This document shows positions 1-49,475 of a DNA stretch of 49,475 nt, one piece after another; position 1 is the first letter of the stretch; each line of letters begins with the position of its first letter. Source of the stretch: Anaerolineales bacterium (lineage in GTDB: Bacteria; Chloroflexota; Anaerolineae; Anaerolineales; UBA4823); assembly GCA_020354045.1 (NCBI GenBank), contig CP070639.1, positions 3,037,618-3,087,092 of the forward strand, read 5' to 3'. A program made the position numbers and the translations under genes. The notes beneath the pieces were generated by a model, which was not told where the DNA came from, did not search any database, and was given only the letters and a program-made list of their open reading frames with translations.

Positions 1-1275
1 GGTTGGAGCGTTTATCCAGATTTCACAAATCCGCAAACACGCGCTTGGTGGGGCTCAAAATATTCAAAACTGTACGAGAAGGGTATTGCTGGATTTTGGC
101 ACGACATGAATGAGCCCACTTCCTTTTCCAGTTGGGGTGGCTTATACCTGCCGCATTCAACCCAACATCAATTAGATGGTCACAAAGGGGATCATCACGA
201 AGCTCATAATGTGTACGCTCTGCAGATGAATCGAGCCGGATATGAAGCCCAGAAAGAATGCAAATCAGATGCAAGGCCCTGGATTCTTTCCCGCTCCGGG
301 TGGGCTGGCAACCAACGCTACGCCTGGAATTGGACGGGGGATACAGAATCCACCTGGGAAAGCTTAAAGATGACCCTCACGACCATAATTGGTTTGGGTT
401 TATCTGGTATTCCCTACACAGGTTCTGACATTGGTGGATTTAGCGGAAATCCACCCCCAGAACTTTACCTTCGCTGGTTTCAACTAGCCTGCATGATGCC
501 ATTTTTCAGGACCCATTCGGCCATCGGCACTCCCGCTCGCGAACCTTGGGTTTTTGGTGAACCTTACACTACGATAATACGCAACTTTCTTCATCTCAGA
601 TATAAAATAATGCCTTATCTCTATACGCTAGCTTGGGAGGCCAGCCAGACAGGCGCCCCTCTCATAAGGCCCCTTTTCTGGTACTACCCAGACATCTTTG
701 AATACAGGCAAGTACAAGATGAGTTTTTTTTAGGTAGTGACCTGTTAATCGCCCCTGTTCTTGTTGAGGGAAGTCAAAAACGAGAAGTCTTATTCCCACC
801 AGGCATATGGTTCAATTATTGGATTGATACCGATCCAATCACTGGACCTTGTACCCTATCCGTCGATATCGACCTGTCTACACTTCCAATCTTTGTGCGT
901 TCTGGTTCCGCTATTCCAATGACTACGGATGGACAATTACAGCTTCACATTTACCCACCGGAGTTAAACCCCGAGAAAGATGTACAATATAATGGTTGCG
1001 GACAACTTTATATGGACAAGGGCGATGGATTTGGCCCAAACAGACTGGATCAGTTCTATATTATTCAAAGAGGAAATAATTTTGAGGTAAATTGGGATAC
1101 TGCTTCAGAAAGCGAGCAAGAAACCTATCTTTTTCCCCATGAACGACTAAACATTATTTTGCATGGATTCGAGGCTCAAGAAGTACACGTCGATGGGGTC
1201 ATCACCCCTTACACTGGCAGACAGCTTGATATAAAACCATTTAAACGTTTACTACTTCGATCGTCTATTAAATAA
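1..1275 (+). CDS. GH31 family alpha-glucosidase, 5' truncated by window
   Basis: This is the C-terminal part (about 424 codons) of a glycoside hydrolase family 31 enzyme, which hydrolyses terminal alpha-glycosidic bonds of oligosaccharides. The reading frame is open from base 1, so the true start lies upstream. The nucleophile motif WHDMNEP is at partial residues 33-39 (Asp35). The acid/base motif WTGD follows at 111-114 (Asp114), then the family-typical GSDIGGF and FFRTHS segments. The last ~170 residues look like the C-terminal beta-sandwich domains. I see no signal peptide in the visible part, so location is unknown. Alpha-glucosidase and alpha-xylosidase cannot be told apart from this fragment. 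The next gene follows after 89 bases. Confidence 0.93.
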   Translation, partial: GWSVYPDFTNPQTRAWWGSKYSKLYEKGIAGFWHDMNEPTSFSSWGGLYLPHSTQHQLDGHKGDHHEAHNVYALQMNRAGYEAQKECKSDARPWILSRSGWAGNQRYAWNWTGDTESTWESLKMTLTTIIGLGLSGIPYTGSDIGGFSGNPPPELYLRWFQLACMMPFFRTHSAIGTPAREPWVFGEPYTTIIRNFLHLRYKIMPYLYTLAWEASQTGAPLIRPLFWYYPDIFEYRQVQDEFFLGSDLLIAPVLVEGSQKREVLFPPGIWFNYWIDTDPITGPCTLSVDIDLSTLPIFVRSGSAIPMTTDGQLQLHIYPPELNPEKDVQYNGCGQLYMDKGDGFGPNRLDQFYIIQRGNNFEVNWDTASESEQETYLFPHERLNIILHGFEAQEVHVDGVITPYTGRQLDIKPFKRLLLRSSIK

Positions 1276-1364
1276 CTATGAGAGGCATTGCTTAGGGCGC
1301 GGGCTATAGTCTGATATTTTGGTCTTCCCATATTCGAGTGATTGATCTTATAGGACGATAAAAC

Positions 1365-2546
1365 ATGTCTATTATCCAAGAAAAAGTACATCAAGCAGTT
1401 GGTATCTTAAAAGAAAAAGATATAGACTTATGGCTCACCTTCGTTCGCGAAACATCCACGGGAAGTGATCCAGTTTTGCCTCTCATTTATGGTCATACAC
1501 TTACCTGGCAAAGTGCTTTGATCATAACCCGTTCAGACGACAGAATTGCCATCATGGGTCATTTGGAAGTGGATACTGCCCAACGGATAGGGGCATACAA
1601 TGAAATCATCCCTTACCATGAATCTATCCGCCCACACCTAAGGCAAGTTTTGGAGCGGCTAAACCCCAAGATTATCGCTATCAACCATTCCACGAATGAC
1701 GCTTTAGCCGATGGCCTTACCCATGGTCTTCATAAATTGCTGCATAATTACTTGGAGGAATTACCTTTTTCTAATCAACTGGTTTCGGCCGAAGGTGTCA
1801 TCGCTGCTCTGAGGGCCAGAAAAACTCAAGGAGAGATATCACTTGTCAAGGCAGCAATTGAAACTACAGAAAAAATATATTCGAAAATATTTGGCTATGC
1901 GCAAATAGGTGTTTCTGAGCATCAAATTAGTGCCTTCGTACATGCTCAAATAGATGCTCACGGGGTTAAACCAGCCTGGGATTTATCCCAGTGCCCAATT
2001 GTCAGCTCCGGTCCTGACTCAGCCATTGGACATACGCTACCTACTGATCAAAAAATTGAGCCTGGTCACCTTCTTCATCTGGATTTTGGTGTGCAGCAGG
2101 ATGGATACTGCTCAGATATCCAACGCGTGGCTTATTTCTTAAAACCAGGAGAAAAACAGGCTCCCAAGGAAGTCCAACATGGATTTGATACCGTAGTTAA
2201 AGCCATCGGCGAAGCAGCCAGGATACTTAAGCCCGGTATGACAGGCAAGCAAGTTGACGCGAAAGCAAGAGAAACGATAACCTCTGCAGGATATCCAGAA
2301 TACAAGTATGCAACAGGCCATCATTTGGGTAGGCTCGCCCATGATGGAGCAGGTATCCTGGGTCCAGAGTGGGAGCGTTATGGAAACACACCGAACTATA
2401 AAGTCGAACCTGGACATATATACACGCTCGAGCCTGGCCTATTTGTAAATGGCCATGGCTATATCGGTATTGAAGAAGATGTGCTGGTCACCGAGCATGG
2501 TGCTGAATTTCTAAGCCAACCACAGGATAGACTAATCTTGCTATAA
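1365..2546 (+). CDS. M24 family metallopeptidase (Xaa-Pro peptidase-like)
   Basis: A 393-residue two-domain protein with a creatinase-like N-terminal half and an M24 'pita-bread' catalytic half. The dinuclear metal ligands are visible: Asp240 in LDFG, Asp251 in CSDIQR, His319 in GHHLG, then a Glu in LEPG and one in GIEED near the C-terminus. Members cleave Xaa-Pro bonds in peptides in the cytoplasm. The sequence alone cannot separate aminopeptidase P, prolidase and other M24 hydrolases. The ATG at 1365 has only a weak AGGA upstream. No signal peptide is seen. Confidence 0.9.
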   Translation: MSIIQEKVHQAVGILKEKDIDLWLTFVRETSTGSDPVLPLIYGHTLTWQSALIITRSDDRIAIMGHLEVDTAQRIGAYNEIIPYHESIRPHLRQVLERLNPKIIAINHSTNDALADGLTHGLHKLLHNYLEELPFSNQLVSAEGVIAALRARKTQGEISLVKAAIETTEKIYSKIFGYAQIGVSEHQISAFVHAQIDAHGVKPAWDLSQCPIVSSGPDSAIGHTLPTDQKIEPGHLLHLDFGVQQDGYCSDIQRVAYFLKPGEKQAPKEVQHGFDTVVKAIGEAARILKPGMTGKQVDAKARETITSAGYPEYKYATGHHLGRLAHDGAGILGPEWERYGNTPNYKVEPGHIYTLEPGLFVNGHGYIGIEEDVLVTEHGAEFLSQPQDRLILL

Positions 2547-2647
2547 TCCACATAATTATCTCAACCATCTACTGGAAATTGCTAATGAGGATGACTGAGA
2601 TTTAATTTGAAAAGAGTCTAATAACTCTAGAATAAAGGGACCCTCTG

Positions 2648-3619
2648 ATGGAACATACATCACTTGGCAGAACGGGCTTGAAAGTAAGCCGCCTGTGTCT
2701 TGGCACGATGAATTTCGGACCTCATACCTCGGAAGCAGAAAGTTACACGATCATGGATCGTGCACTAGAGTTGGGTATCAATTTCTTCGATACAGCCAAT
2801 GTATATGGATGGAAGATTGGTGAGGGAATTACAGAAAACATCATCGGTCGTTGGCTATCAAAAGGAGGGCAAAGACGCGAGCAGGTAGTGCTTGCGACCA
2901 AAGTCTATGGTCGCATGGGAGAAAGCCCAAACGAAAGGCGTTTATCTGCTTACCATATCCGCCGTGCTTGTGAAGAAAGTCTCCGGCGTTTACAAACGGA
3001 TCATATCGATCTTTACCAGATGCATCACATTGATAGAGAAACACCTTGGGAAGAAATTTGGCAAGCAATGGAGGTACTTGTGCAGCAAGGCAAGGTCCTG
3101 TATGTTGGTAGTAGTAATTTTGCTGCCTGGAATATCGCGCAAGCACAGTCTGAAGCCAAGCAACGTAATTTTATGGGTCTTATTTCGGAACAAAGTCTGT
3201 ATAATCTAAATGCTCGCATGATTGAGTTAGAGGTGATACCTGCTTGTGCTGCTTACGGGCTTGGTCTGATCCCATATAGTCCACTGGCCGGCGGATTGTT
3301 GGGCGGCTCATTGATGAAACAAGTGCAAGGTCGCCGCGCCTCAGAAAGAACAATAGAAATGATTGAAAAACACAGGGATCAACTCGAAGAATTCGAGAAT
3401 ATCTGTAAAGAGGTTGGGGAAAAACCAGCTGATATAGCGCTGGCCTGGTTGCTTCACAACTCGGTTGTCACAGCTCCAATCATCGGTCCTCGCACCTTGG
3501 AACAGTTAAATTTAAGCATTCGTTGCCTTGAAATCACAATGAGTCCGGAATTACTTCAAAAACTAAATGAGATTTGGCCTGGTCCGGGAGGGCAAGCTCC
3601 TGAAGCTTATGCTTGGTGA
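2648..3619 (+). CDS. Aldo/keto reductase
   Basis: A 323-residue (beta/alpha)8 oxidoreductase of the AKR superfamily, which reduces carbonyls with NAD(P)H. The catalytic tetrad can be read: Asp48 and Tyr53 in DTANVY, Lys85 in ATKVYG and His126 in QMHHID. The N-terminus has the family-typical LGRTGLKVS and LCLGTMNFG signatures, and the cofactor region GPRTLEQL is near the end. A RBS-like AAAGGGA precedes the ATG by 7 bases. A second AKR starts 12 bases downstream, so the two are probably co-transcribed. The substrate cannot be predicted. Confidence 0.92.
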   Translation: MEHTSLGRTGLKVSRLCLGTMNFGPHTSEAESYTIMDRALELGINFFDTANVYGWKIGEGITENIIGRWLSKGGQRREQVVLATKVYGRMGESPNERRLSAYHIRRACEESLRRLQTDHIDLYQMHHIDRETPWEEIWQAMEVLVQQGKVLYVGSSNFAAWNIAQAQSEAKQRNFMGLISEQSLYNLNARMIELEVIPACAAYGLGLIPYSPLAGGLLGGSLMKQVQGRRASERTIEMIEKHRDQLEEFENICKEVGEKPADIALAWLLHNSVVTAPIIGPRTLEQLNLSIRCLEITMSPELLQKLNEIWPGPGGQAPEAYAW

Positions 3620-3631
3620 AAGGGATTTAGG

Positions 3632-4633
3632 ATGGAATATCGCAAACTAGGTCGAACTGGCGTTCGTGTTTCGCCTCTTTGTTTAGGGACAATGAATTTT
3701 GGCGGCCCTACCTCGGAGGGTGAATCGATAAAAATCATAGAAACGGCACTTGAAGCTGGTGTCAACTTCATTGACACAGCCAATATGTATAATGCAGGTG
3801 AATCTGAGCGTGTTGTCGGCAAGGCGCTATCCGGGGGTGCTCGCAATCGCGTCATCCTGGCAACCAAGGTACATTTCCCTCAATCCAACGACCCCAACGA
3901 TCGAGGAAATTCACGCCGACATATCGTAATGGCAGTTGAAGATTCGCTCCGTCGTCTGCAAACAGACTGGATAGATCTCTATCAGATTCACCGACCTATG
4001 TTTGAAATCCCAGCGGAGGAAACCTTGCGCGCGCTGGATGATCTGATTCATCAGGGCAAAGTTCGATATATTGGTAGTTCAACTTTCCCAGCTTGGTTTA
4101 TTATGGAATCGCTCAGCGTAAGCGAAAAATTAGGTTTGAATCGCTATGTAACCGAACAACCTCCCTACAACATCCTTGATCGCCGAATAGAAAACGAGCT
4201 TGTACCGCTGGCTCTGCGCTACGATATCGGTCTGTTACCTTGGTCACCACTGGCGATGGGTATGCTTGCTGGTCGATATAAATCAGCCGATGAACTCCCA
4301 GAATCCTCCAGAGCTCAACGTATTGGCACGTGGGCACAGGCGCGCATCACAAACTTCGCCATTTCAAGAGCAGAGCAAGTCGTGGTTCTGGCGAGAAATC
4401 TATCGATAACCCCCTCGCAACTATCTCTTGCGTGGGTAAAAGATCAACCCGGTGTAACTGCACCGATCATTGGCCCACGTTCTTTTCGTCATCTAGAAGA
4501 CGCATTGAGGGTCTTGGAAATTTCATTAAACAATGAAATTATGCAAGCGATAGATGAGATTGTCCCACCCGGCAGCGCTGCGGCAGACTTTCACAATACC
4601 AGTGGCTGGATGAGAATGAAGTTGGGTCTGTAA
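3632..4633 (+). CDS. Aldo/keto reductase (second of tandem pair)
   Basis: A 333-residue AKR paralogue of the preceding gene, sharing the LGRTGVRVS and GTMNFGGPTSE N-terminal signatures. Asp48 and Tyr53 (DTANMY), Lys79 (ATKVHF) and His120 (QIHRP) give a complete catalytic tetrad. It diverges clearly from its neighbour in the middle, so the duplication is old or the two were assembled separately. The 12-base gap carries AGG just before the ATG. NAD(P)H-dependent reduction of an unidentified carbonyl is the family-level function. Confidence 0.92.
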   Translation: MEYRKLGRTGVRVSPLCLGTMNFGGPTSEGESIKIIETALEAGVNFIDTANMYNAGESERVVGKALSGGARNRVILATKVHFPQSNDPNDRGNSRRHIVMAVEDSLRRLQTDWIDLYQIHRPMFEIPAEETLRALDDLIHQGKVRYIGSSTFPAWFIMESLSVSEKLGLNRYVTEQPPYNILDRRIENELVPLALRYDIGLLPWSPLAMGMLAGRYKSADELPESSRAQRIGTWAQARITNFAISRAEQVVVLARNLSITPSQLSLAWVKDQPGVTAPIIGPRSFRHLEDALRVLEISLNNEIMQAIDEIVPPGSAAADFHNTSGWMRMKLGL

Positions 4634-4643
4634 ATAATCAGGG

Positions 4644-5006
4644 ATGATTGGCAACTCTATGACACGCACCAAATCTAATGCGTTACATGTCATTTTTTTC
4701 GCAATCTGCATGGCAGCCACTCTCGCATTTCTAGGTGCTGAAACGAAATCAGTTCAGGCTGGCAAGACGGATAAACAGGAGCCATGGTTATATCAGGAAG
4801 TCAGCACACCGGAAAATTTACCGACCCCCACGCCTCTAGTTACACCTGAACCTTCACCTACAATCAGAGTAAAGCCAACTGCAACACCTTTAGCCATTCC
4901 CCCACCTTCAAATCCAACCACTAGAAGTTTGATGGTTGTCTTTGGGGTTCTGATTGTGGTGGTCGTAATTGTGGGTATTTGGATAAACCGCGAACGTGTA
5001 TTTTAG
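4644..5006 (+). CDS. Small bitopic membrane protein with Pro/Thr-rich linker
   Basis: A protein of up to 120 residues that I do not recognise. It has an N-terminal hydrophobic segment (VIFFAICMAATLAFLGA), probably a signal peptide. A Pro/Thr-rich stretch at about residues 55-95 follows, with repeated PTP/TPEP motifs. A C-terminal transmembrane helix (MVVFGVLIVVVVIVGIWI) ends in the basic tail NRERVF. This implies an extracellular or cell-wall-spanning linker anchored at its C-terminus. The start is uncertain: ATG at 4644 has no spaced Shine-Dalgarno, and ATG at 4659 in the same frame is equally plausible. It lies 10 bases after the AKR gene. Confidence 0.65.
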   Translation: MIGNSMTRTKSNALHVIFFAICMAATLAFLGAETKSVQAGKTDKQEPWLYQEVSTPENLPTPTPLVTPEPSPTIRVKPTATPLAIPPPSNPTTRSLMVVFGVLIVVVVIVGIWINRERVF

Positions 5007-5158
5007 TTTTAAATTCTGGCAACAGAGTCCAAGCAAACTGCTAGGCATTCACTGTCCTGGTAAACTGGTTTCAGTTGCCTTTGTGCTTTCTTTCACGTAG
5101 AATTGGGGTAGAACTAACTTCAATTATTTTATTTGGTTATTCTAGATGGAGGCAATGT

Positions 5159-6016
5159 ATGTCTGAGAGGAAGAAAATAAACCTACCACATTTATTCAAG
5201 AAGGTGGCTGATACCGAACCTATCACCTGGCTTACCTGCTACGATTATCCGACTGCATATTTACAAGAACAGGCAGGAGTCGAGATGATCCTGGTGGGCG
5301 ATAGCCTTGGTATGACCATGCTTGGATACGAAACGACTTTACCTGTCACAATGGAAGACATGATTCGTCACACGCAAGCAGTCCGCAGAGGCGCCCCCAC
5401 AGCATTTCTGGTTGGTGATATGCCTTATATGAGCTACCAACCCAGCGTGGAGACGGCTATACGAAACGCTGGCCGTTTTATGGCTGAGGCTGCCTGTGAT
5501 GCAGTAAAACTAGAGGGCGGCAGAGAAATGGCCGATCGTATTCATGGAATTGTCTCTTCAGGAATTCCCACAATTGGTCATTTAGGTCTGACCCCTCAGA
5601 GCGTCAGCGCCTTAGGCGGATATCGAGTCCAAGGCAAAGGAGCGCTGCAGGCAAAGAAAATAATTGAGGATGCAAAAGCATTAGAGGAGGCTGGGGCATT
5701 TGCCATATTATTGGAAATGGTCCCTGATCGAGTGTGCAAGTTGATCACAGAAAAGGCTAAGAATTGTTTTATCATGAGCCTAGGCTCGGGACCCCATGCT
5801 CACGGACAACTGCTGATTTATCATGATATGTTCGGGTTATACCCAAGGTTCAAACCTCGCATGGCAAAAGTCTTTGGTGATGCTGGCAGAGTAATTCTGG
5901 AAGGTTTACTGGGCTATGTATCAGAAGTCACCCAAAGACAATTCCCTCAACCCGAAAATTGGTTTGGCATTCCAGATCGTGAATACGAAGAACTCCTTCA
6001 ATTGCTAGAAGACTGA
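5159..6016 (+). CDS. panB: 3-methyl-2-oxobutanoate hydroxymethyltransferase
   Basis: Ketopantoate hydroxymethyltransferase (286 residues) transfers a hydroxymethyl group from 5,10-methylene-THF to 2-oxoisovalerate, the first committed step of pantothenate and CoA synthesis. Family motifs appear in order: LTCYDYPTA, VGDSLGM, GDMPYMSY, KLEGG, GHLGLTPQS and LEMVP (catalytic Glu). GSGPHAHGQ follows where many homologues have GPHCDGQ. I chose ATG 5159 because GGAGG at 5148-5152 is correctly spaced. The open frame extends to 5075 but the extra 28 residues do not fit the family. No panC is seen next to it. Confidence 0.95.
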   Translation: MSERKKINLPHLFKKVADTEPITWLTCYDYPTAYLQEQAGVEMILVGDSLGMTMLGYETTLPVTMEDMIRHTQAVRRGAPTAFLVGDMPYMSYQPSVETAIRNAGRFMAEAACDAVKLEGGREMADRIHGIVSSGIPTIGHLGLTPQSVSALGGYRVQGKGALQAKKIIEDAKALEEAGAFAILLEMVPDRVCKLITEKAKNCFIMSLGSGPHAHGQLLIYHDMFGLYPRFKPRMAKVFGDAGRVILEGLLGYVSEVTQRQFPQPENWFGIPDREYEELLQLLED

Positions 6017-6057
6017 AAATTTGTTGCTACTTAAAAATATTGTCTTTGGAGGTCATT

Positions 6058-7335
6058 GTGGATAACTCATTTCTGAAAATCCCATACGAAAGATTGGACG
6101 AGATTAATGCAACTTTACTTGATCCTGACAGTAAAGCTATTGGCGACTTCCTGAAAGTCGTTGAAAAATATGGTTCCCCGGTTGAGATCAATCAAAAAGC
6201 TGCGCAGGCGCGCCATTTGCCCGTATTGATGGATAAGGTAAAAGCGGTCAAACCCGATCATTTGACAGACCTCAATTGGCTAAAGGAGATGCGCGACCAG
6301 GGCAAATTCATCAACCTCACTGAATACCGCAAAAAGGTTTTAGGGGCTCGATATGATGAGACTGAATTTAATGAAGATTGCGCTGTCACCCTTGAAATCA
6401 GTGCCGCCCAATACTTCCCCTGGTTACGTGCTGCTGCAGAACGTGCAATTCAACAGGGAGTGCTCATGCCGGGAAGATTTATCCGTGTCCGTAAAATGAA
6501 GGAACAAGAAATGGACGGCGACCTGCCTGCATTTGCAGCAGCCATGCAGATCATCGGTGCCAGTTATGTTGAAACCCTGGACACTAAGGGTACAGATGGC
6601 TCAAACATCCACCTGGGTGGACCAGAAACGATCACAGGCTATTTTGGTGGTGTCGGACAGCCGAACCAGCACGCCCTCGAATGGCTGGATGAATATCTTT
6701 ATTATTACACCAACTATGGTATTTCCCAGATACTTAATATCAACCCAGGCACGGTTTTGCTAGGTTATATGCTTCACCGTCTTGGTGTGGATATCGAATT
6801 CAAGATTTCTGTATTTATGGGCAATGACAACCCTTATGCTGCGCTGTGGACTTTAATAGGAGCAAAACTTTTCGCAAGAGATGATGGTTCCTCTCCACTC
6901 ATCGGTTTTAACTGGAGTAACTCGGTGAATAACGAGACAATTGAAATCACGGCTCAATTCCGCAAAAGCTTGAATTTCGAGCAGGTAGTGAGGTTCGAAC
7001 ACCACATCACCGAGACCTGGAAAAGCATAGTTAGGCAACCGTATAACCGGAGAGAGGAACTGATACAAATTTCGGATCATATCGCCAATGTATCCGCTAA
7101 ACATGAGGGTGGTGACCCTGAGATCGATTCAACTCGACCTCATCCATCTGATATATTGGACTATTTCCGTGACAAATCAGAGGTCATTTCCTCTGGAGAT
7201 TGGGACTATTTATTACAAAACTTTCTCGACAAGTTTGATGCCACCAACAAAACCGCCTGGACATTGACAGAGGCAGGGCTTTCGTTCATTGCCGCCCGTC
7301 ACTTACATCATCAGGAAGAAATGGTTCCCGCCTGA
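6058..7335 (+). CDS. Unidentified 425-residue protein
   Basis: I do not recognise this protein. The start is taken as GTG 6058 because GGAGG at 6048-6052 is ideally spaced; an upstream TTG at 6040 is in frame but overlaps that RBS. The composition is that of a soluble cytoplasmic enzyme, with no signal peptide or membrane helix. Striking segments are ETLDTKGTDGSNIHLGG and GYFGGVGQPNQHALEWL mid-protein, then ILNINPGTVLLGYMLHRLG and FMGNDNPYAALWTLIGAKLF. The alternating beta/alpha look suggests, but does not prove, a TIM-barrel-like fold. It sits between panB and a glutamate-dehydrogenase-like gene and is followed by a hairpin terminator. Confidence 0.8.
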   Translation: MDNSFLKIPYERLDEINATLLDPDSKAIGDFLKVVEKYGSPVEINQKAAQARHLPVLMDKVKAVKPDHLTDLNWLKEMRDQGKFINLTEYRKKVLGARYDETEFNEDCAVTLEISAAQYFPWLRAAAERAIQQGVLMPGRFIRVRKMKEQEMDGDLPAFAAAMQIIGASYVETLDTKGTDGSNIHLGGPETITGYFGGVGQPNQHALEWLDEYLYYYTNYGISQILNINPGTVLLGYMLHRLGVDIEFKISVFMGNDNPYAALWTLIGAKLFARDDGSSPLIGFNWSNSVNNETIEITAQFRKSLNFEQVVRFEHHITETWKSIVRQPYNRREELIQISDHIANVSAKHEGGDPEIDSTRPHPSDILDYFRDKSEVISSGDWDYLLQNFLDKFDATNKTAWTLTEAGLSFIAARHLHHQEEMVPA

Positions 7336-7346
7336 ATTGAAAAAAA

Positions 7347-7379
7347 TGACCCCTGACTTATGTGCCTATCCAGGGGTCA
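7347..7379 (+). terminator. Hairpin terminator after the 6058-7335 gene
   Basis: Perfect 9-bp inverted repeat, TGACCCCTG at 7347-7355 and CAGGGGTCA at 7371-7379, with a 15-base loop. It is preceded by an A-tract and followed by ATTATTTC, a weak U-tract. It separates the unidentified gene from the dehydrogenase gene that starts 30 bases later. Confidence 0.65.
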
Positions 7380-7408
7380 ATTATTTCGAATAATTTTGTG
7401 AGGCAATT

Positions 7409-9280
7409 ATGATACCCAACCAGATGGAAGCCTATTTGCGCGAAAAACTGCCTGAGAGCACCTGGCGAAATCGTTTAATTTGTGAGCAAGGTAAATGCTA
7501 CATGGAATTTAATCCACTGGACGTAGATCGCCTGGCGCGCCTTGGGATCGAAGTAGACAGCCTGGGTCCGCACCTCGTTGTTTGTATGTGGGACGAGGAA
7601 TCCCCTCTTGAAATTGGTGGCTATCTTGTTGTGGACAACCTTGCCATGGGTCGGCCCTCCATGGGAGGCATCCGTATGTTGCCAGAATTAACACCCAACG
7701 CTATCCATAACCTGGCGCGCGGCATGACATTAAAAAACGCGGCTGCTAACTTGCCTTATGGAGGCGGTAAATCCGGCATCATCTCTTCCGGAGGGCTTTC
7801 ATTCAAAGAGCGCGTGGAAGTCATACGCGGGTTCGCTCGCCTAATCTACCGTTATCACTCGATTTACCTGCCAGGTCCCGATGTCGGCACAAATGATGCC
7901 GACATGAAGACCATCGCGGTCGAAAATGGGCTTGACAATGCTCTATCGAAACCCGTCGATATGGGCGGCAACCGCATTGACCAGCTTGGCGCGGCCGCAG
8001 GCGGATTAATCATTGCATTGGAAGGACTTTTGGAAGAGATGCCTCGCTTGCGCGTGCATCCTCAGTTTTCAGATCTGAAACTACCCCATCCTACAGCTCT
8101 GACAGTGCTTATCCAGGGATTTGGGGCAGTAGGCGCTCATGCCGCTCGGATACTCAATGAGCGGATTCCTGGTTCCCGGGTTGTCGGAGTTAGTGATGCC
8201 CTCGGGTATCTATACAACGAGGAGGGCCTACCAGTAAAACAATTATTTCAAAGCTGGTTAGAACGTGGTGTTGTCAGCGCTGCGTATTACCAGGATAACT
8301 TAATGGCAGCTGAAAAAAGGTGGCTTCCAACCAAGTTTTCGACAGCCCCAGATGATATGCTGCGCGAATCAGCTTTTTGTTTAATACCAGCTTCCCCTAT
8401 CGCCAACTATCTGGACCTGGACATATCATCTCGCCCTTGTATAACTGTGGAAAAAATGGGTAACTGGCATGTGATAATTGAGGGGGCTAATACGTACTCA
8501 CCTGAACCAAGCCGCAAGGCAGCGCGGTCCAGGCTTGAAGCACGCATATACCGCCAGAATGGTGTTCTTATGGCTGCCGACTATTTAGTAAATTCCGGAG
8601 GGGTAATATACGCCGCCCAAGAACATTTAATAAAAACACCTGACAACCTTCGAATTCCACAAGATCTTTTAGGCGATCGGGAGAAAGTAGACCAATGGCT
8701 CTCCAAGCACAGCGGTGAACTTGCTAGTTTAGCAGAAAACAGACGTCGAGCTGCCGAAACTTATCGTGACGAAGTCATCCGGCGCAACATGGGCGAATTA
8801 ATAGATTTACTGGTTTCGGACGCAGATATGCTTCCGTGTGAAGCTGCAGAGTATATCAGTATACGTCGTATTGCATCCAGTGAAGCTGACCGAATTGCGG
8901 AGGATATTATGATACCTATACCAACAATATACTCCCATAGTACTTTACGGGAAGCTGCCTCACTCTTGATTGAATCATCCAGTCCAATTCTCGCGGTGTT
9001 ATCTACAGCTGATGAGTTGGTAGGTGTTATTACTGGTTGGGATATAACCCGTGCTACAGCAACTGGAACTCCAGACAGCCAACCGATACAAAAAATCATG
9101 ACCAGCGAGGTCATCTCTGCCAGACCGAGTGACAATGTTTTGGAAATGATTCGCAAACTAGAACACTACGAAATCTCAGCCATGCCAGTTGTAGAAAAGG
9201 GACGTGCGAAAGGATTAATCAGCTCTGACCTACTTGCCAGACGAACACTTATGAGACTACTCCAGGCACACAACTCCTGA
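7409..9280 (+). CDS. Glu/Leu/Phe/Val dehydrogenase fused to C-terminal CBS pair
   Basis: A 623-residue protein. Residues ~50-480 are a glutamate-dehydrogenase-family oxidoreductase: PSMGGIRM, MTLKNAA (Lys109), PYGGGKSGI (catalytic Lys121) and GPDVGTNDADM. A Rossmann domain with GFGAVGAHAA follows, then EGANTYSP and NSGGVIYAAQEH. Residues ~495-620 form two CBS motifs (DIMIPIPTIYSHSTL...GVITGWDI and KIMTSEVISARPSD...AKGLISSDLL). CBS pairs usually bind adenine nucleotides, so energy-state control of amino-acid oxidation is inferred. Family GDHs are 410-450 residues, so the tail is an added module. RBS GAGG precedes ATG 7409. The substrate (Glu or another amino acid) is not certain. Confidence 0.9.
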   Translation: MIPNQMEAYLREKLPESTWRNRLICEQGKCYMEFNPLDVDRLARLGIEVDSLGPHLVVCMWDEESPLEIGGYLVVDNLAMGRPSMGGIRMLPELTPNAIHNLARGMTLKNAAANLPYGGGKSGIISSGGLSFKERVEVIRGFARLIYRYHSIYLPGPDVGTNDADMKTIAVENGLDNALSKPVDMGGNRIDQLGAAAGGLIIALEGLLEEMPRLRVHPQFSDLKLPHPTALTVLIQGFGAVGAHAARILNERIPGSRVVGVSDALGYLYNEEGLPVKQLFQSWLERGVVSAAYYQDNLMAAEKRWLPTKFSTAPDDMLRESAFCLIPASPIANYLDLDISSRPCITVEKMGNWHVIIEGANTYSPEPSRKAARSRLEARIYRQNGVLMAADYLVNSGGVIYAAQEHLIKTPDNLRIPQDLLGDREKVDQWLSKHSGELASLAENRRRAAETYRDEVIRRNMGELIDLLVSDADMLPCEAAEYISIRRIASSEADRIAEDIMIPIPTIYSHSTLREAASLLIESSSPILAVLSTADELVGVITGWDITRATATGTPDSQPIQKIMTSEVISARPSDNVLEMIRKLEHYEISAMPVVEKGRAKGLISSDLLARRTLMRLLQAHNS

Positions 9281-9329
9281 TCTTGGAAACAACCTACATC
9301 CCAATTTTCACCTTGAGAGGATTAATATC

Positions 9330-10853
9330 ATGAAGAGTCTACTTAAAAAATTACAGCTAATGTCATTAAATCCAGGTGCATGTTCAGGAATAAATGCATG
9401 GATTTCAGATCCGAAGGGCAAAGAACTGGTATCTTATAACCCATCAACTGGCGAACCAATAGCTTCTATTATTCAAGCCACATCCACTACTTATGAAAGG
9501 ATTACAAGTAACGCTCAGGCTGTCTTCGACTCCTGGCGAGAAGTGCCAGCACCAAAACGAGGTTTACTAATACATGATCTTGGGCAGGCTCTACGAGAAA
9601 TCAAAGAGCCTTTAGGCGATTTAGTAACACTCGAAATGGGCAAAATTCGTGCAGAAGGACATGGTGAAGTACAAGAGATGATCGATATTTGCGACTTCGC
9701 TGTAGGCTTATCACGGCAGCTTTATGGACTTAGCATGCACTCAGAGCGTCCTCGCCACAGAATGTACGAACAATGGCACCCTTTAGGCATTTTAGGATTG
9801 ATCACCTCTTTTAACTTTCCAGTTGCCGTTTGGTCGTGGAATTCAACCATTGCCTCCATTTGTGGTGATGTTGTTCTTTGGAAACCATCCTCCTATACGC
9901 CCCTTACAGCTGTGGCTGTCCAGCATATCGCCAACCAAGTTATGGCAGACCACGGGTTGCAAGGCATATTTAACCTGATAATTGGTTCAGGGCGTGACAT
10001 TGGCGATCTTCTGTTGAATGACACTCGCATACCATTGGTTTCCTTTACCGGATCGACACAGATTGGCAGGCACGTCTCTGAAACAGTTGCTCAAAGATTT
10101 GGGCGATCGATACTTGAATTAGGAGGCAATAATGCGATTGTGGTGACAGAAGATGCCGATCTTGAACTTGCTACCCGCGCCATTTTATTTGGCGCAGTTG
10201 GAACTGCTGGTCAACGATGTACAAGTACGCGCCGTGTCATCATGCACACAAGTATTGCTAAAGAACTAACTCAACGATTGACCAATGCCTATGCGCAGGT
10301 AACCATCGGAGATCCTCTCGAAGAGAATACACTGATGGGACCGCTGGTTATAAGGTCATCTGTTGAAGAGATGTTTGATGCAATCCAGAAAGCCTTAAAT
10401 GATTCAGGAGAAATCGTTTATGGTGGCAAAATGCTACCTGAATTAGGTCCAAATTTTGTTGAGCCAACAATCATCCGGATGCCCTTACAGACTGATATTG
10501 TTAAAACTGAAACCTTTGCTCCAATACTTTACCTACTTGAATATAACGATCTGGAAGAGGCAATCTCAATTCACAATGAAGTTCCCCAAGGTCTATCAAG
10601 TGCTATCTTTACCGAATCCATCCGTAAAGCCGAACAATTTTTGTCTGCCAAAGGATCAGACTGCGGCATCGCTAATGTAAATATTGGTACATCGGGGGCA
10701 GAGATTGGTGGGGCTTTTGGCGGAGAAAAGGAAACTGGTGGCGGGCGCGAATCAGGTTCGGATGCCTGGAAGGCTTATATGCGCCGTCAAACGAATACTA
10801 TAAACTGGTCACACGACCTGCCTCTTGCACAAGGAATTAAGTTTGGAGAATAA
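9330..10853 (+). CDS. ALDH7-type aldehyde dehydrogenase (aminoadipate semialdehyde dehydrogenase-like)
   Basis: A 507-residue NAD(P)-dependent aldehyde dehydrogenase. The catalytic Cys297 lies in GTAGQRCTSTRR and the general base Glu263 in LELGGNNAIVV. Both signatures are typical of the ALDH7 / antiquitin group, which oxidises 2-aminoadipate 6-semialdehyde (piperideine-6-carboxylate) in lysine catabolism. The C-terminal GGAFGGEKETGGGRESGSD also fits that group. It starts 49 bases after the GDH-CBS gene, suggesting one amino-acid degradation operon. No lysine aminotransferase or lysine dehydrogenase is visible nearby. Its stop codon is two bases from the end of a convergent gene. Confidence 0.9.
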   Translation: MKSLLKKLQLMSLNPGACSGINAWISDPKGKELVSYNPSTGEPIASIIQATSTTYERITSNAQAVFDSWREVPAPKRGLLIHDLGQALREIKEPLGDLVTLEMGKIRAEGHGEVQEMIDICDFAVGLSRQLYGLSMHSERPRHRMYEQWHPLGILGLITSFNFPVAVWSWNSTIASICGDVVLWKPSSYTPLTAVAVQHIANQVMADHGLQGIFNLIIGSGRDIGDLLLNDTRIPLVSFTGSTQIGRHVSETVAQRFGRSILELGGNNAIVVTEDADLELATRAILFGAVGTAGQRCTSTRRVIMHTSIAKELTQRLTNAYAQVTIGDPLEENTLMGPLVIRSSVEEMFDAIQKALNDSGEIVYGGKMLPELGPNFVEPTIIRMPLQTDIVKTETFAPILYLLEYNDLEEAISIHNEVPQGLSSAIFTESIRKAEQFLSAKGSDCGIANVNIGTSGAEIGGAFGGEKETGGGRESGSDAWKAYMRRQTNTINWSHDLPLAQGIKFGE

Positions 10854-10855
10854 GC

Positions 10856-11641
10856 CTACAAAATCTTTTCCATCATCCCAGCAACAGCCTGATAAACAGG
10901 AGAATCATCACCCAGCTCAACAAGCGGCTTTCCACTGAATTCAAATTCGACCAGCTGGGCATCTGCTGGCACGATCCCCAACAATGGAATATTCATCAAA
11001 TTTATCTTATCATCCAACGCATCCGGAATAACCCCGTTTAGGCGGTTAATGATAAGATAGGAATTTTCCACACGGATGTCTAATTCATGGCGCAGTTCGC
11101 CAATCCTCTCGGCGGTTACCAACCCCCGTTGCGTCGGATCGCTAACAATAAGCAAATGATTTACATCACGCGTTGTCCTGCGACTCAAGTGCTCCATGCC
11201 TGCTTCATTATCGATGACAACGTAACTGTAGTTCTTGCCCATCGCATCAACAACCTCGCGTAGGTTATGATTCACAGCACAATAGCACCCAGGTCCTTCC
11301 GATCTGCCCATTGCGATCAAATCAAAGCGTTCGCCCTCAGAAAGCGATGACCTGATTTGGTAATCGAGATATTCACGTTTACTTATCCCACCAGGCAAAG
11401 CACCCATCGCAGCACCTCCAGCAGTGAGTGAATCTTTCACCTGAGCCAACATATCCTCCCTGATATCACCAACAGTCCACTCCAAGTCCAGCCCTAAAAC
11501 CATGTTCAAATTGCTGCTTGGATCTGCATCAATTGCCAAAACAGAGCCTGATTTATTACGCACCAGATAGGCGATGATCATGCCTGCTATCGTTGTTTTC
11601 CCCACACCACCCTTACCAGCTAACGCGATTGTCTTTGTCAT
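10856..11641 (-). CDS. CooC-like P-loop ATPase (CO dehydrogenase maturation factor family)
   Basis: A 261-residue SIMIBI/MinD-type ATPase with the deviant Walker A motif GKGGVGKTT at the N-terminus. The CooC-specific metal-binding CxC motif appears in EGPGCYCAVN. Family members hydrolyse ATP while inserting nickel into the C-cluster of carbon monoxide dehydrogenase in the cytoplasm. GGAGG precedes ATG 11641 with good spacing. It is the second gene of a two-gene minus-strand operon, 25 bases after its paralogue. No CODH gene (cooS/acsA) is in the window, so the client protein is unknown. Confidence 0.85.
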   Translation of the reverse strand: MTKTIALAGKGGVGKTTIAGMIIAYLVRNKSGSVLAIDADPSSNLNMVLGLDLEWTVGDIREDMLAQVKDSLTAGGAAMGALPGGISKREYLDYQIRSSLSEGERFDLIAMGRSEGPGCYCAVNHNLREVVDAMGKNYSYVVIDNEAGMEHLSRRTTRDVNHLLIVSDPTQRGLVTAERIGELRHELDIRVENSYLIINRLNGVIPDALDDKINLMNIPLLGIVPADAQLVEFEFSGKPLVELGDDSPVYQAVAGMMEKIL

Positions 11642-11666
11642 TAAGGTGCCTCCAATCCTGGAAAAA

Positions 11667-12449
11667 TCAATCAGTCTCTATCATTTCAGATAGCTTATTT
11701 GCCATTTCAACAGCCGCAGACTTCAATTGTGGCAAATGTTCATATACGGCTATTCCCAGACGATCCGCTTCTTGCACACCAAGATTTGCTTGCAGGGTGC
11801 CTAGCAGCGGAATTCCCGGTGTCTCATTTTCCAAAAAGATAATCTCCTCCGGGACACGGATCTTATTACCAACCAACCACATTCTATTCAGACCAATGTC
11901 GGTGGCTAATTTTTTTATCTGTGCAGCCGTACCCAGACTGCGACGAGTTGGTTCTACAACAACCAGCATCGCATCAACAAAATCTACGGTTGCTCTTCCT
12001 AGGTGTTCCACACCAGCGTACATATCCAGTAACAGGATATCATCTTTGCGAAACAACAAGTGCGTAAAAAGTGTTTTCAGCATCGCGCTCTCTGGACAGA
12101 TACAGCCAGAGCCACCAATATCAACCGCACCCATCTCTAATAGTTTAACCCCTCTGTGAGTGACGCTGAATCGTTCAGGTATGTCATCCACACGCGGGTT
12201 GATAGTAAAAAAGCCTCCTACAGTACCTGGTTTCGCCCCCGTGCGCTCATAGATTAAATCATCCATATCCGAAATAGGCGCTAATTGTGCACGACGATCG
12301 TCCGGGAATCCCAATGCACCCGCCAGACAAGGAGATGGGTCTGCATCGACCGCCAACACATGACGTCCTGCATCTGCATATGCCTGCGATAATAATGCAG
12401 TTATCGTTGTTTTACCCACTCCGCCTTTTCCAGTTATGGCCAGTTTCAT
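11667..12449 (-). CDS. CooC-like P-loop ATPase, upstream paralogue
   Basis: About 260 residues, beginning MKLAITGKGGVGKTTI with a deviant Walker A. A Cys-x-Cys (GSGCICPESA) stands at the place of the CooC metal site. Roles in nickel insertion into CODH/ACS-type enzymes are known for this family. I place the start at 12449 because GGAGAG lies 7-10 bases upstream; an in-frame ATG at 12467 would add six residues that do not fit. It leads the operon with the 10856-11641 gene. Two differing CooC paralogues suggest two metalloenzyme clients or a heteromeric factor, which is inference. Confidence 0.85.
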   Translation of the reverse strand: MKLAITGKGGVGKTTITALLSQAYADAGRHVLAVDADPSPCLAGALGFPDDRRAQLAPISDMDDLIYERTGAKPGTVGGFFTINPRVDDIPERFSVTHRGVKLLEMGAVDIGGSGCICPESAMLKTLFTHLLFRKDDILLLDMYAGVEHLGRATVDFVDAMLVVVEPTRRSLGTAAQIKKLATDIGLNRMWLVGNKIRVPEEIIFLENETPGIPLLGTLQANLGVQEADRLGIAVYEHLPQLKSAAVEMANKLSEMIETD

Positions 12450-12629
12450 TATATGCACTCTCTCCATTTGCTCTGAAATTAAAAATACCTCAGGAGTATC
12501 GCATTAAAATTAGAAGTTTTCACACTTTCCATATTAAGCCCGAGTATTGTATCAAATATTAGAAGGAACACCATTTGTTGTTTTTTCAATATTAGAGATC
12601 GAAGGTATACAAATCTAAATGTGTTGCCG

Positions 12630-13466
12630 CTAAATGAAGAAATAAAATATCATAAAACTAAAGCAAAGTATTACTCCAAGAAAGACAAATGTAGCGATGA
12701 AATGGTGCAGTAGGCTTTGGACACCTTTCTCCTGATACGAAAGAATATAAGCGAATAATAAACCGGCTCCAAAACCGCCGATATGCCCCAAGTTATCCAC
12801 ACCAGGCATCAAGAAACCAAAGAGCAACCCTATCGCAGCCCATATACTCATCTGTCTGAAGATAGATGATCCAAAGGTGCCTCCTCTGTTGTGACCATAG
12901 AATATCAAGGCACCCAACAAACCGAATATTGCTCCAGATGCCCCTACGAAAAAGAAAGTTCCGGACCAAAACGAGATAATCGCGCCAACAATCCCCGACA
13001 GGCTGTATATGATCCAAAACCTGGATACACCAAACAGCTCTTCTACGAGTGGACCAATCCTGCGAAGCCAGAGCATATTGAAGGCAATGTGCAAAATACT
13101 GCCATGTAAATAGGTAGCAGTGACAAAACTCCACCAGCGCCCCTCTTGCCAGGGAATTATCCCGCCCATACCTAATTGATATAAAGTTTCTAGAGATGGA
13201 GATAGTAAGGCAAAAGGGTTGCCAGTAATTTGAACGCTCCTAAAATCCAACATTAGCGCCAAGATATAGAGGGATAGACATAGAAGAACAATCCCGTTGA
13301 TTAACGATGTATCACCATGCAATAAATCTCTCAGGATCGGTAGTGTTGCATAAAGTCTTGGTCGAATCAACCCGCAGTGCATACATGTATTGGAATTAAT
13401 TCCGATCAGGCGATTACATCTCGGGCATTGAAAACTCTTCCTTTGACAACCAGGGTTACGTTTCAT
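12630..13466 (-). CDS. Rhomboid family intramembrane serine protease with N-terminal zinc ribbon
   Basis: About 278 residues. The N-terminus has two Cys pairs (CPRCNRL...CMHCGL), a zinc-ribbon signature that should be cytoplasmic. Six or so hydrophobic segments follow, with a rhomboid core: HIAFNMLWL in the helix-2 region, catalytic Ser in GASGAIFG, and catalytic His in NLGHIGGFGAG. Rhomboids cleave transmembrane substrates within the bilayer. The ATG at 13466 is chosen; a GTG two codons upstream (13472) is possible. The start region overlaps nothing coding but lies head-to-head with the P450 promoter region. Confidence 0.88.
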   Translation of the reverse strand: MKRNPGCQRKSFQCPRCNRLIGINSNTCMHCGLIRPRLYATLPILRDLLHGDTSLINGIVLLCLSLYILALMLDFRSVQITGNPFALLSPSLETLYQLGMGGIIPWQEGRWWSFVTATYLHGSILHIAFNMLWLRRIGPLVEELFGVSRFWIIYSLSGIVGAIISFWSGTFFFVGASGAIFGLLGALIFYGHNRGGTFGSSIFRQMSIWAAIGLLFGFLMPGVDNLGHIGGFGAGLLFAYILSYQEKGVQSLLHHFIATFVFLGVILCFSFMIFYFFI

Positions 13467-13509
13467 GATCACTCAAGATTCTACCAAATGTATCCAATCC
13501 CTGATGTTA

Positions 13510-13525
13510 TGTGAATTAACTCACA
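13510..13525. promoter_or_regulatory. CRP/FNR-family palindrome upstream of P450
   Basis: The 16-base sequence TGTGAATTAACTCACA matches TGTGA-N6-TCACA exactly, the consensus for CRP-type regulators in other bacteria. It sits 7 bases upstream of a TATAAT hexamer (13533-13538), 29 bases before the P450 start codon and 43 bases from the rhomboid start. The position overlapping a possible -35 region would favour repression of the plus-strand promoter. That is inference, and the regulator is not encoded here. Confidence 0.5.
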
Positions 13526-13554
13526 GATTAGGTATAATATCTATGGAGGTCCAA

Positions 13555-14916
13555 ATGTTAAATGATGAATCGACTTTACCGCTTAAAGCAAGTGGTCCCC
13601 GCGGATACCCTTTGATTGGCGTAATACCACACCTCAGAAAAGACCCACTCAACTTTTTTCTTTCTACTGCCATCGAGTATGGAGATGTCGCCAAGTTAGA
13701 TTTAGGTCCCAGAGAATTTTATCTTGTTACGCAACCAGAATCGATCAAATATATTCTGCAAGACAATAATCGAAACTATCGTAAAGGCTACGATCAAGCA
13801 AAACCCTTACTTGGTGAGGGTCTGGTAACATCAGAGGGAAATTTTTGGCTGCAACAACGCAGGCTGATTCAACCATTATTTCTTCAATCTCAAATTGGAA
13901 GATACATCCCCTTCATAACAGCGGCAACCGATGAGATGCTGGCTGAATGGGAGATCCATGCATTAAATAACAAACCAGTGGATGTTGCCCATGAAATGAT
14001 GCGGCTGACACAGAAAATCATACTGCGTACAATGTTCAGCACGGACACAGGAGCAGAAACTGAACAAATCGCACATGCATTCGACATGTCACTTGAACAC
14101 CTTAATCAGATTCTGTTCTCCCCAAGCAGAATACTAGATCGATTACCAACACCCGCAAACATCCGTCACCGGCATGCACTGGAATATCTTAATAAATTTG
14201 TCTTCGATTTGATTTCCCAGCGCAGGCTAAGCAAAAAAGAAAGCAATGACTTGCTTTCACGTTTGATTCAGGCCAGGGATAGTGAAACAGGTTTGGGAAT
14301 GAGCGACCAACAAGTCCGCGACGAGGTTATGACGATCTTTCTAGCAGGTCATGAGACTACTGCAAATGCACTTGCCTGGACGTGGTACTTATTAGCTAAC
14401 AGTCCTGAACAATATGATTCCCTCGTAAGTGAAATTGATCAAGTTTTAGCCGGTCGTACGCCCACCGAAAATGATCTTGCAGCTCTAATCTTTTCCCGCA
14501 TGGTTTTTGATGAAACTTTGCGTCTGTATCCACCAGCCTGGATGTTTGCAAGACATGCGATCGAGGACGATGAGGTCGGCGGTTATTTCATTCCCGCAAA
14601 CTCAATGCTGATGATCAGCCCATATGTTACCCATCGCTTACCAGATATTTGGCACGATCCAGAATATTTTTACCCACAACGATTTAACTCTGAAAACATT
14701 GGGCAGCGACATAAATTCGCTTACTTCCCCTTTGGTGGTGGACCAAGAGTATGCATTGGCAATATGTTCGCCATTACAGAAGGGTTAATCATCCTGTCCA
14801 TGGTGACACAATACTTCAGGTTGAGCCTGGTTCCACAGCAAAACATCAAACCAACACCGATTGCTACGCTCCAGCCGAAGCCTGGTGTTTTCATGAATCT
14901 CATAGGAAGAAATTAG
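13555..14916 (+). CDS. Cytochrome P450
   Basis: A soluble bacterial-type P450 monooxygenase of 453 residues. The I-helix motif AGHETT is at 264-269, ExxR at Glu320-Arg323, and the heme-binding loop FPFGGGPRVCIG carries the axial Cys400. The frame is open to an ATG at 13465. The start at 13555 is preferred because GGAGG at 13545-13549 is five bases upstream and the N-terminus then fits (ASGPRGYPLIG proline-rich entry). The general look (DETLRLYPPAW) is like CYP110/CYP4-type fatty-acid or terpene hydroxylases, but the substrate is unknown. No ferredoxin or reductase gene is adjacent. A two-component pair follows 35 bases later. Confidence 0.93.
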   Translation: MLNDESTLPLKASGPRGYPLIGVIPHLRKDPLNFFLSTAIEYGDVAKLDLGPREFYLVTQPESIKYILQDNNRNYRKGYDQAKPLLGEGLVTSEGNFWLQQRRLIQPLFLQSQIGRYIPFITAATDEMLAEWEIHALNNKPVDVAHEMMRLTQKIILRTMFSTDTGAETEQIAHAFDMSLEHLNQILFSPSRILDRLPTPANIRHRHALEYLNKFVFDLISQRRLSKKESNDLLSRLIQARDSETGLGMSDQQVRDEVMTIFLAGHETTANALAWTWYLLANSPEQYDSLVSEIDQVLAGRTPTENDLAALIFSRMVFDETLRLYPPAWMFARHAIEDDEVGGYFIPANSMLMISPYVTHRLPDIWHDPEYFYPQRFNSENIGQRHKFAYFPFGGGPRVCIGNMFAITEGLIILSMVTQYFRLSLVPQQNIKPTPIATLQPKPGVFMNLIGRN

Positions 14917-14951
14917 ATAGCGCGCTAGGATGGTGGTGATGCAATAACCAG

Positions 14952-16025
14952 ATGCCAAATACAATAAGCCATACTGGCTCAATTCGTTCACGACTGGCTC
15001 GTGTGCCACTTTTTACCCAGATCGTTATCGCCAACTCCATCATAATAATCATGGGAGCCATTGGTGGTACCTTGTTAACCAGTCATTTAACAGACGTGGC
15101 GGCAGATGTATGGTTGATATTTCTTTTTGCAAGTATTGGCACCACAATGACCATATTGATTAATGGGTGGTTGATTAAAATCGCCCTGCGACCATTACGT
15201 GAGCTCAACCAAGTAATAAGCAGAGTACAAGCGGATTATGATAGTGATAAAACAGGAAGCAGCTATTTTCAACAAGCGGACCCAGACATTCCCCAAATGG
15301 CGGAAGGATTGAACCTGCTGGTTACACGATTAGAAGAGCACAACCGCCAACTCAAAGCATTATCAAAAAGAGCAATATCAGCTCAGGAGGAAGAAAGGAA
15401 AAGAATTGCACGCAGTTTGCATGATGATTCGGGGCAGGCTCTCTCCATGTTGATCATTAACCTTGAAAGACTGGAAAACATGTTACCCCCTGATCAAATC
15501 GATCTACATAACAAATTGGTCAAAACCCGCCAACTTGCATTGCAATCATTATCCGAACTACGTAAAATAATTTACGGGCTCCGCCCCACGGTCCTGGATG
15601 ACCTGGGTCTTGTCCCTGCAATTCGGTGGTATGCTCGTTCTACCCTCGAGGAAGTAGGCATTCGGGTAGACGTCATTGCAAAGGAGGATATCGGGCCAAT
15701 AAACGCTGAAATCAAGACTACATTATTTCGCATCGTCCAGGAAGCTATTAATAACATTGTTAAGCATAGTGCCGCCAAAACAGCTACAATATCTCTGAAT
15801 AAAAACAAACATCAATATATACTCCATGTGCAAGACGATGGACTCGGGTTTGATGTAGAAAAAAGCTCGGAACAAGCCATCCGATTGCAACAATGTGGAT
15901 TGCTAGGGATACGCGAACGAGCTGAACTTGTAAGAGCTGAAATTCGGGTTTCTTCTCAACAAGGCCACGGAACAAGGATAGAAGTGATGGTGCCCATACC
16001 CAAGCCAGGGGAGTATTCAGAATGA
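14952..16025 (+). CDS. NarL-type sensor histidine kinase
   Basis: A 357-residue membrane kinase. Two transmembrane helices (about residues 20-40 and 50-72) have almost no periplasmic loop between them. A HAMP-like linker (ALRPLRELNQVISRV) follows, then a HisKA_3 dimerisation domain with phospho-acceptor His157 in RSLHDDSGQA. The HATPase has an N-box (EAINNIVKHS), a G1 box (DDGLGFD) and GLLGIRER. The tiny extracytoplasmic part suggests sensing within the membrane or cytoplasm. The stop overlaps the response regulator start by four bases. No clear Shine-Dalgarno precedes ATG 14952. Confidence 0.93.
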   Translation: MPNTISHTGSIRSRLARVPLFTQIVIANSIIIIMGAIGGTLLTSHLTDVAADVWLIFLFASIGTTMTILINGWLIKIALRPLRELNQVISRVQADYDSDKTGSSYFQQADPDIPQMAEGLNLLVTRLEEHNRQLKALSKRAISAQEEERKRIARSLHDDSGQALSMLIINLERLENMLPPDQIDLHNKLVKTRQLALQSLSELRKIIYGLRPTVLDDLGLVPAIRWYARSTLEEVGIRVDVIAKEDIGPINAEIKTTLFRIVQEAINNIVKHSAAKTATISLNKNKHQYILHVQDDGLGFDVEKSSEQAIRLQQCGLLGIRERAELVRAEIRVSSQQGHGTRIEVMVPIPKPGEYSE

Positions 16026-16672
16026 CAACCATTCGTATCTTGCTGGCTGACGATCACACCATCGTTCGAGAAGGTATCCGCTCTTTGCTCGAGGATGAAG
16101 AGGATATGTCAGTGGTAGGTGAAGCCGAGGATGGGCATACTGCGATCCGTATTACGCATCAATTGAAACCTGATGTGATTTTGATGGATATTGCTATGCC
16201 ATTGTTGAACGGTTTGGAAGCTACCAGGCGGATCAAGGAGGACTATCCTGAGGCCAAGGTTTTGATCCTCACTATGCACGAAAACGAGGAATATATTCGT
16301 CAAGTGCTGGCTTCAGGTGCCATGGGTTATATTTTAAAAGATGCAGCTGCCCGCGATCTTCTGGGAGCGATCCGTACAGTTCACAAAGGGGAGATGATCC
16401 TCTCACCGGCTGTCACGCGTCTAGTTATTGAAGATTATTTGCGCTGGGGTGATCTGCAACCTGAAAAAAATTCGACAATACTCAGTCCACGCGAGCGAGA
16501 AGTACTTCAACTTATCGCAGAGGGGTACACAAATAAACAAATCGCCGAAATTCTGACCATATCTATAAAGACCGTCCAGACCCACCGCATGAATCTTATG
16601 AAAAAGTTAGATCTACATGATCGTGGTGAATTAATCAAATACGCCATTCAAAAGAAGATTATCGAGATCTAG
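16022..16672 (+). CDS. NarL/FixJ family response regulator
   Basis: A 216-residue protein. The receiver domain has acidic residues LLADDH near the N-terminus, phospho-acceptor Asp56 in ILMDIAMP and Lys in ILKDAAA. A LuxR-type helix-turn-helix follows (SPREREVLQLIAEGYTNKQIAEILTIS, split across about 157-183). It is translationally coupled to the kinase through a 4-base ATGA overlap and closed by a strong terminator. The pair may control the P450 upstream or the respiratory locus downstream. Both are inference from position. Confidence 0.95.
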   Translation: MTTIRILLADDHTIVREGIRSLLEDEEDMSVVGEAEDGHTAIRITHQLKPDVILMDIAMPLLNGLEATRRIKEDYPEAKVLILTMHENEEYIRQVLASGAMGYILKDAAARDLLGAIRTVHKGEMILSPAVTRLVIEDYLRWGDLQPEKNSTILSPREREVLQLIAEGYTNKQIAEILTISIKTVQTHRMNLMKKLDLHDRGELIKYAIQKKIIEI

Positions 16673-16691
16673 GATGTAGGAATAAGTTCTT

Positions 16692-16717
16692 GACCCTACC
16701 CAAGGTAGGGTCTTTTT
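16692..16717 (+). terminator. Rho-independent terminator of the two-component operon
   Basis: Perfect 9-bp stem GACCCTACC (16692-16700) and GGTAGGGTC (16704-16712), with a CAA loop and a run of T immediately after. This is the strongest terminator in the window. It isolates the regulator operon from the cytochrome locus. Confidence 0.9.
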
Positions 16718-16838
16718 ATATTTAAATCAGTTGTGAAAATAACTACATTAAGGTCAACACCTGATGAAAAATACCCCTAATTTTTGTAATGTTAATACGA
16801 AACTAATATATATGAGACATCCCTTGCAGAGGTTGTTC

Positions 16839-17876
16839 ATGAGGAAATATTACAAAAAAATTGTTCTGTTTACTCTCCTGCTCGTAATTGTGCTATTTGC
16901 GGGTGCGCTGGGGTTAATTACAACCCATGCTGGCACATTTTCTGATTCAGATAACAGAAATTCCAATGTTAAAAAACCTGATTTTGAGCAAATAAAAAAC
17001 ACGTTAGTGACCCAAGAGCGAAATGTCAATCTGAATGACCCATCAGCGAATCTACCTCCTCCAGAAAAAGACCCTTGTTTACATTGTCATATCAGTGGGG
17101 AGAATAAAAACCTTTGGATGCCATTTATTCGCTGGAGTCTATTCGGTGGTGTGGGGCTGGTATTTGCTTATGGACTATACCGGGGAACAAGCGCCTGGAG
17201 AATTCGCAAACCGTGGAGACCAATTCCGCAAACAGCGACTGAATGGTTAGACGAACGTTACAAGATTGTCGAACCAATCTCCAAAGTACTGAACAAACCG
17301 GTTCCGAAGTTTGCCCTTCGCTGGTGGTATTGCCTGGGTGGCATAACAGCATTTCTGTTTATCGTCCAGGGAATAACAGGCATAATGTTATCTTTTTACT
17401 ATAAGCCTACACCAGAAGCAGCCTACGCCAGTATCCAGTACATTGAGACGCAGGTGCGCTTTGGCTCAGCGGTGCGTATGATCCACCACTGGGCAGCCAA
17501 TGGAATGATTGTCATGTGCATTGCCCATATGCTGCGCGTTTTTATCATGGGTGCTTACAAGCCTCCAAGAGAATTAAACTGGGTTAGCGGAGTGGTATTG
17601 CTGGGTCTGACTTTGTTATTTGGGTTTACTGGTTACCTCTTACCCTGGGATCAACGTGCTTATTGGGCAACCACCGTTGGCACCGAGATAGCCGGCAGCA
17701 TTCCAGGAATCGGCAATCTTGCTCTGGTCTTTCTCAGAGTTGGATGGGACGTTGGCGCACTGACACTAAGCCGATTCTACAGTTTGCATGTTTTAGTCAC
17801 TCCTTTAGCAACCCTATTATTTATGCTTTCCCATTTCTTAATGGTCAGACGCCAGGGTGTTGCCAGACCTTTATAG
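16839..17876 (+). CDS. Cytochrome b6-like subunit with N-terminal CxxCH heme-c site
   Basis: A 345-residue membrane protein. It has an N-terminal helix (KIVLFTLLLVIVLFAGALGLI), then an extracytoplasmic segment with one CxxCH motif (CLHCH, residues 80-84) that should bind a c-type heme. Another helix and the four-helix cytochrome b N-terminal core follow. Paired His ligands for two b hemes are visible in MIHHWAANG / CIAHMLRV and in SLHVLVTP / LSHFLMV. It forms the quinol-oxidising core with the next gene. ATG 16839 has AGAGG six bases upstream. In-frame ATGs at 16764 and 16812 would lengthen it. Confidence 0.88.
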   Translation: MRKYYKKIVLFTLLLVIVLFAGALGLITTHAGTFSDSDNRNSNVKKPDFEQIKNTLVTQERNVNLNDPSANLPPPEKDPCLHCHISGENKNLWMPFIRWSLFGGVGLVFAYGLYRGTSAWRIRKPWRPIPQTATEWLDERYKIVEPISKVLNKPVPKFALRWWYCLGGITAFLFIVQGITGIMLSFYYKPTPEAAYASIQYIETQVRFGSAVRMIHHWAANGMIVMCIAHMLRVFIMGAYKPPRELNWVSGVVLLGLTLLFGFTGYLLPWDQRAYWATTVGTEIAGSIPGIGNLALVFLRVGWDVGALTLSRFYSLHVLVTPLATLLFMLSHFLMVRRQGVARPL

Positions 17877-17905
17877 CCAAAATATAAAATATCTCAGGAG
17901 TTGTA

Positions 17906-18310
17906 ATGACTGAGGCACCACATAATACTAAATCTGAAAGTGTACCTTTCTTTCCTGATCATGTTCGCACCGAGTTGCGTGTTGTAATCGGGGTTACAGC
18001 AGTAGCTATTCTGGTAGGTGTTCTTGGGCTCATCACTCCAGTCGGGCTTGGCCAACCCGCCGATCCACTGGATACTCCAGCTCATATTAAACCGGAGTGG
18101 TATTTTTTAGCTCTTTACCAGTTGCTGAAATTTATTGATAAGACATTTGGAGCAACTCTCCCAGTGATCGCCATTGGAGTGCTGGCATTGTTGCCATTTC
18201 TTGATCGCAACCCTGATAAAAGCCATCAAGCGAAACGTGTCCGATTCATTGCTGTATCTATAGGTATAGTCGTGCTAATCGTAATGACAATTTGGGGAGA
18301 ATTAAGTTAA
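17906..18310 (+). CDS. Cytochrome b subunit IV-like (C-terminal half of cytochrome b)
   Basis: A 134-residue membrane protein carrying the quinol-oxidation (Qo) site motif PEWY in HIKPEWYFLALYQLLK, flanked by about three hydrophobic helices. It corresponds to PetD / the C-terminal half of cytochrome b, here on a separate polypeptide as in b6f-type complexes. AGGAG lies five bases before ATG 17906. It is 29 bases after the cytochrome b6-like gene and two bases before the Rieske start. Confidence 0.9.
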   Translation: MTEAPHNTKSESVPFFPDHVRTELRVVIGVTAVAILVGVLGLITPVGLGQPADPLDTPAHIKPEWYFLALYQLLKFIDKTFGATLPVIAIGVLALLPFLDRNPDKSHQAKRVRFIAVSIGIVVLIVMTIWGELS

Positions 18311-18312
18311 CC

Positions 18313-18747
18313 ATGACTGAAATAACGCGTCGAAACTTCTTGAGCGTCACCCAACGCATTCTGGCATTTACTGGTCTGGCGGCAGTTTTTGGTCCATTAA
18401 TCGCTTACTTTTACCCACCCGAACTGGAAGAAGTTCCCTCCGAGCCAGTCTTTGTGAGTACATTTGAAGAACTGCCCATGGGAACATCAAAAACTGTGCG
18501 CTTTGGCCGCTATCCCGCACTGGTTATTAACACATCTGAGGGCATAAAAGGTTATTCTGCAGTTTGCACACATTTTGCTTGTGTAGTCAAATGGGACGGA
18601 ACTTCAAGCCAGATCTACTGCCCCTGCCACGAGGGATATTTTAATCCCAAAGATGGTAGTGTAATATCTGGACCACCCCCAAAAGCTCTGGAACCTCTTC
18701 CTATCAAACTCTCTGGTAATGAAATATTTGTTGGAGGGCAAGAATGA
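18313..18747 (+). CDS. Rieske iron-sulfur protein
   Basis: A 144-residue [2Fe-2S] protein of a quinol oxidase complex, which takes the first electron from quinol. The twin-arginine motif TRRNFLSV precedes a hydrophobic helix (FTGLAAVFGPLIAYFY) that serves as Tat-exported anchor. The cluster ligands are in CTHFAC and CPCHEGYF, with the Rieske-typical GPPPKALEPLPIK C-terminal stretch. ATG 18313 is preferred over an upstream in-frame TTG at 18292. The stop overlaps the next start (ATGA). Confidence 0.94.
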   Translation: MTEITRRNFLSVTQRILAFTGLAAVFGPLIAYFYPPELEEVPSEPVFVSTFEELPMGTSKTVRFGRYPALVINTSEGIKGYSAVCTHFACVVKWDGTSSQIYCPCHEGYFNPKDGSVISGPPPKALEPLPIKLSGNEIFVGGQE

Positions 18748-20675
18748 ATCCAAATTCCACTTCCCGAACCAGCATGCCCTCAAGGTTATTATTCTCTCAG
18801 CAATCTGAGAAGTGGAATAGTTTATTTTCAAACATCCGCTCATTTCTCCTAAATGCTGTCTTACAGGTGCGAATTCTCAGAAAAGCATACCCAGGCATTA
18901 TGCATTTTCTGATTTTCTGGGGAGTGACGATTCAAGTGGTTGGCACAGCAATTAACTTGATGCAAATGGAGCTGTTCGTTCCATTTGTAGAATTGCCTTT
19001 TCCTCGCGGATCTTGGTATCTCGCATATGAACTGATTATGGATCTAGCAGGTGTAGCCATTGTCATAGGTGTAGCTATGGCTTTCTTCCGCCGTAGCGTT
19101 CTCCATCCAAAAACCTTGGAATCTCGTTGGGATGACTTATTTGCTCTGATCTTGTTGGCACTGATACCCCTGGTCGGCTTCACACTGGAAAGCCTGCGAA
19201 TTCTTACAGTTGAACCTGTCTGGTCAATATGGTCACCTGTTGGTAGAGCTTTGGCTAATCTTTTAGCATACCTTGGGATGGAGGCTAGCTTTGCCTCAAA
19301 ACTTCATCCTTATTTTTTCTGGACCCACATGTCGTTAGGCTTGATTTTAGTAGCCAGTATACCCTTTACAAAGATGCGCCACCTTATCCTGACACCTCTC
19401 AACGTGATCATGCATCCGAAACGCAAAGCTGGAGTGCTTGAAATAATTGAAAATATTGAGCAGGCAGAGTTGTTGGGTGTTGGTCAAATTACTGAATTTT
19501 CACGATCACAATTGTTATCTTTTGACGCCTGTGTTCGGTGTGGAAGATGTGAAGAGGTTTGTCCAGCAACACTGAGCGGTATGTCCTACTCACCCCGCAA
19601 GTTTATCAAAACGCATCGGGAGACAATGCTTACAACAATCACTTATCCTAATGGGAAAGCTGAGAAGCAGTTGTTAGGTGGTGATATATCGGAGGAATAC
19701 CCATGGGTATGTACCACCTGTGGAGCTTGTTCGAACATATGCCCAGCTTTTGTTAATCCAATTGATGAGATCATAGACCTTCGTCGTTACCAAGCTCTCA
19801 CGACTGGCAAATTGCCCAAGCCAGTTGCTGATGTCCTTCGCAATATGGAAAGACAAGGCAATCCCTGGGGCATGCCAGCCGAAGAACGCATTGCCTGGGC
19901 AAACGAACTTAACATAAAGGAGCTTACACCTGGCGATTCTACCGACGTGCTGCTTTTTTTAGGCTGCGCATTGGCATACGACGAACGCAATAAAAAAGTT
20001 GCCCAAGCCTTTATTCGAGTATTACAAAACGCGGATGTTGATTTTGCTTATCTGGGATTGGATGAGGCTTGTTGTGGCGAGACAGCTCGCCGACTCGGTC
20101 ATGAATACTTATATCAAATGTTAGCTGAACAAAATATAGAAGTACTTTCTAAGGTGAAATTTAACCGGGTGGTCACTCAATGCCCCCACTGCTTCAACAC
20201 ACTTAAGAATGAATACCCACAGATGGGTGCAAACTTCATTGTACAACATTCAACCGAATTTTTGGCCGAATTAACAACCTTCCAATCATTAGGGATCAAG
20301 GGTTCGAATGGCTCCAGGAAACAACGCCTGACCTTCCACGATTCTTGTTATCTAGGGCGTTATAACGCAATCTATAAAGAACCACGCAGCTTACTCAACA
20401 TGAGCAATGGAAATCTCGTAGAGATGTCAAGATGCATTGAAAACAGCTTTTGCTGCGGTGGGGGTGGCGGCCAAATGTGGATGGAAACAGACCCTAATAC
20501 CCGCATCAATCATAACAGACTGGCCGAGGTACTTGATATTCAAGCCGATATTGTCACCACGGCTTGTCCCTACTGTTTAATAATGTTCGATGACGCAATT
20601 CGCTCCAAGGGTTTGAGCGAACAATTACAAGTATTGGATGTTGTCGAAGTTATTGATGCGCAACTAGCAAAGTAG
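18744..20675 (+). CDS. Membrane-bound HdrD/GlpC-like Fe-S oxidoreductase
   Basis: A 643-residue protein with three parts. The N-terminal ~220 residues contain about four to five transmembrane helices resembling the NarI/HdrE heme-b type. Two 4Fe-4S motifs follow, CVRCGRCEEVCPA (Cys263 on) and CTTCGACSNICPA (Cys323 on). Two CCG domains (LDEACCGETARR, Cys443; FCCGGGGGQMW, Cys570) are the sites that in HdrB/HdrD bind a catalytic non-cubane cluster. Heterodisulfide-reductase-like proteins exchange electrons between a quinone pool and thiol/disulfide or other partners. The 4-base overlap with the Rieske gene implies co-translation and a functional link to the bc complex. Confidence 0.88.
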   Translation: MNPNSTSRTSMPSRLLFSQQSEKWNSLFSNIRSFLLNAVLQVRILRKAYPGIMHFLIFWGVTIQVVGTAINLMQMELFVPFVELPFPRGSWYLAYELIMDLAGVAIVIGVAMAFFRRSVLHPKTLESRWDDLFALILLALIPLVGFTLESLRILTVEPVWSIWSPVGRALANLLAYLGMEASFASKLHPYFFWTHMSLGLILVASIPFTKMRHLILTPLNVIMHPKRKAGVLEIIENIEQAELLGVGQITEFSRSQLLSFDACVRCGRCEEVCPATLSGMSYSPRKFIKTHRETMLTTITYPNGKAEKQLLGGDISEEYPWVCTTCGACSNICPAFVNPIDEIIDLRRYQALTTGKLPKPVADVLRNMERQGNPWGMPAEERIAWANELNIKELTPGDSTDVLLFLGCALAYDERNKKVAQAFIRVLQNADVDFAYLGLDEACCGETARRLGHEYLYQMLAEQNIEVLSKVKFNRVVTQCPHCFNTLKNEYPQMGANFIVQHSTEFLAELTTFQSLGIKGSNGSRKQRLTFHDSCYLGRYNAIYKEPRSLLNMSNGNLVEMSRCIENSFCCGGGGGQMWMETDPNTRINHNRLAEVLDIQADIVTTACPYCLIMFDDAIRSKGLSEQLQVLDVVEVIDAQLAK

Positions 20676-20750
20676 AGCACTACTCGTGAATAGTGAATCA
20701 AAGACACCGCTCATAAACTCCGAGGAAGTTATAGATAAGGAGATAAGACC

Positions 20751-21785
20751 ATGTACAATGCGTTTATGATCAACACCAGAGGAGACCCTCTTGGAACCGT
20801 CCGCAACCTCATTCTCTCAATCTGGCAGGATGCAGATTTGCATGCTCTGCTTGTGCCCACTAATGGAGAACCAGACTCTCCGTACAGAACGAGTTTGCTT
20901 GAAAGCTCTGATCAGCTAAACCAGATTAACCCATTCAATCCTATCATGCGAACAAATGCTGCTCGCATGGTACCAGGACTGCTGCAAAGTTACCCGAATA
21001 GTCGTATCGGTGTTTTATTTCGCCCCTGTGAAATGCGTGCGTTAAGAGCAATGGGAAAACGCGATGGTTTAAAACTAGATAATCTGACTACAATTTCCTT
21101 TGATTGTCTAGGAACTTATCCTACCAATGAATTCAAATGGCGAGCAGAGCGAAAAGGATCAAGCGAAGCATTAACACAAGAGACTCTTCAATTTGCAAGA
21201 CAGGGGGGTATCATGGCGTATCGCTATCGAGGCGCATGCCAATTATGTGGCGAACCCCATGCGAGTGAAGCAGATGTGAATATTGGTGTGCTTGGTCTAC
21301 CGGTGCGTCAGTTCATTTTATTATCGACCAGAGACAAAACCATAAATGACAAATTGCACTTGGAGAAATGGTCGCCTAAGCACGCAGACTCGAATGTTCT
21401 AAATCAACGTGTTCAAGTAATCGCCAGGCTTGCGGAAAGAAGGAATAGTACCCGCGAAAGAGTCATACAAGGGATAGCTGATGTCTTGCCTACAGATATC
21501 GAATCATTGATTGTGCATCTTGCGGATTGCGGTAAGTGTCAAGCATGCCTTGACGCCTGCCCATTGTGCATGATTGATTTCCCCCAAAGAGATGAATACT
21601 TTCGCTATCAAATTAACGACATCAAAGAGTGGCTGGGTTCTTGCTCCGGCTGCGGTATGTGCGAACAAGCCTGCCCACAACATCACCCATTAACAGCAAT
21701 CTTCTCCCATATTCACAAGGAATTAACTGATGATTTTAAATATTCTATACTTAATTCTCCGGCAGGTCCTCTCTTGATCCAATAA
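20751..21785 (+). CDS. FrhB/FdhB-like 4Fe-4S oxidoreductase beta subunit
   Basis: A 344-residue soluble protein. The central part (VLFRPCEMRALRAMGKRDGL and CRGxC-like RGACQLCGEP) resembles the F420-hydrogenase/dehydrogenase beta family. The C-terminus carries two ferredoxin motifs, CGKCQACLDACPLC and CSGCGMCEQACP. Family members bind FAD and Fe-S clusters and pass electrons between a soluble carrier and a partner subunit. AAGGAG lies eight bases before ATG 20751. It is probably the last gene of the cytochrome b / Rieske / HdrD-like operon, suggesting a soluble electron entry or exit point. Confidence 0.8.
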   Translation: MYNAFMINTRGDPLGTVRNLILSIWQDADLHALLVPTNGEPDSPYRTSLLESSDQLNQINPFNPIMRTNAARMVPGLLQSYPNSRIGVLFRPCEMRALRAMGKRDGLKLDNLTTISFDCLGTYPTNEFKWRAERKGSSEALTQETLQFARQGGIMAYRYRGACQLCGEPHASEADVNIGVLGLPVRQFILLSTRDKTINDKLHLEKWSPKHADSNVLNQRVQVIARLAERRNSTRERVIQGIADVLPTDIESLIVHLADCGKCQACLDACPLCMIDFPQRDEYFRYQINDIKEWLGSCSGCGMCEQACPQHHPLTAIFSHIHKELTDDFKYSILNSPAGPLLIQ

Positions 21786-21814
21786 AGAGAATTTATACCT
21801 ATCATCACTTATAC

Positions 21815-21887
21815 AATCCTAAACCAGGTAAAACCCTTTAACAAGCAAATATCATCAGCAACCATCAAAATTCTCCTGGTTAGGATT
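21815..21887. repeat. Interrupted inverted repeat at convergent gene ends
   Basis: AATCCTAAACCAGG (21815-21828) pairs with CCTGGTTAGGATT (21875-21887) with one bulged base and a 46-base loop. It lies between the ends of the FrhB-like gene and the minus-strand hydrolase, overlapping the hydrolase's last codons. It could act as a bidirectional terminator or RNA-stabilising stem, but the long loop makes this uncertain. Confidence 0.35.
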
Positions 21888-22524
21888 TAAAGAATTGCCT
21901 TAAGCCGTCAAAACATTTAGCACTCAATTTATGACCTACTTCATCTTCACAGTAGGTTACCTCCGCACCTGCTTCACCTAACAATTTTACGGCATTCCTG
22001 GCACGCCTTACTGGCACTAATGCATCCTGTGTTCCATGAGCGATAAATATTTTCTTACCAACTAATGGCTTGTTGCGAGCCAGAGCTTCGGCACCCTCCG
22101 GTAAAAAACCAGATAATCCCGCAATAGAGGAAAACCTATATGGACGCAGTAATGCATATGCGTATGCTAACGCTGCCCCTTGAGAAAAACCTACAGCGCT
22201 GACATGGGAAATTCCACTAGTGGTTATTTGTTCGTCACTCAACAAGCCTTCGAAGGCCTCGACGGTCGGTAGAAAATCGTCTACCCAGGGCCACTTATTT
22301 GGATTATAAGGATGCCATCCATAACCACCTAGAGGTGTAGTATACAGGCCTCTTGGTGCGATCATCAAAGCGTTTTTAGGCAAACGCCTCGCAAAAACCC
22401 ACATGACCTCTTCGTCACCTGTCCAGCCATGTAACAACAATATGATTCTCTCTGGCAAACCGGAGGAGGGCCTATGTATATGCAGAACCCACCCATTCTT
22501 CTCAATCTTTTCGACTTTTCCCAT
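21880..22524 (-). CDS. Alpha/beta hydrolase (carboxylesterase / dienelactone hydrolase-like)
   Basis: A 214-residue cytoplasmic serine hydrolase. The oxyanion region is LLLHGWTGDE, the nucleophile Ser in GFSQGAALA, the acid in HGTQDALVPV and the His in EDEVGHKLS. This order matches the phospholipase/carboxylesterase (YpfH/EstB-like) group. The substrate is unknown. Its first 23 bases overlap the end of the upstream small membrane-protein gene, so the two are translated together. Confidence 0.87.
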   Translation of the reverse strand: MGKVEKIEKNGWVLHIHRPSSGLPERIILLLHGWTGDEEVMWVFARRLPKNALMIAPRGLYTTPLGGYGWHPYNPNKWPWVDDFLPTVEAFEGLLSDEQITTSGISHVSAVGFSQGAALAYAYALLRPYRFSSIAGLSGFLPEGAEALARNKPLVGKKIFIAHGTQDALVPVRRARNAVKLLGEAGAEVTYCEDEVGHKLSAKCFDGLRQFFKS

Positions 22525-22762
22525 TGTCTGCCTTATCTAGACGAATGTTCAGTTTTACTACCCAATCCATCAGAACAAAAAACATCCCGATCAGGAGCAA
22601 TGGAGAAAGTCCTACGATCAGGCACATAAAACCCAAAATTGCGGCACCTTTTCCATAAAATAAGTAAATCAGCCCATCGCCTATAATGAAAAGAATAAGT
22701 ATTCCTCCAAATATCACGCGTACATTCGTTTGGTGTGCATATCGACGTAAGTCACGCATCAT
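22502..22762 (-). CDS. Small two-helix membrane protein
   Basis: An 86-residue protein that I cannot assign. It has two hydrophobic helices (VIFGGILILFIIGDGLIYLFY and ILGFMCLIVGLSPLLLIGMFFVLM, each slightly trimmed here) with short charged ends, so it is an integral membrane protein. It is the first gene of a two-gene minus-strand operon and overlaps the downstream hydrolase by 23 bases. A GAAG precedes ATG 22762. Confidence 0.7.
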   Translation of the reverse strand: MMRDLRRYAHQTNVRVIFGGILILFIIGDGLIYLFYGKGAAILGFMCLIVGLSPLLLIGMFFVLMDWVVKLNIRLDKADNGKSRKD

Positions 22763-23120
22763 TTTTTACTTCACAATGCAAAGAGAATTCTAAGATCTTC
22801 AAACCTCAGGTCACCCATTTTTTTTCCTTCAACAACTTTGGGATTCTAGCAAGATCTAAAATCGCTAGAACACCGCTTTAACCTCGAGCGTATAAAGTAG
22901 CCAGGGCAAGCTTGCTCATCTAATCGTGTTTAACCTCTGGCGAGTAACCCGCTGCATACATCCCGCCACAAACCTCCTGCAAATGTACCAGCAGTTGCTT
23001 ATATGCGAATTTCCTCACGCTCCAATTCGCACAACACTCCAATATGCGTGTGCCCTTTGCACCACCACCTAATGCCAGAGTAAAATCCTTAGAAATAAAG
23101 CTAAAATTATCATATTTGCA
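22763..23120. other. Intergenic region between divergent operons
   Basis: About 400 bases separate the small membrane-protein gene (minus) from the four-gene operon (plus). An 84-codon open frame on the minus strand (22920-23174) has Cys-rich, non-family-like content and no RBS, and I regard it as non-coding. Apart from the promoter listed next, I see no hairpin or RNA signature here. Confidence 0.5.
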
Positions 23121-23150
23121 TTGACAATAAGCAAGTTTATATTGTAAATT
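23121..23150 (+). promoter_or_regulatory. Putative sigma-70-type promoter of four-gene operon
   Basis: TTGACA (23121-23126), an exact -35 consensus, is followed after 18 bases by TAAATT (23145-23150). The predicted start is only about 15-20 bases before ATG 23174, giving a very short leader. Surrounding AT-richness supports promoter function. Confidence 0.5.
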
Positions 23151-23173
23151 ATACACACACTGTGGAATATACA

Positions 23174-23512
23174 ATGAACTCCCAAGATCGATGGAAATTA
23201 CGTTTTCAAAAAGAGATTCAAAAGGCGATAAACGCTCGTTATTTGAATAACGAAGGTATGGCCCGGGTTTGCGCTCGTCGAGCTGCAGGTATCATCATAG
23301 GTGAATACTTCCATCGACAGGGGATAGCTGACCAAGACCAAAGCGCATACAATCGCCTACAAAAACTGCAAAACCTACCAAACACAGACGAGCAAGTCCA
23401 TATTGTCGCTGGCTACTTCCTGACCCGTATTACTCCAGACCATGAACTTCCTATTGAAGTCGACTTACTCGCAGAAGCATGTTGGTTATCAGAGAAATTG
23501 TTAGGAGAGTGA
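23174..23512 (+). CDS. Small hypothetical protein, first gene of compact operon
   Basis: A 113-residue soluble, mostly helical protein that I do not recognise. The N-terminal half is basic (RWKLRFQKEIQKAINARYLN) with repeated Ala/Arg (ARVCARRAAG). The C-terminal half is acidic and ends in AEACWLSEKLLGE. ATG 23174 is chosen, with GTG 23162 as an in-frame alternative. A cupin gene begins six bases downstream, so it is the leader of a four-gene transcription unit with a cupin, a polytopic membrane protein and a DUF166-like protein. Confidence 0.7.
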   Translation: MNSQDRWKLRFQKEIQKAINARYLNNEGMARVCARRAAGIIIGEYFHRQGIADQDQSAYNRLQKLQNLPNTDEQVHIVAGYFLTRITPDHELPIEVDLLAEACWLSEKLLGE

Positions 23513-23518
23513 ACAAAA

Positions 23519-23848
23519 GTGTCTGATTCTGAGCTTGTTTTTATAGAAAATCTAGATGATGAAAACTCACATATTCCACCTGATAGCATCCTCAGTCGCA
23601 CCATTCTAAATAACGAACGCATGAAAGTGGTTTTATTCAGTTTCGCACCCGGGCAAGAACTATCAGAACATACGGCGTCGATGCCAGCAATCATGCACAT
23701 TCTAGATGGAGAAGCAAAGCTAACACTCGGTGGACAAGAGAAAACAAGTACAACGGGCAGTTGGGCATATATGCCAGCCAACCTACCCCACAGTGTTCAT
23801 GCAAAGACAGTGGTAAAGATGTTATTGCTATTAATTAAGAATTCATGA
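23519..23848 (+). CDS. Cupin domain protein
   Basis: A 109-residue single-domain cupin. GQELSEHTASMPAIMHILDGEAKL gives the first cupin motif (His in SEHT, Glu in DGEA). AYMPANLPHSVHAKTVVKML gives the second (His in LPHSVHA). The fold usually holds a divalent metal and serves as a sensor or small enzyme. The start is GTG 23519 with AGGAGAG at 23503-23509. The stop overlaps the following ATG by four bases. Confidence 0.88.
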   Translation: MSDSELVFIENLDDENSHIPPDSILSRTILNNERMKVVLFSFAPGQELSEHTASMPAIMHILDGEAKLTLGGQEKTSTTGSWAYMPANLPHSVHAKTVVKMLLLLIKNS

Positions 23849-24948
23849 CCGTTCCAAAAAAGCATGTACTACCAATCCTTATCCTAGCCTTGATCTCATT
23901 GCTGAGCGCGATTTGGGCAGGTTGGTCACGAATTGGTTGGCGCATTCCTGTTCCACCATCGGGATTGGTTCTCAACCATGGTCCCTTGATGACCATATGT
24001 TTTCTAGGGAGTTTAATTTCACTCGAACGAGCAGTAGCATTAAAAAAAACGTGGATGTTCACTGCACCAATTTTGATGGGGGTGGCCGGGCTAGTGTTGA
24101 TAGCGGGCATATCGAGCTTTTCGGGAAAAATCATATTATCACTGGGAAGTTTTATTTTTGTTCTCATCCAAATCGCAATCGTTCTAACCCATTCAGCTTT
24201 ATACACATGGGCATTACTGGCAGGTGCACTATGTGCATTAATTGGGAATATCCTTTGGCTGGGTGGTTATCATGTTCACCAAGTGGTTTGGTGGTGGGCA
24301 TTTTTTCTTGTATATACTATCGCTGGAGAGCGGCTTGAACTAGGTAGAGTCGTCCGATTGCCGCTTTTTGCCCGAATTATGTTCACCGCATTATGCACAC
24401 TAGCACTCTTGGGGCTAATATCGACAACTATGAAAATCTCCCTGGGCTATACACTAATTGGAATATGTTTACTTGGACTCGGAGCCTGGTTTCTGCGCTA
24501 TGACATTGCACGGAAAGCTATACTTCGATCTGTACAGAATAATCTGCAACTTACTCGCTACATTGCCATCGCGTTGCTTTTGGGTTTTGTATGGTTAGCC
24601 CTTAGTGGAATAACAGTTATTCTGTTCAGTTTTCCGCCTGCCGGCCTAATTTACGATTCAATACTCCATATGCTATTTATCGGTTTTGTGTTTTCCATGA
24701 TATTTGGACACGCACCTATCATTCTGCCTTCCTTATTCGGACTACGGTTTAACTTTGAGTCTATGCTGTATTTCCCACTAATACTTTTACATTTATCTTT
24801 AACCCTGCGAATTTGGGGTGACTTGAGCCGCCAAGTGATTTTGCGCTCGTGGGGTGGTTTATTGAACGGTATTGCAATCCTGTTGTTTTTGGGTTTGATG
24901 CTTGTCACAATATATAAGTCAAAAGTTGGTTTCAGAGAGGTATTATGA
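23845..24948 (+). CDS. Polytopic membrane protein, NnrS-like
   Basis: A 367-residue protein with roughly ten to twelve hydrophobic helices and conserved-looking His residues, including NHGPLM near residue 45, GGYHVHQVVWWW mid-protein, and LHMLFIGFVFSMIFGHAPIILP in the second half. This pattern resembles NnrS, a heme- and copper-associated membrane protein tied to nitric-oxide response, but the match is by eye only. Four-base ATGA overlaps with both the cupin upstream and the DUF166-like gene downstream point to co-translation. Confidence 0.6.
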   Translation: MTVPKKHVLPILILALISLLSAIWAGWSRIGWRIPVPPSGLVLNHGPLMTICFLGSLISLERAVALKKTWMFTAPILMGVAGLVLIAGISSFSGKIILSLGSFIFVLIQIAIVLTHSALYTWALLAGALCALIGNILWLGGYHVHQVVWWWAFFLVYTIAGERLELGRVVRLPLFARIMFTALCTLALLGLISTTMKISLGYTLIGICLLGLGAWFLRYDIARKAILRSVQNNLQLTRYIAIALLLGFVWLALSGITVILFSFPPAGLIYDSILHMLFIGFVFSMIFGHAPIILPSLFGLRFNFESMLYFPLILLHLSLTLRIWGDLSRQVILRSWGGLLNGIAILLFLGLMLVTIYKSKVGFREVL

Positions 24949-25706
24949 GAATTCTGACTATCATTAATGGGGAGTATGGCGCTCGTCATGCAGAAAATAT
25001 CCGTCAAAATGGACCTTCAGATTGGATAATCTCCATCTGGCAAGCTCCAACACATTTCCCTTTGATCATTGATTATCCAGAAGACCACCTACCAAAGGAG
25101 TTGCCACCATCTGAGCTCATATTATCATTTGCCGAACACAAAGGTGTAGCCGAATTGTTACCGGAAATTGCAGTTATGACCGGCGCGAAAGCTGTAATTG
25201 CACCGGTTGATAATGAAGCCTGGCTTCCTCGTGGCTTGGCCCGACAATTGCGTGGGTGGCTTGAGAGAATGGATGTAGCATGTGTCACCCCCAAGCCACT
25301 TTGTTCCTTGACTGAGGCAGATTTTGGTGTCACGCGCCGGCAACGGATTCAATACGAAAATGCTTGGATCAAGAAATTTGCGTCACATTTTGGTCAACCT
25401 GACCTGACAATTACCGTAGATCCGGATTCGCGTGTAATCACGGAGATAGCTGTGGTCCGGGATGCCGTTTGTGGTTGTGCCAGGTATGTTGCTGAAAAGC
25501 TGGTTGGTCTCTCCGCCGACGATGCAGCAGAAAAGGCGGGGCTGCTCCACCATCATTACCCCTGTTTGGCAAGCATGGGAAAAGATATCGACTTTGATGA
25601 CACACTGATGCACGTTTCTGGGAATGTCTTAAAGGACAACGTTAGCTACCAGGTAAAACCCTTTAAACTTGATCAGTTTATATCACCTGGCAATCGTAGC
25701 GATTAA
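24945..25706 (+). CDS. DUF166-like protein
   Basis: A 253-residue soluble protein resembling the DUF166 family, best known from methanogenic archaea and of unsettled function. Conserved-looking Cys residues occur in CVTPKPLCSLTEADFG, in VVRDAVCGCARYVAEKL and in HHHYPCLASMGKD, suggesting a metal or Fe-S site. GAGAGG is five bases before ATG 24945, which overlaps the previous stop. It ends the four-gene operon. The assignment is from memory of the family's C-terminal HYPCLASM-type motif. Confidence 0.65.
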   Translation: MRILTIINGEYGARHAENIRQNGPSDWIISIWQAPTHFPLIIDYPEDHLPKELPPSELILSFAEHKGVAELLPEIAVMTGAKAVIAPVDNEAWLPRGLARQLRGWLERMDVACVTPKPLCSLTEADFGVTRRQRIQYENAWIKKFASHFGQPDLTITVDPDSRVITEIAVVRDAVCGCARYVAEKLVGLSADDAAEKAGLLHHHYPCLASMGKDIDFDDTLMHVSGNVLKDNVSYQVKPFKLDQFISPGNRSD

Positions 25707-25734
25707 GCTCAAAAAATTAAAGCCTTCTGACCTA

Positions 25735-26082
25735 TTATACTGTTCGAGCAGAACCCAGCTGTTTGCCTTCGGGTTGATTTCTCCACCTGTTTAGAAGTGT
25801 CAGGATGCCACCCAGAATAAATATCAGCCGGACGCTCACAACGATAAACATTATCCCGCTAAACATGATGACAATTATCATTAAGAGAAAGATTGGGGTA
25901 TTTGAAGAAGGCAAAGCAGGTATAGTTCCCCATTGACTAAGTAATTGATACCTCAAGTTTTTTACAAAATCCGGATTAGGGGCTACCGGATCCAAAGCAC
26001 TATACAGTTTGTTTTCAAGCTGTCCAAAGTTTTCATCTGTTTTATTTGTAAGATTTCCTAATGTGCGTATAAATTTTCTCAT
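25735..26082 (-). CDS. Putative membrane anti-sigma-like protein
   Basis: A 115-residue protein. The N-terminal ~60 residues are soluble, with LENKLYSALDPVAPNPDFVKNLRYQLL. A hydrophobic stretch of about 35 residues follows (IFLLMIIVIMFSGIMFIVV... LIFILGGILTLL), likely two helices, with a basic tail. Placement in an operon with an ECF sigma gene suggests an anti-sigma or sigma-coupled role. No zinc-binding anti-sigma motif (HxxxCxxC) is present, so this is inference. Its ATG shares one base with the degV stop (TAATG). Confidence 0.6.
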   Translation of the reverse strand: MRKFIRTLGNLTNKTDENFGQLENKLYSALDPVAPNPDFVKNLRYQLLSQWGTIPALPSSNTPIFLLMIIVIMFSGIMFIVVSVRLIFILGGILTLLNRWRNQPEGKQLGSARTV

Positions 26083-26933
26083 TATCCACCCTCTTTAACA
26101 GGATAAGAAACAATACCCACTGTTCCTGGTCCAAGATTGGCTGCCACTGCAATAGAAAGTTCTGAAGAGATCACCTCTCTACACCTTAATTTAGTTTGCA
26201 CCAACTCCATCAAAATTTCACCTGCCCTGGGATCCCTGGCATTTACAACCGCGACATTAACTAGGCGGCCGGCCATACGTTTTGCCATTTCATCAACAAT
26301 CTGCTGAAACGATCGCTTGCGGGTTCGCACACGACCTGCCATATCAAGAACACCATCCTTCAAAATAACAATTGGCTTTACATCCAACAAAGATGCCAGG
26401 GCGGCTTGCAATGTTTTTACACGCCCGCTTAGACGTGCATACTCCAGGGTGTCTAGGGTTAAGATTATTTCGATATTTTTCTTAAGGTACTCTAGATAAT
26501 CTAATATCTCACTTAGCGCTATGCCTTCACGTTCTTTTATCCTGGCATCCAGGCACATAAAACCCATACCAACCGATCCATTGGCTGAGTCGATAGGAAT
26601 CACATGGTACTCATCGGCGATTTCTTTTGCAGCCATCTCGGCAGAGGCAAAGGTCCCAGATAGGTGTTGAGTAATATGGATAGATAGTATCGTATCACCA
26701 GGCTCGGCAATTTTCCTGTAAAAATCGATAAACTGTTGAGGAGATGGTTGAGATGTTTTTGGAATAATATTTTTAGTTTCAACCAGACGATAAAACCCCT
26801 CGTTACTCAGGTCTATTCCTTGCAAGTAAGTATTTTCTTCAAACTGAATATTGATCGGAATGACATCGATTTGATATTTAGATATCCATTCTTCGGGAAT
26901 ATCCCCTGCCCCGTCCATGACTATGCGCAACAT
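26082..26933 (-). CDS. DegV family fatty-acid-binding protein
   Basis: A 283-residue DegV-fold protein. The N-terminus MLRIVMDGAGDIPEEW corresponds to the family's TDSxxDLP entry. KTSQPSPQQFIDFY and TILSIHITQHLSGTFASAEMAA carry the Thr/Ser residues that hold a fatty-acid carboxylate. Bacterial DegV/FakB-type proteins bind acyl chains and present them to a kinase. No fakA-like kinase is visible here. GGGAGG is five bases before ATG 26933. It lies between an ECF sigma gene and a membrane protein. Confidence 0.9.
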   Translation of the reverse strand: MLRIVMDGAGDIPEEWISKYQIDVIPINIQFEENTYLQGIDLSNEGFYRLVETKNIIPKTSQPSPQQFIDFYRKIAEPGDTILSIHITQHLSGTFASAEMAAKEIADEYHVIPIDSANGSVGMGFMCLDARIKEREGIALSEILDYLEYLKKNIEIILTLDTLEYARLSGRVKTLQAALASLLDVKPIVILKDGVLDMAGRVRTRKRSFQQIVDEMAKRMAGRLVNVAVVNARDPRAGEILMELVQTKLRCREVISSELSIAVAANLGPGTVGIVSYPVKEGG

Positions 26934-26949
26934 ATTTCCCTCCCGTTCC

Positions 26950-27534
26950 TTAATTTCTGTCTTGCGTTGTTAGAGAATCAAAAAAATCCAGATTTCCATA
27001 TTGATCTCGAAGTGAAATAAGTGTGCGATGGTACAGGCTTTTAATAGCTCCTTCAGTCCGGTCCATTATTTGACCAATCTCCGCATTCGATAGATGTTCA
27101 ACAAACTTCAGGATGATCAGTTGCTGGCGCTCGGGCGATAAGCTACGTATAACCCACATCAACCTTTCTTGCTCTTCACTCTCTAGTAGTTCATACTCTG
27201 GATGGTTACCATTGCGGCTGGTAAATATTCCTTCTTCGAGTGGTACCTCTTTCCTTCGACTATTATCACGGTGCCAATTTGCGACCAAATTATGGGCTAT
27301 CCGATATAACCATGCTGATAAAGGTAAACCTTGGTTACGATAATTGCCGATGTGCCGCATTGCCCGATAAAAAACTCGCGCTGTTAAATCCTCAGCGTCA
27401 AATGGATCACCTGTCCGATAATATACATAGTTGTAAATACGGCCTACATAACGTTCATATAGCACTCCGAAGGCATCACCATCTCCTTTCGAAGCTAGAC
27501 TTAAGGCTTCTTCGTCGCTGAGAATTTCCTGCAC
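26950..27534 (-). CDS. ECF-type RNA polymerase sigma factor
   Basis: A 194-residue sigma-70 family group 4 protein. The sigma-2 region runs from FGVLYERYVGRIYNYVYYR to AWLYRIAHNLVANWHRD. The sigma-4 helix-turn-helix is LSPERQQLIILKFVEHLSNAEIGQIMDRTEGAIKSLYHRTL in pieces. The start codon is GTG at 27534 without a clear Shine-Dalgarno. It directs RNA polymerase to a specific regulon. The degV gene begins 16 bases after its stop, and a third membrane-protein gene follows, so the three form one operon divergent from ssrA. Confidence 0.93.
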   Translation of the reverse strand: MQEILSDEEALSLASKGDGDAFGVLYERYVGRIYNYVYYRTGDPFDAEDLTARVFYRAMRHIGNYRNQGLPLSAWLYRIAHNLVANWHRDNSRRKEVPLEEGIFTSRNGNHPEYELLESEEQERLMWVIRSLSPERQQLIILKFVEHLSNAEIGQIMDRTEGAIKSLYHRTLISLRDQYGNLDFFDSLTTQDRN

Positions 27535-27656
27535 GGATGTTTACCCATCCTGACAGGGTTTATTATTGAAAACCCCATCACCATAAATTAGTTGCTGTGA
27601 GTATATCACGTTCAAATAACAACATGGTTTGTGAAACTTTTGAGCACCAGAACAAT

Positions 27657-27685
27657 TTGATTTTATCAAACTTATCCAGTATAAT
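27657..27685 (+). promoter_or_regulatory. ssrA promoter
   Basis: TTGATT (27657-27662) and TATAAT (27680-27685) are separated by exactly 17 bases. The mature tmRNA 5' end follows 11 bases after the -10 box. This is the best-formed sigma-70-type promoter in the window. Confidence 0.75.
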
Positions 27686-27695
27686 ATCCTCACTC

Positions 27696-28092
27696 GGGGA
27701 TGACAGGCTTCGACGGGAGAGGCTGGCCCCGAATTGCGAGCCGAGAGGCGCCGACCTCGATAAATCAGCGCAAAACAAAAGTGCCAACAGCACAAACTAC
27801 GCTGCTCTACCACTCGCTGCATAAGCGAATGATGAAGCAGCTGGTCCTATAAATAGGGCCACGTCCGCCCACCCCGCTCTCCGACCGGAGGTGGTATCGG
27901 GCGACAAAAAGTCGGAGTGCCGCACGATACGCCGCTAAACGTGCGCAAGAGGGCTTTAGGGTCCTAGCGGCTGGTTGGGTGATTATCCTTGTCGGTTGTG
28001 AGACACCTGGCGACATACAACAGCCGACTACGCTCGTAGATATTCGCGGGTTGAATCTTTCGGACGCGGGTTCGATTCCCGCCATCTCCACC
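27696..28092 (+). ncRNA. ssrA: Transfer-messenger RNA (tmRNA)
   Basis: About 397 bases. The 5' end GGGGATGACAGGCTTCGACG and the 3' end GCGGGTTCGATTCCCGC with CATCTCCACC form the tRNA-like domain. The acceptor stem pairs GGGGATG with CATCTCC, and the T-arm is canonical. The tag frame starts at GCG 27768 and ends at TAA 27822-27824, giving AQNKSANSTNYAALPLAA. The hydrophobic LAA end is the usual ClpXP degron. The terminal A of CCA is not genomic (a T follows ACC), so CCA must be completed after transcription. tmRNA with SmpB rescues stalled ribosomes. smpB is not in the window. Confidence 0.97.
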
Positions 28093-28097
28093 TTTCA

Positions 28098-28117
28098 AGC
28101 TAATTCAAAAATTAGCT
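28098..28117 (+). repeat. Short hairpin downstream of ssrA
   Basis: AGCTAATT and AATTAGCT form a perfect 8-bp stem with a CAAA loop, six bases after the tmRNA 3' end. It is A/T rich without a U-tract and may guide 3' processing or support termination. Confidence 0.4.
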
Positions 28118-28124
28118 ACCACAG

Positions 28125-28151
28125 AAAAAACTGGCTCACTGCCAGTTTTTT
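28125..28151. terminator. Bidirectional rho-independent terminator after ssrA
   Basis: AAAAAACTGGC (28125-28135), loop TCACT, GCCAGTTTTTT (28141-28151). A- and T-tracts flank a GC stem on both sides. It can therefore terminate ssrA on the plus strand and the radical SAM gene (stop at 28187) on the minus strand. Confidence 0.85.
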
Positions 28152-28186
28152 GTTAAGGCTCTATCGCGGTGACAAGTTGGCAGCTA

Positions 28187-29080
28187 CTAATGCTCGTAAA
28201 TATGTGCGGGCAACAGGATGTCAGGAAATTCCATAACTAGCGATTGTCGTGATTGATAGCAAAGGTGACAGGCATCTGCAAAATGTGTCTCGTGTGAAAG
28301 GTTATATTTTCGGACCAATTCTGCCGGACCTCCAGCGACCAACGGGGCAAGTACCGGATGCAAATCAGGATCATACAGGCTAAATATCTCTTCAAGTGAG
28401 TTCTCAAATATATTACCTAATAAGATACCCTCACAGATCAAGACATTGCCCCCTGGATCCAGATGTACTCTTCCCAATTCGCGTAAATCTTCGTGGGGGC
28501 ATTTATTGAATCCTTCCCAATGCCGTTTGGGTGCACGAGAAGCGAGATTTACCGCCGCCCTACCTCGATACATTACAGCTGACTCTCCAAACGGACGCTG
28601 CCCAATAGGATGCACCACATCCACGTCCTCGGGTTGGGCGACAGAAATTGTACCAACCGGAATGCCTAATTTTTCTGCTGCCAGGTAAGCATAACGAACA
28701 TTTTTTTCATAACGCTTGTTCCAGTGGTAAAGGTCACTGCTGATCGAAAGGTCCTTCACAATACCTACAAACGGTTGTAGTTTTGTAAGTGCATATTCAA
28801 AACTTCGAGCCCAAAATGCATTTGTGACAATACCTGCCTCAAAGCCATATTGGTTTGCTGACTTAACCGCTTGTTGAAGCAGTGAGTAGTATAAAAATGG
28901 TTCACCCCCTTCGAAATAGATCCTACGAATTGATCCAATACCTTTAGCTTGCTGAAGTATGAGATGGATATTATCCAGCCTCATCGAGCCATTCTGCCTG
29001 GGGTTGCCCCAGACAAAGCAGTGATCACAGGAGAGATTGCACTTGTAAGTTAACAAAAGGTGGAGGCTGGTCAGTTTCAT
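28187..29080 (-). CDS. Radical SAM protein
   Basis: A 297-residue protein with the [4Fe-4S]-SAM motif CNLSCDHC (Cys14, Cys18, Cys21) right at the N-terminus and GGEPFLY after strand 2. Further Cys residues occur in FNKCPHED, LICEGILLGN and DACHLCYQS, suggesting a SPASM/Twitch-like auxiliary cluster domain. The family makes a 5'-deoxyadenosyl radical for peptide modification, heme or cofactor chemistry. The specific substrate is unknown and no precursor-peptide gene is seen nearby. It stands alone between the bidirectional terminator and the rlmI-like gene. Confidence 0.88.
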   Translation of the reverse strand: MKLTSLHLLLTYKCNLSCDHCFVWGNPRQNGSMRLDNIHLILQQAKGIGSIRRIYFEGGEPFLYYSLLQQAVKSANQYGFEAGIVTNAFWARSFEYALTKLQPFVGIVKDLSISSDLYHWNKRYEKNVRYAYLAAEKLGIPVGTISVAQPEDVDVVHPIGQRPFGESAVMYRGRAAVNLASRAPKRHWEGFNKCPHEDLRELGRVHLDPGGNVLICEGILLGNIFENSLEEIFSLYDPDLHPVLAPLVAGGPAELVRKYNLSHETHFADACHLCYQSRQSLVMEFPDILLPAHIYEH

Positions 29081-29206
29081 GGTTATAGACTCCAGGTAAG
29101 AGGAATATTGTTGCTAGCATTAAACAACAGAAGCAGATTCAATTGGTGTCTATAAGCCACCCTAGGAATGACACGAAAGCTGATACAAAAACAAGTCTAT
29201 TCTTGA

Positions 29207-30394
29207 CTATTCAATATACACGACCAACCCCTTTAAGTAAGACCCCTCGGGGAAGTTTAGCGATACAGGATGGTCCCAATCTTGACTGAGCCTTTGTACT
29301 ATCCTTGCTTCCACACCTGCATCCAGGGCGGCGCCTGCGACAATTTTCTGGAATAGATCAATACTAACCCCACCCGAACAGGAAAATGTAATCAAAATAC
29401 CGCCCGGACGAAGTAGTTTGAAGCCGAGTAGGTTGATATCCTTATAGCCTCGCGCAGCTCGTTCTGTTTGGGCCGCGGTGGCAGCAAATTTGGGGGGATC
29501 CAATATCACCATATCAAAATATTTACCCTGATCTCTCATCTTACGCAGTAGCTGAAAAGCGTTTCCCTGTATCCATCGTATATTGTTCGCATTCATTTCG
29601 TTCGCGGAGACATTTTGCTTTGCTAAGCTGATTGCTTCATCAGAGGACTCAATGCATAATACACTATTAGCGAAACCATATAATGAAGCCAGTGCAAAAC
29701 CACCTGTATAGGAGAAGCAATCCAGCACGTCCCTGCCTGCAGCCAGCTGAGCGACAATCTGACGGTTGGAGCGCTGATCTAAATAAAATCCAGTTTTGTG
29801 ACCCCGCCTCACATCGATTAGATAATGAATGCCATTCTCTGCTATATTTATGAGATCGGCTGGATTTTCTCCAATCACAAGTCCGGTCCGGGCTTCCAAG
29901 CCCTCCAAGGTTCGCACTTCGACATCTGAACGCTCGTATAGATTGTTTAAACCTGTAATATCAATGAGAGCGTCACTTAACACATCACGCCATCTCTCTA
30001 TCCCCCAACTTAAACACTGCATAACTAATGTATCCCGATAACGGTCGACAATCAAGCCAGGCATTCCATCCGATTCGGCATGCACAAGGCGTACCGCATC
30101 AAGCCGGTTTAAGTCAACAAACGAATCTCGTAGTTTGACTGATTTTTTTATACGCTCCTTAAAAAAATGTGGAGTAATTTCTTCCTCCGGGTTCCAACTC
30201 CAGATGCGGACTCGAATCTGAGAAGATGAGCTGTATGCACCTTTAGCCAGCCATACGCCCTGGCTGGAATATATGCTTACAGTCTCACCGTCTTCGGGAA
30301 TCCCGCGGACCTCAGCCAATGCTCCGGAGAAAATCCACGGGTGGCGTCGTAATACAGATTTTTCCCGACCTGGTTTGAGAACAACAGAGGGCAT
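29207..30394 (-). CDS. Class I SAM-dependent rRNA methyltransferase (RlmI-like)
   Basis: A 395-residue protein of the RlmI / YccW type. An N-terminal PUA domain (residues ~1-75: VVLKPGREKSVLRRHPWIFSG) and a central domain with GLIVDRYRDTLVMQ come first. A Rossmann methyltransferase follows with DCFSYTGGFALASL (SAM site), VILDPPKFA and ITFSCSGG, the last holding the expected catalytic Cys. E. coli RlmI methylates 23S rRNA C1962 at C5. The same target is likely here but not proven. A minus-strand terminator lies directly upstream, so the gene has its own promoter or is read through. Confidence 0.9.
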   Translation of the reverse strand: MPSVVLKPGREKSVLRRHPWIFSGALAEVRGIPEDGETVSIYSSQGVWLAKGAYSSSSQIRVRIWSWNPEEEITPHFFKERIKKSVKLRDSFVDLNRLDAVRLVHAESDGMPGLIVDRYRDTLVMQCLSWGIERWRDVLSDALIDITGLNNLYERSDVEVRTLEGLEARTGLVIGENPADLINIAENGIHYLIDVRRGHKTGFYLDQRSNRQIVAQLAAGRDVLDCFSYTGGFALASLYGFANSVLCIESSDEAISLAKQNVSANEMNANNIRWIQGNAFQLLRKMRDQGKYFDMVILDPPKFAATAAQTERAARGYKDINLLGFKLLRPGGILITFSCSGGVSIDLFQKIVAGAALDAGVEARIVQRLSQDWDHPVSLNFPEGSYLKGLVVYIE

Positions 30395-30407
30395 AATTCA
30401 ATCGTAT

Positions 30408-30440
30408 AAAAAAATCAGGATGTGATTGCTCACACCCTGA
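30408..30440 (-). terminator. Terminator of the ctaA-ligA-oxoamine synthase operon
   Basis: Read on the minus strand: TCAGGGTGTGA, loop GCAA, TCACATCCTGA, then seven T. The 11-bp stem contains one G-U pair. It lies six bases after the stop of the aminotransferase-family gene and before the rlmI-like start. Confidence 0.85.
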
Positions 30441-30445
30441 ATTAT

Positions 30446-31654
30446 TTATCCAAGCAAGCCGATTTCTCTACCGGCAGTTTCGATTACATTCATCGCGTGT
30501 TCAATTTCATCCGCTTCGTGAGCGGCTGTCACTGTGGCTCGCAGGCGAGCAAGTCCTGGAGGTACGGCGGGAGAAACTACTGGTAGCACAAAAACATCCT
30601 TGTGCTGCGCACGCTGTGTCATTAAAAACGCGGTTTCATCACTTCCACAAACTACGGGCACAATCGCTGTTTCAGTATACAAAGTGTCAAATCCACGCGA
30701 TTTAATTCCCTCAATAAATTGTTTCGAATTTGCATTTAGTTTTTCAACTCTCCAAGGTTCATCGAGTATCACATCGAAAGCAACTTGTGCAGCTGCTGCC
30801 TGAGCAGGTGGAATAGCAGCGGAAAAAATGTAAGCGCGGCTGGCATGACGCAAATATTGGATCAATTCCTTTTTACCAGCCACATAACCTCCCACGGAGG
30901 GTATAGTCTTGCTGAGTGTACCCATCTTAAAATCAATTGACCCGGGCATATCAAAATGCTCTTCAATACCCCTACCTGTCTTTCCAAGCACACCAACCGA
31001 ATGAGCTTCGTCGATCATGAGCCAAGCGCGGTATTTATTACATAACTCTACCATTTTGGGAAAGTCGATCACATCCCCATCCATACTGAATACCGAATCT
31101 GCAATCACCAATTTGGTCGCATTACTGGAGACTTGCTGCAAGCGCTGCTCGAGTGCTTCCATATCATTATGCCGGAAGCGCAAAAATTTAGCCCCAGACA
31201 TTAGACAGCCGTCCACTATACTGGCATGATTTAATTTATCGGAGATGACATAATCTCCTCTGCCCAATAGGGTGGATACAACTGTCAAATTTGTAACATA
31301 TCCAGATGAATATGTTATAGCAGCTTCAGCGTTCTTGAATTCTGCAATCGTCTCCTCAAGAGCATCGTGAATCATTAAGGATCCTGCCAATGACCTAACT
31401 CCATGAGTTCCGGTGCCGAATCGATCAATGGCATCTTTTGCTGCAGCATTTATTCGAGGATGGCCAATCAATCCAAGATAACTGTAAGAAGCATACATAC
31501 CCATTTCCCGACCTTTTACCAGCACGCGTGCCCCACCCCTCAATTCTGTTACCGGCTGATTGTAATAGTACAGGTCTTCAGCTTTGGCATTGGCTACTCG
31601 CTCATTAATGTAACGGACGCGTTGCATGATCGTATCTTCTACATAATTATTCAT
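30446..31654 (-). CDS. Alpha-oxoamine synthase family PLP enzyme (KBL / AONS / SPT-like)
   Basis: A 402-residue fold-type I PLP enzyme that condenses an acyl-CoA (or acyl-ACP) with an amino acid. The motifs are SYSYLGLIGHP, GTGTHGVRSLAGS, Asp215-Glu216-His218 in MIDEAHSVG, and the Schiff-base Lys249 in GTLSKTIPSVGGY. AGGAG lies six bases before ATG 31654. No biotin (bioA/D/B) or threonine dehydrogenase gene is adjacent. 8-amino-7-oxononanoate synthase, 2-amino-3-ketobutyrate ligase and serine palmitoyltransferase therefore all remain possible. It ends an operon with ligA and ctaA. Confidence 0.88.
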   Translation of the reverse strand: MNNYVEDTIMQRVRYINERVANAKAEDLYYYNQPVTELRGGARVLVKGREMGMYASYSYLGLIGHPRINAAAKDAIDRFGTGTHGVRSLAGSLMIHDALEETIAEFKNAEAAITYSSGYVTNLTVVSTLLGRGDYVISDKLNHASIVDGCLMSGAKFLRFRHNDMEALEQRLQQVSSNATKLVIADSVFSMDGDVIDFPKMVELCNKYRAWLMIDEAHSVGVLGKTGRGIEEHFDMPGSIDFKMGTLSKTIPSVGGYVAGKKELIQYLRHASRAYIFSAAIPPAQAAAAQVAFDVILDEPWRVEKLNANSKQFIEGIKSRGFDTLYTETAIVPVVCGSDETAFLMTQRAQHKDVFVLPVVSPAVPPGLARLRATVTAAHEADEIEHAMNVIETAGREIGLLG

Positions 31655-31713
31655 TTTGATCTCCTGAGCCGGTGGAATTTACAAAACAAGTTTAGCCGAG
31701 GCAATATAAACTG

Positions 31714-33753
<2,040 letters not shown>

Positions 33754-33778
33754 TTAGATACATCAGTATTGGGACCGT

Positions 33779-34756
33779 TTATTTTGTTTGTTGAACTTCT
33801 TGAGATTGAAACACGATGTTTTGTGCGCCTGGTTCTAACTCACCACCTAGAGCAACAGCAGTCACTAAGATCAATGCTATCCATATTGCATCCGCCAGCA
33901 ATAAGTGTATGAGCTGCATCCATACCGGAGCAAGTAAGGCAACGTTGACAACACCTGCCCCGAGTTGCATTATGACCAGAGCAGTAAGCCAGCGCGACCA
34001 ACTTTTTATTTGCTCTCCCCGAATTTTTAGTCGAATATAGCCAGAAAGCACAATTAAGTAGCTGCTCACAATTACAGCAATCATTGGATGAAGAATTCTA
34101 AGGCGGACCAAGAAATGAGCAGTAGAAGAAAAGTCCTGTTGAATAGCCTGCCGTAGATTATCCGCTGGAAAAAGGGTATCTCCAAGAGCCGTCAGTGCCC
34201 CACTCATACCCAAAATAATCATCCCAATAAGACCAATTAAGATCAACCATCTTAACAATCCTTTACCAGCTAAATACATGCGCTTCCCACCCGATGCCCA
34301 CCAAGCTGTCAGGGTGAGGCAACCTAGCAGGATAAAGGTGTTTATCAGGTGTGCAACAATTGATATCGCCCTACCCAGTGAAGCATTCTGCGCGACCCAG
34401 TTAAACAAAACTAATCCCGCTCCTATCAACGCTTCAGTAATAATAAACACGAAGGACAACGTCGCCCCAAGTCGAACCGGATCACCTTTTGAAAAAAGCC
34501 GACGCGATAGTAACAAAAGAATAAATACCAGGATAAATGCGAGTCCACTGCTTAATCTATGGGAAAATTCAATAAGCGTTTCAACTTGCGGTTCACGGGG
34601 TAATATTTCCCCATTACATAGCGGCCAGTGACTACCACAGCCTGCACCCGAACCCGTCGCTCGCACATATGCCCCCCACAATATCACCAGTATATTAAAG
34701 CCTAGGACTGCCCAGGCAAATTTGATAAAGCTAGAATATTTCTCTGGAATTTCCAT
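33779..34756 (-). CDS. ctaA: Heme A synthase (CtaA/COX15 family)
   Basis: A 325-residue membrane protein with eight predicted helices. It oxidises the C8 methyl of heme O to make heme A for aa3-type cytochrome oxidases. Heme-binding His residues lie in FSHRLSSG, AHLINTF, RILHPMIAV and IHLLLADAIW. The paired Cys in GAGCGSHWPLCNGEI match the family's first loop. AAGGTAGCA precedes ATG 34756. No ctaB or oxidase subunits are in the window, but its presence implies heme A-dependent oxygen respiration. Confidence 0.94.
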   Translation of the reverse strand: MEIPEKYSSFIKFAWAVLGFNILVILWGAYVRATGSGAGCGSHWPLCNGEILPREPQVETLIEFSHRLSSGLAFILVFILLLLSRRLFSKGDPVRLGATLSFVFIITEALIGAGLVLFNWVAQNASLGRAISIVAHLINTFILLGCLTLTAWWASGGKRMYLAGKGLLRWLILIGLIGMIILGMSGALTALGDTLFPADNLRQAIQQDFSSTAHFLVRLRILHPMIAVIVSSYLIVLSGYIRLKIRGEQIKSWSRWLTALVIMQLGAGVVNVALLAPVWMQLIHLLLADAIWIALILVTAVALGGELEPGAQNIVFQSQEVQQTK

Positions 34757-35004
34757 TGCTACCTTCGAGGCTACTATCGCTGAATCATTTTGAAGCGATA
34801 ATTAATCGTAATACCAGCGATACAAATATTACCCTAATATATTAGAACTACTAAACTTCCGTATGCCAGCACAGCAATTATAATTGGTTAGCACAGCAAT
34901 CCGGTATGACAATTCAAAAACAATGCATTAAACATGTATACACATTTTAGGTTGAAAACAAACTTGGTCTACTCAAGAATATTTTAGAAGATAGAGGGTG
35001 ATTG

Positions 35005-35259
35005 ATGACCGGGAAAATTATATTGATGTATGGGACAACTTGGTGTGGAGCATGCCGTCGAGCCAAGCTTTTCTTCGAACAACATAAGATCCCTTACCAA
35101 TGGGTTGACATTGATCAAGATGCTGCTGGTGAAACCTTTGTCAAGCAAACAAATAATGGGATGCGCAGCGTTCCCACCATTGTTTTTCAGGATGGCTCTA
35201 TTCTGGTTGAGCCTTCCTCAAAAAAGTTAGCGGATAAGCTTGGTATCTCACTTTTCTGA
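35005..35259 (+). CDS. Glutaredoxin-like protein
   Basis: An 84-residue thioredoxin-fold protein of NrdH/mycoredoxin size. The active site is TTWCGACRRAK (CxxC), with the cis-Pro in RSVPTIVF. It transfers electrons to disulfides or mixed disulfides in the cytoplasm. ATG 35005 is chosen, with AGAGGG six bases upstream; an in-frame TTG at 35002 is less likely. An SDR gene begins 18 bases downstream. Confidence 0.92.
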   Translation: MTGKIILMYGTTWCGACRRAKLFFEQHKIPYQWVDIDQDAAGETFVKQTNNGMRSVPTIVFQDGSILVEPSSKKLADKLGISLF

Positions 35260-35277
35260 GCATACAGGCATTCTCCT

Positions 35278-36264
35278 ATGAACGTTCTGGTGTTGGGAGC
35301 AACCGGGTTTATTGGCGGACACATTGCGAAAGCTGCATATGATGCTGGTTGGTACACACGGGGCTTTAGGCGCGATCAAGCCTCCACTGGTCATTTAGGC
35401 GATCTTGAAATTGATTGGTTCACAGGCAATCTTGACGATACACAATCACTTAAGCATGCACTTCAAAATATTGATGTAGTATTTCATGTCGCGGGCTATT
35501 ATCCCGCCAGGAATGATCGCCGTCCGCTTGCAGAGCAAGTCAGGTATGTTCGCACACAAACCGAGGCTGTCATCGCTACAATCTCACAGGCCAATATTTC
35601 CCACTTTGTTTACACTTCCTCGCTCAGTACCATTGGTTTTCCCCCACCAGGATCCGATCGATTAGCCGACGAGAAAGATTATTACCAACCCGGCGACTTG
35701 AAGAAAAGTGCATATTATGAAGTCAAATACGTTATGGAATCGATGATCTTAGAAGCCACTTCTCAAGGATTTCCAGCTGTCATTCTCAACCCCACGGCAG
35801 TGTTTGGGCCAGGGGATGTCCACCTCACACTGGGTAGACTAATAATAGCAGCTGCACATGGTCGCATGATCGCCTGGTTGCCAGGGATTGTAAATGTAAT
35901 TGACGTTCGTGATGTAGCTGCTGCTCATATCCAGGCCGTTAAGCTCGGAAGCGTGGGAGAACGGTATATCCTTGGAGGGCAAAATCTCGGGATCAAAGAA
36001 GCTATGTACCAGGTGAGCCAAATATTAGGAACCAGAGCACCGCGCTTTAAAATTCCCCTTGGGCTGATCGATGGGTTGATAAAAATAGATAATCTCTTCC
36101 CTAACACCAGCCTCACTGGTAATCACCTGCAAGCCTTGGTCCGCTGGAGAGGCTTTGATTCTTCAAAAGCCACTCAATTTCTAGAATTAAAGACAAGACC
36201 TTTTGCCGAATCCATTCGAGATGCGCGAGATTGGTTTATTGAGAATGGTTACCTGCAAAAATAA
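35278..36264 (+). CDS. NAD-dependent epimerase/dehydratase (extended SDR)
   Basis: A 328-residue extended short-chain dehydrogenase. The Rossmann motif GATGFIGGH is at the N-terminus, FHVAGYYPA follows, the catalytic YxxxK is in AYYEVKYV, and NPTAVFGPGD is the substrate-region motif. It resembles dihydroflavonol-reductase-like and hopanoid-associated (HpnA) epimerases, but no hopanoid genes are adjacent. It acts on an unknown NDP-sugar or steroid/flavonoid-like carbonyl. It is probably co-transcribed with the glutaredoxin. Confidence 0.88.
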   Translation: MNVLVLGATGFIGGHIAKAAYDAGWYTRGFRRDQASTGHLGDLEIDWFTGNLDDTQSLKHALQNIDVVFHVAGYYPARNDRRPLAEQVRYVRTQTEAVIATISQANISHFVYTSSLSTIGFPPPGSDRLADEKDYYQPGDLKKSAYYEVKYVMESMILEATSQGFPAVILNPTAVFGPGDVHLTLGRLIIAAAHGRMIAWLPGIVNVIDVRDVAAAHIQAVKLGSVGERYILGGQNLGIKEAMYQVSQILGTRAPRFKIPLGLIDGLIKIDNLFPNTSLTGNHLQALVRWRGFDSSKATQFLELKTRPFAESIRDARDWFIENGYLQK

Positions 36265-36530
36265 ATCTCCCCTGATCTAAACATACACGCTTCAACCTAG
36301 CATAATAATTCCACCTAAATCCCTTGACCAGTATTGTGATTCCTAGGGAAATTTTGCATCCCAGAAAATCAAGCCAAATAGCCCCAGAGGTCAATAGGTG
36401 CACCTTTACACGTTATTGCATATAGGTTAACTTACTTTTTAACTGAGAAATAACACTTTGTGATATGCTTCACCACCTTTTGGCTCTCGAGAAATTGTGG
36501 TAATCACATCATGTGCTTCCACAACAGGAA

Positions 36531-37016
36531 CTAATCCGATTTAAATCGCCCAAACTCATAGTCTTCCAAAGCATAGATAAAGTCCCTTGAATTTAAAATT
36601 ATCGTTACACCACGCGTTCCTGAGCCAATCGATATCTCTTCTTCTTCAAGTATGCCCTGGTCAACCAAAATTTTCATGGGATCAGGCAAACCAAACGGGG
36701 ATACTGCCCCAATCTCGTATCCAGTTTTTGCTAAGACTTCTTCCTGGCTTGCCATGGTCAGGCGAGAACGACCCAGATGGCTTCGCAACGCTGACCATGA
36801 GACTTGCTCCGGGCCACTTACCAGCACCATTACAAACTCGTCCTGAGATAAACGAAAAACAATGCTGCGCACCACTTGCTCAGGTCGCTGCCCTCTCTCC
36901 TGAGCAGCTTGTTGCAGTGATGTTATCGGTCCGGAATGATGAAACTGCCTATGAGTTACTCCCTTTTCTGATAAAGCACGTGAAACTGGTGTTTGGGATT
37001 GCATTATATTTTGCAT
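36531..37016 (-). CDS. YbaK/EbsC family (aminoacyl-tRNA deacylase-like) protein
   Basis: A 161-residue YbaK/ProX-fold protein. Members hydrolyse mischarged tRNAs such as Ala- or Cys-tRNA(Pro). GAVSPFGLP and the final GSGTRGVTIILNSRDFI are family motifs. The catalytic Lys of E. coli YbaK (Lys46 in VFKTLL) aligns by eye with Arg50 here (QVVRSIVF), so canonical deacylase activity may be altered. AGGA is six bases before ATG 37016. The 266 bases between the SDR and this gene show nothing else definite. Confidence 0.87.
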   Translation of the reverse strand: MQNIMQSQTPVSRALSEKGVTHRQFHHSGPITSLQQAAQERGQRPEQVVRSIVFRLSQDEFVMVLVSGPEQVSWSALRSHLGRSRLTMASQEEVLAKTGYEIGAVSPFGLPDPMKILVDQGILEEEEISIGSGTRGVTIILNSRDFIYALEDYEFGRFKSD

Positions 37017-37110
37017 TACTTTCCTTATTTACAACAATAAAAGCTTTCATCCTTGTTAGCTCAAAAATGGTTATCTGGGAGTATACTCCAGACGCGTATG
37101 GAGTGCAAAC

Positions 37111-38349
37111 ATGATTGTAAATAATCGAATATTCTCATTTGCTTCTGCAATAACGTTAATACTTGGCTGTTTACTCTACCCCAACCTTCAAGCAAATTCG
37201 GCTACGCCACTCCCGCAGCCCGAAACAATCGGTGATGCTGCAAGTATCCAGGAATCAACAAATTCCCAGGATTATAACTCATGTGGCGGACAATACGCAC
37301 CCTTAATAGACGCAAGCTTCGAAAATGAAGTGGTTGTCTTGGTAAATAAGGAACGTGAATCTCGTAACCTACCACCCCTCAAAGAGATTGCTGGATTGAC
37401 TGAGGCTGCCCGTTATCATGCCACTGATTTAGGTCAGGATGATTATTTTGACCACAATTCCTATGACCGAATAAATGGGAACCTTGTATATATTTGCTCT
37501 ACCTGGAACCGTATTGACGCCTTTTACTCTGGTGGTAAGGGTGAAAATATTGCTGCCGGGTATACCACCCCGGCCTCTGTCATGTCTGCCTGGATGAACA
37601 GCACAGGTCATCGCAATAATATCCTGAGTACCAATCATTGGGAAATCGGCGTTGGGTATTATCAGGGTAGTGGAACATACTCACGTTATTGGGTTCAAGA
37701 TTTTGGGAAAAGCTCAGGAGTCTATCCACTTATAATCAACAACGATGCCGCCAAAACTGACAATAAAACAGTATCCCTGTACACGTACGGGACAAACTGG
37801 CAAGAGATGCGTTTTCGCAACAACAATGAGCCATGGTCTAATTGGATGACTTTTAGCAACAAGACAACCTGGCAGCTTCCAAACTATTCTGGCGAGCACA
37901 CAGTTTACAGCGAATTGCGTTATGGCTCCCTGGTTGTATCCAACAGCGACAAGATAAGACTGGAATTGCCAGATCAACCCGCACTTGGAAACCTACCCCA
38001 ACAAGTGACCTTCAACTATAACCTACAGGCACAAAGTTTTTCTCCAGCTGCAATTATTCTCACCCCGCAGAACGTAGGCAATGAGCAGGTGTTAAACTGG
38101 ACGGTTACAAAGCAAGGAGACTGGTTCATTGTGTCACCCAGTAGCGGTTCGACACCTAACACATTCGAGGTTATCCCAAATATTCCGAATAATCCCAGTC
38201 AGCAGATTTATACTGGATCTTTGACTGTAACAGTCACTTCACCGCAGGCCGTCGCAGGATCTCCGTTTACAGTAAACCTCGAGCTGATCCTCAGTAATAG
38301 CAGCGTTTACAAAACCTATTTACCTCTTTCCATTGTTGCACAACCTTAA
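37111..38349 (+). CDS. Secreted CAP/SCP-domain protein with YLPL C-terminal tail
   Basis: A 412-residue exported protein. The signal peptide (residues ~1-31) is followed by a CAP domain (about 70-205) with VVLVNKERESRNLPPL, ARYHATDLGQDDYFDHNS, GENIAAGYTT and STGHRNNIL. These are typical of bacterial YkwD-like proteins, whose role is often unclear. Residues ~210-290 and 290-390 look like beta-rich modules, the second resembling an Ig-like BACON-type repeat. The protein ends in VYKTYLPLSIVAQP. GGAG is seven bases before ATG 37111. A clear terminator follows. Confidence 0.87.
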   Translation: MIVNNRIFSFASAITLILGCLLYPNLQANSATPLPQPETIGDAASIQESTNSQDYNSCGGQYAPLIDASFENEVVVLVNKERESRNLPPLKEIAGLTEAARYHATDLGQDDYFDHNSYDRINGNLVYICSTWNRIDAFYSGGKGENIAAGYTTPASVMSAWMNSTGHRNNILSTNHWEIGVGYYQGSGTYSRYWVQDFGKSSGVYPLIINNDAAKTDNKTVSLYTYGTNWQEMRFRNNNEPWSNWMTFSNKTTWQLPNYSGEHTVYSELRYGSLVVSNSDKIRLELPDQPALGNLPQQVTFNYNLQAQSFSPAAIILTPQNVGNEQVLNWTVTKQGDWFIVSPSSGSTPNTFEVIPNIPNNPSQQIYTGSLTVTVTSPQAVAGSPFTVNLELILSNSSVYKTYLPLSIVAQP

Positions 38350-38379
38350 AATCAAATACCAAAAATGAACTTAGAATGA

Positions 38380-38408
38380 CACGGAGCGCTTATCGCTCCG
38401 TGATTTTT
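38380..38408 (+). terminator. Rho-independent terminator after CAP-domain gene
   Basis: CACGGAGCG (38380-38388), loop CTTAT, CGCTCCGTG (38394-38402), then ATTTTTCT. A perfect 9-bp GC-rich stem with a T-tract. Confidence 0.88.
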
Positions 38409-38559
38409 CTATCTTAGTACTGCTAATTGCTTAGCATATAAGTAGACAGTTGAATGGCAGAGCATCTAAATATTGGTTTATTTAGTTGAATACGAAAGTA
38501 ACAAAAAAATGGTTCACCAAGTTCGATACTTACCCAATTACTTAAATCGAACGCCCTCG

Positions 38560-38568
38560 TGGTATGAT
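38560..38568 (+). promoter_or_regulatory. Possible extended -10 promoter before MBL-fold gene
   Basis: TGGTATGAT reads as an extended -10 element (TGn-TATGAT), about 62 bases before the hydrolase start. No good -35 is seen. The rest of the 38403-38630 gap holds nothing recognisable. Confidence 0.35.
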
Positions 38569-38630
38569 TTTTATTAATATCAAATCTCAGCCTACAATCA
38601 TTCTTCTGTAGCACCTAACTTGGAGCAAAT

Positions 38631-39248
38631 ATGACTTACCAACTACATAAAATTGAAGTAGGTCCTTGGCCTATGAATGCTTATCTGGTAGTTTGTGCTG
38701 CCACCCACAAAAGCGTCATTGTGGATCCTGGAGCACAGGCAGACTTGATCCTCAAATTAGCAGAAAGCACGCAGGTTGAAGCAATCTTGCTCACACACGG
38801 TCACTTTGATCATATTGGTGCACTGGATGAGGTTAGGTCGGCCGTTTCCAAGCCCATTTACCTCCACCCCTCTGATGCAGAACAATTTAATATCACCTAT
38901 GATATCCCATTACAGGATGGAATGAATATACCTCTTGGTGCAAATAGCCTGAAGGCATTTCACACACCGGGTCATACACCTGGAATGACCTGTTTTGATA
39001 TCGGAGAACAGAGAATCATAGTGGGAGATACAATTTTCGTTGGGGGTCCCGGGAAAACATGGTCACCTGAGTCGTTTTCACTTACCATGGAAACAATGCA
39101 GCAGATTGTCTTCAATTGGCCAGATGAAACTGAATTTCACCCGGGTCATGGTCCAGCTGGCAAAATCGGCACTGAAAGACCAGGTTTTAACACATTTTTG
39201 GCTCGCGGTTGGTCTCCCAGCTTATTTGGTGATATCACCTGGGATTAG
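38631..39248 (+). CDS. Metallo-beta-lactamase-fold hydrolase (glyoxalase II-like)
   Basis: A 205-residue MBL-fold protein. The dizinc motif THGHFDHIGA, the third-ligand region HTPGHTPGM, the bridging Asp in GDTIFVGGPG and FHPGHGP near the C-terminus are all present. This subgroup includes hydroxyacylglutathione hydrolase-like thioesterases and other hydrolases; bacteria lacking glutathione use them on other thiol esters. Cytoplasmic. TTGGAG lies before ATG 38631. Confidence 0.92.
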   Translation: MTYQLHKIEVGPWPMNAYLVVCAATHKSVIVDPGAQADLILKLAESTQVEAILLTHGHFDHIGALDEVRSAVSKPIYLHPSDAEQFNITYDIPLQDGMNIPLGANSLKAFHTPGHTPGMTCFDIGEQRIIVGDTIFVGGPGKTWSPESFSLTMETMQQIVFNWPDETEFHPGHGPAGKIGTERPGFNTFLARGWSPSLFGDITWD

Positions 39249-39287
39249 ATTGATATAGTCAATTTGCCGCTTTCATAACATCCATTT

Positions 39288-39316
39288 TTCACCTAATTCG
39301 AGAAAAAAGGTATGAT
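39288..39316 (+). promoter_or_regulatory. Putative promoter of hyp operon
   Basis: TTCACC (39288-39293) and TATGAT (39311-39316) with a 17-base spacer, about 70 bases before hypA. The match is moderate (4/6 and 5/6). No operator is recognisable. Confidence 0.4.
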
Positions 39317-39386
39317 TTCAACATGACATCTTACACTACGAGCGCATACACAGTTGTGATATTCTTTGATTAAATTGTGAGTGCGC

Positions 39387-39728
39387 ATGCATGAATTGCC
39401 AGTTACCGAAAGCATCCTAGAAATCGCCCTGCGATATGCAGGTGACGCTCAGGCGAATCGCATCACCGATTTATACCTTGTGATCGGACAATTAGCCACC
39501 ATCGTGGATGATTCAATTCAGTTCTATTGGGACATTATTGCTAGAGATACAATTGCTGAAGGTGCCAGGTTGCACTTCAAGCGAATTCCCACCCAGGTAA
39601 AATGCCAGGATTGCCAACTGGAGTATAAACCCGCCGAACTAGAATTCACCTGCCCTGAATGCAAAAGTTTTCGTGTCCAAATTGTGGCCGGTAACGAATT
39701 TTATATGGATTCAATCGAAGTAGAGTAA
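39387..39728 (+). CDS. hypA: Hydrogenase nickel incorporation protein HypA
   Basis: A 113-residue nickel chaperone. I start at ATG 39387 so that the protein begins MHE, because His2 is the conserved nickel ligand; the frame also has GTG at 39381. The zinc site is formed by CQDCQLEYK and CPECKSF. With HypB it delivers Ni to the large subunit of [NiFe]-hydrogenase. It is the first gene of a six-gene operon, with hypB six bases downstream. Confidence 0.95.
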   Translation: MHELPVTESILEIALRYAGDAQANRITDLYLVIGQLATIVDDSIQFYWDIIARDTIAEGARLHFKRIPTQVKCQDCQLEYKPAELEFTCPECKSFRVQIVAGNEFYMDSIEVE

Positions 39729-39734
39729 ATCAAG

Positions 39735-40400
39735 ATGACTCAAAGGGTCCAGGTAATTGAAAACATACTCAGTGCAAACGATCAAGTAGCACTTGAAAAT
39801 CGTCGACTACTTGAAGCCGCCAATGTGTATGCACTTAACTTTATGGCTTCTCCAGGTGCTGGTAAGACATCATTGATAGAACAAACATTAAAGAGAATTT
39901 CCAGTGAATTGCACATTGCGGTTGTGGATGGGGATATTGCCACCAGTATTGATGCCGACCGCGCTGCGGCCGCGGGTGCACTAGCTATTCAAATCAACAC
40001 AGGTGGAGAATGCCATCTTGACGCCATAATGCTAAAGAGCGCTCTCTCGGAATTAGATTTGCAGGGGATTGACCTCTTGATTGTCGAGAATGTAGGTAAC
40101 CTGGTTTGTCCTGCCAGTTTCCAACTCGGAACCCACCAGAGTGTACTGATCGCATCCATTCCTGAAGGTGATGATAAACCGTACAAATACCCAGGCATGT
40201 ATCGCGGTGTCGATGCGCTTGTCATCAACAAGACAGACTTGCTCCCATATATTACTTTTGACATGGATTACTTTCGTCGTGGGGTTGAAATGCTTAATCC
40301 AGGTTTGGTAACCTTTCCAATCTCTTGTAAAACAGGTGAAGGTTTAGACTCTTGGATAGCTTGGCTAAGGATACAGGTTAGCAGTCACTCAATAAAATAA
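39735..40400 (+). CDS. hypB: Hydrogenase nickel incorporation GTPase HypB
   Basis: A 221-residue SIMIBI GTPase that powers nickel insertion with HypA. The P-loop is ASPGAGKTS, the switch region VVDGDIATSIDADRA, and NTGGECHLDA supplies the Cys/His nickel site at the dimer interface. The guanine-specificity NKTD is in ALVINKTDL. The N-terminal CxxCGC high-affinity nickel motif and His-rich stretch of some homologues are absent. Confidence 0.96.
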   Translation: MTQRVQVIENILSANDQVALENRRLLEAANVYALNFMASPGAGKTSLIEQTLKRISSELHIAVVDGDIATSIDADRAAAAGALAIQINTGGECHLDAIMLKSALSELDLQGIDLLIVENVGNLVCPASFQLGTHQSVLIASIPEGDDKPYKYPGMYRGVDALVINKTDLLPYITFDMDYFRRGVEMLNPGLVTFPISCKTGEGLDSWIAWLRIQVSSHSIK

Positions 40401-40421
40401 TAGGCTGCTGTTATTGAATCA

Positions 40422-42857
40422 ATGACAGAAAATCTGGTCGGTGCCCACATACACATTACCGGTATTGTCCAGGGGGTTGGTTTCAGGCCATTTGTTTACG
40501 GATTGGCAACCCGTTATTCTTTGTTAGGATGGGTGCGCAACACCTCTGCTGGAGTGGACATCGAAGTCGATGGACCACTCGATATCATCCAGCAGTTTTT
40601 TGCTGCTTTGAGAAGTGAAAAGCCTCCTTTGGCTCGCATTGACACCTGCGAGATAAGTCTGCGCCAAGCGGATGGCTTTAACACCTTTGAAATCAACCTG
40701 TCTACAGCCATAGAGGATGGTTTCCAACCCATCTCACCTGACGTGTCGATATGCCCAGATTGCATTAATGAGCTTTTCGACCCTGCTGATCGGCGCTACC
40801 TTTACCCATTTATTAATTGCACGAATTGCGGACCGCGCTTCACCATCATTCGTGATATTCCATATGATCGTCCCAACACCACTATGGCTAACTTCCAGTT
40901 ATGCCAGGCTTGTTCCTCTGAATACCATGATCCATCAATTCGCCGCTTTCATGCTCAACCTGTGGCCTGTCCAGCTTGTGGTCCCCATGTATGGCTGGAA
41001 TACACCCACCAGACAAACTCGATATCGGAGAGCAGATCAATAGAATTGCCAGAATCTCAACTAAAACAAAACGCCATCCTGCTTGCTCAACGCATGCTGC
41101 TGGATGGGAATATTCTGGCGATCAAGGGCTTAGGTGGTTATCACCTGGCATGCGATGCTAGCAACCCAGAGGCCTTGCGAGAACTTCGGAATCGTAAATT
41201 ACGCATCGATAAGCCATTTGCCCTCATGATGCCTGATATTCAAATTATCGAAAAGCATTGTAGGCTTTCTTCAAGCGAGGCTGATTTGCTTCTCTCTCGC
41301 CAACGACCAATCGTTATACTAAACCGCAGAGACGATTCCACGATCGCTAGAGAAGTAGCTCCACACCAAAATACAATTGGTGTAATGTTACCTTATACCC
41401 CTTTGCATTATTTGTTGTTTCTTGACTTTCAAAACCCGGCAGATATATCTAAACCCCTTAAAACCAATTTTCTTCCACTGGCATTGGTCATGACCAGTGG
41501 AAACTTAAGCGAAGAACCCATTGCCACGCAAAATCCAGAAGCCCGTACTCGACTGTCCAGGCTGGCAGATGCCTTTCTCATGCATAATCGCCCCATCCAA
41601 ACCCGTTGCGACGACACAGTTATGCGAACATTTGCTTTTCCAGAGCGCCTTGCCAAATGGAGCTCCCCAGATGCATCCGATGAGACGCCATTCTCAACAA
41701 TCACGCTCCGGCGCTCACGCGGTTATGCCCCCGATCCAATCCTATTACCATGGGCCGCACCACCCATTCTGGCTACGGGTCCTGAACTGAAGAACACGTT
41801 TTGTCTTACTCGTGACCGATATGCCTTCCTGAGCCAACACATTGGCGATATGGAAAACTACGAAACATTGCACTCCTTTGAAACCAGCATAAAGGATTAT
41901 GAACAAATATTTCGAATTAAACCTGAGTTGATTGCATACGATCTGCATCCTGACTATTTATCCACGCGATATGCCATCCAGCGTGCAAAAAGTGAAGATA
42001 TCCAGTCTCTTGGTATTCAACATCACCATGCTCATATTGCTGCATGTATGATAGATAACAGGTTGACCAATGATAAACCAGTCATTGGAATTGCCTTTGA
42101 TGGAACTGGCTACGGTGATGATGGGGCAATATGGGGAAGCGAATTCCTTTTAGCAGATTATCGTGGTTATCAGCGTTTTGCTCACCTGGCTTATATGCCA
42201 CTGCCTGGTGGAGATGCTGCAATCAAAAAACCTTCACGCCTTGCTCTGGCATACTTAATGGCCTCTGGGATAGAATGGCTTCCTGATCTAGATCCATACA
42301 AAAATCTGAGTGATCAAGAACGTTCTGTGCTTCAATCCCAGATAAAGCACAAGCTGAACACACCCTTGACATCCAGCATGGGTCGCCTATTTGATGTAGC
42401 AGCCGCCTTAATGGGTATACGCCAACAAGTAAATTACGAAGCCCAGGCTGCGATCGAAATGGAAGCCATGGTAGACTCGAGCGAATCAGGCTCATACTCG
42501 TATGGGTATTATCGCCACCAAATCCCAGAGCAAAAACCATGCCCTATCGATATCCAACCGATATTGTCTGGCATAATCAACGATCTACATAGCTGCATTC
42601 CCATCAGCCGTATTGCTGCCCGATTTCACAATAGCATCGCAAAAATGGCACACGAGGTAGCAATCGCCATGCGCCAATTATATGAGACCAACCGGGTAGT
42701 TCTATCTGGAGGCGTCTGGCAAAACATGATTTTACTTCGGTTAGTTGTTGAATTATTACACGAGGAAGGATTTGAAGTTTTTACGCACCACCAAGTACCC
42801 ACAAACGACGGTGGTCTGTCATTAGGTCAGGCCGCAATCGCAACGCAACATTTTTAA
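40422..42857 (+). CDS. hypF: Carbamoyltransferase HypF
   Basis: An 811-residue protein of typical HypF length that makes the CN ligand precursor from carbamoyl phosphate and ATP. The acylphosphatase domain (VQGVGFRPFVYGLA) is at residues ~8-90. Two zinc-finger pairs follow (CPDCINELFD...CTNCGPRFT and CQACSSEYHD...CPACGP), then a YrdC-like domain (KGLGGYHLACDA). The C-terminal Kae1-like domain has HHHAHIAACM and VLSGGVWQN. It loads carbamoyl onto the C-terminal Cys of HypE. Gene spacing of 21 bases continues the operon. Confidence 0.97.
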   Translation: MTENLVGAHIHITGIVQGVGFRPFVYGLATRYSLLGWVRNTSAGVDIEVDGPLDIIQQFFAALRSEKPPLARIDTCEISLRQADGFNTFEINLSTAIEDGFQPISPDVSICPDCINELFDPADRRYLYPFINCTNCGPRFTIIRDIPYDRPNTTMANFQLCQACSSEYHDPSIRRFHAQPVACPACGPHVWLEYTHQTNSISESRSIELPESQLKQNAILLAQRMLLDGNILAIKGLGGYHLACDASNPEALRELRNRKLRIDKPFALMMPDIQIIEKHCRLSSSEADLLLSRQRPIVILNRRDDSTIAREVAPHQNTIGVMLPYTPLHYLLFLDFQNPADISKPLKTNFLPLALVMTSGNLSEEPIATQNPEARTRLSRLADAFLMHNRPIQTRCDDTVMRTFAFPERLAKWSSPDASDETPFSTITLRRSRGYAPDPILLPWAAPPILATGPELKNTFCLTRDRYAFLSQHIGDMENYETLHSFETSIKDYEQIFRIKPELIAYDLHPDYLSTRYAIQRAKSEDIQSLGIQHHHAHIAACMIDNRLTNDKPVIGIAFDGTGYGDDGAIWGSEFLLADYRGYQRFAHLAYMPLPGGDAAIKKPSRLALAYLMASGIEWLPDLDPYKNLSDQERSVLQSQIKHKLNTPLTSSMGRLFDVAAALMGIRQQVNYEAQAAIEMEAMVDSSESGSYSYGYYRHQIPEQKPCPIDIQPILSGIINDLHSCIPISRIAARFHNSIAKMAHEVAIAMRQLYETNRVVLSGGVWQNMILLRLVVELLHEEGFEVFTHHQVPTNDGGLSLGQAAIATQHF

Positions 42858-42875
42858 TAATACGAGGAGGCTTTC

Positions 42876-43160
42876 ATGTGTTTAGGAGTTCCCGGGAAAA
42901 TAGTGGAAATCTACGATGTTGAAGGACTTACCATGGGAAAAGTCGATTTTGGTGGTGTAATGCGCGAAGCCTGCCTGGAATATGTGCCTGAAGCAAAGAC
43001 TGGAGATTACACCATCATTCATGTTGGCTTTGCCCTCAACCTGATCAGCGAGCAAGAAGCCATGGAAACGCTTGCCATGTTGAAAGAGATCGCTGCCTTG
43101 GGAGGTGAAGATCCATTCAACGAAATCCGCCCGCAATCCGGTCCCGCAGTAACTGAATGA
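42876..43160 (+). CDS. hypC: Hydrogenase assembly chaperone HypC
   Basis: A 94-residue chaperone beginning MCLGVPGKI, with the essential Cys2 that holds the Fe(CN)2CO moiety together with Hyp[11 protein letters not shown]-type residues ([16 protein letters not shown]) follow the family. GAGGAGG lies five bases before ATG 42876, the strongest Shine-Dalgarno of the operon. This fits the need for high levels of this small protein. Confidence 0.96.
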
Positions 43161-43173
43161 TCAGGATCGTTCT

Positions 43174-44292
43174 ATGAAGCATCTTAACGAATATCGCGAT
43201 GTTGAACTGGCTCACGGGTTACTGCGTGACATTGGCCGTAAGCTTACCCAGCCATGGGTGATTATGGAGATTTGCGGAGGTCAGACACATGCAATTATGC
43301 GCTATGGTCTGGATCAGCTACTCCCTTCTGAAATTGAGCTGGTACATGGACCTGGCTGCCCTGTATGTGTCACTCCATTAGAGTTGATTGATAAGGCACT
43401 GGCGATCGCCTCCCAACCAGGGGTGATATTCACATCCTATGGAGATATGCTCCGTGTACCTGGTTCTGGACGGGATCTTTTTTCCATCCGCGCTTCAGGA
43501 GGGGATGTGCGTGTTGTTTATTCACCCCTTGATGCCGTCCAAATTGCCCGCCAAAACCCTGATAAACAGGTTGTATTTTTCGCCATTGGATTTGAGACCA
43601 CTGCACCAGCAAACGCAATGAGTGTCCTTAATGCCCAATCATTAGGTGTAGAGAACTACAGCGTGCTGGTTTCGCAAGTGCGCGTACCACCTGCAATGCA
43701 TGCGATTCTAAGTTCTCCAAATAATAGGGTTCAGGGATTTCTGGCAGCGGGTCATGTATGCACGGTCATGGGGTATTGGGAGTATGAACCAATCGCTGCA
43801 CAATATAAAGTGCCAATAGTTGTTACCGGCTTTGAGCCCGTGGATATCCTGCAAGGTATTTATAAAACCGTTCTTCTGCTGGAGCAGAATCAAATTGCAG
43901 TTGAAAACGCTTACACACGACTGGTAACTCGTTCAGGAAACAGCCCTGCTCAAAATGTTATCAATAAAGTCTTTGAGGTTTGTGATCAAAAATGGCGCGG
44001 CATTGGTCAAATACCGGATTCTGGTTGGCGATTACGATCCGAATATGGCAAATTTGATGCTGAATACCGCTTCTCTGTTGGGCAGATTCAACCCGATGAA
44101 TCCCCAGATTGTATTGCAGGTCTGATCCTGCAAGGCATAAAAAAACCTCACGATTGCCCGATGTTCGGTACTGGATGCAAACCTGAGCATCCTTTGGGTG
44201 CAACTATGGTTTCTTCTGAAGGCGCCTGTGCCGCCTACTATCGGTATTCAAGTTCCCCATTGATCCCTACCAGCCAGGTCATTTTAGATTAA
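43174..44292 (+). CDS. hypD: Hydrogenase formation protein HypD
   Basis: A 372-residue iron-sulfur scaffold for Fe(CN)2CO assembly. Conserved motifs are [32 protein letters not shown] and [11 protein letters not shown]. The C-terminal Cys residues ([27 protein letters not shown] in parts) bind the [4Fe-4S] cluster. AGGA precedes ATG 43174, 14 bases after hypC. Confidence 0.97.
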
Positions 44293-44315
44293 GACGGCAG
44301 ACATAGGAAAACGTT

Positions 44316-45386
44316 ATGATGGCTGAACAACCACTTCCAGATCTTGAGGGTTCTGTATGCCCTGTGCCATTGAAACACGTTGAGCAGGTTGTAATGGGTC
44401 ACGGTAGTGGGGGTAATATGACTCATGAGCTAGTTAAGCGAGCCTTTCTAGGCCCGTTTGATAACCCAGCCTTACGCCTTGGGAATGACGCGGCTATTGT
44501 CGACCCTGAAAATGGTGCACAATTGGCTATTAGTACTGATTCACATGTTGTCTGGCCTCTTTTTTTCCCTGGAGGTGATATTGGACGATTAGCTGTTTGT
44601 GGGACTGTCAATGACATTGCTATGATGGGCGCAGAACCACGCTACTTGACAGCTGGGTTTATTCTGGAGGAGGGACTGGAGATAAGCCTGTTAGAGAAAG
44701 TAATCCGATCTATGCAATTAGCAGCTGAAGAGGCCGGGGTGCACATTGTCGCGGGAGACACAAAGGTAGTTCAAAGGGGTAAAGCTGACGGTATGTACAT
44801 CAATACTAGTGGAGTCGGGTTGATCGAAGCTGGTGTGCACATCGGTGGTCAACACGCACTTCCCGGCGATAAGATAATCCTATCTGGTCCAATAGGAGAT
44901 CATGGTATTGCTGTCTTGGCCGCCCGAGGCGAGTTGGGCTTTGATACCACATTAGTAAGTGACGTTGCACCCCTCAATCGACTCGTTAGAGCTATCCTGC
45001 AAGCAAGCCCGAACATTCATGCCATGCGAGATCCAACCCGCGGAGGTCTGGCGACAACCCTGAACGAGATCGCCCGTCAATCAAATGCGAATATAACGAT
45101 TTACGAGAATACCATTCCTGTTCGCCCAGCAGTTAGTGCCGCCTGTGAGATGCTTGGTTTTGACCCACTCTATGTCGCTAATGAAGGCAAGCTTGTCGTG
45201 TTTGTTGCCGCACCGGATGCAGAACGCGTACTCGCTGTAATGCGCGCATCGGAATATGGCTCCTTAGCAGAAATAATCGGTGAAGTCACATCTTCTCCGA
45301 GTAGTCGGGTTCTAATGCGCACCGCACTTGGCTCTACTCGTGTTGTAGATACACTGACTGGAGAAATGCTCCCCCGTATTTGTTGA
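44316..45386 (+). CDS. hypE: Carbamoyl dehydratase HypE
   Basis: A 356-residue PurM-like ATPase that dehydrates the carbamoyl group on its C-terminal Cys to a thiocyanate. The protein ends exactly in PRIC, the required motif. Other signatures are MGHGSGGNMTHELV, GNDAAIV, VAGDTKVV and MRDPTRGGLATTLNEIA. It closes the hypABFCDE operon, 24 bases after hypD. Confidence 0.97.
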   Translation: MMAEQPLPDLEGSVCPVPLKHVEQVVMGHGSGGNMTHELVKRAFLGPFDNPALRLGNDAAIVDPENGAQLAISTDSHVVWPLFFPGGDIGRLAVCGTVNDIAMMGAEPRYLTAGFILEEGLEISLLEKVIRSMQLAAEEAGVHIVAGDTKVVQRGKADGMYINTSGVGLIEAGVHIGGQHALPGDKIILSGPIGDHGIAVLAARGELGFDTTLVSDVAPLNRLVRAILQASPNIHAMRDPTRGGLATTLNEIARQSNANITIYENTIPVRPAVSAACEMLGFDPLYVANEGKLVVFVAAPDAERVLAVMRASEYGSLAEIIGEVTSSPSSRVLMRTALGSTRVVDTLTGEMLPRIC

Positions 45387-45401
45387 AAACTCGGTTTTCA
45401 A
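45383..45401 (+). terminator. Weak hairpin at end of hyp operon
   Basis: TTGAAAAC and GTTTTCAA form a perfect 8-bp stem around a TCG loop, beginning on the hypE stop codon. The stem is A/T rich and no T-tract follows, so termination is uncertain. The rest of the 206-base convergent gap to plsY shows nothing else. Confidence 0.4.
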
Positions 45402-45592
45402 TATCTATACATAAGCCCGCGACACACTTTCCATGTTTTTTAAGCCATCAATACAATTAGCTTTTATTATCAAGCGATACTGACAGATTACCATCATCGA
45501 ATTCTCTGAGACTATCAATTTGTGCTCCATTGCGACTTTTAGTTTTCTCCCCTGCTGAGACTATGGCGAATTATTTTATTGAGACCGTAAGC

Positions 45593-46198
45593 TTAAAAAT
45601 TTTTGTTTTCCCGGTCAAGCCATAATTCTCTATATTGACGGTTCCAATCAGAAAAGAATCGTATTGATATCACGATACCAATTCCTAAAGTAGCCCAAAT
45701 TAATTCTCCACGCCATCCAATCCCCCAAAATATCAAAGGAAGTGACGCGCCGAGTACGACTGCTGCGCGAGCACTATGATGTAGAATTAATGTAAGCGCA
45801 ATTAAAATACCCACACCAAGCAAAAATGCAATAGGCGAAATCGCAAGTATCGTCCCGCCAGCTGTCGCAAGCCCCATCCCTCCCTTAAATTCAGAAAAAA
45901 TCGGCCAGCAGTGACCAACAACCACCAACATTGCAACTAAGCCAACCAACCAATTCGAGTCAGAAAAATATGCGCTCATCCAGACAGGGATATACCCCTT
46001 GCCTATATCCAATATCAGGACAACAACAAATGCTCCCCAACCAGCTGTTCGCATGGTATTTGTAGCAGTTGCATGCCCAGAGCCACCCTCGCGAACATCA
46101 ACGCCCTTCACCAGTCTAGTTATCCATAATGCGAAGGAAAGCGAGCCGAACAAATACCCCAGCAACCCGAAACCAATTATTTCAAGGAATGTTGTCAT
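45593..46198 (-). CDS. plsY: Glycerol-3-phosphate acyltransferase PlsY
   Basis: A 201-residue membrane enzyme that acylates glycerol-3-phosphate from acyl-phosphate, the first step of phospholipid synthesis. The three PlsY motifs are visible: GSLSFALWITRL, GSGHATATNTMRTAG (usually GSGNxGxTN, here with His and Ala), and SEFKGGMGLATAGG (usually FKGGKGVAT). Five hydrophobic helices fit the family. The departures in motifs 2 and 3 are notable. Its ATG follows directly on the stop codon of the upstream methyltransferase. Confidence 0.88.
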   Translation of the reverse strand: MTTFLEIIGFGLLGYLFGSLSFALWITRLVKGVDVREGGSGHATATNTMRTAGWGAFVVVLILDIGKGYIPVWMSAYFSDSNWLVGLVAMLVVVGHCWPIFSEFKGGMGLATAGGTILAISPIAFLLGVGILIALTLILHHSARAAVVLGASLPLIFWGIGWRGELIWATLGIGIVISIRFFSDWNRQYRELWLDRENKNF

Positions 46199-46783
46199 TT
46201 ACTCGAGCTTTTCTTTCGCTTGTTTCTCAACTATAACCCAAGCGTTGAATCCATCCTCCTCAATCCAGCTTACTACGCTCGGCTCACCAAATAATGACTG
46301 GATTGATTCTGGGGACAGGAAATGACTGCGCATTAATAGAAACTTTTCTAAGAGAGCTATGATCTTAACGCCCAATTTTCTGATATTTGGTTCCTCAATA
46401 ACAATCCTCCCCCCGGGTTTCAATACCCTCCAGAGCTCATTGGCTGTCTCCTGATGATTAATTACATGATGCATCGCATCTACCATTATCACGCGCTCAA
46501 AGGTCTCATCCATGAAAGATAGATTCTCTGTGATTGACTGCACCGGAAGAAGTTGGTTCTTGGTTCTTGTCTGCTGAAGCATTCCCAAGGACATGTCTGC
46601 AACAACAACCCGTGAAGCTTGCTCTCGGATTGCTTGTGATACCCTTCCAGTACCACCTCCGGCATCCAAGACTGCACCACTAACTGGAAGATTGGCAAAG
46701 TCAATCAGAAGTCGGGCATCTTTTATGGGTAAGGCGCGATCGTAAAATGGGGCAATTATGGAAAAATGATCTGGCCATGGCAT
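46199..46783 (-). CDS. Class I SAM-dependent methyltransferase
   Basis: A 194-residue UbiE/COQ5-like methyltransferase. The SAM motif is VLDAGGGTGRVSQAI, VVADMSLGML is motif I', and MVDAMHHVINHQ and LKPGGRIVIEEPNI are motifs II/III. The substrate may be a lipid or quinone, given coupling to plsY (the TAA is directly followed by ATG), but this is inference. No Shine-Dalgarno precedes ATG 46783; instead, repeated TGGACCAA boxes lie immediately upstream. Confidence 0.88.
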   Translation of the reverse strand: MPWPDHFSIIAPFYDRALPIKDARLLIDFANLPVSGAVLDAGGGTGRVSQAIREQASRVVVADMSLGMLQQTRTKNQLLPVQSITENLSFMDETFERVIMVDAMHHVINHQETANELWRVLKPGGRIVIEEPNIRKLGVKIIALLEKFLLMRSHFLSPESIQSLFGEPSVVSWIEEDGFNAWVIVEKQAKEKLE

Positions 46784-46785
46784 AA

Positions 46786-46880
46786 TGGACCAATTTTACC
46801 TGTAGTGGACCAATTTAGGAAATATATGTATAAATTTATGACGCGAAAAATCAAATATGGTCAATTACTATGGACCAAAT
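46786..46880. repeat. TGGACCAA-type repeats in promoter of methyltransferase-plsY operon
   Basis: TGGACCAATTT occurs at 46786-46796 and 46806-46816, exactly 20 bases apart. Variants TGGTCAATT and TGGACCAAAT lie at 46858-46866 and 46871-46880. Read on the minus strand, the third contains TTGACC, which could serve as a -35. A possible -10 (TCATAA or TATACA) lies between the two repeat groups. The array looks like operator boxes for an unknown regulator. Confidence 0.55.
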
Positions 46881-46882
46881 AT

Positions 46883-47638
46883 TTATTCCCCCTTATTTAT
46901 GGCTGGCAAATATACCTTCGTGCTTGTCGACGCATACAGTTCGTTAAAGTTGACCAGAAGCAGATTCCGTTCGCAATTTGAATAAGTAGTTAGATATATC
47001 TTTTTTGTTTGTGGCTTACCACTCAGATCAAACAGCTGAATCCAAATTGTTCCATCCGAATCGATGGGTCGGTCGAAAATTGTTACACCATAACCACCAG
47101 GGCCGAAGACCACCTCTCCTCCCGCTATACCCAGCTCTAGTAATGGTGTTCCATCTAATTCCCCTCCCACTTCAACTATCAGATTTACTACTGGCATACC
47201 CAACTGGTCAAGCACTTGTCCTCCAACTCCCATCCAATTACATCCAGCCTCCGTCCGCACAATATTCGCCATACCCAAAGGTGTGCCAGGCTGTATACCA
47301 AAACGTGGATTTTCTACATCCTCCACGCCATCAGGGGGAATACCATTTGTTTGAGTTGAGGTTGGCTCCACTTCGACAACTGTTGTAATTGTTGGTGTCG
47401 ATGACGGTGCAGCGAGCGTTTGTGTTGCTACCCTGGGTGTCTCAGTCTCAGATGGCAAAACCCGGACAGTTGTGGCAGTGATTGTTGTGGTGGTTGTTTG
47501 CGTCTTTGCCCCGTCCTCTATCGGCACCTCCGGGAGTGAGCAAGAGCCAATTATCCAGGCGGTCATAATTAAGAACCCGAATAACATCTTACCACCCTGG
47601 TTGCACAATTTTAACTTTAAACTTCTTAGATTACTCAT
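46883..47638 (-). CDS. Putative lipoprotein with Thr-rich linker and YLPA C-terminus
   Basis: A 251-residue exported protein of unknown function. A hydrophobic signal (MLFGFLIMTAWIIGSCSLPE) contains a lipobox-like IGSC. A Thr/Pro-rich stretch of about 60 residues follows (TTTTTITATTV...), probably an extended linker off the membrane. The C-terminal ~130 residues form a beta-rich domain (VRTEAGCNWMGVGGQVLDQLG) that ends TKVYLPAINKGE. The start may be ATG 47638 or the in-frame ATG 47587, which gives a shorter signal. It overlaps no neighbour and is divergent from the OmpR-type operon. Confidence 0.72.
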   Translation of the reverse strand: MSNLRSLKLKLCNQGGKMLFGFLIMTAWIIGSCSLPEVPIEDGAKTQTTTTTITATTVRVLPSETETPRVATQTLAAPSSTPTITTVVEVEPTSTQTNGIPPDGVEDVENPRFGIQPGTPLGMANIVRTEAGCNWMGVGGQVLDQLGMPVVNLIVEVGGELDGTPLLELGIAGGEVVFGPGGYGVTIFDRPIDSDGTIWIQLFDLSGKPQTKKIYLTTYSNCERNLLLVNFNELYASTSTKVYLPAINKGE

Positions 47639-47810
47639 TCCATATCCCTATATACTTGCTTCTGGAAGAAACCAATACAATCTAATCTCGGCTGACAAAG
47701 GTAGTGCCTGAAATAAATCAAAACATTATGCGAATAAAAAATACGGAAAACATATAAAAATCCACACTAGGAGGTACAAGTTTCATGCCTATTTCAAATG
47801 TTTCGGAACC

Positions 47811-47819
47811 TGCTATACT
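47811..47819 (+). promoter_or_regulatory. Extended -10 promoter of OmpR-type two-component operon
   Basis: TGCTATACT is an extended -10 element (TGn plus TATACT, 5/6 of consensus), 55 bases before ATG 47875. The -35 region (around 47791) is poor, as expected for extended -10 promoters. Confidence 0.45.
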
Positions 47820-47874
47820 TGAGCAGCACATTTGATAAACATCCACACAGACCAAATAAGCGGAGCGAGTGTCA

Positions 47875-48591
47875 ATGGATATAAAACCGAAAATTTTGCT
47901 CGTCGATGATGAAAGTGCAATCACTGGAAATCTAGCTCCCTTCCTTGAGCGCGCTGGTTTTGAGACCAAGGTTGCCGCTGATGGTGAACAAGCACTTATG
48001 ATCATTAAGGAATTTAAGCCCAATTTGATCGTGCTGGATGTGCTTATGCCTAAATTTGATGGCCGAGAAGTTTTACGACGATTACGGCAATCCGGGAATT
48101 TATCCCCCATAATCTTGCTAACCCAGGTTGGTGAAGCAACCGAACGAGCCATGGCTCTTGAAGAAGGCGCAGATGACTATTTGAACAAACCATTTGATCC
48201 TTATGAACTGATGGCTCGTATTCGGGCTGTGCTCAGGCGTGCCCAGCCAGGTCGCCCACCTCTCGCAACTGCCGAACGCCTGGTATGCGAGGACCTAACT
48301 TTTGATCGCCGCGCCAGACGAGCATTCCTGGACAATCAGGAACTATCAATGACTCCAAAAGCAGCAACATTATTGGAATACTTCCTGACCCACCCAGATG
48401 AATTGCTAACGCGTGAAAGACTGCTTGATGTGGTCTGGGGCTGGGATTATCCGGTAGGTACACGCGCCGTGGACACTCGAGTTGCGGAGCTTCGCCGGTT
48501 GCTAGATGAAGACCCCAGCGAACCTCATTACATCGAAACGGTCCCGGGACAAGGTTACAGATTTATTGGAAGAGTGGAAGTTGTCTCATGA
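47875..48591 (+). CDS. OmpR/PhoB family response regulator
   Basis: A 238-residue regulator. The receiver domain has LLVDDE near the start, phospho-acceptor Asp55 in VLDVLMPKFDG, and Lys in YLNKPFDPYEL. A winged-helix DNA-binding domain occupies about 135-235, with ELSMTPKAATLLEYF, LTRERLLDVVWGWDY and VDTRVAELRRLL. ATG 47875 has GGAG nine bases upstream; GTG 47869 is in frame. Its stop overlaps the kinase start by four bases. Confidence 0.95.
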   Translation: MDIKPKILLVDDESAITGNLAPFLERAGFETKVAADGEQALMIIKEFKPNLIVLDVLMPKFDGREVLRRLRQSGNLSPIILLTQVGEATERAMALEEGADDYLNKPFDPYELMARIRAVLRRAQPGRPPLATAERLVCEDLTFDRRARRAFLDNQELSMTPKAATLLEYFLTHPDELLTRERLLDVVWGWDYPVGTRAVDTRVAELRRLLDEDPSEPHYIETVPGQGYRFIGRVEVVS

Positions 48592-49475
48592 AATTAAAAT
48601 GGCTGATTCCTTTATCTCCTGGTATTCTAGGCTTCGCGGTCTCGATCTTCCTCAATCTTGACGTGTGGCAAAATCCTCTCATCTTCGTACGGACCACTGC
48701 AGGCAACTGGATCTTGATATTTGGCGTCCTCGTGACCATTTTTAGTGCCAGTGGCTATGCGATGCGTGAATGGTCAGATCGTTACCAAAATATAGTAAAT
48801 CAATTAGCCTCCGAGGAGCGCCGCAGATTTCTCCGCCGATTAGACCACGAATTAAAAAATCCACTTACAGCCATCAGGGCCGGCTTGGCAAATTTAATAG
48901 AATCCCCTACTCCAGAATCTCGTCATGATGCCTATGAAAGCATACAATCTCAGGTCTTGCGTTTGAGCCAGCTCTCAGCAGATCTGCGTAAATTGGCAGA
49001 ATTAGAGATCCGACCTCTCGAGCGCAGCGCCGTAGATGTTGGTGCCTTGCTGGAAGAAGCCTACAATCTGGCACAAGAGCTTCCTGGCGCAGAGGGTAAG
49101 AGGTTTTCATTGTCCATCCCACGCGCCCCATGGCCATTGCCCTCGATATCCGGCGACCAGGATTTATTGTTCCTGGCGATTCACAACATATTGGATAACG
49201 CGAACAAAATTACCGAATCTGGAAACACGATAGAGGTGCGCGCCTTCGAAGATGGCACCTATGTCGTGGTGGAGGTTGCTGACACAGGATCAGGCATACC
49301 TGACGAGGATTTGCCACATGTGTGGGAGGAGCTGTATCGCGGAGATGGAGCGCGAGGCATTCCCGGCAGTGGCCTAGGCCTGGCACTGGTACGCGCAATT
49401 ACTGAACGGCATGGTGGTCAAGTCAGCCTGCGCAGCCGTCATGGACAAGGGACAGTTTTCGCGCTTAGGTTGCCA
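48588..49475 (+). CDS. Sensor histidine kinase, 3' truncated by window
   Basis: Open from ATG 48588 to the last base (296 codons, no stop seen). Two transmembrane helices (about residues 6-21 and 45-62) flank a short loop. The H-box RLDHELKNPLTAIRAG has phospho-acceptor His87. The HATPase domain shows the N-box HNILDNANKI, G1 DTGSGIP and G2 GSGLGLAL, so the catalytic domain is nearly complete. The ATGA overlap with the regulator implies coupled synthesis of a cognate pair. The signal sensed is unknown. Confidence 0.93.
   Translation, partial: MKLKWLIPLSPGILGFAVSIFLNLDVWQNPLIFVRTTAGNWILIFGVLVTIFSASGYAMREWSDRYQNIVNQLASEERRRFLRRLDHELKNPLTAIRAGLANLIESPTPESRHDAYESIQSQVLRLSQLSADLRKLAELEIRPLERSAVDVGALLEEAYNLAQELPGAEGKRFSLSIPRAPWPLPSISGDQDLLFLAIHNILDNANKITESGNTIEVRAFEDGTYVVVEVADTGSGIPDEDLPHVWEELYRGDGARGIPGSGLGLALVRAITERHGGQVSLRSRHGQGTVFALRLP

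Follow-up and report, generated by a model that had tools for sequence, protein, structure and literature searches.

We propose that a gene cluster found in Anaerolineae encodes a b6-type complex of low potential with a permanently attached EtfD-type arm, through which electrons from the cytosol enter the menaquinone/b6 chain; we give this reading a probability of about 0.5. The cluster lies in a 49,475-nucleotide stretch of the genome of an Anaerolineales bacterium, which is referred to below as the window. Five genes, for a cytochrome b6, a subunit IV, a Rieske protein, an HdrD-like protein and an FrhB-like protein, are consecutive on one strand at positions 16839-21785. The gene set and its order are conserved in relatives, the genes are co-inherited, and the ligands of the predicted cofactors are conserved as well. 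A membrane complex that couples a bc module for quinol oxidation to an Fe-S arm in the cytosol, as put forward in a preliminary description of this DNA, is the natural reading of the conserved four-gene core described below.

Organization of the gene cluster

The window genome (G000) is a single scaffold of 3.59 Mb. The features of the cluster and of its upstream flank are as follows.

14952..16025, forward strand: HisKA_3 histidine kinase (Pfam HisKA_3 and HATPase_c; homolog in 8 compared loci)
16022..16672, forward strand: NarL/LuxR-type response regulator (Pfam Response_reg and GerE; upstream homolog in 10 loci, mean identity 76%)
16839..17876, forward strand: cytochrome b6-like subunit with an extra N-terminal transmembrane helix (TM) and a monoheme c segment (Cytochrome_B, E=6.4e-51)
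17076..17090, forward strand: CLHCH heme c motif in the b6 linker between TM1 and TM2 (C80, C83 and H84 invariant in 14 orthologs)
17331..17333, forward strand: codon of the b6 heme c_n/c_i Cys (covalent N-side heme) within WYCLGG (invariant in 14 orthologs)
17906..18310, forward strand: subunit IV (PetD-like) with PEWY (Cytochrom_B_C, E=2.7e-20)
18313..18747, forward strand: Rieske [2Fe-2S] protein with one TM, CTHFAC and CPCH (Rieske, E=1.1e-10)
18744..18747, forward strand: ATGA, overlap of the Rieske stop and the HdrD-like start (window sequence; NTGA in relatives)
18744..20675, forward strand: HdrD-like membrane Fe-S protein of the EtfD/FadF/EMO family (Pfam; phmmer to EtfD 9ojn_A; ligand mapping)
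20751..21785, forward strand: FdhB/FrhB-fold soluble Fe-S protein with four core Cys and 2[4Fe-4S], the probable soluble partner (PDB matches, fold match, alignment)

All five genes were thus found on one strand in the sequence given by the preliminary description, which was also right about the four-base overlap of the Rieske and HdrD-like genes (ATGA at 18744-18747). While its gene set and order stand, it overlooked the N-terminal TM and CXXCH of b6, the c_n cysteine and the upstream kinase/regulator pair. An ATG at 16764 exists upstream of b6; judged by the sequences of relatives, which begin near 16839 and lend 16764 no support, the start is best placed at the ATG at 16839. The TTG start at 18292 listed for the Rieske open reading frame is unlikely. 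The kinase/regulator pair (14952-16672) lies directly upstream of b6 and is conserved in relatives, and it is likely a regulator of the cluster, not a subunit.

Conservation and co-inheritance

Orthologs of the HdrD-like protein were detected in 25 Anaerolineae genomes among those examined, namely 21 of the 61 relatives plus four others (G391, G422 and those of loci L060 and L061), and were cleanly separated from paralogs by sequence identity (51-68% versus at most about 44%). A profile of b6 with the heme-c N-terminus (A3) matched 20 of the 61 relatives, all of them among the 21 that carry the HdrD-like ortholog, and the locus of the lone HdrD-like-positive relative without it (G002) begins at a contig end. 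Class-wide, three of 396 genomes had the full b6; the HdrD-like ortholog (>1000 bits) was detected in exactly these three, next to b6 every time. Contigs that carry the cluster and bear a name are labelled Anaerolineales or Chloroflexi.

The order b6-IV-Rieske-HdrD is unbroken on one contig in 19 loci, the window included. Furthermore, the four-base Rieske/HdrD-like overlap is present in 20 of 20 loci (as NTGA in all 18 compared loci, and also in the window and L219), and a GGAGG-like site usually lies inside the 3' end of the Rieske gene. Chance adjacency of the five genes is ruled out by the order being kept across genera and families, over which identity is 56-66% for b6, 51-68% for the HdrD-like protein and 32-48% for the FrhB-like protein. 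In G013 (L055), the locus only seems broken, by a run of N inside the gene that is probably a scaffold gap and not a rearrangement.

The FrhB-like gene follows downstream in 19 of 24 judgeable loci. The five loci without it are those of G002, G056 and G422 together with L060 and L061; at E<=1e-15, it is absent genome-wide from G056, G451 and G452 (also given as G056 and the genomes that contain L060 and L061). Therefore, the stable core consists of four genes, and a role of the FrhB-like protein as a universal essential catalytic subunit is ruled out. The preliminary description would have been undone had the genes lacked conservation next to bc genes in relatives; the four-gene core is conserved, and of the five-gene order only the place of FrhB-like, missing from 5 of 24 loci, is not kept throughout. 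Among the best 80 matches listed in a survey of HdrD-family loci across phyla, b6, IV, Rieske and FrhB-like genes were not found in the available flanks of 77 other loci (L062-L138; many phyla; 33-41% identity).

Two variant loci suggest that the modules are separable by loss and that the b6/HdrD link is the most persistent. In L060 (Anaerolineales BB38), the HdrD-like gene is preceded by a 241-residue b6 remnant, which retains CXXCH and, as read manually, the b_P ligands and not the b_N ligands, and IV, Rieske and FrhB-like genes are absent there. In L174, the same kinase/regulator pair is followed by an FrhB-like gene and a multiheme cytochrome, with no b6, IV, Rieske or HdrD on the 4-kb contig.

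The Rieske/cytochrome b module

The b6 subunit consists of an N-terminal TM, a linker with CLHCH, a second TM and the b6 bundle, a topology that would place the CXXCH on the P side. Residues C80, C83 and H84, the four b-heme His and C165 (heme c_n, in WYCLGG) are invariant in 14 orthologs. The split b6/IV, the four b-heme His, PEWY and the Rieske boxes are all present, as in b6-type complexes, while no separate subunit of the cytochrome f or c1 type was found in the cluster, the CXXCH residing on the b6 N-terminus instead. Because the cytochromes b of the genome's two other Rieske/cytochrome b loci both lack the c_n cysteine, the present locus is specialised. Of those other cytochromes b, one is encoded beside two diheme c proteins and the other beside a 7-CXXCH cytochrome.

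Box II of the Rieske protein reads CPCHEGYF in the window and CPCH[EDA][GA][YFA]F in 17 of 17 sequences. Both residues that raise the potential are absent throughout: the Ser is replaced by Gly or Ala, and the Tyr by Phe. In the yeast Rieske protein, loss of the Ser lowers the potential by ~130 mV and that of the Tyr by ~65 mV (cited in PMC12954380). Since Ser and Tyr are both absent, the Rieske potential is predicted to be low and of the menaquinol type.

The HdrD-like subunit

The HdrD-like protein comprises a NarI-like membrane part, a 4Fe-4S dicluster and two CCG domains (PF02754, two stretches). Its closest solved relative is Mycobacterium smegmatis EtfD (9ojn_A; phmmer E=2.7e-97, over both parts), whose structure and ligands have been described (PMC13083937). 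The EtfD ligands are found as identical residues, namely H54/H213 of heme b, the eight cubane Cys (D3/D4), the five D2 Cys and the D2-capping H482, and they are kept across orthologs save for one gap at H213; the D1 cluster has C408, C443, C480 and C483. Position 444, which is Thr539 in EtfD, is Cys in 19 of 19 orthologs and in 13 of 88 relatives, so that the first CCG is of the complete Hdr type (CC). Judged by these ligands, the protein is an electron wire of the EtfD/FadF/EMO family predicted to carry heme b, two cubane clusters and two CCG clusters. No EtfAB gene was seen adjoining the cluster.

The quinone pocket of EtfD is altered in this clade. At position 61, where EtfD has its menaquinone-stacking Phe85, Val is found in 19 of 19 orthologs and Phe in 81 of 88 relatives, the nearby Leu is replaced by a clade-specific Q64, and position 202 (EtfD Phe230) is L or F. 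The Val at position 61 points to an electron handover elsewhere than at the quinone site used by EtfD, and the clade probably does not use the pocket in EtfD's way.

In EtfD, the His cap renders the second CCG cluster non-catalytic (PMC13083937). Because the same EtfD-type cap, His482, is present in 19 of 19 orthologs, disulfide cleavage by Hdr-type two-cluster chemistry is unlikely, and a function as heterodisulfide reductase is weakened, as two open noncubane clusters were not found. Thus, the earlier designation as HdrD-like holds for a membrane Fe-S protein with two CCG domains, whereas Hdr-type disulfide chemistry is unlikely, given the EtfD-type ligands and the His482 cap. The AlphaFold model of the protein was poor (pLDDT 62, pTM 0.45) and was left out of the interpretation.

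The FrhB-like subunit

In Pfam, the C-terminal 2[4Fe-4S] part of the FrhB-like protein scored above the cut-off and PF04432 (FrhB_FdhB_C) just below it (21.4 bits; cut-off 23.3), and 10 of 15 orthologs matched PF04432 at E<=0.001. Profile matches in the PDB were 9t1s_M, 7bkb_E and 8rvu_E. The structure model (pLDDT 79.6) matched the fold of 7bkb_E with Z 24.9 over 325 aligned residues (rmsd 3.9 A), with Z 24.2 for 8rvu_E and 18.1 for FrhB (4ci0_C). Residues C93, C119, C163 and C166 are invariant in 15 sequences and occupy the same positions as Cys104/134/192/195, the core cluster ligands of FrhB (PMC3591093); they are followed by two C-terminal clusters, the first of which has lost one ligand in the two most distant relatives.

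The protein is FdhB-like in fold. In FrhB, the FAD pyrophosphate motif QDGG lies at the N-terminus of the first helix (PMC3930138); this family has GDPLG in place of QDGG, so that binding of a flavin or F420 is putative. Thus, the earlier description as an FrhB-like Fe-S protein is borne out by the FdhB/FrhB fold and the four core Cys, while the FrhB flavin motif is absent and the gene is not universal. A role as a partner of Hdr-family proteins is supported by paralogs that the genome encodes within a gene cluster of the soluble Hdr type (L169/L170). The F420 gene cofE was found in 52 of 61 relatives, the window genome included. It would make F420 available but does not discriminate F420 specificity, since most relatives have it whether or not they carry the cluster. 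From sequence, F420, NAD(P)H, ferredoxin and thiol are all candidate carriers among which no choice can be made.

Comparison with known systems

No described complex of b6/IV/Rieske with HdrD-like/FrhB-like proteins was found in the open-access literature searched, in agreement with the preliminary description, which knew of none. The composition appears to be new, whereas the concept has a precedent in the Rieske/cytochrome b complexes of anammox bacteria (Kuste4569-4574 and Kustd1480-1485; PMC12954380). These are, by our comparison, the closest known case of such a complex bearing an oxidoreductase on its N side, as they combine a b6-like cytochrome b, subunit IV and Rieske protein with an N-side redox subunit. 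Their N-side subunit is, however, an NfnABC-related FAD/NAD(P) protein, whereas an EtfD-type arm and an FdhB-like protein are encoded here; they have a hexa- or octaheme cytochrome on the P side in place of a heme c fused to b6, and their Rieske protein is of high potential with Ser, in contrast to the absence of Ser and Tyr here.

The EtfD/FadF/DUF224 (EMO) ETF:menaquinone oxidoreductases (PMC13083937, PMC3582634) share the domain order and all EtfD heme and Fe-S ligands with the HdrD-like protein. They act alone with ETF, whereas the protein studied here is a fixed neighbour of a bc module without adjacent EtfAB, and has Val at the position of the menaquinone-stacking Phe and the extra Cys444 in its first CCG domain. 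Cytochrome b6f and the Gram-positive b6-type Rieske/cytochrome b complexes with heme c_n resemble the module in the split b6/IV, c_n cysteine, PEWY and Rieske protein; unlike them, it has no cytochrome f or c1, a heme c site on the b6 N-terminal extension and a dedicated Fe-S input subunit. FdhB of the Methanospirillum and Methanothermobacter Fdh/Elp-Hdr complexes (7bkb_E, 8rvu_E) shares the fold, the four core Cys and the C-terminal 2[4Fe-4S] with the FrhB-like protein and is colinear over residues 7-322. The FAD phosphate motif is GG/QDGG there and GDPLG here, and the partner here is a membrane HdrD-like protein; the cluster encodes no subunit of a formate dehydrogenase. DsrMKJOP, Hmc and Tmc are likewise membrane complexes joining a P-side heme c, a quinone site and a cytosolic CCG protein. 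To our knowledge, they contain no Rieske/b6 module.

Proposed electron path and alternative explanations

The core would be a four-subunit membrane complex of b6 (P-side heme c, N-side c_n), subunit IV, Rieske protein and the EtfD-type wire, with the FdhB-like protein as a usual but replaceable soluble partner. A cytosolic carrier (candidates are F420H2, reduced ferredoxin, NAD(P)H and ETF) would reduce the CCG clusters, and electrons would run from the CCG end via D2 and the two cubane clusters D3 and D4 to heme b of the HdrD-like protein, which would pass them either to heme c_n/b_N at the quinone site on the N side or to nearby menaquinone. Oxidation of menaquinol would take place at the PEWY/Rieske site; of the two electrons, one would go to the Rieske protein and the heme c attached to b6, the other to the b hemes. 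Because 5 of 24 loci and three whole genomes lack the FrhB-like gene, the identity of the soluble donor is uncertain. In b6f, electrons from ferredoxin/FNR have been proposed to enter on the N side at heme c_n (PMC9342900). The pointers to a direct handover to c_n in the present complex are one substitution and one cysteine. A stricter version, in which the EtfD-type chain would wire c_n to a soluble carrier of low potential and bypass the quinone pool on the N side, with electrons able to run both ways and thus also from quinol to the carrier, is possible but doubtful.

The main rival is a pair of co-transcribed separate enzymes, in which the HdrD-like and FrhB-like proteins would form a soluble-carrier:menaquinone oxidoreductase of the EMO/EtfD type and the bc module would be an ordinary menaquinol oxidase, the two meeting only via the quinone pool. 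EtfD, FadF and the S. wolfei DUF224 protein do act alone as ETF:menaquinone oxidoreductases (PMC13083937, PMC3582634), and the common upstream kinase/regulator would explain joint regulation. We nevertheless consider this arrangement rather unlikely, in view of the clade-wide changes at the EtfD quinone pocket (Phe85 to Val, Leu to Gln64), the near-perfect co-inheritance with one c_n/heme c b6 and no other bc complex, the invariable four-base overlap, and the retention in L060 of the HdrD-like protein with a reduced b6 despite the loss of IV and Rieske. A thiol/disulfide link like that of DsrMKJOP, Hmc and Tmc, in which the HdrD-like protein would use an open CCG to reduce or oxidise a disulfide in the cytosol, the electrons coming from quinol or the P-side heme c, could draw on the full CC of the first CCG (Cys444) and on a weak similarity to the DsrK, HmcF and TmcB models. 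The scores of 53.7, 55.1 and 57.8 bits are, however, far under the curated cut-offs of 400, 750 and 735, so equivalog membership is not indicated; with the second cluster capped by His482 and no DsrC-like or other disulfide carrier seen among the genes around the cluster, this link is highly improbable.

Another alternative is an anammox-like bifurcation, in which menaquinol would deliver one electron to Rieske/heme c and the other via b_P, b_N, c_n and the Fe-S wire to F420, NAD(P)+ or ferredoxin. The layout of b6, IV and Rieske with an N-side oxidoreductase is that of the anammox complexes for which bifurcation has been proposed, cofE is present, and low-potential electrons might be in demand, as CO dehydrogenase (CODH) is enriched in cluster bearers. 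However, the proposal fits poorly here because it needs a high-potential Rieske protein: those of anammox bacteria have Ser and measure +303 and +335 mV (PMC12954380), whereas a protein of this kind is not expected from the 17 sequences compared. At a lowered Rieske potential, menaquinol would provide too little drive for NAD(P)H or F420H2, and electron movement toward the N side would oppose the membrane potential, so that we regard bifurcation as improbable. The confurcation or reverse flow envisaged in the preliminary description is likewise not favoured, given a Rieske protein that lacks Ser and Tyr, unlike the anammox complexes, for which formation of NAD(P)H has been proposed. A low-potential, menaquinol-type Rieske protein would suit forward flow; forward electron input is at least as likely as confurcation or reverse flow, and we favour it.

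Physiological implications

Among genomes at least 80% complete, CODH was found in 16 of 17 cluster bearers and in 17 of 36 others (Fisher p=0.0009, a statistic that ignores phylogeny), an association that we take only as a lead. COX1 is missing from three bearers that are >90% complete (G007, G053 and G056), and a link to the heme-copper oxidase is rejected in that O2 respiration via COX is not required.

The arrangement could provide a fixed connection by which low-potential electrons from soluble carriers reach the respiratory chain. For cyclic flow through b6f as well as for anammox energetics, it is an open question if electrons pass directly into or out of bc-type complexes at the N-side heme, and a conserved complex with a permanent Fe-S arm, if confirmed, would allow such entry or exit to be tested on one particle. 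If our reading is correct, uncultured Chloroflexota, many of them with CODH, would gain a route from a soluble low-potential carrier to the proton motive force without Rnf or complex I.

Genes surrounding the cluster

Near the cluster of b6, subunit IV, Rieske, HdrD-like, and FrhB-like genes, two CooC/MinD-like ATPases are encoded on the reverse strand (window 10856-12467), and homologs of these ATPases were found near the cluster at four other loci. A CODH gene is present on the same contig as the cluster, 22-55 kb away, in the genomes G029, G032, and G018. Elsewhere in the window, inspection of the ORFs revealed a hydrogenase-maturation-like run of HypB-, HypF-, HypD-, and HypE-like genes (39735-45386, forward strand), adjoining which no hydrogenase structural genes were noticed. 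Another forward-strand region (23845-25706) encodes a 367-aa multi-pass membrane protein, which had no matches in Pfam or NCBIfam and whose gene overlaps that of a DUF166 protein by four bases.

Related loci

The window's own genome also carries a large soluble Hdr-type cluster at about 131-150 kb (L169:9344-19904 and L170:1084-7562). Its products comprise HdrB/C-like, soluble HdrD-like, MvhD-like, FrdA/FrdB-like, and acyl-CoA dehydrogenase-like proteins, at least two FrhB-like paralogs, and several HdrA-like proteins, among them a 1524-aa protein that includes a GltD-like part. At L174:118-3782, genes for an FrhB-like protein and for a multiheme protein resembling cytochrome c7/c3 come after the histidine kinase/response regulator pair seen with the cluster; b6, subunit IV, Rieske, and HdrD are absent from this short contig.

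A reduced version of the cluster was observed in Anaerolineales BB38 (L060:7298-9890), where a b6 remnant of 241 aa, which keeps the CXXCH motif and just a single pair of b-heme His residues, lies immediately 5' of the HdrD-like gene, with no subunit IV, Rieske, or FrhB-like gene near the two. In another Anaerolineae genome, a paralog of the EtfD family, to which the HdrD-like subunit belongs, is located 3' of complex-I-like (NuoC/NuoD-like) genes (L221:383-8935). A related b6 with the cysteine for heme c_n is encoded beside genes for a 13-CXXCH cytochrome and molybdopterin/PsrB/NrfD-like proteins (L222:1973-8916), and this locus is another unusual b6-containing cluster of the class.
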